A stretch of 43,549 bases of DNA from Bacteroidota bacterium (GTDB taxonomy: Bacteria; Bacteroidota; Bacteroidia; Bacteroidales; VadinHA17): assembly GCA_012729475.1 (NCBI GenBank), contig JAAYDB010000117.1, positions 1 through 43,549 of the forward strand, in the 5' to 3' direction. The position numbers were made by a program, and so were the translations under genes. The notes under the pieces were generated by a model. The model did no database searches. It saw nothing but the letters and a program-made list of their open reading frames with translations, and was not told the DNA's origin. Within the stretch, counting starts at the first letter, position 1. Every line of letters starts with the position of its first letter. Shown here piece after piece: positions 1 through 43,549 of this stretch.

Positions 1-181
1 AGACCGGAGGGTTCCTTAAATTAAGTTAATTTTTGTTAAACCTTATTTTACACAATTTTTTATAGCTTCTTTTAGAAATAAAACATTGGCTTAATGTGCT
101 TATAAGTATTGTGTTACAGACTCGTCAGTTTCTTTAGCTTAACAATGTGAGATTTTAATACTCGGCCACTTAAAAGAGATT

Positions 182-889
182 TTACAGTCGCATAAATGGA
201 ACAAATCTTACGAGAGTAAGGTGTCTGATATTGATTTTCCCATGCTTTTTTGTTATAAGCTGTAATTCCTGAACAGAGTGTGGTTTACCAACAGGAACAA
301 CCATTCTGCCCTTTTCGGCAAGCTGATCTATCAGAGGTTGTGGAATATTTTCGACTGCAGCAGTAATAATAATAATATCAAAAGGTGCATGTTCAGGCCA
401 ACCCTGATACCCATCTCCATATTTGCATGTAATATTCTGATATCCCAGTTGCTTTAATCTCTCACTTGATTCTCTTGCAAGTTCAGGGATAATCTCAATT
501 GTATATACATGATCCACTATTTCTGCAAGCACAGCTGCCTGATATCCTGAACCAGTTCCTATCTCAAGGGCCTTCATCTCTTTCCCTGGTTTCACAATAT
601 TAGTCATGTAAGCTACAATGAATGGTTGAGAAATTGTTTGCTGATAACCAATAGGAAGAGGGTAATCATTGTAAGCTTCATTCTGATAAGTCCGGGGAAC
701 GAACAGATGCCTTGGAACCTTTTTCATAGCTTCAAGTACATCAGTATTGGTAAGGCCACGATCTTCAATCTGAGTTTTAACCATTTTAAGCCTTGCAGCC
801 TCAAACTTGTCTGTCTGTGGCATAATAAATCCCGGGATAATTATGAATATTATGAATAAGAAAAATCTCACAATCAATGTATTTTTCAC
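182..889 (-). CDS. pcm: Protein-L-isoaspartate O-methyltransferase, exported form
   Basis: The product (235 aa) is a SAM-dependent methyltransferase that repairs isoaspartyl residues in damaged proteins. Visible family features are the VPRHLFVP segment near residue 60, the SAM-binding motif LEIGTGSGYQAAVLAEI near residues 108-124, and a C-terminal VRFVPF. Residues 1-25 are a hydrophobic signal-peptide-like leader (RFFLFIIFIIIPGFIMPQ), so the enzyme may be exported or membrane-anchored rather than cytosolic. The start codon is GTG. I kept it because it gives a well-formed leader, although no strong ribosome binding site is visible. The gene stands alone, with about 180 bp on each side. Enzyme family is secure; location is inferred. 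Confidence 0.92.
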   Translation of the reverse strand: MKNTLIVRFFLFIIFIIIPGFIMPQTDKFEAARLKMVKTQIEDRGLTNTDVLEAMKKVPRHLFVPRTYQNEAYNDYPLPIGYQQTISQPFIVAYMTNIVKPGKEMKALEIGTGSGYQAAVLAEIVDHVYTIEIIPELARESSERLKQLGYQNITCKYGDGYQGWPEHAPFDIIIITAAVENIPQPLIDQLAEKGRMVVPVGKPHSVQELQLITKKHGKINIRHLTLVRFVPFMRL

Positions 890-1072
890 AAATTACAAAA
901 TTCTGGTTTTTTTCAAAAAGTATTTTTTGATTTCCTGTCATTTTATCAGTTAAAGAAAAAATATATCAGAAAGTATAACTTATACTCAACCTTAACCTTT
1001 TATTAATTATTCTGGTCCTGAAAGTGATTTGGTGCCATGATATTATCTGATGCCTATGTGATTACATTTATA

Positions 1073-1711
1073 TTAAGCAGGTACTCCGAGCAGTACTAAT
1101 AAACCCTTGCCAAAGAATTCTATAACAGGCCATATAGGAAAAAGATTTATCCTTGTAAAAACAGATCCTAAAATAAGTCCCAGCAAAATGAATGATCCGT
1201 ATTTGTACAATATCATATATAATTTAGGATAACGCCGGAAATAGTTGAGTAAAAGATGAGATCCGTCAAGAGGAGGAATAGGGATAAGATTAAAAATAAA
1301 CAATCCCCAGTTGATATATATTGCATAAATGAATATTTCTGATGTTATAGAATAATAATTTCCAGGATATATTTTATAAATCACTGCAAATATCAGTGTT
1401 AGTATTATAGCTGTAAGAGCATTTGAAAAAGGACCTGCCACAGCAATTTTCATAATGTCAGTCCGGGGATTATTAAGATTTTTTTCATTGAAACGGACAG
1501 GTTTTGCCCAGCCAAATCCGGCAACAAGTAACATCATAAAGCCCAATGGATCAATATGTTTCAAAGGATTCAGTGTCACCCGTCCCTGGTCTTTGGATGT
1601 TATGTCACCACATTTTGTGGCAACAAAGGCATGGCTGAATTCATGGATGGTTAAGCCAAGCAGGATTCCGGGTAAAAATTTTAAAGTTCTCAAAATATCC
1701 AAAGTATCCAT
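1073..1711 (-). CDS. M50 (site-2-protease family) membrane metalloprotease
   Basis: A 212-residue polytopic membrane protein. The zinc-binding HExxH motif appears as HEFSHA at about residues 23-28 in the first hydrophobic segment. The second metal-ligand motif of the family appears as PPLDGSHLL at about residues 146-154. Length and motif order fit the short S2P-like M50 proteins that lack a PDZ domain and cleave membrane substrates. The substrate cannot be told from sequence. It starts with ATG and appears monocistronic. A good -7 box lies about 70 bp upstream. The family is clear; a role in regulated proteolysis is inference. Confidence 0.9.
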   Translation of the reverse strand: MDTLDILRTLKFLPGILLGLTIHEFSHAFVATKCGDITSKDQGRVTLNPLKHIDPLGFMMLLVAGFGWAKPVRFNEKNLNNPRTDIMKIAVAGPFSNALTAIILTLIFAVIYKIYPGNYYSITSEIFIYAIYINWGLFIFNLIPIPPLDGSHLLLNYFRRYPKLYMILYKYGSFILLGLILGSVFTRINLFPIWPVIEFFGKGLLVLLGVPA

Positions 1712-1783
1712 TCAGATTTGTTTTTAAAGGCTTTTAATTGATAGCACCAGGAGGTAAAGATGCAAATCTTTTTCATTTTTTCT

Positions 1784-1791
1784 CAAAGATA
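1784..1791 (-). promoter_or_regulatory. Candidate Bacteroidota -7 promoter box for the M50 gene
   Basis: On the minus strand this reads TATCTTTG, an exact match to the Bacteroidota -7 consensus TAnnTTTG. An ATTG lies 15 bp further upstream (1807-1810), one base off the -33 TTTG box, with spacing slightly short. The M50 start codon is about 70 bp downstream. This is a motif match only. Confidence 0.4.
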
Positions 1792-1908
1792 TCTTTTATG
1801 TAAATGCAATACAGGAAGTATTAATTTCAACAAATTCAAAAATATGGATAAAATTTGCTGTTATTTCAATACTAATTTGCATTTTAGCAGGCTTATATAT
1901 TTAAAAGA

Positions 1909-3099
1909 ATGGTTATGAAAAAGGGTTTATTGGGTCTGGTAGTACTACTTATTTTTTCTTTAAATAATCTTAAATCTCAGACGATTTCTCCGGAAATACG
2001 GATCTTTCTCATTACCTGTGGCCCAGGCACAGAGACATACTCCATGTATGGCCACAGTGCTATCAGAGTGCTTATTCCTGAGAATAATACCGATATAGTT
2101 TATAACTGGGGTGTATTTGATTTTGAAGCACCGCATTTTGTCTGGAAATTTGCCAGAGGCAGGCTAAATTATATGCTTGCGGCTACTACCTTCGATAATT
2201 TCAGGGAAGAGTATCTGCATGACGAACGTTGGATGGATATTCAGGAGATCAATCTGGATTCTGAGGAAAAGATCCGGCTTTTGCAACTCATAAATGAGAA
2301 TATTAAGCCTGAAAATGCAAAATACCTTTATGATTTTTTTTATGATAATTGTTCAACGAGGATCAGGGATCTCATTGAAAAAGTAACAGGAAATGCTCTC
2401 ATTTATCCTCCTGATGATCCCCGTAAGGTTATTTCATACAGAAATATGGCCCGTAAATATCACCGGCATTATGCATGGCTTAATCTTGGTATTGATCTGC
2501 TCCTGGGCACACCTTCCGAGAAAAAAGCTGATATGCGTGGCAGAATGTTTCTTCCTGTTGAGATGCAGGAAGAACTTTCGGATGCAGTCGTCAGGAGAAG
2601 TGGAAAGATGATACCTCTTCTGTCAAATCCAACAAGGATACTCGATTTTAACTCTCCACAAAATAATACGACATTTTTCACATCACCCTTGTTTGTTTTA
2701 TCTGTGCTTACTATAGTAATCTTTCTGTTTTATGGAGTTGTAAGAAACAGGACAGTTGTAAAAGCAGCCGACATACTACTCTTCTCCTTCTTTTCACTTC
2801 TTGCCTTGTTGATGATCTTTGCTAATTTCTTTACTGACCATTCCCAGTTAAAATGGAACCTTAATATAATATGGCTTAGTCCTTTTATTGTATTCTGCCT
2901 TATGGCTGTCGTTATGAATAAAAAATGGTATTTCTGTTTCAGAGCGGTGTTCTTTCTCTGCATGACGGCCTTGCTTATCCAGGTATTTTTCTCACAGGGT
3001 TTTAATACTGCTTTTATGCCATTGATCCTTATTCTTGCTCACAGAAGCTCTGCATATTCAGGAATAGCCGGAAATCCATTATCTGTGGAGTCTTTTTAA
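1909..3099 (+). CDS. DUF4105 (Lnb N-terminal-like) membrane protein
   Basis: A 396-residue protein with an N-terminal signal peptide (about residues 1-23, ending near LKSQ), an exported domain and about five C-terminal membrane segments from about residue 262 onward. The exported domain shows the DUF4105 hallmarks: TCGPGTETYSMYGHSAIRV near residues 35-55, YNWGVFDF near 66-73, and YDFFYDNCSTRIRDL near 141-155. The conserved His and Cys suggest a papain-like or amidase-like site, but the family's activity is unproven to my knowledge. ATG at 1909 is used; the in-frame ATG at 1915 is equally possible. It precedes the Bat operon but is separated from it by about 130 bp containing a promoter-like box. 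Confidence 0.85.
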   Translation: MVMKKGLLGLVVLLIFSLNNLKSQTISPEIRIFLITCGPGTETYSMYGHSAIRVLIPENNTDIVYNWGVFDFEAPHFVWKFARGRLNYMLAATTFDNFREEYLHDERWMDIQEINLDSEEKIRLLQLINENIKPENAKYLYDFFYDNCSTRIRDLIEKVTGNALIYPPDDPRKVISYRNMARKYHRHYAWLNLGIDLLLGTPSEKKADMRGRMFLPVEMQEELSDAVVRRSGKMIPLLSNPTRILDFNSPQNNTTFFTSPLFVLSVLTIVIFLFYGVVRNRTVVKAADILLFSFFSLLALLMIFANFFTDHSQLKWNLNIIWLSPFIVFCLMAVVMNKKWYFCFRAVFFLCMTALLIQVFFSQGFNTAFMPLILILAHRSSAYSGIAGNPLSVESF

Positions 3100-3202
3100 C
3101 ACTAATTTAACAATCATTAACACCTCCTTATTAATTGTCCTTGTTCTTTTGTACCAGGTATTCACTTAAGGAGGAATATTGTATTTGCTGTACTCATTTT
3201 GT

Positions 3203-3210
3203 TAATTTTG
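3203..3210 (+). promoter_or_regulatory. Candidate -7 promoter box of the Bat operon
   Basis: TAATTTTG matches the Bacteroidota -7 consensus TAnnTTTG exactly. A TTTG lies at 3184-3187, which is the right element for -33 but slightly close (15 bp between boxes). The moxR ATG is 19 bp downstream, so the leader would be short. The box separates the DUF4105 gene from the moxR-bat transcription unit. Confidence 0.5.
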
Positions 3211-3229
3211 CACCTTAAAACTTTATACT

Positions 3230-4225
3230 ATGGAGCATACTTCCGATATCAGGTTGTTAAATGAAAAAATTGAAAAAGAGAGTGCCTTTATTGATATCAT
3301 CAGGATGGAGATGAATAAAGTCATTATCGGGCAGAAACATTTAACGGACAGTCTTCTGATCGGGTTACTGGCTGACGGCCACCTTCTACTTGAAGGGGTT
3401 CCGGGCCTGGCTAAAACCCTTGCAATAAAATCTCTTGCTGCTATCATTGATTCAAAATTCAGCAGGATACAGTTCACTCCCGATCTTCTTCCTGCAGATC
3501 TTATTGGAACGATGATCTATAGCCAGAAAAAAGAAGAATTCATTGTCAAAAAGGGACCTGTATTTGCTAATTTTATTCTTGCTGATGAAATAAACCGTTC
3601 ACCGGCGAAAGTACAAAGTGCTCTTTTGGAAGCGATGCAGGAGCGGCAGATTACTATTGGGGAATCGACTTTTTATCTGGAGGCTCCTTTTCTTGTACTG
3701 GCCACTCAAAATCCTATTGAACAGGAAGGTACTTATCCACTCCCTGAGGCACAGGTTGACAGGTTTATGATGAAAGTGATTATTGATTATCCTTCTCTTG
3801 AAGAAGAAAGGTTAATTATCAGGGAGAACCTGGCAAAAGATTTCCCTAAAACGGGTACCGTTCTTAAACCAAACGATATTTTAAGAGCCCGGGAAGTCGT
3901 CCGGGAAGTTTATATGGATGAAAAAATTGAAAACTATATTCTTAGTATAGTGTTCGCAAGTCGCGAACCCGATAAATACGGGTTGCCTGCTTTCTCTAAC
4001 ATGATATCTTATGGTGCATCTCCCAGGGCATCTATATACCTTTCTCTGGCAGCCAAAGCTTACGCCTTTATCCGGCGGAGAGGCTACGTAATACCGGAAG
4101 ATGTAAGAGCTGTATGCCCTGATGTAATGAGACACAGGATAGGACTGACGTATGAAGCCGAAGCAGAGAATATAAACCAGGATAAGATAATAACTGAAAT
4201 ATTAAATGTTGTTGAAGTCCCTTAA
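3230..4225 (+). CDS. MoxR-family AAA+ ATPase of the Bat operon
   Basis: A 331-residue MoxR ATPase, thought to act as a chaperone together with VWA-domain proteins. The Walker A site is GVPGLAKT at about residues 56-63 and Walker B is ILADEINRSP at about 114-123, followed by the MoxR-typical ALLEAMQERQ and LATQNPIEQEGTYPLPEAQ segments. Length is normal for the family. It is the first gene of a plus-strand run that continues, 10 bp later, with DUF58 and then the VWA genes. This is the standard bat arrangement in Bacteroidota. Substrates are not known from the sequence. Confidence 0.96.
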   Translation: MEHTSDIRLLNEKIEKESAFIDIIRMEMNKVIIGQKHLTDSLLIGLLADGHLLLEGVPGLAKTLAIKSLAAIIDSKFSRIQFTPDLLPADLIGTMIYSQKKEEFIVKKGPVFANFILADEINRSPAKVQSALLEAMQERQITIGESTFYLEAPFLVLATQNPIEQEGTYPLPEAQVDRFMMKVIIDYPSLEEERLIIRENLAKDFPKTGTVLKPNDILRAREVVREVYMDEKIENYILSIVFASREPDKYGLPAFSNMISYGASPRASIYLSLAAKAYAFIRRRGYVIPEDVRAVCPDVMRHRIGLTYEAEAENINQDKIITEILNVVEVP

Positions 4226-4235
4226 TAATCTCTGA

Positions 4236-5099
4236 ATGGAAACTGCTGACTTAATAAAGAAGGTACGTAAGATAGAAATAAAAACAAAAGGACTGACCAG
4301 ACATATTTTTGCCGGGGAATATCATAGTGCTTTTAAGGGCAGGGGAATGGCTTTCAGTGAAGTACGTGAATACCAGTATGGAGATGATATACGGAATATC
4401 GACTGGAATGTGACAGCCCGTTTCAATCATCCATATATAAAAATATATGAGGAAGAGAGAGAACTTACTGTTATGCTGCTGATTGATGTAAGCGGATCCG
4501 GAATATTCGGAACAAAAACAGGTTTTAAAAGAGATGTTATGACTGAAGTGGCAGCTGTTTTGTCATTCTCTGCAATTTCCAACAACGATAAGATAGGAGT
4601 CATCTTTTTTTCTGATAAGGTTGAACGCTTTATTCCACCACAAAAAGGAAGAAAACACATTCTCAGGATTATCCGGGAACTTTTGGATTTTCAGGCAAAA
4701 AGCCGTCTTACAAACCTTGATGATCCCTTAAGATATCTTACAAATGCAATAAAAAAACGTTGCACGGCATTTATTATTTCTGACTTTATTGCACCAGGCT
4801 TTGAAGAAGCCCTGCGTATAGCTTCAAATAAACATGATATTGTAGCTGTTAAGGTATATGATACTCTTGAAACATCTTTGCCTGATATCGGACTTATTAA
4901 TTTTGTTGATTCAGAAACCGGTATGGAAAAATGGGTGGATACCTCATCCAAAACCATCAGGGAAACATATGATAAATGGTGGCATGAACACAGCCTGGAA
5001 CTAAAAAACCTCTTTAGAAGATGCGGAGTTGATTCAACTTCTATATGTACCGGTGAAGATTATGTTAAACCTCTGATAAAATTATTTGAAAGCAGATGA
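4236..5099 (+). CDS. DUF58 domain protein (VWA-like fold)
   Basis: A 287-residue protein. The DUF58 signature around residues 30-60 (GRGMAFSEVREYQYGDDIRNIDWNV region) is clear. A MIDAS-like metal site, LIDVSGSG, follows near residues 83-90. There is no signal peptide or membrane segment, so it is probably a cytoplasmic partner of the MoxR ATPase encoded just upstream. Its stop codon overlaps the next gene's start by 4 bp, which indicates translational coupling. Function beyond the MoxR-DUF58 pairing is not established. Confidence 0.93.
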   Translation: METADLIKKVRKIEIKTKGLTRHIFAGEYHSAFKGRGMAFSEVREYQYGDDIRNIDWNVTARFNHPYIKIYEEERELTVMLLIDVSGSGIFGTKTGFKRDVMTEVAAVLSFSAISNNDKIGVIFFSDKVERFIPPQKGRKHILRIIRELLDFQAKSRLTNLDDPLRYLTNAIKKRCTAFIISDFIAPGFEEALRIASNKHDIVAVKVYDTLETSLPDIGLINFVDSETGMEKWVDTSSKTIRETYDKWWHEHSLELKNLFRRCGVDSTSICTGEDYVKPLIKLFESR

Positions 5100-6088
5100 A
5101 TATGAACAGGAGAGGACTTATTATATTCTTCATTCTGATTTATGCTATTACTGGTCTTAATGGTCAGGACATTTCTGTCACCACTGCTTTTGATTCAACA
5201 GAGATTTATCTGGGTGATCAGATATATTTTACTATAAAGGTTGAACAGCCCTCAGGTGCAAAGCTTGATGTTCAGCAATTCAGTGACACAATAACAAAGA
5301 ATATTGAAATCATATCCGGACCTTATTCAGATACCTCTGCTATCCCGGATGACAGGTTGAGAATAATCAATAAATACCTGATAACATCTTTTGATTCCGG
5401 TTTTTATATGGTACCACCTGTGTACGCCGAAACCAGTGAAGGAAAAGGTATGAAACGTTTTTATTCTGATTACAGCCAGCTTGAGGTAAGAAGATTCAAT
5501 ACTGCTCCGGCTGATACTACAGCCAGTATATATGATATTGTTGGACCATACAGAGCTCCTGTTACTATTGGAGAATTACTGCCATGGCTTCTCCTGGCGG
5601 TGCTGGCAGGATTGCTGGGATATGGTATTTTTCTGTTGATCAGGCGCATGAGAAAAGATGAAGAAGAAATAACTATTCCTAAGCCAACTGAACCAGCTCA
5701 TGTGATTGCTTTTCGTGAATTAAAGAAACTTAAGGAAGATGAGATTTGGCAAAAAGGAGATATAAAAAAGTATTATTCATGTCTTACAGAAATTGTCCGT
5801 CAATATATTGAGAATCGGTATGGTATATATGCACTTGAGATGACTACTTCCGAAACGCTTGCTGCCCTTAATAGATCAGGTTTAAAAAAGAATGAATCAT
5901 ATTCAGTTCTGGAATCAGTTCTTTATGCCTCAGATTTTGTGAAATTCGCCAAATACAAACCGCAGGCTTCCGATAATGAAAATCATTTCTCGAATGCCTG
6001 GAAATTTGTTGAGATCACAACAGAAGAAGAAGAAAAGGCAACTGAAGTCATTTCCGCGAAAGAAGACAAGGAAGGGGGTGCAGAATGA
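5096..6088 (+). CDS. Bat-operon membrane protein (DUF4381/BatD-like)
   Basis: A 330-residue protein commonly found between the DUF58 gene and batA in Bacteroidota. It has a signal peptide (residues 1-24, ending in LNGQ), a beta-rich exported domain of about 130 residues, one membrane segment near residues 161-184 (LLPWLLLAVLAGLLGYGIFLLI) and a cytoplasmic helical tail. The tail contains a KYYSCLTEIVRQYIENRYGI segment like that at the C-terminus of BatD. The start overlaps the DUF58 stop and the stop overlaps the batA start, each by 4 bp. It probably belongs to the membrane Bat complex; its exact role is unknown. Confidence 0.85.
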   Translation: MNMNRRGLIIFFILIYAITGLNGQDISVTTAFDSTEIYLGDQIYFTIKVEQPSGAKLDVQQFSDTITKNIEIISGPYSDTSAIPDDRLRIINKYLITSFDSGFYMVPPVYAETSEGKGMKRFYSDYSQLEVRRFNTAPADTTASIYDIVGPYRAPVTIGELLPWLLLAVLAGLLGYGIFLLIRRMRKDEEEITIPKPTEPAHVIAFRELKKLKEDEIWQKGDIKKYYSCLTEIVRQYIENRYGIYALEMTTSETLAALNRSGLKKNESYSVLESVLYASDFVKFAKYKPQASDNENHFSNAWKFVEITTEEEEKATEVISAKEDKEGGAE

Positions 6089-7077
6089 AAGACATTACTT
6101 TTGCTCAGCCGCTTTTTCTGTGGTTTTTATTACTGCTACCGTTAATGGTAGCCTTTTATGTACTACGACAGTCCAGAACCTCTTCCTCACTACAACTTCC
6201 GGGATTGCTTCCTTTTGTTAATACCGGGAAGACATTTCGCAACTATCTCAGACACATACTTTTCAGCCTGCGTGTTGTAGCTATCGGATTACTTATAATA
6301 GTACTTGCCCGCCCTCAAAAAACAGACAAATTTCAGAATGTTACAACAGAAGGCATAGATATAATTCTGGCTATGGATATTTCAGGAAGTATGTTAGCTC
6401 GTGATTTTAAACCTGACAGACTGGAAGCTTCCAAAAATGTTGCTACGGAATTTATATCAGGACGCCCCTATGACAGAATAGGACTCGTTGTGTTCAGTGG
6501 AGAAAGCTTTACACAATGTCCTCTTACAACAGATCATGCAGTACTTATAAACCTGATGAGAGAGTTACAGAGCGGAATGATAGAGGACGGAACTGCTATC
6601 GGGAACGGCCTTGCCCTGGCAATAAACAGAATTAAGGATTCTGATGCAATTAGTAAAGTTATTATTCTGCTGACTGACGGTGTCAATAACCGGGGTGAAA
6701 TAGCTCCGTCAACAGCAGCAGATATAGCAAAAACTTATGATATAAGAGTATATACTGTAGGTGTAGGTTCCATAGGAACAGCTCCTTATCCTGTACAGAC
6801 ACCGTTTGGGATTCAATACCAGGATATTCCTGTTGAGATAGACGAGGGAATATTACAGGATATTGCACAAAAAACAGGCGGACAATATTTCAGAGCTACG
6901 GATAATAATAAACTGGTACAGGTATACAATGAAATTGACCAGCTTGAAAAATCGAAAATTGATGTACACCAGTTTATCAGAAAAGAAGAAAAATACCTGA
7001 TACCTGCCCTTTTTTCTCTTATCCTTATTGCACTGGAAATATTGATCCGCAATACTATATATAAAAACATCACTTAA
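6085..7077 (+). CDS. batA: BatA, VWA-domain membrane protein
   Basis: A 330-residue aerotolerance protein. Two membrane segments lie near residues 10-28 and 50-72. They are followed by a von Willebrand A domain with an intact MIDAS motif, AMDISGSM (DxSxS), near residues 93-100, and LLTDGVNNRGE near 195-205. A final membrane segment lies near residues 308-325. It overlaps the previous gene by 4 bp and is followed 10 bp later by its paralogue batB. In Bacteroides the bat genes have been linked to oxygen tolerance and fitness. The biochemical role here is inferred from the family. Confidence 0.94.
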   Translation: MKDITFAQPLFLWFLLLLPLMVAFYVLRQSRTSSSLQLPGLLPFVNTGKTFRNYLRHILFSLRVVAIGLLIIVLARPQKTDKFQNVTTEGIDIILAMDISGSMLARDFKPDRLEASKNVATEFISGRPYDRIGLVVFSGESFTQCPLTTDHAVLINLMRELQSGMIEDGTAIGNGLALAINRIKDSDAISKVIILLTDGVNNRGEIAPSTAADIAKTYDIRVYTVGVGSIGTAPYPVQTPFGIQYQDIPVEIDEGILQDIAQKTGGQYFRATDNNKLVQVYNEIDQLEKSKIDVHQFIRKEEKYLIPALFSLILIALEILIRNTIYKNIT

Positions 7078-7087
7078 TTATTACATT

Positions 7088-8128
7088 ATGCAGTTATTCA
7101 GATTTGCAAATCCTGATTTTCTGTATCTCTTGCTTCTTTTGCCGGTGATGCTTATCTTATGGATCCTCAATGAAGCCAGGAAAAAGAGAGCTTTGAGGCG
7201 AATCGGAAATATATCTCTGGTCAGAAAACTTATGCCAGAGTTCTCCCTTATCAGGTCAAATTTGAAATTTTTCTTTCAGCTGATAGCTTTTGCCACTCTT
7301 ATTATCATCCTTGCGCGTCCTCAGTTTGGAGCAAGACTGGAGGAAGTGAAGAGACATGGGGTGGAAGTTATTATTGCTCTTGATGTTAGCAATTCAATGC
7401 TGGCAGAAGACATACGGCCTAACCGTCTGACAAGGGCCAAGCAGGCTTTGTCAAGACTTATTGATAATCTGGAAAATGATAAGATAGGGCTGATCGTTTT
7501 TGCAGGTGATGCTTACACCCAAATACCTATCACAGCAGATTATATCTCCGCCAAAATGTTCCTTTCTACGATAAACACGGATATTGTCCCAAAACAGGGA
7601 ACAGCCATAGGGGCTGCAATAGATCTTGGAATGAAATCATTTTCGCCCGGAGAGGATAAGAGTAAAGCTATGATAATAATTACTGACGGAGAAAATCATG
7701 AAGATGATCCCCTCTCCAGATCAAAGGACGCAGAAAAAGCAGGAATAATTATTCACACTATAGGTATAGGATCAGTGGAAGGGGTACCAGTGCCACTGAT
7801 GACAGGCAGAACTATGAACTACCTCACCGACCGGGAGGGAAATACTGTCATCACCCGACTGGATGAAGATATACTGAAGCAAATAGCTGCTGCTACGGGA
7901 GGCAGTTATGTCAGAGCCAGCAGTTCAAATATAGGGCTTGAGCAAATATTCGGAGAGATACGAAAAATGAAACAGGAGGAAATTGAAAGTACTATGTATA
8001 CAGAATATAATGATCAGTTCCAGATATTCACAATAATAGCTCTTTTATTTCTTCTTACCGACTTCCTTATAATGGACAGAAAGAACAGAAAACTATCCGG
8101 TATAAAATTATTTAAAGTCAAAATTTAA
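7088..8128 (+). CDS. batB: BatB, VWA-domain membrane protein
   Basis: A 346-residue paralogue of the preceding BatA with the same plan: membrane segments near residues 9-27 and 60-78, then a VWA domain with MIDAS motif ALDVSNSM (DxSxS) near 98-105 and ITDGENHEDD near 197-206. A C-terminal membrane segment lies near residues 314-332. BatA and BatB are tandem and similar across the VWA domain, which suggests an old duplication shared by the whole phylum. batC starts 14 bp downstream. Confidence 0.94.
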   Translation: MQLFRFANPDFLYLLLLLPVMLILWILNEARKKRALRRIGNISLVRKLMPEFSLIRSNLKFFFQLIAFATLIIILARPQFGARLEEVKRHGVEVIIALDVSNSMLAEDIRPNRLTRAKQALSRLIDNLENDKIGLIVFAGDAYTQIPITADYISAKMFLSTINTDIVPKQGTAIGAAIDLGMKSFSPGEDKSKAMIIITDGENHEDDPLSRSKDAEKAGIIIHTIGIGSVEGVPVPLMTGRTMNYLTDREGNTVITRLDEDILKQIAAATGGSYVRASSSNIGLEQIFGEIRKMKQEEIESTMYTEYNDQFQIFTIIALLFLLTDFLIMDRKNRKLSGIKLFKVKI

Positions 8129-8142
8129 TTAGAACAGGCATA

Positions 8143-8859
8143 ATGGATAATATGAATACAGCAATAAAAAAAGCCAAATTTGCCATTATATTGGTTACCT
8201 GTTTCTTATCTTTTCTTTCGACTCAGTTGTTTGGGCAGAGTGACAGGAAATTTATAAGACAGGGAAACAGAGAATTCAAAAACGAGAAATTCTCCGAAGC
8301 AGAAATATATTACAGAAGAGCCCTGAGTAACAATAAAGAATCGGAGAAAGCTGTTTTCAATGCAGGTGACGCCTTATATAAGCAGGATAAATTTGAGGAT
8401 GCCGGTAACCATTTTATGGAACACTATCGGATGAGCGAGGATAACAAGAAGAAAGCTGAAAGTATGTATAACCTGGGTAACTCACTTCTAATGAATGAGA
8501 AAGTAAAAGAGAGTATTGAAGCTTATAAGGAATCACTTAAGCTTGATCCTCAAAATGTACAGGCAAAATATAACCTGGCTTATGCTCAGGACAAACTTCG
8601 TCAACAGGAGCAGCAACAACAACAACAACAGGATAATAATAAAGATGATGGTCAACAACAAAATAAAGAACAAGAGAGAGAAGATAACAACAGACAGGAT
8701 GAAAAACAAGAGGAGGATGGAGAAAACCGGCAGACAATATCAAAGGAAGATGCAGAAAGAATATTGAAAGCTCTGGAAAACGAAGAAAAAGATGTACAGG
8801 AAAAAGTTAAACGTGAGAAAGCAGAAAAAACAAGAGTGCAAACAATTAAAAACTGGTGA
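8143..8859 (+). CDS. batC: BatC, secreted TPR protein with Gln-rich tail
   Basis: A 238-residue protein with a signal peptide (about residues 1-30, ending in LFGQS), about three tetratricopeptide repeats between residues 38 and 145, and a highly charged tail from about residue 147 rich in Gln, Asp, Glu and Lys. TPR signatures such as NAGDALYKQDKFEDAG and MYNLGNSLLMNEK are visible. The tail contains a run of seven Gln residues encoded partly by a CAA microsatellite. ATG at 8152 is an alternative start. It is probably a periplasmic scaffold for the BatA/B/D complex, by family analogy. Confidence 0.9.
   Translation: MDNMNTAIKKAKFAIILVTCFLSFLSTQLFGQSDRKFIRQGNREFKNEKFSEAEIYYRRALSNNKESEKAVFNAGDALYKQDKFEDAGNHFMEHYRMSEDNKKKAESMYNLGNSLLMNEKVKESIEAYKESLKLDPQNVQAKYNLAYAQDKLRQQEQQQQQQQDNNKDDGQQQNKEQEREDNNRQDEKQEEDGENRQTISKEDAERILKALENEEKDVQEKVKREKAEKTRVQTIKNW
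8614..8630 (+). repeat. CAA trinucleotide microsatellite inside batC
   Basis: Five CAA units in a row followed by a CA from CAG, within the poly-Gln segment of batC. Because the unit is three bases, length changes would alter the number of Gln residues but not the reading frame. Confidence 0.7.
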
Positions 8860-8941
8860 TGAGATCATTATTCCTTAATATACATAGAGTTATAATAAGG
8901 TGGAACAAGCTGAGCAGCCTTTATTACTCAATTTTTTACAG

Positions 8942-10759
8942 ATGAAGAGACTACTTACATATTTTTTATTTCTCATTCTATCACTTCCCTTATTCGCTCA
9001 GGATATTACTGTTGAAGCTGAATATCCGTCAGTTGTTGAAGCCGGTCAGCAATTCACTGTTTCGTGGACTGTCAATTCCGGCGGAGGTCAGTTTACAGCC
9101 CCTTCTTTTGACGGATTCCATAAACTCATTGGCCCTCAGACATCTTTCAGTTCAAGCACTCAGATAATTAATGGGAAAATGACAAGACATTCAGCTTATT
9201 CTTATGTTTATTATCTGCAAGCCGTGGAAGAGGGAAAATTTGTTCTGGAACCTGCTAGTTTTACTTTGAAGAATGAAACATATTATTCTGATTCCGTATA
9301 TATAGAAGTAATTGGAGGCAATATGCCTTCTCCCGGAAATCAATCCGATACGGAGCAGTCACAGAATGAGCCTACAGGGAATAGTAATGTCAGAGGAGAC
9401 CTTTTCCTTGACCTTATTATTAACAGGAGGGAAGTTTATGTTGGCGAACCTGTAGTTGCAACCGCTAAAATTTATACCAGAATAAATCTGTCCGGAATTA
9501 ATGAAATCAAATATCCGTCTTTTACGGGTTTTCTTAAAACGGATATTGAAACACCTCCTCTTAATTCCCTTAAACAGGAAAATGTAAACGGAACCATCTA
9601 CGGTACAGGGGTGATCCAGAGATTTCTGCTCTATCCACAGATAAGTGGTGATATTACTATTGATCCTATGCAGTTAACAGCACTGGTACAGCAAAGAACA
9701 GGAAACAGTGATCCGTTCTTCGGGGATTTCTTCTCTTCTTATCAGAATATTCCAAGATCCGTTACCAGCCGGGCTGTAAATATCAGGGTGAAACCACTTC
9801 CGGGAAGTAAACCTGAAAATTTCTCAGGAGTTGTAGGCAATTTATCCATTAAGGCATCACTGGAGGCCGACTCTGTTAATGTTAACGATGCTGTTGAATA
9901 CAAAATAACTGTTTCGGGTAACGGTAACCTTAAGCTGGCTGAAGCGCCTGATCTGAAATTATCTCCTGACCTTGAAGTATATGACCCTAAAATAACAGAC
10001 AATATTAAAAGCACCATCAATGGAATGACAGGGCAAAGGACATTTGAGTTCCTGCTTATTCCACGTCACTACGGTGAATATACCATTCCATCTGTAACAT
10101 ATTCCTATTTCAACCCTTCAACCGGCAGATATGAAAAGCTGAGAACAAGTGAAATGACTTTTTATGCAAGGAAAGGATTAGATGACAACTCATCGGGAAT
10201 AACTGTTTATGGTGGTATGTCAGGAGAAGATGTTAAATATGTTGGAAAAGATATCCGCTTTATTAAACAGAAACCTGGCAAACTAAAACGATCTTCCGGT
10301 ATTATTATAACAAACCGGTCTTTTTACAGCATTTATCTGATTTCCCTGCTTGCTTTTTTTGCTGTTCTTTTTGTCAGACGCGAGCATGTCAGGCGAAATG
10401 CTGATATCGTTGCCGTCAGAAATCGTAAAGCCGGCAGGATTGCTGTCAGGAGGTTACGTGAAGCATCAATATGTCTGAAAAATAATGAAATGGACAGGTT
10501 TCATGAAGAAATACTCAAGGCCCTATGGGGTTATCTGGGGGATAAACTGAACATTCCTGTTTCAAACCTGACTAGAAATAATGTTACAGATATACTAAAT
10601 GAAAAAAGAATTTCCGGGGAAACAATAGAGAAGCTCACAAAGATCCTGGATACCTGCGAATATGCCCGTTATGCTCCATCAGCCACAGAAATAAAACCTT
10701 CAGAGCTATATGAAGGAGCTTCACAGTTTATTCGAACCATAGAAAATTCAATAGGATAA
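8942..10759 (+). CDS. batD: BatD, oxygen-tolerance membrane protein
   Basis: A 605-residue protein. I chose the ATG at 8942 rather than the upstream in-frame GTG at 8900 because a typical signal peptide (MKRLLTYFLFLILSLPLFAQ) begins there. Several beta-sandwich domains fill residues about 20-440, including the VEAEYPSVVEAGQQF opening typical of BatD. One membrane segment lies near residues 460-480, followed by a cytoplasmic helical domain of about 120 residues. It is probably the large exported subunit of the Bat complex. batE begins 3 bp downstream, so the two are probably co-translated. Confidence 0.92.
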   Translation: MKRLLTYFLFLILSLPLFAQDITVEAEYPSVVEAGQQFTVSWTVNSGGGQFTAPSFDGFHKLIGPQTSFSSSTQIINGKMTRHSAYSYVYYLQAVEEGKFVLEPASFTLKNETYYSDSVYIEVIGGNMPSPGNQSDTEQSQNEPTGNSNVRGDLFLDLIINRREVYVGEPVVATAKIYTRINLSGINEIKYPSFTGFLKTDIETPPLNSLKQENVNGTIYGTGVIQRFLLYPQISGDITIDPMQLTALVQQRTGNSDPFFGDFFSSYQNIPRSVTSRAVNIRVKPLPGSKPENFSGVVGNLSIKASLEADSVNVNDAVEYKITVSGNGNLKLAEAPDLKLSPDLEVYDPKITDNIKSTINGMTGQRTFEFLLIPRHYGEYTIPSVTYSYFNPSTGRYEKLRTSEMTFYARKGLDDNSSGITVYGGMSGEDVKYVGKDIRFIKQKPGKLKRSSGIIITNRSFYSIYLISLLAFFAVLFVRREHVRRNADIVAVRNRKAGRIAVRRLREASICLKNNEMDRFHEEILKALWGYLGDKLNIPVSNLTRNNVTDILNEKRISGETIEKLTKILDTCEYARYAPSATEIKPSELYEGASQFIRTIENSIG

Positions 10760-10762
10760 GGC

Positions 10763-11536
10763 ATGAAACTTACAGTCTTTAAAATATTATTATTATTACT
10801 AAGTATCCTTACTTCTAATGTGAATTCGTTTTCACAGTCATTGCCAGGTGAAAAATTCAGAGAAGGGACAAACTTGTATTCTGCAGGAAACTACGAGGAA
10901 GCTCTGCAAGCTTGGCTTGATCTGTATAATACAGGTTACAGTTCGGCAGAGCTTATGTATAACATAGGAAACACTTACTTCAAAATGAACGACATCCCAT
11001 CAGCCGTTCTGTTTTATGAAAGAGCCCGTTTACGTAAACCAGGAGATGAAGATATAAACTATAATTTACAGATTGCCAGAACATTGGTGATGGATCGTTT
11101 TGAGGAGATACCTGTACTGTTCTTCATCAGATGGTATGATTTTCTGGCTCTTGCCCGCTCAACAAACAGTTGGGCAAAAATAAGCCTTTCAGCATTTATT
11201 CTTTCCCTTTTGTTTCTCTCAGTATATTTCTTTACTTCAAAGTATAATATTAAAGTAGCTGCTTTCTGGTTGGCACTTGCATTATTCATTATTTCCTTTT
11301 CAACACTGTCTTTATCTGTACGTAACAGAAATCTTGTAACAAAACCTCGTGAAGCTATTATTTTTGAACCGCAGGTGAATGGAAAAAGTTCTCCTGATGA
11401 CAGCGGAACCGACCTGTTTGTATTGCATGAAGGTACAAAAGTTATGATTGAGGATGAAGTGGGTGAATGGTTCGAAATTCGTTTGTCCGATGGTAATAAG
11501 GGCTGGATTCCTTCAAATAGTATGGAAATTATTTGA
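10763..11536 (+). CDS. batE: BatE, TPR plus SH3-like domain protein
   Basis: A 257-residue protein with a signal peptide (about residues 1-27), about two TPR units between residues 30 and 105 (YSAGNYEEALQAWLDLYNTG; NIGNTYFKMNDIPSAVLFYE), two membrane segments near residues 145-163 and 168-188, and a C-terminal bacterial SH3-like domain (HEGTKVMIEDEVGEWFEIRL ... GWIPSNSMEII). This domain order is typical of BatE, the last gene of the Bat cluster. The run of tightly packed genes ends here; the next gene starts 65 bp later. Confidence 0.9.
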   Translation: MKLTVFKILLLLLSILTSNVNSFSQSLPGEKFREGTNLYSAGNYEEALQAWLDLYNTGYSSAELMYNIGNTYFKMNDIPSAVLFYERARLRKPGDEDINYNLQIARTLVMDRFEEIPVLFFIRWYDFLALARSTNSWAKISLSAFILSLLFLSVYFFTSKYNIKVAAFWLALALFIISFSTLSLSVRNRNLVTKPREAIIFEPQVNGKSSPDDSGTDLFVLHEGTKVMIEDEVGEWFEIRLSDGNKGWIPSNSMEII

Positions 11537-11601
11537 ACCATCTGGATCAGATTTGTTATCTTTCATTCCGGTTTGAAATTGATATTTAATAATACTCCTT
11601 A

Positions 11602-12024
11602 ATGAAAAAATATTTACTTGTTCTGATGGTGTTTCTTTATTTACTGACTGCCTGCAAAAAAACTGAATTTGAACCGGAAGGGCCAACAGATGTAAGAGTC
11701 CGTAATATGCAGACGGAAGAGATATTTACAAATGTTGTAATAAATACCGCAGGAGTTCGTGATACAACAGGCAATATAAAAAAACTGGGTACTATTAATC
11801 CCGGTAATGTATCGGATTATCAGCGTGTAAATATAGCTTTTTCAAAAGCTGAGATAATTGCTGAAATAGACGGGGAGCTGTTTACTACAGGTACAGTAAA
11901 CAGTACTTATATGGACTATAAGGGACGGATGAGAATCACATACGAGGTATATATTTCCAACATGACCAACAGAACACTTATGATTCATAATGTGATCCCT
12001 GAAGAAGCTCTGGTGCTGAAATAG
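11602..12024 (+). CDS. Small predicted lipoprotein of unknown function
   Basis: A 140-residue protein. The lipobox LLTAC ends at Cys18, so it should be lipidated by the Lgt/Lsp pathway. The residues after Cys (KKTEFEPEG) are charged and include acidic residues, weakly resembling Bacteroidota surface-export signals. The rest is predicted mostly beta strand, without a motif I recognise. It lies 65 bp after batE and could be its own unit or a read-through product of the Bat operon. No function is assigned. Confidence 0.75.
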   Translation: MKKYLLVLMVFLYLLTACKKTEFEPEGPTDVRVRNMQTEEIFTNVVINTAGVRDTTGNIKKLGTINPGNVSDYQRVNIAFSKAEIIAEIDGELFTTGTVNSTYMDYKGRMRITYEVYISNMTNRTLMIHNVIPEEALVLK

Positions 12025-12043
12025 CGTTGTCTTTGTCTATATT

Positions 12044-12065
12044 ATTATTCCCGTACCAGAATAAT
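12044..12065. terminator. Possible bidirectional terminator hairpin
   Basis: ATTATTC and GAATAAT form a 7-bp inverted repeat around an 8-base loop, between the convergent lipoprotein gene and ung. The stem is AT-rich and has no clean T-run on the plus side, so the call rests mainly on its position. Confidence 0.25.
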
Positions 12066-12088
12066 TAAAATAAGATATTCAGATGTTC

Positions 12089-12754
12089 TCATCTCCAGTC
12101 TATTTGTTTTAGCCCATATTTCAGAAGGTACTCATTACATCTGCTGAAATGTTTATTTCCAAAGAAGCCACGAGATGCTGAGAGTGGTGATGGGTGCACA
12201 GATTCCAGAACCAGATGCTTTGTTCTGTCTATTGATGATCCTTTCTTCTGTGCATAAGCACCCCAGAGAAAAAAAGCAATATTTTCTCTTTCTTTGTTAA
12301 GTGCATTAATGACAGAATCCGTAAATTCTTCCCAGCCCTTCCTTTGATGAGAACCCGGATTATGAGCCCTGACAGTTAGTGTGGCATTTAATAGCAACAC
12401 ACCCTGTGAAGCCCATCTGGCTAAATTGCCTGAAGGGAATGGCTTGTAACCCATATCTGATTCAATTTCCCGGAAGATATTTATAAGACTTGGGGGATAA
12501 TCAACTCCATCCCTGACTGAGAAACACAATCCATGGGCCTGACCTGCACCGTGATAAGGATCCTGGCCTATTATAACAGCTCTCACACTGTCAAACGGAC
12601 ACAGTTCAAAGGAATTAAAAATCAATCCGGCCGGAGGATAAATAATATTGGTCTTGTATTCCTGTCTGACAAAATCTGTCAGTCTGATAAAATATTCCTT
12701 CTTAAATTCAGGAGCAAGTTTTTCTTTCCAACTGCTTTCAATTCTTACATTCAT
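12089..12754 (-). CDS. ung: Uracil-DNA glycosylase (family 1)
   Basis: A 221-residue enzyme that removes uracil from DNA and starts base excision repair. The catalytic water-activating motif GQDPYHG and following AHGLCFSV lie near residues 61-77, and the DNA-intercalation motif HPSPLSASRGFFG near 183-195. The Asp in GQDPYHG and the His in HPSPLSA are both present. I placed the start at the ATG at 12754 (MNVRIESSWK) rather than a TTG four codons upstream, because other Bacteroidota Ung proteins begin this way. It lies about 100 bp downstream of the GNAT gene and may or may not share its transcript. Confidence 0.96.
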   Translation of the reverse strand: MNVRIESSWKEKLAPEFKKEYFIRLTDFVRQEYKTNIIYPPAGLIFNSFELCPFDSVRAVIIGQDPYHGAGQAHGLCFSVRDGVDYPPSLINIFREIESDMGYKPFPSGNLARWASQGVLLLNATLTVRAHNPGSHQRKGWEEFTDSVINALNKERENIAFFLWGAYAQKKGSSIDRTKHLVLESVHPSPLSASRGFFGNKHFSRCNEYLLKYGLKQIDWR

Positions 12755-12850
12755 ACCGAAGCACAAAATAAACCTTTTATACTGAAATTGAAAATAATCA
12801 GAATTGCATATTCAGTATATACCGGTAATTGCTTGTCTGGACTATAAAAA

Positions 12851-13333
12851 TTAAAGATATCTTGCATATATCTGTTTAGGGTCATCAGGACCGTAAAAAT
12901 CCTTCAGGCTTGTCCGCAGTGTATAGCCCATTTTCTTATAAAAATTTTCAGTTGGTGCATACAATGGTCTTCCGGAAGTTTCAATCCACAGAATTCTCCC
13001 ACCGGATTTTTTAATATCATCTTCAATGGCATGCAGGAGTTTTGATCCTAGTTTTTTATGTCTTGAATTATTATGAACAGCTATCCAGTATAATTCCCAG
13101 GAGTGTGTTGAAAAAGCATTTTTGCCATAATTACCAAAAGCAACCAGTTTTTTATTATCAATGATTTTCATCCAGCGGTATCCGCTTTTTTCAGAACCTT
13201 TTGAAATTGTTTCTACAGCTATCTCCAAAGCAGTTATTATCTCATATTCATAAAAGAATCCGCTTGATCTCAATATTTCCTCTATTTCATTAAGATCATC
13301 TTTGTCAATACCCCGGGTTATCTCCATAGTCAT
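12851..13333 (-). CDS. GNAT-family N-acetyltransferase in the KamA cluster
   Basis: A 160-residue GNAT protein. The acetyl-CoA-binding region is visible as AVHNNSRHKKLGSKLLHAIEDD around residues 90-111 (a variant of the R/Q-x-x-G-x-G/A loop, here RHKKLGS), followed by FYKKMGYTLR near 133-142. It begins 3 bp after the stop of the second ATP-grasp gene, so it is almost certainly in the same operon as kamA. In archaea and some bacteria, lysine 2,3-aminomutase (AblA) pairs with a GNAT enzyme (AblB) that makes N-epsilon-acetyl-beta-lysine. A comparable acetylation step here is a reasonable inference, but the actual substrate is unknown. Confidence 0.87.
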   Translation of the reverse strand: MTMEITRGIDKDDLNEIEEILRSSGFFYEYEIITALEIAVETISKGSEKSGYRWMKIIDNKKLVAFGNYGKNAFSTHSWELYWIAVHNNSRHKKLGSKLLHAIEDDIKKSGGRILWIETSGRPLYAPTENFYKKMGYTLRTSLKDFYGPDDPKQIYARYL

Positions 13334-13336
13334 AAA

Positions 13337-14308
13337 TCAGCTATTCATATCGTTAATAATCCTCTTTACCAGATCAGTATATTCCAGCCCTGCTTTTTTT
13401 GATGCAGCAATAAACCCACTGTCGGGAGAGATACAGGGATTTGCATTAACTTCAATAACATAAGGAATATCATTGTTATCAACTCTCATATCTATACGTG
13501 CATATCCTTTCAGCCCAAAAATACTCCAGCATTCAAGTGCCATTGTATATATTTTTTTCATAAGTTCAGGAGCTATATCATTATCAGGGAAACAGCGAAC
13601 AGTATTTTTATATTCAAAAGAGTCCTCAATCCATTTAGCTTTGAAATCCACTATTCGGGGCATATCCTCTCCAAAATTCTGAAATACTATTTCTGCAAGA
13701 GGTAATACTTCCGGTCCTTTTTCACCTGCCAATACACTTATATTAAACTCACGGCCATCAATATATTCCTCTATTAGCCAGTGACTGTCATCAAAATCCT
13801 GTAAGCGCTTTATATTTCCTTGTGACCATGTAAAAACAGAATCCTGAGTTATTCCTGAAGATCCGTCTTCCCAAACAGGCTTAATGATATATCTTTTACC
13901 TGTCTTTAATTTTTCATATTGGGACGGTGAATATGATTCAGGAGTCTGTATTCCGGCTCTTCTAAGAAACTTACCTGTGAGTATTTTACTTGTTGTTATA
14001 AACAAAGCTTCAACAGTATTGCCGGAATAGGGGATAGAATGCATATTAAGGAGTGCCGGAATAAAATAGCACAATTCCCCCTTATTATTAATTGATTCAA
14101 CCAGATTAAATACGAAATCAGGTTTTTCGGAAGCTAATGACTCTATTTCATTCATAAAATCACCGGTAATTGCCTTTGTGTAAGTTGTAATTCCCAGACT
14201 ACCCAGTGCTTTTTTTATCTCATCTGCCTGATTTAGTACATCAAGCTCGTCTGCCAGAGCATTCCTTCCCGGCTTATTATATATAACAAAACACTTTTTC
14301 TCTGTCAT
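13337..14308 (-). CDS. ATP-grasp ligase, D-Ala-D-Ala ligase-like (second copy)
   Basis: A 323-residue ATP-grasp enzyme. Visible elements are the ATP-binding lysine in KRYIIKPVWEDGSSGI near residues 137-152, IEEYIDGREFNVSVL-like segment near 180-194 (here EEYIDGREFNISVL), and the metal-binding RIDMRVDNNDIPYVIEVNANP near 274-294 with the Glu-x-Asn pair. Such enzymes join a carboxylate to an amine through an acyl phosphate. The gene overlaps the end of the first ATP-grasp gene by 32 bp in another frame and is followed 3 bp later by the GNAT gene. With a separate ddl expected elsewhere, a dedicated role on the KamA product is likelier than peptidoglycan synthesis, but that is inference. Confidence 0.88.
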   Translation of the reverse strand: MTEKKCFVIYNKPGRNALADELDVLNQADEIKKALGSLGITTYTKAITGDFMNEIESLASEKPDFVFNLVESINNKGELCYFIPALLNMHSIPYSGNTVEALFITTSKILTGKFLRRAGIQTPESYSPSQYEKLKTGKRYIIKPVWEDGSSGITQDSVFTWSQGNIKRLQDFDDSHWLIEEYIDGREFNISVLAGEKGPEVLPLAEIVFQNFGEDMPRIVDFKAKWIEDSFEYKNTVRCFPDNDIAPELMKKIYTMALECWSIFGLKGYARIDMRVDNNDIPYVIEVNANPCISPDSGFIAASKKAGLEYTDLVKRIINDMNS

Positions 14309-15278
14309 ACGTTAGATTATGTCTGTTCATGCATGATCGCATGATCATTTCTATCAGTGCCTGGTAATCTGTTCCATTCATTTTAGATAAAATGGGAAGA
14401 TCTGAATGAACAGGATGAAGTCCTGCAAGAGGATTAACTTCAATAAAGCAAATATTACCATTTCTGTCGGTTTTAAGGTCAACCCTTCCGGCATCAGCTG
14501 CTCCGAGTGCACTCCATGCACGGAGTGCGACATTTTTACATTTATTATATAAATCTTCATCAAGTGGAAGATAAGCACAGTAATCCTGATAATTCTCCTT
14601 AACTTCCACTGAATAGGGCTTATTATCTTTACAAAATATTTCCATACCACCTACAGCAGAGGCTTCTTTTCCTGTACCTGTAATACCAACTGTGAATTCT
14701 CTTCCGGGCAGATACTCTTCAACAAGGGCAGGTTGCTTATACACATTAATAATATAATCAGCCATTTCTCTAAGTTGCGCTTTGGTATTTAATAAGTTAT
14801 GATCGCTTATTCCCTTTCCTGTCCCTTCTGAAACAGGTTTAATAAAAAGAGGATATTCAAGTTGGCATTTATCAATGTCTTCTATTCCTGTTATCAGCAT
14901 GCCGGGACTTACTGGCACTCCTGATGCAGACACAATGAGTCTGGTCAGATATTTATTAAGTGATACTCCAAGAATTACCGGTCCGCTGAACACATAGGGA
15001 ATCCTGTATTGATCAAGTATTGAAGGTATTACTGACTCTCTTCCGTCTCCATACAACCCTTCTGCTATATTAAACACCAGATCCCATCGTTTTCCCACTG
15101 CCAGTGCTTCAATGAGCTGAAAACAATTACCCACAGCTTCTGTTTCGAAGCCCATAGTAATAAGAGCATCATTTATTGCATCGATAGTCTCCTGCTTATC
15201 GAATTCAGCAGTTTCCTCCTGGGAAAACCCACGGTCAAGATACCATGACCGAAGGTCATAAGTTAATCCTATCTTCAT
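14277..15278 (-). CDS. ATP-grasp ligase, D-Ala-D-Ala ligase-like (first copy)
   Basis: A 333-residue ATP-grasp enzyme. The fold's markers are YPLFIKPVSEGTGKGIS near residues 145-161, LVEEYLPGREFTVGITG near 190-206, and RVDLKT ... CFIEVNPLAGLHP near 272-296 with the Glu-x-Asn metal ligands. It is related to but clearly divergent from the downstream copy: the phosphate-loop region reads SEGTGKG rather than EDGSSG, and its metal-site segment reads EVNPLAGL rather than EVNANPCI. It starts 8 bp after kamA. Two non-identical ligases in tandem suggest two successive ligations or a heteromeric enzyme. The substrate is not determinable from the sequence. Confidence 0.88.
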   Translation of the reverse strand: MKIGLTYDLRSWYLDRGFSQEETAEFDKQETIDAINDALITMGFETEAVGNCFQLIEALAVGKRWDLVFNIAEGLYGDGRESVIPSILDQYRIPYVFSGPVILGVSLNKYLTRLIVSASGVPVSPGMLITGIEDIDKCQLEYPLFIKPVSEGTGKGISDHNLLNTKAQLREMADYIINVYKQPALVEEYLPGREFTVGITGTGKEASAVGGMEIFCKDNKPYSVEVKENYQDYCAYLPLDEDLYNKCKNVALRAWSALGAADAGRVDLKTDRNGNICFIEVNPLAGLHPVHSDLPILSKMNGTDYQALIEMIMRSCMNRHNLTYDREKVFCYI

Positions 15279-15286
15279 TGAGATTA

Positions 15287-16528
15287 TTATTTTTCAGGGT
15301 ATTCACATAAGACCCCTTTATAGTTCCTCAGGACTATCTTTTCTTTAGTATGTTCTATAATATAATCAGGTAACAGAGGTATCTTGCCACCGCCACCAGG
15401 AGCATCAACAACAAAAGTAGGAACTGCATAACCACTTGTAAAACCTCTCAGTCCTTTGATAATCTCAAGGCCTTTGCGAACTGTAGTCCTGAAATGAGAT
15501 GAACCGGGAATGAGGTCACACTGATACAGGTAATATGGCCTTACTCTTATCATTAATAACTTATGCATCAACTCTTTCATTACAGAAATATTATCATTAA
15601 TGCCTTTCAGAAGGACTGTCTGGCTTCCAAGAGGAAATCCATTATCTGCCAGTTTATTACAGGCTGCAGCACACTCTTCTGTTATTTCTTCAGGATGGGA
15701 GAAATGCAGACTCAGGTAGAGAGGGTGGTACTTCCTGAGGATGTTTACCAGATTGTCCGTTATTCTCATGGGCATAACTACCGGTATTCTTGTACCTATA
15801 CGGATTATCTCAACATGCTTTATTGCCCTTATATTGGATAATATATACTCAAGCATCTCATCATTAAGAGTAAGAGGATCACCTCCACTAACAAGAACAT
15901 CTCTTATTTCTTTATGCGATTCGATATAAGCAAAAGCTTTTTCGTAATCATTTCTTCCCAGCTTATCAAGTTTGCCTACAGAATGTGAACGTGTACAATA
16001 CCGGCAATAATTTGAGCATACCTGAGTTACGGTAAAAAGAACCCTGTCAGGATATCTGTGAACAATACCTTTTACAGGAGAAAAAGCTTTTTCGTGTAAA
16101 GGATCTGATTGTTCATTTTGATTCTGTAATAATTCCTCAACAACAGGTATAACATTTCTGCGTAGTGGATGGGAGTAACCTGTCCTGTAAATAAGTGAGG
16201 CAAAATATGGTGTTATCCTCATAGGTAAACGACCTTTCAGGTTGTTTATAGCCATGATCTCTTTTTGTGACAGCTTTATGAATTTCTTTAGCTCATCAAT
16301 ACTTGTGATAGAGTTTCTAAGCTGCCATTTCCAATCATTCCAGGAATCAAGAGTTGTTAGGGGGAAGTAGCGTTGGATAAACGCGGAACTTCGAGTGCTA
16401 ACTAACTTTATTGGGATTTCGTTTTGCGAAAAAAACATGGTTTTCGCGCCAGGTTCTTCATCAGAAGAACAACCCACGAGGCGACTCTCACAGTGGAGTG
16501 CCGGACCCTCATTTATGTTAGCGTTCAT
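15287..16528 (-). CDS. kamA: KamA-type radical SAM enzyme, probable lysine 2,3-aminomutase
   Basis: A 413-residue radical SAM, PLP-dependent aminomutase. The cluster motif CxxxCxxC is Cys171, Cys175, Cys178 (CSNYCRYC). The PLP lysine corresponds to Lys382 in APGGGGK. Asp338 (QCDL) and Asp375 (VVDAP) are 37 residues apart, exactly like the Asp293/Asp330 pair that binds the lysine side-chain amine in clostridial lysine 2,3-aminomutase. In glutamate 2,3-aminomutase these are Lys and Asn. This favours L-lysine to L-beta-lysine. The first 30 residues before Met31 are unlike the family and may be untranslated. It leads an operon with two ATP-grasp ligases and a GNAT acetyltransferase. Confidence 0.93.
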   Translation of the reverse strand: MNANINEGPALHCESRLVGCSSDEEPGAKTMFFSQNEIPIKLVSTRSSAFIQRYFPLTTLDSWNDWKWQLRNSITSIDELKKFIKLSQKEIMAINNLKGRLPMRITPYFASLIYRTGYSHPLRRNVIPVVEELLQNQNEQSDPLHEKAFSPVKGIVHRYPDRVLFTVTQVCSNYCRYCTRSHSVGKLDKLGRNDYEKAFAYIESHKEIRDVLVSGGDPLTLNDEMLEYILSNIRAIKHVEIIRIGTRIPVVMPMRITDNLVNILRKYHPLYLSLHFSHPEEITEECAAACNKLADNGFPLGSQTVLLKGINDNISVMKELMHKLLMIRVRPYYLYQCDLIPGSSHFRTTVRKGLEIIKGLRGFTSGYAVPTFVVDAPGGGGKIPLLPDYIIEHTKEKIVLRNYKGVLCEYPEK

Positions 16529-16694
16529 AGCGGGTGATGAGATAAATCATCGTTTGTTTTTTAAAGATTGATAGTTTTTAATTAGTAATTACATTAATTA
16601 TAAATCGGTGCGAAAATATATAATCTGCAAATACGTTGTATCACCTGAGCATCAGAAATATTAACAGTCAACTCTTTTTTTTAACAGTTAGTTA

Positions 16695-17120
16695 CTATTC
16701 CTGATCTAAATCGGTTTTTTTTCTTAGTTTTTTAATTTGTCCATGTAATTTTTTTCCTTCCACTCTTTTGATTTTTGAGCTCTTAGTAGGAGTGGTTGAT
16801 TTCCTTTCAGGGTATATTGTAAGGGCTTTGGCAATAAGTCTGTAAAATTTGTTTTCTGCCTTTTTCTTATTCATTAGTTGTGTTCTTTCCGACCGGGCAG
16901 TAATAATCAAAACACCTTCATTATTTATTCTTGTTACAAGCTTCTTCATTATCTGATCTTTTTCTGTATCTGACAGTGAAGGAGATTTTATGACATTGAA
17001 TCTAAGTTCCACCTTAGTATTCACTTTGTTAATGTTCTGACCACCAGGACCACCAGCTCTGGAAGCAGAAAATTTAAGTTCGATGACAGGAATTATTTCT
17101 CTTAATTGATCCGAATTCAT
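16695..17120 (-). CDS. arfB: ArfB-type peptidyl-tRNA hydrolase (ribosome rescue)
   Basis: A 141-residue, class I release-factor-like protein that rescues stalled ribosomes. The catalytic GGQ is in SRAGGPGGQNINKVNTKVEL near residues 20-39, and there is no codon-recognition domain. The C-terminus, from about residue 110, is Lys/Arg-rich (KSSKIKRVEGKKLHGQIKKLRKK), as needed to enter the empty mRNA channel. Length matches ArfB/YaeJ. It follows the EamA transporter gene by 12 bp and is probably transcribed with it. Confidence 0.95.
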   Translation of the reverse strand: MNSDQLREIIPVIELKFSASRAGGPGGQNINKVNTKVELRFNVIKSPSLSDTEKDQIMKKLVTRINNEGVLIITARSERTQLMNKKKAENKFYRLIAKALTIYPERKSTTPTKSSKIKRVEGKKLHGQIKKLRKKTDLDQE

Positions 17121-17132
17121 TGGTTTTTGATT

Positions 17133-18032
17133 TTATATAAATAGCAATGCCACTCCTGCTACACTGATGAATGCGCCTGCTATTTCGGGCAATGTAACCT
17201 TTTCCTTATAAAAAACCACTGCTGGTAATATTATCATGATAGGAACGAGAGCCATTATCGTTGAAGCAATTCCTGCATGTGTATACTTAACTGCCACAAG
17301 AGAGAATGAAACTCCAAGAAAAGGCCCGAAAAAAGCTCCCAGAGTAAGTGATTTCATTCCCCGGACATCTATAAGAGATGTCATAATTCTGTTCCATCTT
17401 CCCATTATTGAGATGAGTACTCCAAATCCTGCAATACCTGCCAGTATTCTTATCTGGGTTGCAGCAAAAGGATCATAATCAGCCATTCCGAATTTACTCA
17501 ACACCAGTCCCAAAGCCTGTCCCACAGCACCCCCGAAAGCATATAATATACCAAGTGGTTTAAGTTTAAGAGACAGCTTTTCACCACTGCCGTTTCTGTT
17601 AAAAATAGCGATAAATATGCCGGTAAAAGTAAGTAGCATTCCTGCATAATGAAGTAGTTTAAGTCGTTCACCAAGAATTATCCAGCTAAAGAATGCTGTT
17701 ATAGGAGGTACCAGTGTCATTATCAGCATGGCAAATCTTGATCCTATAATTGTATAAGATTTAAACAAAAACAGGTCTCCAAAGACAAAGCCAACCAGAC
17801 CTGAAAGGGTTAACCATATCCAATTTTCAGGACTGGCATCAAGAGGAAGAAAATAGTGTCTTCGGATAAGGGTGTAAATGCTTAAAAATATAAAACCAAT
17901 TATCAGCCGCAATAGATTTACCTGTAATGAACCCAGTCTGCGGCTGGCAGATTCGAAAGCAATAGCAGTGACAGTCCAGAAAACAGCTGTCAGCAAGGCG
18001 GCAAATTCGCCCGGATAATTTCCTGTAATCAT
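17133..18032 (-). CDS. EamA/DMT-family transporter
   Basis: A 299-residue integral membrane protein with about ten hydrophobic segments arranged as two EamA repeats. The second repeat begins near residue 155. Typical DMT features include the FGDLFLFKSYTIIG region near residues 84-97 and the LVAVKYTHAGIASTIMALVPI segment near 246-266. These proteins export or import small metabolites, but substrate cannot be read from sequence. It sits between a 56-codon secreted ORF (15 bp upstream) and arfB (12 bp downstream). Confidence 0.92.
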   Translation of the reverse strand: MITGNYPGEFAALLTAVFWTVTAIAFESASRRLGSLQVNLLRLIIGFIFLSIYTLIRRHYFLPLDASPENWIWLTLSGLVGFVFGDLFLFKSYTIIGSRFAMLIMTLVPPITAFFSWIILGERLKLLHYAGMLLTFTGIFIAIFNRNGSGEKLSLKLKPLGILYAFGGAVGQALGLVLSKFGMADYDPFAATQIRILAGIAGFGVLISIMGRWNRIMTSLIDVRGMKSLTLGAFFGPFLGVSFSLVAVKYTHAGIASTIMALVPIMIILPAVVFYKEKVTLPEIAGAFISVAGVALLFI

Positions 18033-18047
18033 TTTTAAATACCGGTA

Positions 18048-18218
18048 TTATTGTTCCATGAATTCATAAATATATTCTCCGGAACCTCTTTCCATAAGTA
18101 GTCCACCCGGGTTCACTTTATGCTCGCAGCTAAGATCAGTAAGTAAGATATCCTGGAATAATAAGCTGCCTGGCATAAGGATAAACAAAACAAGCAATGA
18201 GAGACATAGAGGTTTCAT
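18048..18218 (-). pseudogene. 56-codon secreted ORF, possible 5' remnant of an alpha-L-rhamnosidase
   Basis: This reads from ATG to TAA as a 56-residue peptide. It has a clean signal peptide (MKPLCLSLLVLFILMPGSLL) and then ILLTDLSCEHKVNPGG. The TDLxCE...NP pattern directly after a signal peptide is how many Bacteroidota GH78 alpha-L-rhamnosidases begin (typically NLRCEYLVNPLGID). The expected continuation is absent, and the ORF ends 15 bp before the EamA gene. It lies next to, but divergent from, the L-rhamnose uptake and catabolic genes. I read it as a truncated rhamnosidase gene. A genuine small secreted protein is the alternative. The resemblance is from memory, over about 15 residues only. 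Confidence 0.4.
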
Positions 18219-18353
18219 AATTAGAATAATTAAATTTCATTGGCAAAATCTTATTCAAGATTATTAAAAACAAAAGGATAAAAGTACATGATAAATGCTT
18301 TTGTAAATGCTAAAGTTTATAAATTGCAGTTACCTAATCGTAAAATTGTATAA

Positions 18354-19382
18354 ATGAATCCGATTGCAGGCATTTTACTAATAGCTATTGGCAGCATAGG
18401 GGCTGCCAGTTTTTATGTTCCTTTTAAAAAGGTTAAATCATGGGCATGGGAATCATACTGGATCAGTCAGGGTGTATTTGCCTGGATAATAATCCCCTGG
18501 CTCTTTGCTCTTATATTTATACCTCAGGGAGAATTAATACCTGTTATCAGGGAATCGCCATCGTCAGCAAAACTAATGGCTATGTTTTTTGGTAGCCTGT
18601 GGGGCTTTGGCGGACTCACTTTTGGCCTGAGTCTCAGATATCTGGGAGTAGCTCTTGGACAAAGCATAGCTCTTGGTCTGTGTGCAGCATTTGGGACTCT
18701 CTTACCACCAATAATTGCAGGAGACAATCTCTTTTCCACAACAAGCGGAATACTTATGGTTATAGGTGTTGCAATTACCGTAGCAGGTATAATCATAATA
18801 GGCTATGCTGGTTCTCTGAAGAGCAAAGAAATGTCGGAAGAAGAGAAAAAAGCTGCTGTTAAGGATTTTGCTCTGAAGAAAGGTATTCTTATTGCAATTT
18901 TTGCCGGAATAATGAGTGCATGTATGAATTTTGGGTATGAAGCCGCGAAACCTATTGAAGAGGTTGCTCTTGCACATGGAACAAACCCTCTCTTTCAGAA
19001 AAATCCTTCCCTGATATTCATCTTACTCGGTGGATTTATCACCAACCTAATCTATTGCGGGTTTCTGAATATTAAGAATAAAACATACAAAGACTATTTT
19101 ACAGTTTCAGGCAATCTTTTTATGAATAACCTGTTCTTTACTTTCCTTGCAGGACTTTTATGGTTCCTGCAATTTCATTTTTTTGGAATGGGTTCCAGTA
19201 AACTACCTCCCGGCATGGCTGTTTTTGGATGGAGTATTCTTATGGCTCTGAATATTGCAATCAGTAATATATGGGGTATAATATTGAAGGAATGGAAAGG
19301 AGTGAGGACAAAAACAATTGTAGTGCTTATTGTTGGGATTGTCATCCTTATTCTTTCAACATTCGTTGTGAAACTGGGCTGA
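18354..19382 (+). CDS. rhaT: L-rhamnose/H+ symporter RhaT
   Basis: A 342-residue polytopic membrane protein, close to the 344 residues of E. coli RhaT. About ten hydrophobic segments are present. Conserved family stretches include the GAASFYVPFKKVKSWAWESYW opening around residues 17-37, the LWGFGGLTFGLSLRYLGVALG region near 82-102 and MNFGYEAAKPI near 191-201. It imports L-rhamnose with protons. It leads a plus-strand run with rhaA and a rhamnulokinase-like gene, spaced 151 and 121 bp apart, so separate promoters are possible. No regulator is encoded nearby. Confidence 0.94.
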   Translation: MNPIAGILLIAIGSIGAASFYVPFKKVKSWAWESYWISQGVFAWIIIPWLFALIFIPQGELIPVIRESPSSAKLMAMFFGSLWGFGGLTFGLSLRYLGVALGQSIALGLCAAFGTLLPPIIAGDNLFSTTSGILMVIGVAITVAGIIIIGYAGSLKSKEMSEEEKKAAVKDFALKKGILIAIFAGIMSACMNFGYEAAKPIEEVALAHGTNPLFQKNPSLIFILLGGFITNLIYCGFLNIKNKTYKDYFTVSGNLFMNNLFFTFLAGLLWFLQFHFFGMGSSKLPPGMAVFGWSILMALNIAISNIWGIILKEWKGVRTKTIVVLIVGIVILILSTFVVKLG

Positions 19383-19533
19383 TATGTTATTAGTGGAAGC
19401 ACATTAATTATATGTAAGAACTTACCAGATACGGTTGCAAGACCTGTTTTTTCGTAAATGGAAGATACAAAACAAACAAGCGGAAATATCAGTCCCTGAC
19501 AAGAAAAATTGGTAATCAATAAAATACAATGAG

Positions 19534-20799
19534 ATGGAAAAAGTAACTATTGAAAAGGCATATCAGATTGCGAAAGCTCAGTATGCAGAAATGGGTGTTG
19601 ATACTGATGCAGTGATAACGGAACTTGATAAAATTGTGATCAGTATGCACTGCTGGCAGACAGATGATGTTGGCGGATTTGAAAAAGAAGGTGCGGAACT
19701 TGGAGGAGGAGGCATTCAGGCAACGGGAAATTTCCCGGGTAAAGCTAAAACCATTGCTCAGATGAGAGCGGATCTTGAAAAGGTTATGTCGCTTGTTCCG
19801 GGAAAACAAAGGCTTAATCTACATGCGAGTTATGGTGAGTTCGGAGATAAATTTGTCGATCGCGACAAGATTGAACTAAAGCATTTTCAGGGATGGATTG
19901 ACTGGGCAAAAAAGCGGAAGATGGGAATAGACTTTAATTGTACCTGTTTCTCACACCCTCTGGCCGATAACGGGTTTACACTGGCAAGTAAGGATCCTGA
20001 GATCAGGAAATTCTGGATAGAACATGTAAAAAGATGCCGGGCAATCGGAGCTGAAATGGGAAAACAACTGGGTACCCCCACTATCCATAATATTTGGATA
20101 CCTGACGGCATGAAAGATACTCCTATAGACAGATACGGCTTCCGGAAAATATTAAAGAAATCACTTGATGAAATACTATCTTTAAAATATCCAAAAAAAT
20201 ATCTGAAGGATTCAGTCGAAAGCAAACTCTTCGGAATAGGTTCGGAAGCCATGGTAGTTGGTTCTCATGATTTTTATTTAGGTTATGCTTTAAAAAATAA
20301 CACACTTATCACGCTTGATAATGGTCATTTTCATCCAACTGAACAAATAGGAGATAAGATATCAGCCATACTGCAATTTGCTGATGAGATACTACTTCAT
20401 ATGACCAGAGGAGTAAGATGGGACAGTGATCATATAGCAACATTTAATGACGAGATACTCCTGATAGCTCATGAAATTGTTCGCTCGAAAGTGCTTGACA
20501 GAGTAAATATTGGTCTCGATTATTTTGATGCCAGCCTTAACAGAATAGGAGCATATGTTGTTGGTATCAGATCAGTTCAGATGGCTTTCCTTTTTGCACT
20601 TCTTGAACCAAATAAATTGCTGCTGGGCTATGAAGAAAAAGAAAGGAATTTTGAAAGACTGGCTACTCTGGAATTACTCAAATCCAAACCTTTTGGCGCA
20701 GTGTATGATTACTATTGCATGAAAAATAAAGTTCCAACTGGTCAGGGTTATATAGATGAAATAGTTAAATATGAAAAAAATGTTCTCCTTAAAAGATAA
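19534..20799 (+). CDS. rhaA: L-rhamnose isomerase
   Basis: A 421-residue enzyme converting L-rhamnose to L-rhamnulose. It aligns by eye with E. coli RhaA over its length: ISMHCWQTDDVGGFE near residues 31-45, GGIQATGNFPGKA near 59-71, GIDFNCTCFSHPLADNGFTL near 131-150, and NIWIPDGMKD near 188-197. Metal-binding segments TLDNGHFHPTE and VRWDSDHIATF are intact. It is the second gene of the rhamnose cluster, 151 bp after rhaT and 121 bp before the kinase. Confidence 0.96.
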   Translation: MEKVTIEKAYQIAKAQYAEMGVDTDAVITELDKIVISMHCWQTDDVGGFEKEGAELGGGGIQATGNFPGKAKTIAQMRADLEKVMSLVPGKQRLNLHASYGEFGDKFVDRDKIELKHFQGWIDWAKKRKMGIDFNCTCFSHPLADNGFTLASKDPEIRKFWIEHVKRCRAIGAEMGKQLGTPTIHNIWIPDGMKDTPIDRYGFRKILKKSLDEILSLKYPKKYLKDSVESKLFGIGSEAMVVGSHDFYLGYALKNNTLITLDNGHFHPTEQIGDKISAILQFADEILLHMTRGVRWDSDHIATFNDEILLIAHEIVRSKVLDRVNIGLDYFDASLNRIGAYVVGIRSVQMAFLFALLEPNKLLLGYEEKERNFERLATLELLKSKPFGAVYDYYCMKNKVPTGQGYIDEIVKYEKNVLLKR

Positions 20800-20920
20800 A
20801 TATAACTGGTATTTATAAAATTCCAGGCGTTTTGTTGCTGGATATGGGGACTGAGCTTGGCTCCGTGGTTAATTCCATTTAGTATAGTAAAAGAAGACAT
20901 TTCTTTAACATTAATGGTAT

Positions 20921-22291
20921 ATGAAAGAAAAGGTTATAGCAGTTTATGATATAGGCAAGACTAATAAAAAAATTATTCTGTTTAATCACGAACTTAAACC
21001 TGTTTACGAAAATGAAAAAAAAATCCCGGAGATAAAAGATGAAGACGGATTTGAATGTGATGATATTGAACTCATTGAAAATTGGATTAAGGATTCTGTA
21101 AACTCACTTGCAAAATCCGATCACTATGAACTGACAGCAATAAATTTTACCACCTATGGTGCTACTCTTGTTTATCTGGATAAATACGGTAAAAGACTGA
21201 CGCCTGTATATAATTATCTTAAACCGATTGATGAAAAAATCCCTGAAAAAATTTATAAAAAATATGGAGGACAGGATGAATTCTGTAGGAGAACAGCTTC
21301 TCCTGCCCTTGGCATGCTTAATTCAGGTATGCAAATGCTATGGTTTAAATACTCAAAACCGGAAATTTTCAGACAGGTTAAGTTTATTCTGCATTTTCCA
21401 CAATATTGTTCTTATCTGCTTACCGGGGACATTTATTCAGAACATACTTCAATAGGCTGCCATACAGCTTTGTGGGATTTTGATGAAATGAAATATCACA
21501 AATGGATCAGCGAGGAAGGGTTCAGTTTGCCTGATCCTGTTGATATTAATACTAATACTGATATTATTATTGATGGCCGCAAAATTAAAACAGGTATAGG
21601 TATACACGACAGTTCAGCATCTCTGGTCCCTTATTTTAAGAACAGCTCCGGGAAATTTATCCTTATGTCTACTGGGACATGGTGTATCAACATGAATCCA
21701 TTTAATTCAGAGGCACTTACAACTGAACAACTTGATCACGACTGTCTGTGTTATTTGAGTATAAATAAACAAGCTCTTAAATCTTCACGACTTTTCCTTG
21801 GTCATCTGCACGAAACAGCACTCAGGATGCTGAATAAGCATTTTAAAACAGCACCTGCATATTATCAGAAAATAAAGCCGGATAAAAGTCTTATTGAAAT
21901 ATGTGAAAAAAGGGCCAGGAATAAGCGTTTCTATTTTGATACGCGTCCATATTCAAAAGAACTGAAACAAGAATTAGACTTTTTTTCATTCAATTCGTTT
22001 AAAGAAGGTTATCATCAGTTAATGGTTGAACTCACTCAACTTACAATCGAAGCTTTAGATCTGGTAATTCCTTCTGATGATGATATAGAGAACATATATA
22101 TTACAGGAGGCTTTTCAAAAAACAGGCTTTTCCTGAAACTGCTATCAGATGCATATCCTATGAAAAGTGTGTTTAAATCAGAGGTAGTCAATGCAACAGC
22201 TCTGGGAGCTGCAAATATAATTATAGAATCTTTAAATCTTTCTCATAAACCTCAGACAGATCTTGGTCTCACTGTTCGATCAGGCGGGTAA
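20921..22291 (+). CDS. rhaB: FGGY-family sugar kinase, probable rhamnulokinase
   Basis: A 456-residue FGGY kinase. The N-terminal phosphate-binding region reads AVYDIGKTNKKIILF near residues 7-21. The catalytic Asp lies in GIGIHDSSASLVPY near 225-238, LMSTGTWCINMNPF near 247-260 is the adenine-side loop, and ITGGFSKNRLFLKLL near 390-404 is the second ATP motif. The position after rhaT and rhaA supports phosphorylation of L-rhamnulose. The sequence diverges from E. coli RhaB, so the substrate rests mainly on context. No rhamnulose-1-phosphate aldolase follows. The stop is 2 bp from the stop of the convergent FtsX-like gene, leaving no room for a terminator between them. Confidence 0.85.
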   Translation: MKEKVIAVYDIGKTNKKIILFNHELKPVYENEKKIPEIKDEDGFECDDIELIENWIKDSVNSLAKSDHYELTAINFTTYGATLVYLDKYGKRLTPVYNYLKPIDEKIPEKIYKKYGGQDEFCRRTASPALGMLNSGMQMLWFKYSKPEIFRQVKFILHFPQYCSYLLTGDIYSEHTSIGCHTALWDFDEMKYHKWISEEGFSLPDPVDINTNTDIIIDGRKIKTGIGIHDSSASLVPYFKNSSGKFILMSTGTWCINMNPFNSEALTTEQLDHDCLCYLSINKQALKSSRLFLGHLHETALRMLNKHFKTAPAYYQKIKPDKSLIEICEKRARNKRFYFDTRPYSKELKQELDFFSFNSFKEGYHQLMVELTQLTIEALDLVIPSDDDIENIYITGGFSKNRLFLKLLSDAYPMKSVFKSEVVNATALGAANIIIESLNLSHKPQTDLGLTVRSGG

Positions 22292-22293
22292 GA

Positions 22294-25200
22294 TTATTCT
22301 CTTCTCAGTTGTGATATCAGAGTATGTGTATTGAGACTCCTGACTGATATCCAAAGTGCCAATGTTCCAATGATTATAATAGAGAAAATCATTATGTAAA
22401 TATTTTTCCATGGCATGGCATTCCCACTTATCAGTGATGGTAATGTAGCAATGAATCCGGAAGATGTTCCGGTTAAGACACCCCATAAAAGAATTATAAT
22501 CTGATCGTTAATAATAAGTTTTCTGATGATTCTCTGAGTGAAACCAACTGCCGATAAAAGTGCAAACTCGCGTTTCCTCCTGTTGTAATTTAGAATAAGG
22601 ACAAACCCAAGTCCTACAACACCCAGTACCATTCCAAAAGCCCCAAAGACAACAAATACATTAAGATAAGTATTTGTTACAACAAAAAATGAGGCTAGCT
22701 TTTTGCCGGCTTCAAGGCTTGAAAAGCCATATTCAGTTAATCGTTCATTTAATGTATTGATATAAAATTCACTCATTTGTGGCTTTCCATCAATAAGGAA
22801 GACCGAATTACCCGAAACAGAGGGAAAATACTCCTCGAATTTCTCTTTTCCTATCAACAGATAACCCTGGAATACAGATGATTTCAATCCGGCACATATA
22901 ACAATATTAAGAGATTGTCCATTCTCAGTCCTGAAAACCAGAGTGTCACCTGCAGTGACTTTCAGACCCCATTGCAATACGGTCTGATCGGCAATACCAT
23001 AGATAATATTCTCTCCGGGATCTTCATTAAGAAGTGACCAGGGATTTATTACTTTATCCAATTTTATTCTGGAAGCAAATGAAAACGACCCTTTCCTGAT
23101 AAAGGCATTATTATCAACTCCCAGTATTGGTGGAGTGGTAATATAATTCAGGTTCAGACAACTGGCATCATCACCAGACAATCTTGGACACTGAACAAAA
23201 ACCAGATCGCTTAGGTTTTGTTCATCCAGACCAAATTTTTTACGGCCGGTCCGGCTATTAAGGTCCTCCTTTACAGGAAGAGCTGATTCGGCCCATAGTT
23301 GATAAGCTCCGGTACCACCTGAAGGGAGAAACATTTTGTCACTTAAGACCTGTCTGTTGGCACCTGTTATAATTACAGCAAATATGCCTGCAGCAATAAA
23401 GATGACAGGTGCTATCGCCTGAGCAGGATGGAATAAATAAAATTGCTTTGATAACTTTTGTCTTGTATTCCATGCCCGGGGTGATTTACTGAAATCACTT
23501 ATATAATAATGTCTTAATATCAGAACCATTGCTGCAAAAAACAATAATCCTCCAATAAAGGATAGCTGTATTGTAAAGTCCTGCAGTGTTCTTGATAAAA
23601 TAACGGAAGTAATAGAAAGTATAATAGTAATAACAATCCATATAAAGTTTTTTGTTTTTGATTGTTTTTTAAGCTCAGCCTTACCTGTTCTGTGGAGTTT
23701 TTTTATATAACTGTTAGTCTTGACATAAATAATACATGCTGATAAAAAGACAGTGATCAGGAATCCGTACAAAACAGGGGTAAGGCTGAATTGCATGGAG
23801 AGTGCATCTGTTTGAACTGCTCCACGCCACACTGAGTTTAATGCTTTTATTACCAAAATATTAACAAAATAGCCAAGTATAGCACCCGGTATGGCACCAA
23901 GTAGTGAAAAACTGGCAGTCTCAATGCACAACAACCGTTTTACAAGGCTATTCTTAAAACCCAGCGAATACAATATCCTTACATAATCTTTTCTGGAATC
24001 AAATAAAAGGGAAATTGACAGTGAAAAGAGAATCAAACAGGAAAGGATAATGAAAAAGCCCAGACTAAGAAAAAGAGAACTGAAATTAACGCTCTCATCA
24101 GCTGCCTGCTCTGATGAATTTCTTATATCAATGATCCGGAATCCGGCAATTAATGGATTTATTGATCCATCAAGTTTCGAGGATATATCGAATATTGACA
24201 ATGATGGGGGAAATCTTATTGCAGTAGCAGAGCCAAAGTTATTACTCCAGATCAACCTCCCTGTCTCATAGCTTATAAAAGCTTTTGGTGTGCCTCTGTA
24301 ACTATTCCAGTATTCTTCATCCTTTTCTCTTATCATATCAAGAATTATGGGTACACCGGCATCCCATCCGGAACATGTTGTTCTGCCCGAAATACCGGGA
24401 AAATCAGGCATAAGAAGAGGATCCGAATATCTGCTGTCATTATCTAGTATATCAATTACATAAAATTCCCTTTTCTTCTCTTCGAGAAGATTGCCATATC
24501 CGGAATCGTACCAGCTTAAGAGCAGTGTGTCGCCTGTTTTAGCATGCAGATCATCGGCCAGCCATCTGTTAATAATAATCCCATTTGTATCAATCATCGG
24601 AAATAAAGAGGAAGGAAGAGCAGAAGCAAATGAATAGGGTGTTGTTTTGTCACCCAAGGAAAAACTGTTTACCATATAAGTTATTACAGGTGACCCGGAA
24701 GGTATTTTTTTTATGATGTCAGATACGAGTAGAGAGTCAATGAATATCCTGTCAGAAATAAGTTCAGGTTCTCCCGTCTTTTCCGACCTTCTGATATCAA
24801 GACCAATGTCAGATGTTGTCAGAACCTCCTCAAGAACTTTCATTAGCGGGATATCTTCAGTTCTGTCAATCAGAATTCTATTTGCCAGATATGTTCCATA
24901 CTCATCAACATTGGCATAGTTTACATCATATTCAGATATATCTTTATATTCCATGATATTTGAATAACTATGCTGGTATTCATTATCATTAAAATCACTG
25001 ATATGAAGAAAAAGTGTCATGGGAATAATCTGACTAATACCTGGAGAGAAATTGCCGGCGTTGTCTGCTGTCAGAATTCTTGACACTTCCATCACTTTTG
25101 AAATCTGATTATTTTCAGATGGTGCAAAGGGGGCATTAGCAGGAAGAGGATCTGATGGTTTAAAGCGTATAATTATTTCATCACCTTCGTCTATGCCAAG

Positions 25201-25626
25201 ATGTTCAGCCAGACTGGTATTTACAGTAACTTCTCCCGGATTTATTTCAACAGAATCGACTGAATGAAAAGAAAAAAAATCATTTGTTATTCCATAAATT
25301 TTTACATTCAATGCTGTCACGCCACTTAAAAAATTAGAGCAATACCCCTCAGTCTCGAGAATTGATATTGCCTTTTCTCCGGTTATTGAAGACACTTTCC
25401 CGGCTAGATCTGCATTGAAATATCTTTCACCTGAGCTTATTATAACATCCGTGTTTCCTATTTTACCTGCTGATGTTTCCCTAAGACTGCCCCTTACAGA
25501 ATGTCCTGTAAGCAATGAGCCCGTAATAACTGCTGTAAGCAATATTATAATAATGATCTGGTAGATAGCATCTTTTCTGTTAAACAGGATTGATCTTAAA
25601 ACTATTTGACTCAGTTTAAGTCTCAT
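22294..25626 (-). CDS. Large FtsX-like ABC transporter permease
   Basis: An 1110-residue permease of the MacB/LolC/FtsX type. One membrane segment lies near residues 22-44, followed by a large exported domain to about residue 500. A central group of about six segments spans residues 505-765, then comes a second exported domain and three C-terminal segments near 985-1010, 1035-1060 and 1075-1095. The duplicated plan resembles two-half FtsX permeases such as YbbP. Its start lies 21 bp after the ATPase gene, so the two form one transporter. Such systems usually move lipids, lipoproteins or small hydrophobic molecules, or act mechanically. No outer-membrane partner or membrane-fusion protein is encoded here. 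It is the last gene of the minus-strand run. Confidence 0.9.
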   Translation of the reverse strand: MRLKLSQIVLRSILFNRKDAIYQIIIIILLTAVITGSLLTGHSVRGSLRETSAGKIGNTDVIISSGERYFNADLAGKVSSITGEKAISILETEGYCSNFLSGVTALNVKIYGITNDFFSFHSVDSVEINPGEVTVNTSLAEHLGIDEGDEIIIRFKPSDPLPANAPFAPSENNQISKVMEVSRILTADNAGNFSPGISQIIPMTLFLHISDFNDNEYQHSYSNIMEYKDISEYDVNYANVDEYGTYLANRILIDRTEDIPLMKVLEEVLTTSDIGLDIRRSEKTGEPELISDRIFIDSLLVSDIIKKIPSGSPVITYMVNSFSLGDKTTPYSFASALPSSLFPMIDTNGIIINRWLADDLHAKTGDTLLLSWYDSGYGNLLEEKKREFYVIDILDNDSRYSDPLLMPDFPGISGRTTCSGWDAGVPIILDMIREKDEEYWNSYRGTPKAFISYETGRLIWSNNFGSATAIRFPPSLSIFDISSKLDGSINPLIAGFRIIDIRNSSEQAADESVNFSSLFLSLGFFIILSCLILFSLSISLLFDSRKDYVRILYSLGFKNSLVKRLLCIETASFSLLGAIPGAILGYFVNILVIKALNSVWRGAVQTDALSMQFSLTPVLYGFLITVFLSACIIYVKTNSYIKKLHRTGKAELKKQSKTKNFIWIVITIILSITSVILSRTLQDFTIQLSFIGGLLFFAAMVLILRHYYISDFSKSPRAWNTRQKLSKQFYLFHPAQAIAPVIFIAAGIFAVIITGANRQVLSDKMFLPSGGTGAYQLWAESALPVKEDLNSRTGRKKFGLDEQNLSDLVFVQCPRLSGDDASCLNLNYITTPPILGVDNNAFIRKGSFSFASRIKLDKVINPWSLLNEDPGENIIYGIADQTVLQWGLKVTAGDTLVFRTENGQSLNIVICAGLKSSVFQGYLLIGKEKFEEYFPSVSGNSVFLIDGKPQMSEFYINTLNERLTEYGFSSLEAGKKLASFFVVTNTYLNVFVVFGAFGMVLGVVGLGFVLILNYNRRKREFALLSAVGFTQRIIRKLIINDQIIILLWGVLTGTSSGFIATLPSLISGNAMPWKNIYIMIFSIIIIGTLALWISVRSLNTHTLISQLRRE

Positions 25627-25647
25627 TAATAATCCGGATTATTGTTT

Positions 25648-26310
25648 TTATACAAGTTTCCCTTCAGACAATCTCAGATGATTTCTCATCATAGATGCCA
25701 GGTCCTCAGAATGTGTTACTACCAGCAAAGCAATTCCGTATTCTTCATTAATTTCCCTCAGAAGTCTGCCAAGCAGATTTGCATTTTTCTGATCAAGAGA
25801 ACCTGTGGGCTCATCTGCAAGAAGGAGAGAGGGTCTATTAACCAGTGCTCTGACAAGTGTTACACGTTGTGCTTCTCCACCTGATATCTGAAATGGGAAT
25901 TTATCCTTTAGATTAGTTATTCTGATCTTGTCCAATAATATATCAACATATTTTTCTTTTATTCCATAATCATCATCTGAAAGAGGGGAGGCTAACAGTG
26001 GAAGCATAATATTTTCCTTTACTGTCAGATGGTTCAGAAGCAGGTGATCCTGGAAAACGAATCCGATGTTCCTGTTTCTGTATTCTGCTGCTTCAGAGGA
26101 GTCATATCCGAGGATAGAGTTTCCCTGAAATTTTATTTTACCTGAGTCCGGACGATCCATTAATCCGGCAATATTTAGGAGGGTTGATTTACCCGAACCG
26201 GATGGACCCGTAACAGCTAGTGATTCACCTTTTTCAATATGCAGATTGAGTTCATCCAGTACTTTACCTCTGCCCGCATAAGATTTTGAAATATTTTCCA
26301 GAATCAGCAT
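25648..26310 (-). CDS. LolD/MacB-type ABC transporter ATPase
   Basis: A 220-residue ATPase. Walker A is GPSGSGKST near residues 35-43, the Q-loop is in FVFQDHLLLNHLTV near 85-98, the signature is ISGGEAQRV near 142-150, Walker B is LLLADEPTGSLD near 160-171, and the H-loop is VVTHSED near 197-203. All catalytic elements are intact. Its sequence places it with LolD, FtsE and MacB ATPases. It powers the FtsX-like permease 21 bp downstream and lies 19 bp after the glycosyltransferase gene. Confidence 0.94.
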   Translation of the reverse strand: MLILENISKSYAGRGKVLDELNLHIEKGESLAVTGPSGSGKSTLLNIAGLMDRPDSGKIKFQGNSILGYDSSEAAEYRNRNIGFVFQDHLLLNHLTVKENIMLPLLASPLSDDDYGIKEKYVDILLDKIRITNLKDKFPFQISGGEAQRVTLVRALVNRPSLLLADEPTGSLDQKNANLLGRLLREINEEYGIALLVVTHSEDLASMMRNHLRLSEGKLV

Positions 26311-26329
26311 AATTTAGTAATAATTTGTA

Positions 26330-27622
26330 TCAAAGGAATAATTGGTTGTAAAATGCTGAAAGATTACCAGCCATATTATCAAGAGACAGTTCAGACCTGA
26401 CTTGCTCTTTTCCTCTCTCACCCATTTCATGTGCTTTTTTCGGGTCTGTAAGCAAGGAAAGTAATCCGGATGATAATTCCTCAACGGTATCAGGAGAATA
26501 AATAATCCCACCTCCGGTCGCATTTAGTATTTCAGGAAATGCTCCGGTTGCAGGCTGAACAACAGGGATCCCTGCATAATTGGCTTCCAGTATATATAAT
26601 CCATATCCGTCATATTTATTTACAGGGACACTTATTATATCAACGGAGTTGAAAAACTCCCTTTTTTTATTACCCATGAAATCCGGAAAAATTCTAACAT
26701 GTTTTTTAAAACCATGTTCTTTTATCTTTTTTATCTGTGACAGAATAAATGGTCTGTCATCATTAGTGTAACCTCCTCCAACATTAAGAGTCAGATCAGG
26801 GATAAGGTTCTTAACTTTCAGATTGATAAAAGAATCGACTATTTTATCGAAACCATTGTTGTAGCTAACCCGGTTGAAAAATCCAATGGATGGGGGATGA
26901 ATATCCTTTTCCTTTTTCGGGCTATAGTCCGGTTCATAACCCATAGGTATAATATGTATTTTATTGTCTGGTATTCCTGTTTTGGAAATAAATAACTGCA
27001 TATAGTAATTACTGGGTGTCACGAAGCCATCAATATTTTTTCCTTCTGCAGCTATCATTTTCCAGGCTTTTTCCCTGTATGGGTCTTCCATTTCTTCAAT
27101 CCAGTCATCTTCGTTCAGTATGGAACAAACGATCTTAACATCCATTCTTTTTTTGATATGTTTTGCTATTCCTGCTATCAGTGCATTAGAAAGATGAATA
27201 ATATCTGGTTTACCTCCTTCCTGGAGATGTTTCACAAGACGGTCTACTTCCTCATCGCGAAAAGCTTTACCACCACCTATCATATCGAGAGTCAGTTCCT
27301 CATAACCTCTTGAGCGTGTCGAACCGGCCATCCTGGAAGCTATTTTGAGCAAGGGACCGGAATCAAGTATTTTATCAAAGAATGAAGGCATATTCCTGAA
27401 AAATCCTACTTTATCCCTTAGAAACATAGAAATAGCTCCAAAAAAGACTTCACTATCATAACCATTCAGCACCTCTTCAGGGCCGGGAGGAAGATACATA
27501 GGAATAGCATTTGCCTTAACACCTTTAACTTTTCTTAGCGCCCTGAGATATAACATGTCGCGATAACAGTTGGCACAATAGAAAGAGTTTCCGGAACCAG
27601 TAATAAGATATACTATCTTCAT
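26330..27622 (-). CDS. GT4-type glycosyltransferase with N-terminal CxxC
   Basis: A 430-residue GT-B glycosyltransferase. The C-terminal donor domain shows SIGFFNRVSYNNGFDKIVDSF near residues 245-265 and the GT4 segment DGYGLYILEANYAGIPVV near 340-357, with Glu in LEANYAG retained. The N-terminus has an uncommon Cys pair, Cys16 and Cys19 in FYCANCYRDM, directly after the first beta strand. I recall similar CxxC-RD starts in uncharacterised GT4 proteins of planctomycetes and relatives, but cannot check that here. There is no signal peptide, so it is cytoplasmic. It lies 111 bp after the propeller gene and 19 bp before the ABC ATPase. Donor and acceptor are unknown. Confidence 0.88.
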   Translation of the reverse strand: MKIVYLITGSGNSFYCANCYRDMLYLRALRKVKGVKANAIPMYLPPGPEEVLNGYDSEVFFGAISMFLRDKVGFFRNMPSFFDKILDSGPLLKIASRMAGSTRSRGYEELTLDMIGGGKAFRDEEVDRLVKHLQEGGKPDIIHLSNALIAGIAKHIKKRMDVKIVCSILNEDDWIEEMEDPYREKAWKMIAAEGKNIDGFVTPSNYYMQLFISKTGIPDNKIHIIPMGYEPDYSPKKEKDIHPPSIGFFNRVSYNNGFDKIVDSFINLKVKNLIPDLTLNVGGGYTNDDRPFILSQIKKIKEHGFKKHVRIFPDFMGNKKREFFNSVDIISVPVNKYDGYGLYILEANYAGIPVVQPATGAFPEILNATGGGIIYSPDTVEELSSGLLSLLTDPKKAHEMGERGKEQVRSELSLDNMAGNLSAFYNQLFL

Positions 27623-27733
27623 GAGGAAATATTCCTGATTTCAAAGTTTATAGCTTGTCATTATTTTATTGGAAGAACATGGAGGAAATTATCATTTTAA
27701 TTCCTGTTTGCATATGTAATCATCATATATTGA

Positions 27734-28849
27734 TTATTTTTTACCAAATGCCAGTAAGCGTCCGTCTTCAGTCAGAAAATAGAATTTACCCTCTGCCACT
27801 GCAGGAGAACTGCTGACAGGAGCACCTGCATTAAAACTCCAAATTTTTTCCCCGTCTTTTAATTCAAGCAAATGTATAAATCCATCAGTACTGCCAAAAA
27901 GAACTTTCCCGGGTGTTATTACTGCAGATCCTGTTATTCTTCCATTAGTCCTGTATTTCCATTTCAACTTACCTGTCATGAGATCAAAACAGTAAAGATA
28001 TTTATCTTCACTGCCTATTATAACACTATTGTAAGCTATTGCCGGAATTGCAATTATAGCTTCTCCGTCTGCTGACATTTCTGTTTTCCATAAAAGCTTT
28101 CCTGCAGACAGGTCGACACAGTATAAAATGCCATCATAATCGCCAAAACATGCTTTCCCACCAGCAAGGGCAGGAGAGGCTGCTATATATGTACCTATTT
28201 CAACAGTGTCTTTCTCTCTTCCGCTTACTGGATCTACTATCCGTATTATACCATCACAACCTCCGAAAACAATATTATTACCCGAAACAGCAGGCGTTCC
28301 GTTAACATAATTATTGGTTTCAAGTTTCCATAAGTATTTTCCTGATGAGGGATCCACACAATGTAGATAATAATCATAACTGCCAAAAATAAGGCCGGAT
28401 CTCTTACTCACCATCCATGTGTTTGCCGAACCTAATATCTGGTTTTCAGTGCTGTATGTCCACTCAATAGTTCCTGTATTTTTGTTAAAAGCCCTCATAT
28501 TACCATCTGTGGAACCTATTATCACTTTATCATTCCAAATAAAAGCAGGTGCTTCAATAATATTCCCTGCCGGAGATTTCCATTTCATTTTTCCATCACT
28601 CCCGACAGCTGTAAGATTTCCTTTATCATCACCGAAAAAGATCATGCTGTTACCAGCTACTGGCGAAGATTTGCTTCTTACACCCGATTTAAAGCTCCAG
28701 AGTAACACAGGTGAATCGGGAATCTCATTCAGGGTATTTCCTGAAAGATCACTTCGTCCTCTAAAAACAGGCCATTCATCTCTGTCAGGTTGAGCTACCG
28801 ACAAAAGAGAGTGGGCAAGAAATATGAGAACAACTATATAATATTTCAT
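27734..28849 (-). CDS. Exported PQQ-type (BamB-like) beta-propeller protein
   Basis: A 371-residue protein with a signal peptide (residues 1-19, ending in LLSVA) and about eight repeats of around 40 residues. Each repeat carries a G-x-L/I-x-W/Y motif, for example NTGTIEWTY, SSGKYLWKL, SAGKLLWKT, MTGKLKWKY. This predicts a complete eight-bladed propeller filling the mature protein. No lipobox is present, so a periplasmic product is likely. PQQ-type repeats alone do not prove that PQQ is bound. It starts 7 bp after the NuoG-like gene and is the fifth PQQ-type propeller of the locus. Confidence 0.9.
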   Translation of the reverse strand: MKYYIVVLIFLAHSLLSVAQPDRDEWPVFRGRSDLSGNTLNEIPDSPVLLWSFKSGVRSKSSPVAGNSMIFFGDDKGNLTAVGSDGKMKWKSPAGNIIEAPAFIWNDKVIIGSTDGNMRAFNKNTGTIEWTYSTENQILGSANTWMVSKRSGLIFGSYDYYLHCVDPSSGKYLWKLETNNYVNGTPAVSGNNIVFGGCDGIIRIVDPVSGREKDTVEIGTYIAASPALAGGKACFGDYDGILYCVDLSAGKLLWKTEMSADGEAIIAIPAIAYNSVIIGSEDKYLYCFDLMTGKLKWKYRTNGRITGSAVITPGKVLFGSTDGFIHLLELKDGEKIWSFNAGAPVSSSPAVAEGKFYFLTEDGRLLAFGKK

Positions 28850-28856
28850 GATAAAA

Positions 28857-29945
28857 TCATTTTTTCATTGTGAGAGCTCCTGTGGGACATACCTTAACAC
28901 ACAAACCAGCCTGCTTACTGAGTATATTCTCAAATTCTTCCGTGAGAGGTTCTGTTATAACTGAAATGAAGCCTCTGTTTACAAAACAAAGAGATGGTGT
29001 TTCACTACTGTCTTCACACACTCTTACACAAAGTCCACATTTTATACATTTACCATTTTCAAAAATAAGGCCGCTACTATGATTGATTTTTTTGGACAGA
29101 GGAGTATTCACAAGCTTCCCTGAAGGATCCTTCACAGCCAGGTCTTCGGCCAGCTTACGCAACTTGCAGTCTTCAGCAGCCCTGCAATCACAATGCATAC
29201 AGTTACCAGCCTCTTTGGAAGCTGACATAAAATCCTTGATCACAGACAATCTCCTTCCGTCGCCGGTACATTCCTTAAGCATCTCCCGTAGCTCAACTTC
29301 CTCAATACGTCCTATTCTTGATGAAAAACGATTTCTTATATGAGATTCACTTTTATTATTGATGTTTTTGTCTTCTTCCTTAAAATGTTCCTTTACAGCC
29401 GCCCTGGCCCTCTCATGAACAATATTATTAAAAATAAAGAGGCGTATATTTCGTATAGATATTGCCTGATCTATTTTTTTCCTTCTGCATGCATTTTCGC
29501 AGTATCCTTTACATTTAATGCATCTTATTTCTTCATGCATTGTCTCTGAACGGACAAGATCTGTTGCAGCTTCAAAATTTTCTTCTACCAGGAATCTGTT
29601 CATCAGAGGAATATTATAGCCTTCAGGGCAAACGATGCGACAAGGAGCTTCACATTCTGCCCTGTGTTCATATAATAGCAATTCCACTGCTTTTTTTCTC
29701 ATTGCAGTTACCTCTTCACCTGATGCTTCAATAATCATTCCATCCTGAGCGAGAGCAGAACATGAGGGTATAAATGTATTCTTCCTGAGATCTTTTACGA
29801 GACATACCATACATGATGAATATGTTTCCACACCTTCTCTGTGACATAGTGTTGGTATCATTACTCCTGCTATTTGTGCAGCCTGAAGTATTGTAGATCC
29901 TTCAGGAACTGATAACTCTGTATTATCGATTTTTAAATTAATCAT
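28857..29945 (-). CDS. NuoG/HydA-like iron-sulfur protein without catalytic domain
   Basis: A 362-residue soluble protein. Residues 1-75 are a [2Fe-2S] domain with Cys34, Cys45, Cys48 and Cys62 (C-x10-C-x2-C-x13-C), as in NuoG and HydA. Residues 95-175 resemble the iron-sulfur segment of the GltD/dihydropyrimidine dehydrogenase family (Cys98, 102, 106, then 142, 145, 149, 153). A further Cys group is 249, 252, 254, 260. The C-terminal ferredoxin has Cys300, 303, 306, 310, but the second motif keeps only Cys349 and Cys353 (GLCVKVCPTGAL). Neither the hydrogenase H-cluster domain nor a molybdopterin domain follows. It overlaps the NuoEF-fusion stop by 8 bp and is probably its electron-transfer partner. 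Confidence 0.87.
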   Translation of the reverse strand: MINLKIDNTELSVPEGSTILQAAQIAGVMIPTLCHREGVETYSSCMVCLVKDLRKNTFIPSCSALAQDGMIIEASGEEVTAMRKKAVELLLYEHRAECEAPCRIVCPEGYNIPLMNRFLVEENFEAATDLVRSETMHEEIRCIKCKGYCENACRRKKIDQAISIRNIRLFIFNNIVHERARAAVKEHFKEEDKNINNKSESHIRNRFSSRIGRIEEVELREMLKECTGDGRRLSVIKDFMSASKEAGNCMHCDCRAAEDCKLRKLAEDLAVKDPSGKLVNTPLSKKINHSSGLIFENGKCIKCGLCVRVCEDSSETPSLCFVNRGFISVITEPLTEEFENILSKQAGLCVKVCPTGALTMKK

Positions 29946-32343
29946 TGATATTAACTATTTCAATAGCATTTTCAGGACATACTACTCTGCAATTATCACA
30001 TTTAGTGCATAGTGTTATATCAATCTCATGCTTTTCATAAGGCTTAAAAGATATAGCATTGACAGGACATTCCTGGAAACATTTTGTGCAGCCTGTACAT
30101 TTGTCAGTCACGACATATTTAATCAGGCTTCTGCATTTTTTTGCCGGACAATAACCTGAAGCATGAGCTTCATATTCTTCCCGGAAGTATTTCAAACCTG
30201 TAAGCACAGGGTTCGGAGCAGTTTTACCCAGAGCACAAAGGCTTCCTTCTTTAACATACCAACACAGTTGCTCTAGTTTTTGGATTTCTGAAAGATCAGC
30301 CTTTCCTTCACTTAGTCGTTCTACTATGTCAAGCATAAGTTTTGTTCCGGTACGGCAGAATGTACATTTTCCGCATGACTGTTTATGAGTGAATGTAAGA
30401 AAATATTTTGCCACATCGACTATACAGTCAGTATCGTCAAGTACCACCATCCCTCCGGATCCCATCATAGCTCCCATTTTTGTTAACTGCTCATAATCGA
30501 TGGGGGTATCTGCCAGAGAGGCAGGGATACAACCTCCGGATGGTCCTCCAATTTGTACTGCTTTGAACTTGCGTCCCTCAGCAACACCATCTCCGATATT
30601 CCGGATTATCTCACGAATAGTTATTCCCATCGGCACTTCAATCAATCCTCCTTTAGATATTTTTCCGGCAAGAGCAAATACCTTTGTACCCTTACTTTCT
30701 TCAGTACCTATTGCTCTGAAAGCATCTGCACCATTCGATATGATCCATGGAACAAGTGCCAGGGTCTCCACATTATTAACAAGTGTGGGCTTATCTTTAT
30801 AGCCTTTCACGGCAGGATAGGGAGGACGCAGATGAGGAGTGCCTCTTTTACCTTCCATGGAAGCTATAAGGGCTGTCTCTTCTCCACAAACAAAGGCACC
30901 TGCTCCTTCAAAGACCCGTATATTAAATGAAAAACCGGTATCCAGTATGTTATTTCCAAGAATGCCATTTTCAGAACACTGTTGTATAGCATTTTTTATT
31001 CTTGCTACAGCAAGAGGGTATTCGGCACGTATATAGAAGATTCCTTCACCTGCACCTGTTGCATAAGCTGCAATTAACATTCCCTCAATTATCCTGAAAG
31101 GAAATGACTCAAGAAGCATCCGGTCCATAAAAGCACCAGGATCTCCTTCATCACCATTACAAACAACATATTTATCACCACTGTTACTTTCTGATAATAT
31201 TTTCCATTTTTTCCCTGTCAGAAATCCTGCTCCTCCACGTCCTCGTAATCCACTATCAGTAATTATCCGGGAAATATCAGATGATTTGTAGTCAAAGAGG
31301 GCTTTTTTGAAAGCTTCATATCCTCCCAGTAATATATATTCATTGAATGAATCGGGAGATAGAATACCGCTATACATAGTGGCAAGCCTAATCTGTTTTT
31401 CAAGAAAATTGTTAACATATTTCTCCCTTAATTCATCGGGAACATTTACAGGGCTTGACAGTTTGTCGTCTGAGACAAAAGTATCGGCAAGATCATATAA
31501 TTTGTGCTTCAATCTGTTATGAAGAGATCCTGGTGTTATGTGTTTAAGCAGGATATCCTCAACCTGTTCTTTTCTTACATTTGTATATCTGTATTTATCG
31601 TTATTTTTCACTATTTCCAGCAAGGGGGTCTGATTACAAACACCAACACAACCAACAGGTTTAATTTTTATATTCAGATCATATTCTTCACGTATCTTAA
31701 GTAGTCCCGAAAGTATTTGCTTACTGCCACCTGCAATACAACATGAGCCCAGGCCTATTCTCACCTCAGCATCATAATTATCGTCGCTTCTGGTCTTATC
31801 CAGGCTTATGTCCTGCTTCTGTACCCTAAGGAAATCCTTTAATATCAGTCCTGTCTGAGTAGGTTTTACATGACCGTATGTCTTATCATCTATTTGAACC
31901 ACCAGAGCCAGGGTGCAACAACCCAGACATGCTACCTCTTCGATTGAGAAAAGACCGTCAGGAGAACTATTATGAAGCTCATCTATATGTAGTTCACGCT
32001 TAAACGATTCAGAAATCAATTGAGAACCCTTCACATGGCATGCTGTACCGGAACAGATCTTAACTATATGCTTACCTACAGGCAGGTGCCGGAATTGTGT
32101 GTAGAATGTAGCAACGCCTGAAAGCTGCCCGGGTGTTACTTCTGTAACTTCACATATACGTTTTAGTGCTTCAGAGGGAAGATAATTAAGCTTCTTCTGT
32201 ACTTCCTGCAATATAATTATAACTTTATCCTTTTGACTGCCGGTAATCCTTACTACAGCATCAACAGCAGCATTTATTGATTCTGTGGTGACAGTCTGAC
32301 AATTGCAATTATTCAATTCAATATTTTTTTCTTCTTTTTTCAA
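29938..32343 (-). CDS. NuoE-NuoF fusion, NAD(P)H-oxidising flavoprotein with ferredoxin tail
   Basis: An 801-residue fusion in this model. Domains in order are a NuoE-like [2Fe-2S] thioredoxin fold (CSGTAC and CLGCC), a second thioredoxin-like domain (GSCCIAGG and GCVGVC), the NuoF core with FMN/NADH motifs GRGGAGFLTGKKW and CNGDEGDPGAFMDR, the SLBB region, the N3-type cluster motif CGKCTFCRTG, and two [4Fe-4S] motifs (CTGCTKCFQECP and CTKCDNCRVVCP). This matches HydB/HndC-type subunits with HndA fused in front. It should oxidise or form NAD(P)H in the cytoplasm. No ATG fits: the only one (32415) overlaps the upstream gene by 76 bp. I chose TTG at 32343, overlapping the upstream TGA; TTG at 32316 is possible. 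Confidence 0.9.
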   Translation of the reverse strand: MKKEEKNIELNNCNCQTVTTESINAAVDAVVRITGSQKDKVIIILQEVQKKLNYLPSEALKRICEVTEVTPGQLSGVATFYTQFRHLPVGKHIVKICSGTACHVKGSQLISESFKRELHIDELHNSSPDGLFSIEEVACLGCCTLALVVQIDDKTYGHVKPTQTGLILKDFLRVQKQDISLDKTRSDDNYDAEVRIGLGSCCIAGGSKQILSGLLKIREEYDLNIKIKPVGCVGVCNQTPLLEIVKNNDKYRYTNVRKEQVEDILLKHITPGSLHNRLKHKLYDLADTFVSDDKLSSPVNVPDELREKYVNNFLEKQIRLATMYSGILSPDSFNEYILLGGYEAFKKALFDYKSSDISRIITDSGLRGRGGAGFLTGKKWKILSESNSGDKYVVCNGDEGDPGAFMDRMLLESFPFRIIEGMLIAAYATGAGEGIFYIRAEYPLAVARIKNAIQQCSENGILGNNILDTGFSFNIRVFEGAGAFVCGEETALIASMEGKRGTPHLRPPYPAVKGYKDKPTLVNNVETLALVPWIISNGADAFRAIGTEESKGTKVFALAGKISKGGLIEVPMGITIREIIRNIGDGVAEGRKFKAVQIGGPSGGCIPASLADTPIDYEQLTKMGAMMGSGGMVVLDDTDCIVDVAKYFLTFTHKQSCGKCTFCRTGTKLMLDIVERLSEGKADLSEIQKLEQLCWYVKEGSLCALGKTAPNPVLTGLKYFREEYEAHASGYCPAKKCRSLIKYVVTDKCTGCTKCFQECPVNAISFKPYEKHEIDITLCTKCDNCRVVCPENAIEIVNIND

Positions 32344-34088
32344 TTTTCTGATATACAATAAAGGTAATCCCTGCCACGAATAAATATCTCTTTTTCTGAA
32401 AAAGCAGGTGTACAATCAGTCGGTTCTCCGATAGTGGGTTCAGCCACCAATATGAATTCCCCGGCAGCTTCAACAATTCTCATCATACCTGTCCTGTCAA
32501 GAAAAAAAACCTTATTATCTGCAATAACAGGAGAGGCATAGAATGATTCCATAAAATAGTGTGTCCAGAGAGTATCGCCAAGGGCCGCATTATAACAGGC
32601 GATCTCGCCGTATCCTGTAGGTACAAAAAGGTATTTGTTAGTTGCAACCGGACTGGCGACATCAGGCGTATACATATTATCTTCCCATATTATTGAAGCA
32701 TTCTCCCCCGGTTTTATTGCTGCTAGTTTGGCATAATCAGTTACAGCATAAACAATTGAACTGTTTAGGGCTACAGAAGGTGCTACATCTCCACTCATAC
32801 ATTCAACCGACCATAGCTCTTCACCAGTGAGAGGATCGAATGCAGTTACATCAGGGTTACCATTAATTATTATCTGAGCTTTTCCATCAAAATGACCTAT
32901 GACAGGAGAGGACCAGACCGGACGTCCTTTCCGGATTGTTTCATAAATAAGTTCTCCTGATCCGATATCGAATCCCATAAGAGAAATCTTTTCGTTGGAA
33001 TCAAACTGAACAGCAAGAATATTGTTATACATGATCAAAGAGGATGCATAACCATATATATTTTCAGGAGTACCAAGGTTTTTTGCCCATTTACGGTTAC
33101 CGTCATGGTCAAGGCATATAAGGTTTCCATTAGCATAGATAGCACAAACACCATATTCATTTACAGCTGCTGTTGAAACGGCAAGTCCTGCATCCGGGTC
33201 CATTTCCGGTAACTCTTCAGGTTCTCCAGGAAGGTCTGAGGCTGATGCAGTCCAGATAATATCCCCGTTATTCTTATCGAGACAATAAACTTCACAGGTT
33301 TTAGCCTCAGCACCGGTGATAAAGATCCTGTCTTTCCATATAACAGGAGAACTCTTTCCCTCTCTGGGAATAATAGTTTTCCATTTTATATTTTTCCCCT
33401 CATCACCGTCCCATTCAGTTGGATAACCTGATCCACCGGCAATTCCACGTCCGTCCACTCCCCTGAAAAATGGGAAATCCGACTCATGGACAACAAATTC
33501 TTCTCCGGAAATTATATAATCATCTGTTTCTTCTTGTGACGTTCCATTTTTGTCTGACCTGAATATACCGGAAAAAACTCCCTGACCACTACGATCATGC
33601 TGTTCAGAACGTAAATCAGGCAGGCTGTCCCTAAGGATAAAAGATGATGCCAGTGCAAGGAAAGTAATAACAGAAGCTGAAATAAATAACAAACGGCGAC
33701 CCATTCTGAGATTTGCAAGCGGATCTTTTTTTTCTCCTGGCACTGATGGCAATACCTTCTCCTGTCCTGAAATAAGCATCTGACAGAGAATGAAAACAGC
33801 TGCTCCTATAAGGAGCAGATAGGAACCAATCTCAATCTGACGCCGTGAAGAAAAATAAGCTTTTCGGGCCATCAGATCAATAGCCCTTATCTGTTCTGCC
33901 AGATCAGCATTATCCGGATTACTGTTATACTGTTCCTGAAGATCCAGTAATACAGGATTATCAAGTGGATCGATCGTTTTTAACTGAATCAGGCTGAACA
34001 ACATGGTTAGTGCAATGATAAGAATGAATATCCCTGATATCATACTTACAATTCTGAGGGCAGATATATCTTTTTCTGTAATCTTCAT
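32340..34088 (-). CDS. Membrane-anchored PQQ-type beta-propeller protein
   Basis: A 582-residue protein with three predicted membrane segments (about residues 12-36, 86-106 and 133-152) followed by a propeller domain from about residue 205 to the end. Propeller-blade motifs include NNGDIIWTA, LTGEELWSV and ALGDTLWTH. The domain opens with FPFFRGVDGRGIAGG, a typical entry strand of these proteins. The topology places the propeller outside the cytoplasmic membrane. It is encoded between the membrane polyferredoxin (7 bp upstream) and the NuoEF fusion, so it may be the structural link between the periplasmic and cytoplasmic parts of the locus. Cofactor content is unknown. Confidence 0.88.
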   Translation of the reverse strand: MKITEKDISALRIVSMISGIFILIIALTMLFSLIQLKTIDPLDNPVLLDLQEQYNSNPDNADLAEQIRAIDLMARKAYFSSRRQIEIGSYLLLIGAAVFILCQMLISGQEKVLPSVPGEKKDPLANLRMGRRLLFISASVITFLALASSFILRDSLPDLRSEQHDRSGQGVFSGIFRSDKNGTSQEETDDYIISGEEFVVHESDFPFFRGVDGRGIAGGSGYPTEWDGDEGKNIKWKTIIPREGKSSPVIWKDRIFITGAEAKTCEVYCLDKNNGDIIWTASASDLPGEPEELPEMDPDAGLAVSTAAVNEYGVCAIYANGNLICLDHDGNRKWAKNLGTPENIYGYASSLIMYNNILAVQFDSNEKISLMGFDIGSGELIYETIRKGRPVWSSPVIGHFDGKAQIIINGNPDVTAFDPLTGEELWSVECMSGDVAPSVALNSSIVYAVTDYAKLAAIKPGENASIIWEDNMYTPDVASPVATNKYLFVPTGYGEIACYNAALGDTLWTHYFMESFYASPVIADNKVFFLDRTGMMRIVEAAGEFILVAEPTIGEPTDCTPAFSEKEIFIRGRDYLYCISEN

Positions 34089-34095
34089 GATTTAT

Positions 34096-35373
34096 CTATC
34101 TTGTTTTTATATCAACAGGACAATATTTAAAACATCGTCCACAACTGTAACATTTACCCTGATGTGGTTTATAACCTGTCCTGTATTTTTTTCTTGTCAT
34201 TTCAAGCAAACCCAAACCCAGTGATAATCCAAGGAATACACCTGCCCATGGAGATGCTTTTTTAAATCTTGATACAACAGATTCTTCAATGGCAAATAGT
34301 TCTTCTTCAGTTTGTCCGGATTCTTTAAAAGCTGAAGCTGCTTCCGATACAGCCTCAACACCCATTATCTGTTCCGCCCTTATCTCTCTGGCGAGTTGTA
34401 CATCCCTGTGAACAGAACTCAGTGCCGGAGCTGCATTATACATAATGAGCCCGCCAGCTATAGTAAAAACGGGTATTAGTGCCAGATAAAGCAAAAAACG
34501 TTTTCGTGACTGAGGAATATCTTCTGTATATTGTCCTACAGTAGAAGGCAGAATAGCATCATAGGGACAGGCGTCTTCTTCACACAGCCTGCAATTAATG
34601 CACTCTGCGGGTGTGATACTAAGGTGTTTCCCTGCAAAACGTGAGAATATATTTAAAAGAACTCCATAAGGACAGAGATAACGGCAGTATGGTCTGTTAA
34701 TAAAGATACCGGCAATAAGAAGCAGTACTCCGAAAATAATCATCGTATATCTGCCATTCAGCCGAAAAATACCTATAAAGGGGTCGTATTTGCAAATAAT
34801 AAACTGACTTTCCATTGCAGCAAACAATACTGCCAGGGCAAGATATGCAAAAGGAATAGCTATCATAACTGATTCAACAGCTTTAGGTAGTTTGACCGGC
34901 CGAAAACCTGTCAGTTCCTGGATAGCTCCAAGTGGACAAACAGCTGCACAGAAGACCCTGCCGAAAAGGAGTGCAAAAAACAAAGGAATAAGGAAAAATA
35001 ACAGTGCGGTAAGAGGAATAGTATAAGTGTTGTTAAAAAGCGCCAATGCTACATTCTGAACTGAACCAACAGAACATATACAGCCTTGACGAAAGAATCC
35101 AAAATACACAAGTGAAAAAACAGACATCCATATAAGCCCCCTGCGAGATCTTTTCTTTATTGCCAGCCATGAGGTAATTGAAAGAGCAGATATTAAAGCA
35201 ACAACATCTATATAATCCCAGGTATGAGATCTCTGAAGAGGCAATTGATTCTCCGGATATTCATAATCTGTCTGAAATTCAGGACGAGGAAACCTTTCCT
35301 GGGCAAATAATCCGGCAGTAATAAAAAGCAGCAGTGTCAGTAACACGATATAATGAATACTTCGTTTTGTCAT
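34096..35373 (-). CDS. Membrane polyferredoxin, NapH/NosR-like
   Basis: A 425-residue protein with an N-terminal leader (residues 7-24), about six further membrane segments, paired CxxxCP motifs at Cys142/Cys146 and Cys230/Cys234, and a Cys98/Cys100 pair. A [4Fe-4S] motif lies at Cys258, 261, 264 and 269, and a final one at Cys408, 411, 414, 418 (CYSCGRCFKYCP). The CxxxCP pairs in membrane helices are the hallmark of NapH, MauN, CcoG and the NosR C-terminus, which pass electrons across or along the membrane. It follows the NapG-like ferredoxin by 62 bp, giving a napGH-like pair. No nap, nos or mau catalytic genes are present, so its partner must differ. Confidence 0.88.
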   Translation of the reverse strand: MTKRSIHYIVLLTLLLFITAGLFAQERFPRPEFQTDYEYPENQLPLQRSHTWDYIDVVALISALSITSWLAIKKRSRRGLIWMSVFSLVYFGFFRQGCICSVGSVQNVALALFNNTYTIPLTALLFFLIPLFFALLFGRVFCAAVCPLGAIQELTGFRPVKLPKAVESVMIAIPFAYLALAVLFAAMESQFIICKYDPFIGIFRLNGRYTMIIFGVLLLIAGIFINRPYCRYLCPYGVLLNIFSRFAGKHLSITPAECINCRLCEEDACPYDAILPSTVGQYTEDIPQSRKRFLLYLALIPVFTIAGGLIMYNAAPALSSVHRDVQLAREIRAEQIMGVEAVSEAASAFKESGQTEEELFAIEESVVSRFKKASPWAGVFLGLSLGLGLLEMTRKKYRTGYKPHQGKCYSCGRCFKYCPVDIKTR

Positions 35374-35435
35374 TTTGATTCTTTTCCTGATTTTTTACAT
35401 CAACTAGAAGGGATATACATAAATAGAAAATTTTG

Positions 35436-36002
35436 TTATACCGGCCTGCTCTTGTGTATATACTGATTATCTGCCGGCATCCGTGATACTGCCTGTGCAG
35501 GACAGTTTACTGCTATTGAGCATTCGTTACAATTAACACAGATATCCTGTTTTATTTGCATGTAAAGTGATCCGTTACCAAAATCCTTACATCCTTTAAC
35601 ACATTTGGCACATCCATCACACAGATCTTCATCAATAGTATATTCAAAAAAGGGCTCTTCAACATACTTCCGTGTTATTGCACCTACAGGACACATCTGG
35701 ACTTCAGCACCTGTTCCAATACTTTTTGCTCCTTCTTTCAGATAGCCCCCGCATAAATCACAATAACCGCAAAGAGCATGTTCATGTACACATTTTGATG
35801 CAGAAGGTGTAAGAATACATGCTGTCTTGCATTCTCCACAGGCAATACATTTATAGGGATCAATCTGCCATACATATCCTTTTAAGGATGTATTTTTTGA
35901 GAGTAAAACTGGCAATCCTGCAAGAGGAACAACAGCCAAAAGCTTTCCAAATATCTTAACGAAACCTCTTCTTGATTCATATTTATTCTTCTCTTCCTTC
36001 AT
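35436..36002 (-). CDS. Tat-exported multi-cluster ferredoxin, NapG/MauM-like
   Basis: A 188-residue protein. I chose ATG at 36002 because it gives a Tat signal (SRRGFVK at residues 10-16, then a hydrophobic stretch to about 35) and a 4-bp ATGA overlap with the preceding gene. Four cluster-binding regions follow: Cys52/55/58/62, Cys78/81/84 with Cys71 or Cys104, Cys128/131/134/138 and Cys155/158/161/167. This matches NapG/MauM, periplasmic ferredoxins with four [4Fe-4S] clusters. It is expected to carry electrons between the NapH-like membrane protein and an exported partner, here most plausibly one of the propellers, which is inference. Confidence 0.88.
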   Translation of the reverse strand: MKEEKNKYESRRGFVKIFGKLLAVVPLAGLPVLLSKNTSLKGYVWQIDPYKCIACGECKTACILTPSASKCVHEHALCGYCDLCGGYLKEGAKSIGTGAEVQMCPVGAITRKYVEEPFFEYTIDEDLCDGCAKCVKGCKDFGNGSLYMQIKQDICVNCNECSIAVNCPAQAVSRMPADNQYIHKSRPV

Positions 36003-36184
36003 TTCTCTGTCTTTAAGTATTTGATACAATCGATCTCTCCCCTGCATATCCCTTTTCCTGGGCATGAAGAACATGTGCTTCCCTCAACAGTACGCTTGCC
36101 GAGAATAAGAGCCATTCCTGCCAGAAAGACACCAAAGACGATCCTCATCATGTCTTTAAGGAAATCACTTCTTTTTATTTTCAT
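35999..36184 (-). CDS. Small membrane-anchored protein with conserved-looking Cys cluster
   Basis: A 61-residue protein starting at the ATG at 36184; a TTG five codons upstream is possible. It has a short basic N-terminus, one hydrophobic segment (about residues 14-30, RIVFGVFLAGMALILGK), then Cys38, Cys41, Cys47 and Cys53 (TCSSCPGKGICRGEIDC). The tail would face the periplasm and could hold an iron-sulfur cluster or metal. Its stop overlaps the start of the Tat-ferredoxin gene by 4 bp, strong support that it is translated. I do not recognise the family. Confidence 0.7.
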   Translation of the reverse strand: MKIKRSDFLKDMMRIVFGVFLAGMALILGKRTVEGSTCSSCPGKGICRGEIDCIKYLKTEK

Positions 36185-36245
36185 GTTGCTTGTTTTCAAT
36201 ATATCTGTTATTCATTTACCTGTAGTTTAATTTATTTTATGTTTT

Positions 36246-37166
36246 TTATTTCCTTTGAAAAATGTATATTCTTGAATCAGCAGGATTTGCTCCATATATA
36301 AAATTCCCATCTGTTGTTACATCAAGAGGAGCAGAAGCTGAAAAATCGTTTTCTGAAGACACATATTCAATAAAATCACCATCTTCTCCAAGTATTTTGA
36401 TCCTGTTGATTCCCTTTTCAGCAGTCACAAAACCTGTTGTGTTTATTGAAAAATGAGCAGGATTACAACATCCGCAAAAGTAATCAGGTTCCGTTCCACT
36501 TTCTCCGAAAGACGAAATGAAACGACCGTCTGCAGTCCATTTTTCAATTCTATGCTTCCCTGTATGTGCCAGATATAACATATTGTCCTCTGTAAAACAG
36601 ATGTCAAAATAAGGACTTGGTATGATAAGTTTATCCTCAAAATGACCTATCATTGAACGTACTTCACCATCTTTTTTAAGAATAAAAACTATTTTGTTTC
36701 CGGCGTCAGCTACTGCCAGATAATCATTATTTGCAGAAACTGAAGTTATAATACTGTTTGCTTCATAAGGACCCCATTCATTTATTATTTCTCCATTTTC
36801 TGTACTTAAAACAAAAATAAGTTCCTGTGAAGTCGCAAAAAGGGAATCTCCACTTACTGTCAAAGCTGTAACAGGATATAATGTCTCAATTTGCCAAAGT
36901 TTATTCAGTTGATTGTCATAACTTATGATGAATGAATTCCCTCCGGCATATATCTTACCGTCAGGACCGGCAGATATAGCTTTCAGACCTTCGTTAACAT
37001 AAAAATTATTGATAATACTCCAACTATCTTCAGGAGGAACAATATTGACTCTCTCATTTGTCTCACCCGGTTTTCTGTTACTCCTGGAAGTATCAAGAAT
37101 AATATAACCAATGAATGTCAGGATTATGATGAGAGAGAACAGGGCTGTAATTTTCTTTTTAACCAT
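36246..37166 (-). CDS. NHL-type beta-propeller with signal anchor and CGCC motif
   Basis: A 306-residue protein. I chose ATG at 37166, which follows a good purine-rich site and the preceding stop; the in-frame TTG upstream overlaps that gene. A membrane anchor lies at about residues 7-25. The rest shows five to six NHL/SMP-30-like blades, such as GLKAISAGPDGKIYAGG and DICFTEDNMLYLAHTGKHRIEKW. A striking FCGCCNPAHF segment sits at residues 230-239 (Cys231, Cys233, Cys234, His238), which might bind a metal. Unlike its neighbours it lacks the GxLxW repeats of PQQ-type propellers. It is probably on the outer face of the cytoplasmic membrane. Confidence 0.82.
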   Translation of the reverse strand: MVKKKITALFSLIIILTFIGYIILDTSRSNRKPGETNERVNIVPPEDSWSIINNFYVNEGLKAISAGPDGKIYAGGNSFIISYDNQLNKLWQIETLYPVTALTVSGDSLFATSQELIFVLSTENGEIINEWGPYEANSIITSVSANNDYLAVADAGNKIVFILKKDGEVRSMIGHFEDKLIIPSPYFDICFTEDNMLYLAHTGKHRIEKWTADGRFISSFGESGTEPDYFCGCCNPAHFSINTTGFVTAEKGINRIKILGEDGDFIEYVSSENDFSASAPLDVTTDGNFIYGANPADSRIYIFQRK

Positions 37167-37167
37167 A

Positions 37168-38637
37168 TCATTCTCTTTTACCGATAAATAATGAGACAAG
37201 GTTATGTGAATCCCTCATCAGAAGGTAATTACCTGCCAGAGCCATTGGCCCCCATGTTTCAATTCCGTCCAGGATACTGTATTGTGACATAAGTACAGCA
37301 CCGGAAGATTCAAGTTTAAATATATACATATTTGCATCGTCATCAAGGAGGAACATTCTGTCTCCACTAACTATATATGGTCCCAGACCACGTCCATACC
37401 TGTTTTCTTTACCGCTTGTCCACACAGGAGTTCTCAAATCTGACACATTATAACAAACCAGTTGTTTTTTGAGCGGACCAGCATTTTCAGGCATTACGGT
37501 CCATAACAAATTTCCTGTGATTATTGGTGTGTGCTGGTCGCTTGAAGCACCTTCCATAGCTTTATGTGTCTCTATTACTGTTACTGAGAATGATGAGCCA
37601 TCATAATCAATTCGTAATCTTGCTCCTCCTGCTCCGTAACTCCCGAATACAGCAATATCATTATTTTCAAGAAGTACGGGAGAAGCAGCAGTCGTTGCAG
37701 GATTCCATTCATTTGTCTGCCACAACAATCTGCCTCTGTCATTATCTTCGGCTGATATGCCACATACTCCCCCCACAGCATTGTAAACATACATTTTCTT
37801 ACCGTGTATTTTCATTGGCATTATTGATCCATGAGACATCCTCAGGGTATCCGGGTTCGGTGTCCGCCATAATTCCTTCCCTGTAGCACAATCAATGCCG
37901 ATCATAAGAGCTTTCCCTCCAGGTGCGAGTACTGCAACACCATCATCTATTAAAGGACACTGACCAGTATACCAGTCTGGTGTTATTTTTCCTTTTATAG
38001 TACCTGGTATGCCAAACTCTTTCTCCATGTCCAGAGTCCAGATTAATTCTCCTGTAAGAGGATTGACACACATAACATGCGATCTTGGTCCAATTGATAC
38101 AAGATATTCGTCAGTTACTGCAGGTACTGTCCGGGAATAGCCATGATTTCGCTTAATATCAACCTCATACCATCGGCGCCATAACTCAATACCTGAGTTA
38201 AGAGAAAAACATCTGAGCATATCTGCCCTTATTCTCTCATTATAATCAAGAATATATACTCTTCCATTATGAACAGCCGGACCGGCATATCCTTCACCAA
38301 GTGTTAATGTCCATTCAACCGGAGGGCCTGTTGAATCCCATGTATCGTTAACAGGTATTGTATCATGGTTTATATTATCGAAGTTTGATCCTCTGAACCT
38401 TGGCCAGCTTCCGGGAACCATCTCATCCAAAGGATTCATATTACTAAATAACTCCCCAATTACAACAGTATCACTTTTTGGTTCTATTTTTGGCCTGTTG
38501 TCCATTCCTGCTATCCTTTTTTCGATTTCAGAAGGATAATGATCTCCACTATACCACCAGACGAGAGGTGTCAGGAAAAAAACTGCTGCTATTGCACCAA
38601 AAAAATATGTTTTTTTCTTTTTTTGATTAATTCGCAT
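37168..38637 (-). CDS. Signal-anchored PQQ-type beta-propeller protein
   Basis: A 489-residue protein with an N-terminal anchor (about residues 10-29, TYFFGAIAAVFFLTPLVWWY) and a propeller domain from about residue 75, opening with SWPRFRGSNFDN. Blade motifs include NSGIELWRRW, LTGELIWTLD and ATGKELWRTP. Extra loops make it longer than a minimal eight-bladed propeller. It ends 1 bp before the NHL-propeller start and begins 14 bp after the 441-residue propeller, so it is co-transcribed with both. Substrate, partner and PQQ content are unknown. Confidence 0.9.
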   Translation of the reverse strand: MRINQKKKKTYFFGAIAAVFFLTPLVWWYSGDHYPSEIEKRIAGMDNRPKIEPKSDTVVIGELFSNMNPLDEMVPGSWPRFRGSNFDNINHDTIPVNDTWDSTGPPVEWTLTLGEGYAGPAVHNGRVYILDYNERIRADMLRCFSLNSGIELWRRWYEVDIKRNHGYSRTVPAVTDEYLVSIGPRSHVMCVNPLTGELIWTLDMEKEFGIPGTIKGKITPDWYTGQCPLIDDGVAVLAPGGKALMIGIDCATGKELWRTPNPDTLRMSHGSIMPMKIHGKKMYVYNAVGGVCGISAEDNDRGRLLWQTNEWNPATTAASPVLLENNDIAVFGSYGAGGARLRIDYDGSSFSVTVIETHKAMEGASSDQHTPIITGNLLWTVMPENAGPLKKQLVCYNVSDLRTPVWTSGKENRYGRGLGPYIVSGDRMFLLDDDANMYIFKLESSGAVLMSQYSILDGIETWGPMALAGNYLLMRDSHNLVSLFIGKRE

Positions 38638-38651
38638 ATTATATAATAGGA

Positions 38652-39977
38652 TTAATCCTGTATGTTAAAAGCCATCAACGCCTCTCCATGCCTCAGGTAT
38701 AACACCCCGTTGTGAATAACCGGATGAGACCAGTATGGACCTGACCCTGCTCGTATACGGAAACTGCTTATAAGATCAAACTTTTCCGGTGAAGGTCTTA
38801 TTAATCCAACGTTGCCAGACCGTTCATCGTAGATATATAACAAGCCCTCAGCTGAAATAACAGAACCCTTACTGTGCCATTTCTCCTCCCACATTTTTTC
38901 TCCTGTTCTGGCATCCAGACAACACCAGTTCCCGTTATTATTATTAAGCCAGTTAGCCCCATATAAATATCCGTCGACCATTACTACACCTCCGTGATGC
39001 ACATCGAGATTTGTGTCGGTCCATTCGACAGAAGCTTTCCTTCCATTTTCAGTGAGAGCTATTAGTATACTCCCATGATCATAGCCTCCCGTAAAAAATA
39101 TCTTATCATTGAAAAACAATGGAGTCACACATAATATCTGACCATCATTTTCTTCCTTTTTGCCAAGGGCTTCATGATGATTTATTGTCCATAATATTTT
39201 ACCGTGAGAAACATCAACTCCAAAAATATATCTTGGCGTAACATTAACAAGCAGTTTGTAATCATTGTAATTAATTAATACCGGAGAGATATAAGAAGGA
39301 GGGACACCCAGGCTTTCTGTTTTCCAGATTAAGTCGCCATTGTGTTTATTCAGGGCAATAGTTGTTGTTTCGTGTCCGCCCGGTGTAAAGTAAAGCTTAT
39401 CTCCATCAATAAGTAAAGCTTCTGCTATACCCCAGGATCCATAAGTTCCTTTATAAATTTCACTGGCTTTCACTGACCAGATTATTTCTCCTGAAATTCC
39501 GTCAATACAGGCCAGATCCCCATAGCCACTGGATACATAAACTCTTTCACCTTCTACAGTAGGAGTACAGCGCGATTCCGGATAAGAATCCCTCCATATC
39601 CTTCCGTATGGAGTTTTCCATTTTATTTTACCGTATTCATCAAGAGCGAAAAGAAAATCATTGGTATCATCGCATCCTGTAATATAAATGGTATTATTCC
39701 CGAATGAGACAGAAGAATGACCTTTCAATAATTCCACATTTTTCCATATCATCGAAAGTCCCTGTTCCGGCCATTCTTTTAGTAAACCTTCTTCTGAAGA
39801 AACTCCGCTTCTGTTCTCTTCTCTCCATCCATATATTAATACATCAGGGGATATATTTACTTTACCTCCTGACACATCAGGTGATCCTGACGGAGCTGCA
39901 CCTAATAATCTGAATATAGCAAAGATAATGGCACAAACCGCAATGAAAAGGGCGGATATCACTAATGTCTTTTTCAT
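38652..39977 (-). CDS. Signal-anchored PQQ-type beta-propeller protein, paralogue A
   Basis: A 441-residue protein with a signal anchor (about residues 4-25) and a PQQ-type propeller. It opens with YGWREENRSGV and LLKEWPEQGLSMIW, and carries blade motifs ISGEIIWSV, HNGDLIWKT, SHGKILWTI and RTGEKMWEE. It is similar along its whole length to the 417-residue protein encoded upstream: both share the segments SAEGLLYI/SADGMLYI, ERSGNVGLI/ERTGNVGLV and GSGPYWSHPV/GSGPYWAHPV. The pair looks like a tandem duplication. It sits 117 bp after its paralogue and 14 bp before the next propeller gene. Confidence 0.9.
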   Translation of the reverse strand: MKKTLVISALFIAVCAIIFAIFRLLGAAPSGSPDVSGGKVNISPDVLIYGWREENRSGVSSEEGLLKEWPEQGLSMIWKNVELLKGHSSVSFGNNTIYITGCDDTNDFLFALDEYGKIKWKTPYGRIWRDSYPESRCTPTVEGERVYVSSGYGDLACIDGISGEIIWSVKASEIYKGTYGSWGIAEALLIDGDKLYFTPGGHETTTIALNKHNGDLIWKTESLGVPPSYISPVLINYNDYKLLVNVTPRYIFGVDVSHGKILWTINHHEALGKKEENDGQILCVTPLFFNDKIFFTGGYDHGSILIALTENGRKASVEWTDTNLDVHHGGVVMVDGYLYGANWLNNNNGNWCCLDARTGEKMWEEKWHSKGSVISAEGLLYIYDERSGNVGLIRPSPEKFDLISSFRIRAGSGPYWSHPVIHNGVLYLRHGEALMAFNIQD

Positions 39978-40094
39978 ATTTGTTATATTTTATATTTTAA
40001 AACCGTTATTATTCAGATCAGGCATTTCCATTATCGTAAAATAAAACGGATTAACGCACCTTACTATTTAAGACATGAAATACTTGTAAATTGT

Positions 40095-41348
40095 TCATTT
40101 TGCACTGATTGAATATACAGCAAGGTATTCTCCATGCCTTATGAACAATCTGCCTTTGTTAATCACAGGATGGGCCCAATATGGCCCAGAACCTTTTATA
40201 ATACGGAAATGGCTTATAACATCCAGTTCGCGGGAAGAGGGTTTTACAAGTCCTACATTGCCAGTCCTTTCTTCCATAATATATAACATGCCATCAGCAG
40301 AAATAATTGAACCTTTATTATGCCAGGAATTTACCCACATTGTTTTTCCTGACTCCCAGTCAACACATATCCATTTCCCGCTCGAATTATTATCATGAGT
40401 TGAGCTGAAAACAAAATTACCAAGAAGTACTGCACCTCCTACATGAGGAGTCAGTTCACTGTTAGTCCAGACAACAGTCGGATCACCTGTTTTATTTAAC
40501 TTTAGTTTAACCGCCACCTGAGAATAGCCATTGGGAACCAAAAGATACCCATCACGGTAAAGAGGAGTATTTGTGTGATTTCTCCGTCCGCCCCTTTGTG
40601 AGTTTAAACCCTCATAATAATATTTCCACAAAAGTTTTCCATTACTGGTGTCAATTGCAAGAATATGGCCAACTGATACCGTAATCAGAATCTTCTGTCC
40701 ATTAAAATCAATTAGCAAGGGATTAACATACTGAGTACCCTCATTAATAGCAAGTGTTTCCCATATAACTCTACCGTCAGCAATATTAAAGGCAACTGCC
40801 GCTGCCATATTGCCCCCTGGTACACCTATTACCTTATTATCAACAATAACAGGTGTTTCGGATATCCCAAAACGGGGATGCGATGCTTTATATTTATTAA
40901 AATAATTAACTGACCAGATAATTTTTCCGTTGGTATTTAAACATACCAGGTCGCCCTGTCCACTTATTACCAGGATCCTGTTACCGGCCATAACAGGTGT
41001 GCCTCTTGAGTCGGGATAATTACTGTCAGATGCTTTACCATAAATGGTTTCCCATATTTTTTTCCCAGTCTGTGTAAATGCTGAAATAACATCATTGTCA
41101 CCCTTACGACCAGTAATATAAATTGCATCTGAAGTAATAAGGGGACTGGAGAATCCTGTTCCTGCATCATCTATATCCCATAACAAAACAGGCCCTGATT
41201 CCGGCCACGTTTTCATAAGATTAGTCTCATTATATATTCCTGACCTTTCAATTCCGCGCCACCCATCATATATCTGTGCTGATGTGTCCTCCCACAAACC
41301 TGCCAGTAAGAAGAATACTATTTGTATAATAAGAGTAAATTTTTTCAT
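40095..41348 (-). CDS. Exported PQQ-type beta-propeller protein, paralogue B
   Basis: A 417-residue protein with a cleavable signal peptide (residues 1-25, ending in TSAQ) and a PQQ-type propeller. The opening YDGWRGIERSGIYNE ... WPESGPVLLWDI matches a common start of exported PQQ-propeller proteins in Bacteroidota and planctomycetes. Blade motifs include TGKKIWET, NGKIIWSV, NGKLLWKYY and SGKTMWVNS. It is the first gene of the 14-gene minus-strand run and is divergent from asnB across a 409-bp AT-rich spacer. It shows neither heme-binding CxxCH nor the vicinal Cys pair of quinoprotein alcohol dehydrogenases, so a classic quinoprotein dehydrogenase is unlikely. Confidence 0.9.
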   Translation of the reverse strand: MKKFTLIIQIVFFLLAGLWEDTSAQIYDGWRGIERSGIYNETNLMKTWPESGPVLLWDIDDAGTGFSSPLITSDAIYITGRKGDNDVISAFTQTGKKIWETIYGKASDSNYPDSRGTPVMAGNRILVISGQGDLVCLNTNGKIIWSVNYFNKYKASHPRFGISETPVIVDNKVIGVPGGNMAAAVAFNIADGRVIWETLAINEGTQYVNPLLIDFNGQKILITVSVGHILAIDTSNGKLLWKYYYEGLNSQRGGRRNHTNTPLYRDGYLLVPNGYSQVAVKLKLNKTGDPTVVWTNSELTPHVGGAVLLGNFVFSSTHDNNSSGKWICVDWESGKTMWVNSWHNKGSIISADGMLYIMEERTGNVGLVKPSSRELDVISHFRIIKGSGPYWAHPVINKGRLFIRHGEYLAVYSISAK

Positions 41349-41757
41349 GTTTAAGTTATTTTATCAATAACACTATATCATCTATTAACAATAACGGTAT
41401 TTATTTCTGCGCAATATAAAATATTAAGGATAAAACCAAGTCTTTAATACCCTGTATTACAATTTTTTTAAGAATATTTTAATGATTTTTAACAACCTGT
41501 TTTTTTCATCCTACTATCTATCCGAATATCATCTTGCCGATTAATGTGAATGGACGGGATTAGCAATTTTTATTATTAATATTATTAACACTAAAGAGCC
41601 TTATAGTTATTTTATGTTATTTAATAAATTTAAATACTTAATAATATATATTATAATATTACATATAATTAATATTATATTTTTTATTACAAAAATATAT
41701 TATAGTTTTGCAGGAAGAAAAGAAAAGAATAGGATTGTTCAATTAAATAAATGAAAC
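41349..41757. other. Divergent AT-rich intergenic region between the propeller operon and asnB
   Basis: The 409-bp spacer between the first propeller gene (minus) and asnB (plus). From about 41575 to 41720 it is almost entirely A and T. The asnB promoter box lies at its right end. I could not find an exact TAnnTTTG box for the minus-strand operon. No ORF or structured RNA is apparent. Confidence 0.6.
41703..41710 (+). promoter_or_regulatory. Candidate -7 promoter box of asnB
   Basis: TAGTTTTG matches the Bacteroidota -7 consensus TAnnTTTG exactly and lies 47 bp before the asnB start codon. The matching -33 TTTG is not clear; only T-runs are present at that distance. Confidence 0.45.
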
Positions 41758-43422
41758 ATGTGTGGAATAGTAGGAGTATTTGATATAAAAAGTGATTACA
41801 ATGAATTGCGTAGTGTTGTGTTGACAATGGCGGGGAGATTAAGGCACAGAGGGCCTGACTGGTCAGGTATTTTTTGCAGTGAGAAAGCTATACTGTCACA
41901 TGAGAGGCTTTCCATAGTGGATCCAGTATCAGGAGGACAACCGTTGATAAGCAGTGATGGCAATCTGGTTCTTGCCGTAAACGGTGAAATATATAACCAT
42001 CGGGAAATACGGGAACGGTACAAAGATTCGTACGAATTCAGGACGCAATCCGATTGTGAAGTAATACTTCCCCTTTATCAGGAAAAAGGACCCGCTTTTC
42101 TGGAAGATCTGAATGGAATATTTGCCTTTGCTCTTTACGACAGGCAAAAGGATATTTATCTCATAGCCCGTGATCATATTGGAATAGTCCCTCTATATAT
42201 GGGCAGGGATATATACGGAAATTTTCATGTTGCATCTGAACTGAAAGCTCTTGAAGGTGTATGTAATAAGTATGAGGAGTTTACTCCGGGTCATTATCTG
42301 TATAGTCCTGACGGTGTATTAAAAAAATGGCACGAACGTGACTGGATGACTTATGAAGCTGTAGCTGACAATAAAACATCCATACAGGATCTTAAGCTTG
42401 CGCTTGAAGCTGCTGTACACAGACAATTAATGACGGATGTACCTTATGGAGTTCTTCTTTCTGGTGGACTCGATTCGTCAATTATTTCTGCAATCACAAA
42501 AAAATATGCATCAAAAAGAATTGAGACAAATGATAAATGTGAGGCCTGGTGGCCCCAGTTGCATTCTTTTGCCATTGGCCTGCAGGGCTCTCCTGATCTT
42601 ATATCTGCAAAAATGGTTGCTACCCACATAGGAACCATTCATCATGAAGTAAATTTTTCCCTCCAGGAAGGTCTGGATGCCCTGAGAGATGTAATTTATC
42701 ATATTGAAACATACGACGTTACAACAGTAAGGGCTTCGACCCCGATGTACCTGATAGCAAGGGTTATAAAATCAATGGGGATTAAAATGGTACTCTCCGG
42801 TGAAGGTGCAGATGAAGTTTTCGGAGGATATCTTTATTTTCATAAAGCTCCAAATCCCCGTGAATTTCACACCGAAACTGTAAGAAAATTAAGCCGTCTG
42901 AGTAAATATGATTGTCTACGTGCCAATAAATCACTTGCTTCCTGGGGTGTTGAAGGACGTGTACCCTTCCTCGACAAGGAATTCCTGGATGTAGCCATGA
43001 GATTGAACCCTGCTGACAAAATGGCTACTGACGGAAGAATCGAAAAATGGGTTCTGCGAAAGGCCTTTGAGGATTATCTTCCTCATAATATTGCCTGGAG
43101 ACAGAAAGAACAGTTTTCTGACGGAGTGGGATACCTTTGGATTGATACCCTTAGAGCACTGGCAGATAAGGAAATCTCAGACGAAAAACTAAAAAATGCA
43201 AAATACAGATTCCCACTAAACCCTCCTTTATCAAAAGAAGAATATCTATACAGATCAATATTTACAGAGCATTTTCCTTCAGATTCTGCTTCTGCCTGTA
43301 TTCCTTCTTCACATTCAATAGCATGCAGCACCTCCGAAGCTCTTGCATGGGATACCGGATTTTCTAATTTTATTGACCCATCAGGAAGAGCTGTTAAGAA
43401 TGTTCATGTAGCTTCTTATTAA
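41758..43422 (+). CDS. asnB: Asparagine synthase B (glutamine-hydrolysing)
   Basis: A 554-residue enzyme, the same length as E. coli AsnB, making asparagine from aspartate, glutamine and ATP. The start at 41758 is fixed by the N-terminal MCGIVGVF: Cys2 must become the first residue to act as the glutaminase nucleophile. Class II glutaminase signatures follow (RLRHRGPDWSG, HERLSIVD, AVNGEIYNH). The synthetase domain has the PP-loop LLSGGLDSS near residues 232-240, then LSGEGADEVFGGYLYFHKAP and WGVEGRVPFLD. It is intact and complete. It is divergent from the propeller operon with no evident functional link. Confidence 0.96.
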   Translation: MCGIVGVFDIKSDYNELRSVVLTMAGRLRHRGPDWSGIFCSEKAILSHERLSIVDPVSGGQPLISSDGNLVLAVNGEIYNHREIRERYKDSYEFRTQSDCEVILPLYQEKGPAFLEDLNGIFAFALYDRQKDIYLIARDHIGIVPLYMGRDIYGNFHVASELKALEGVCNKYEEFTPGHYLYSPDGVLKKWHERDWMTYEAVADNKTSIQDLKLALEAAVHRQLMTDVPYGVLLSGGLDSSIISAITKKYASKRIETNDKCEAWWPQLHSFAIGLQGSPDLISAKMVATHIGTIHHEVNFSLQEGLDALRDVIYHIETYDVTTVRASTPMYLIARVIKSMGIKMVLSGEGADEVFGGYLYFHKAPNPREFHTETVRKLSRLSKYDCLRANKSLASWGVEGRVPFLDKEFLDVAMRLNPADKMATDGRIEKWVLRKAFEDYLPHNIAWRQKEQFSDGVGYLWIDTLRALADKEISDEKLKNAKYRFPLNPPLSKEEYLYRSIFTEHFPSDSASACIPSSHSIACSTSEALAWDTGFSNFIDPSGRAVKNVHVASY

Positions 43423-43460
43423 TTTTATTATTTTTGAACAAATAAACAGATGCGGCAGAT

Positions 43461-43547
43461 ATGAATGATAATGATAGCGATTATACACTCAAAATAATTC
43501 TGTGGCTGATTCTTTTTTTTGTTTTTGGAATAGTCATAATTACATAA
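43461..43547 (+). CDS. Possible 28-residue single-span membrane peptide
   Basis: ATG to TAA encodes MNDNDSDYTLKIILWLILFF and eight further residues: an acidic N-terminus followed by one hydrophobic segment of about 18 residues. It lies 38 bp after asnB at the window edge. The composition fits small membrane proteins, but so short an ORF may arise by chance. Confidence 0.35.
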   Translation: MNDNDSDYTLKIILWLILFFVFGIVIIT

Positions 43548-43549
43548 AC

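Follow-up and report, generated by a model that had tools for sequence, protein, structure and literature searches.

The Bfu family of enzymes is described as serving many third substrates, and two membrane forms, thought to pump protons, have been proposed within it (available portion of PMC9304861). In StnB of the related Stn transhydrogenase (StnABC; structure 8oh5), only the clusters B1-B4 and a zinc are reported (PMC10482914). NapH-like proteins have been found linked with a range of periplasmic enzymes, and there are 31 clusters in which NuoF-like genes adjoin MsrQ-like membrane carriers; both examples, as given in the accessible part of PMC8238504, are precedents for the mechanism that we propose below. 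We found no description of the operon arrangement reported here in the literature searched, which comprised titles and the opening parts of abstracts, with most subscription papers and all preprints outside its scope, and the terms NapH, propeller and PQQ do not occur in the main text of the Bfu paper (PMC9304861).

The locus lies in a window of 43,549 nt (the whole stretch of DNA that was analysed), contig JAAYDB010000117.1 of assembly GCA_012729475.1, from a Bacteroidales bacterium of the VadinHA17 lineage whose own genome (G000) is 97.3% complete. A sequence-only reading had picked out a Tat-exported four-cluster ferredoxin (G) adjoining a CxxxCP membrane polyferredoxin (H), and both reading frames were confirmed at their positions. 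It had also called the pair an orphan, a description that is refuted, since G and H belong to a conserved operon on the minus strand (41348-22294), with as many as 14 genes, that includes a likely cytosolic partner, EF together with Gn, in 22 of 28 loci compared. The genes are as follows, with the number of loci in which each was found:

pA, 40095..41348, minus strand: PQQ_2/BamB-like propeller (PQQ_2 93.1 bits, Pfam); hydrophobic N-terminal segment, probably a signal peptide; 8/28
pB, 38652..39977, minus strand: PQQ_2 propeller (77 bits); hydrophobic N-terminus by which it is probably anchored; 11/28
pC, 37168..38637, minus strand: eight-bladed propeller with a hydrophobic N-terminus, probably membrane-anchored; 26/28
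NHL, 36246..37199, minus strand: NHL-repeat-like; hydrophobic N-terminus; C244-C245-x-P247 invariant in the alignment; 23/28
sCC, 35999..36199, minus strand: 66-residue protein with one hydrophobic segment and four cysteines; 20/28
G, 35436..36002, minus strand: Tat-signalled ferredoxin with cysteines for four [4Fe-4S] clusters; 28/28
H, 34096..35373, minus strand: membrane polyferredoxin with two CxxxCP and two 4Fe-4S motifs; the anchor of all 28 loci
pTM, 32340..34088, minus strand: three predicted membrane helices and a PQQ_2 propeller, next downstream of H; 28/28
EF, 29938..32415, minus strand: fused NuoE (BfuC) and HydB/NuoF (BfuB) parts; listed start TTG, the true start may lie further inside; 22/28
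Gn, 28857..29945, minus strand: BfuA/StnC-like (NuoG/StnC-like) iron-sulfur protein without an FAD/NADPH domain; 22/28
pQ, 27734..28849, minus strand: PQQ_2/BamB-like propeller whose N-terminus contains a hydrophobic segment; 26/28
Glycosyltransferase of GT4 type, 26330..27622, minus strand; 20/28
ABC transporter ATPase, 25648..26310, minus strand: identified by reading the translation; 21/28
FtsX-type ABC permease, 22294..25626, minus strand: two FtsX stretches; 21/28

The genes are tightly packed. The called frames overlap at pC-NHL, sCC-G, pTM-EF and EF-Gn; the sCC stop and the ATG of G (at 36002) share 4 nt, and pTM starts 7 nt downstream of H. Upstream of G stand sCC, NHL, pC, pB and pA and downstream of H stands pTM, so that propellers flank the pair on both sides, as had been noted from the sequence; pTM, directly after H in 28/28 loci, is the most constant of these neighbours. 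No CxxCH heme motif occurs in the 14 operon proteins. The sequence-only reading as a whole was borne out in part: the resemblance to NapGH and, as far as searched, the absence of the expected terminal enzymes stood and the orphan status did not, and it had left EF and Gn (32415-28857) unmentioned, whose place in the operon changes the interpretation.

The 28 loci are L085, the sole locus examined for neighbours from a further set of 21, and those of 27 further genomes, a non-random set chosen for length of contig and diversity from the 36, other than the window's own, that matched H strongly. A gene was scored as present where a same-strand frame in the locus gave a BLAST match of at least 40 aa, with contig ends counted as misses. 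By this rule G, H and pTM were adjacent in 28/28 loci, one of which is a metagenome-assembled genome (MAG) of the Desulfobacterales, in another phylum, and EF and Gn were both present in 22. Chance adjacency is excluded by this shared gene order. The longer layout is common to the same genus, five other families of Bacteroidales and the Desulfobacterales MAG. In a sixth family (genome G051), only G-H-pTM is found at the H locus and EF-Gn lie on another contig. One subclade has lost EF-Gn and retained the rest, and five fetched loci of the same genus are without EF-Gn while keeping all the H cysteines; the tie between EF-Gn and H is thus frequent, not obligate. Distances for H correlated with those of seven other components (r 0.91-0.97), which shows co-inheritance, not contact. 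In the Desulfobacterales class sample the system was present in 1/291 genomes, 4 to 6 first-look candidates having been scored per listed genome in the phylum and class samples. Misbinning of this locus (L183) is disfavoured, because the remainder of its contig, judged by eye, resembles what we take to be a Desulfobacterales contig; we consider transfer the likelier of the two, although no more than that 1 of 291 genomes has the system. The records of the host bacteria, which are uncultured, point to digesters, fens and sediments. A terpenoid-type cassette stands beside the operon, on the same strand, in three genomes (G007, G018 and G058); a terpenoid link as the common function was dropped, DUF116, the marker of the cassette, being without a match in the window's own genome. 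Anti-phage defence found no backing in PADLOC: 7 of the 14 operon proteins were scanned, none with a match.

H carries CxxxCP at 142 and 230, and its two 4Fe-4S motifs span 258-269 and 408-418; the cysteines of all four motifs are invariant in 29 sequences, as are C98, C100 and C194. Averaged over 16 rows, the loops bearing a CxxxCP or 4Fe-4S motif have a net positive charge, and by the positive-inside rule the two [4Fe-4S] motifs are probably on the cytosolic side; the structure model of H was poor (pLDDT 63.9). The Tat signal of G is YESRRGFVKIFGK, with the RR motif in 28/29 aligned homologues, and 16 of its 17 cysteines are kept in all 29 aligned sequences and C95 in 97%, which would be enough for four [4Fe-4S] clusters. 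In the small protein sCC, which matches no Pfam or NCBIfam family, all four cysteines are conserved without exception across 21 aligned sequences. G and H resemble NapGH in that a Tat four-cluster ferredoxin adjoins a membrane protein bearing CxxxCP and two 4Fe-4S motifs, but differ in that the second 4Fe-4S motif of H is displaced behind two more predicted helices and that both proteins fail the Nap models. H scored 52.9 bits against the NapH/MauN model TIGR02163 (cut-off 213.05), which NapH of G051 passes at 323.2 bits, and G, in the longer frame 35436-36074, had no match to the NapG/MauM models TIGR00397 and PRK09476 at E 1e-3, whereas NapG of G051 exceeds both cut-offs (200 and 359.2 bits, respectively). 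Likewise, H shares the CxxxCP membrane core with the NosR/PceC polyferredoxins, yet it lacks an FMN-binding domain among its Pfam matches and reached 50.4 bits against the NosR equivalog (cut-off 1000).

In a tree of 33 rows, the H family (99/98) and NapH (97/90) formed separate clades, with NosR as a weak sister of the H clade (87/76). These 33 rows remained of 36 once an incorrect frame for NosR (L118) and two rows lacking the core motifs had been taken out, and the tree leaves out about ten further fetched polyferredoxin loci. It retains four long-branch rows, and CcoG and L130 are odd in composition, the start of L130 reading like a wrong frame. The phylogenetic comparison that the sequence-only reading had proposed, run here without MauN (none of the 46 plasmid records examined is labelled as such), placed H outside the NapH and NosR clades rather than within either, and no napA or nosZ was found; the outcome named in that reading as its refutation thus did not appear. 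Molybdopterin oxidoreductase PF00384 gave 0 matches in G000, its control being found in 11/14 genomes, and the NosZ propeller PF18764 also gave 0, its control being found in 0/14 although the relative G051 matched. The earlier statement that no nitrate or nitrous-oxide enzyme is encoded therefore holds across the genome as searched with these two models, and neither a methylamine enzyme nor any other nap, nos or mau enzyme was apparent when the translated window was read by eye. The general resemblance to NapH and NosR, as expressed in the two scores of H, might suggest that the pair is what is left of a nap, nos or mau cluster whose terminal enzyme is gone. We rejected this explanation, which is barely credible given the separate clade, the sub-cut-off model scores, the genome content, the invariant cysteines and the neighbours conserved in 28/28 loci. 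Moreover, G051 has canonical NapGH beside a molybdopterin protein as well as the G-H pair, indicating that the two coexist as separate systems.

The closest solved chains to EF are NfnB (9n5u), NADH dehydrogenase (9bov), HoxF (8oh5), the NiFe hydrogenase subunit B (7t2r) and HydB. The B2 ligands of 7t2r_B, C438, H525, C531 and C536 (numbers from the available portion of PMC9304861; the other cluster assignments are our own, from motifs and alignment), align with C664, H751, C756 and C761 of EF in 22/22 sequences, and the cysteines of B1, B3, B4 and C1 are also kept in 22/22 except for C687 (21/22). This set consists of the window and 21 loci, with L085 left out. At the position of B2 C476, for which Cys and Thr alone are named in the same portion of PMC9304861, the window has Ser, and the 22 sequences have S in 13, T in 5 and C in 4. 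B5 departs from the usual pattern: where 7t2r_B has its first B5 cysteine, EF has G221, a Gly in 22/22, while C225, C226, C256 and C260 of this region are kept in 22/22. The missing first B5 cysteine is common to Nfn and Stn chains, and in L085 one more B5-site cysteine is replaced (by eye). Judged by its domains and alignment, EF is a fused BfuBC-type core that keeps the diagnostic Bfu ligands, the B2 histidine included, and most of the cluster ligands overall; we infer a bifurcating activity.

Gn has chain 8oh5_C of Stn as its best solved match, and 8oh5_B is the third best for EF. Residues 2-172 and 241-360 of Gn match 4-174 and 554-673 of 8oh5_C, and 68 residues stand in place of 379 in the GltD region, where 8oh5_C carries its FAD and NADPH; the insert is longer in 6/22 loci (proteins of 480-534 aa). 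Unlike Stn, in which this region provides the third-substrate site, Gn is therefore shown by the alignment to be without an FAD/NADPH domain, the GltD region being missing or shortened, and the FdhF-like C-terminus is also absent. The comparison with the HydABC-like Bfu enzymes (PMC9304861) is similarly mixed: EF has an FMN/NADH domain and aligned B1-B4 and C1 ligands and Gn is of BfuA type, but EF fuses BfuC with BfuB and has the atypical B5, Gn has no third-substrate domain, and the operon places a membrane polyferredoxin, a Tat ferredoxin and propellers beside them.

We tentatively propose, in what we regard as nearly an even call, that the operon encodes a membrane variant of the Bfu family in which the chain of H, G and propellers serves as the third partner, allowing electron exchange between NADH/ferredoxin and the periplasm. 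The products would form a putative inner-membrane redox complex, in which cytosolic EF would handle NAD(H) and ferredoxin together and Gn would provide a BfuA/StnC-like chain of iron-sulfur clusters. Since Gn has no FAD/NADPH third-substrate site, the third partner is most likely the membrane protein H, which by analogy with NapGH and NosR would carry electrons across the membrane to the exported four-cluster G. G may in turn exchange electrons with the membrane-anchored propellers, with pTM as the constant subunit, either for docking or as a partner. The invariant Cys and His residues of pC and NHL would make these two the likeliest holders of a putative periplasmic active site. We consider an outward flow more likely, in which NADH and reduced ferredoxin in the cytosol would together deliver electrons to an acceptor in the periplasm. 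In loci without EF-Gn, H might be fed by another donor, such as a soluble ferredoxin or quinol. In a bolder and rather unlikely version, confurcation would drive a new class of periplasmic oxidoreductase, the third partner of the Bfu core being a transmembrane wire of H and G that leads to a propeller-held Cys/His site, and the NADPH site having been lost as the enzyme became tied to the membrane. The NapH-like flavinylated systems (accessible part of PMC8238504) are alike in that a NapH-like modular carrier links the cell and varied periplasmic enzymes; they differ in that no FMN-binding domain was seen among the Pfam matches of the operon proteins scanned and that the partners here are propellers without known enzyme function.

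H might instead exchange electrons with menaquinone. It would oxidise or reduce the quinone, EF-Gn would couple this to NAD(H) and ferredoxin, and G and the propellers would draw from the quinol pool, making the system a non-pumping analogue of Nuo-Bfu, for which menaquinone has been proposed (available portion of PMC9304861). NapH is regarded as a subunit that oxidises quinol (in the parts available of PMC5928378, PMC9012536 and PMC8238504), and the H cysteines are retained where EF-Gn are missing. The genome also encodes a UbiA-like prenyltransferase (TIGR01475, 275.7 bits against a cut-off of 180.8) that also matches MqnP models, though at 244-247 bits it falls short of their cut-offs (375-430); these matches make menaquinone plausible. 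A quinol partner alone leaves unexplained, however, why Gn stands beside H without a third-substrate domain of its own, and we consider this alternative rather unlikely.

Five of the propellers (pA, pB, pC, pTM and pQ) belong to the PQQ_2 superfamily, and pQ also exceeds the cut-off of the Pfam PQQ model (41 bits; cut-off 26.7). They could thus be periplasmic dehydrogenases of the PQQ-like superfamily, from which G and H would carry electrons inwards for EF-Gn to bifurcate onto NAD+ and ferredoxin. In 172 genomes NapH-like genes do accompany ExaA, an ethanol oxidase (accessible part of PMC8238504), and the NiFe-Bfu reaction is called fully reversible (available portion of PMC9304861). All five nevertheless fall under the PQQ-dehydrogenase cut-off (TIGR03075, 480.05 bits), with 49.2 bits for pA, 31.0 for pB, 20.7 for pC, 36.6 for pTM and 72.5 for pQ, and this inward route is distinctly unlikely. 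A role of the propellers as PQQ enzymes is unsupported by these scores; PqqC matched in 0/60 genomes, with a control that likewise matched nowhere. The best score against BamB (TIGR03300) was that of pQ, 146.9 bits, below the cut-off of 285.2. NHL matches no Pfam family; we count it among the propellers on a weak NCBIfam hit to an NHL-repeat protein (40.6 bits, well below the cut-off of 350). The pTM alignment of 32 rows contains three extra frames that are not beside H.

For pC, C143, C190, C227, H165, H187 and H269 are invariant. Its sequence had no match among solved structures at E 0.01, and its model (pLDDT 86.9) gave BamB, YxaL and tetrathionate hydrolase as the best fold matches, with a Z of 31.7 and an rmsd of 3.0 against BamB 2yh3; the 50 fold matches listed include no PQQ dehydrogenase, which is no evidence of absence. 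The likeness of pC to BamB, together with the ABC genes in 21/28 loci, the glycosyltransferase in 20/28 and the terpenoid-type cassettes in three genomes, would also fit a role in envelope assembly or maturation, in which H and G supply reducing power for an exported lipid, glycan or metalloprotein handled by the ABC transporter, the glycosyltransferase and the BamB-like propellers. NosR works beside the NosDFY maturation genes, which offers a loose parallel. A shared propeller fold shows no function, however, and the lack of a DUF116 match in the window's own genome also tells against this reading, which we judge highly unlikely.

If the proposed membrane variant of the Bfu family is true, electrons merged from NADH and ferredoxin can cross the membrane via iron-sulfur proteins in these uncultured bacteria. 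BamB-like propellers, which are usually regarded as structural, would then have a possible redox role, and the graded series of BfuA-type subunits is offered for studying the loss of the third-substrate site.

The sequence-only reading had described a Tat-exported ferredoxin (G) next to a CxxxCP membrane polyferredoxin (H) as a NapGH/MauMN-like pair, and we found both frames exactly where it had put them. The pair belongs to an operon of 14 genes, all on the minus strand, and the CxxCH heme motif was found in none of the 14 encoded proteins:

pA, pB and pC, minus strand, upstream of the pair: three PQQ_2 propellers
NHL, minus strand, upstream of the pair: NHL-type protein with a weak NCBIfam match and no Pfam family in a Pfam scan
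sCC, minus strand: 66 aa, four invariant cysteines, one hydrophobic segment; its stop codon is overlapped by the G start codon
G, 36002-35436, minus strand: twin-arginine signal, cysteines for four [4Fe-4S] clusters
H, 35373-34096, minus strand: membrane protein with two CxxxCP and two 4Fe-4S motifs
pTM, minus strand, 7-nt gap after H: three predicted membrane helices and a propeller
EF, minus strand, downstream of pTM: fusion of NuoE-type and HydB/NuoF-type parts
EF N-terminal part, residues 221-260, about 31750-31650: atypical B5 site
Gn, minus strand, downstream of pTM: NuoG/StnC-like protein
pQ, minus strand, downstream of pTM: propeller
GT, minus strand, downstream of pTM: glycosyltransferase
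ABC genes, minus strand, downstream of pTM: two-gene ABC transporter with an FtsX-type permease

This propeller operon is a real, conserved unit. Strong H matches (E < 1e-100) were present in 37 of the 60 genomes searched, the window's own genome counted, comprising 31/36 genomes of the same genus and 6/24 belonging to six further families in the order; one more genome of the genus, G017, holds the operon truncated at pTM, where its contig stops. Scanning named genomes yielded 21 loci, 20 of them in Bacteroidota-labelled MAGs (mostly Bacteroidales), whose isolate names hint at digesters, fens and sediments; the remaining locus is from a Desulfobacterales MAG. The system is nevertheless patchy, since a sample of 395 genomes from the phylum (E 1e-60) gave an H match in the window's own genome only, and a sample of 291 genomes from the class of the Desulfobacterales MAG (E 1e-30) gave one in that MAG only. 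The latter locus (L085/L183, JAOZSB010000045.1) is the one core operon found outside Bacteroidota, with NuoE and NuoF as separate frames, and was probably acquired by transfer.

In all 28 H-anchored neighbourhoods G, H and pTM were consecutive, with gaps ranging from overlap to 203 nt, the overlaps partly reflecting over-long called starts. With contig ends scored as misses, pC and pQ each occurred in 26/28, NHL in 23/28, EF and Gn each in 22/28, both ABC genes in 21/28, sCC and GT each in 20/28, pB in 11/28 and pA in 8/28. Distances of H correlated with those of G, pTM, pC, NHL, EF, Gn and pQ (r 0.91 to 0.97; 17 to 29 rows), which shows that the genes travel jointly, not that their proteins are in contact.

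H scored 52.9 bits against the NapH/MauN model (cut-off 213.05), and the NapG/MauM models did not match G at E 1e-3. As a positive control, the equivalog models detected NapG (359.2 bits, cut-off 269) and NapH (361.8 bits, cut-off 234), adjoining a molybdopterin protein, in G051, a relative from another family of the order; this genome has a G-H-pTM set besides its own NapGH, and a NosZ propeller match elsewhere. A phylogeny along the lines proposed in the sequence-only reading separates H from NapH: in the maximum-likelihood tree (33 rows, some of them weak), NapH formed one clade (97/90) and the H family another (99/98), to which NosR attached without firm support (87/76). H is not NapH, and has a clade of its own. 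Compared with NapH, its second 4Fe-4S motif sits behind two further predicted helices, and it carries three extra invariant cysteines (98, 100, 194) on the predicted periplasmic side. The loops bearing the CxxxCP and 4Fe-4S motifs had a positive mean net charge (2.4 to 4.1), while those called periplasmic were near neutral (16 rows); the structure model of H was too weak for further use.

The best solved matches of EF were chains named NfnB (9n5u), NADH dehydrogenase (9bov), HoxF (8oh5, which the paper on the transhydrogenase Stn, PMC10482914, mentions), NiFe hydrogenase subunit B (7t2r) and HydB. The consulted sections of PMC9304861, which defines the electron-bifurcating Bfu family, emphasize the B2 cluster and its histidine. 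The B2 ligands numbered there as C438, H525, C531 and C536 fit the numbering of 7t2r_B and correspond to EF C664, H751, C756 and C761, conserved in 22/22 sequences (the window and 21 loci), while the position of B2 C476 is Ser, Thr or Cys. The cysteines of B1, B3, B4 and C1, by our own assignment, were likewise present in 22/22, bar C687 (21/22). The B5 site is non-canonical: where 7t2r_B has its first B5 cysteine, EF has an invariant glycine (G221, 22/22), and C225, C226, C256 and C260 are fixed in 22/22, C225-C226 being an extra adjacent pair. The site has this appearance in the Nfn and Stn chains as well, and the consulted sections of PMC10482914 give StnB no more than B1-B4 and a zinc. L085, which lies outside this set with its separate NuoE and NuoF parts, has one more B5-site cysteine absent by eye. 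These data suggest that EF and Gn are the cytosolic partner of the pair, with which they may form a complex capable of bifurcation. The window's genome holds at least two further HydB-type genes (G000:C85:1967-6072, in a HydABC-like cluster, and G000:C12:61010-62857), and therefore EF is not the sole enzyme of its type there.

Gn aligned to both termini of 8oh5_C (2-172 on 4-174 and 241-360 on 554-673), with 68 intervening residues versus 379 in 8oh5_C. In StnC, residues 102-565 are described as a GltD-like domain with FAD and NADPH sites (PMC10482914, same sections). A longer insert occurs in the Gn proteins of L052-L055, L057 and L085 (total length 480 to 534 aa) and of G051 (total length 525 aa); the other genus loci and L058 are without it. 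On these alignments, the Stn/Nfn-type third-substrate region is absent or reduced in this operon. Its constant members are the polyferredoxin H in the membrane, the exported ferredoxin G and the anchored propeller pTM; given this set beside the reduced region, H would most simply have replaced the missing domain of Gn as third partner.

EF and Gn are both missing from five of the same-genus loci fetched (L048-L051, L064). These loci group together in the H tree (SH-aLRT 93, not starred), which a single loss would explain most simply. The best other EF matches in these genomes are HydB-like and 41-51% identical, and in G051 EF-Gn lies on another contig. The evidence stands against an obligate link of EF-Gn to G-H-pTM. 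Because every cysteine of H is kept in the five loci, it is probably still an electron carrier there. A live alternative is that a quinol is the partner of H, and the window's genome encodes a UbiA-like prenyltransferase resembling MqnP, below the MqnP cut-offs.

The most conserved propeller is pC, whose homologues are 41-79% identical to that of the window, with three cysteines, three histidines and many other residues invariant (27 sequences). Its model (pLDDT 86.9) has a propeller fold; the best 50 VIA-align rows were mostly BamB, with YxaL at the top and tetrathionate hydrolase included (Z 28-33, rmsd 2.6-3.9 over 311-360 residues, 10-16% identity), and the Foldseek list was headed by tetrathionate hydrolase and BamB. 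This likeness does not prove function. None of the five PQQ_2 propellers reached the PQQ-dehydrogenase cut-off, and C244-C245-x-P247 of NHL is invariant in 24 sequences.

Several other loci were noted. A cassette of five genes (FeS protein, radical SAM, DUF116-polyprenyl synthetase fusion, ~290-aa protein, ~600-aa squalene-hopene-cyclase-like protein) lies beside the operon on the same strand in L109 (G007:C83:20000-36000), L115 (G018:C308:1-12000) and L114 (G058:C21:24000-37500), and apart from it in L110, L111 and L112; DUF116 had no match in the window's genome. In G030 (L110) the cassette adjoins other propellers, ABC transporter genes and a two-component pair. From translations, a response regulator and sensor kinase accompany the cassette at L110:4501-6343 and lie between cassette and operon at L109:3196-4998 (G007). 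Also from translations, window 12851-16528 encodes a lysine-2,3-aminomutase-like radical SAM protein and, after it, two ATP-grasp proteins (D-Ala-D-Ala-ligase-like) plus a GNAT acetyltransferase, which could make an acetylated beta-lysine derivative, and the MoxR, DUF58, VWA and TPR genes at 3230-11536 resemble a Bat (aerotolerance) operon. A further membrane polyferredoxin (519 aa, seven CxxxCP motifs) is encoded at G000:C20:15119-16678 (L065:8120-9679), with similar frames in G008 and G034.

The consulted sections of PMC5928378 and PMC9012536 supply background on NapH and NosR. The literature searched gave no account of this operon. The sections consulted of PMC8238504 treat NapH-like proteins as modular carriers serving reductases and oxidases, and count 31 clusters in which NuoF-like genes adjoin MsrQ-like membrane proteins, the nearest published analogy in that literature. 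The operon, undescribed there, is a real, conserved membrane variant of the Bfu family, whose NapGH-like exit would carry electrons outward from the cytosolic partner through the pair to periplasmic propellers, which may act as their redox partners.
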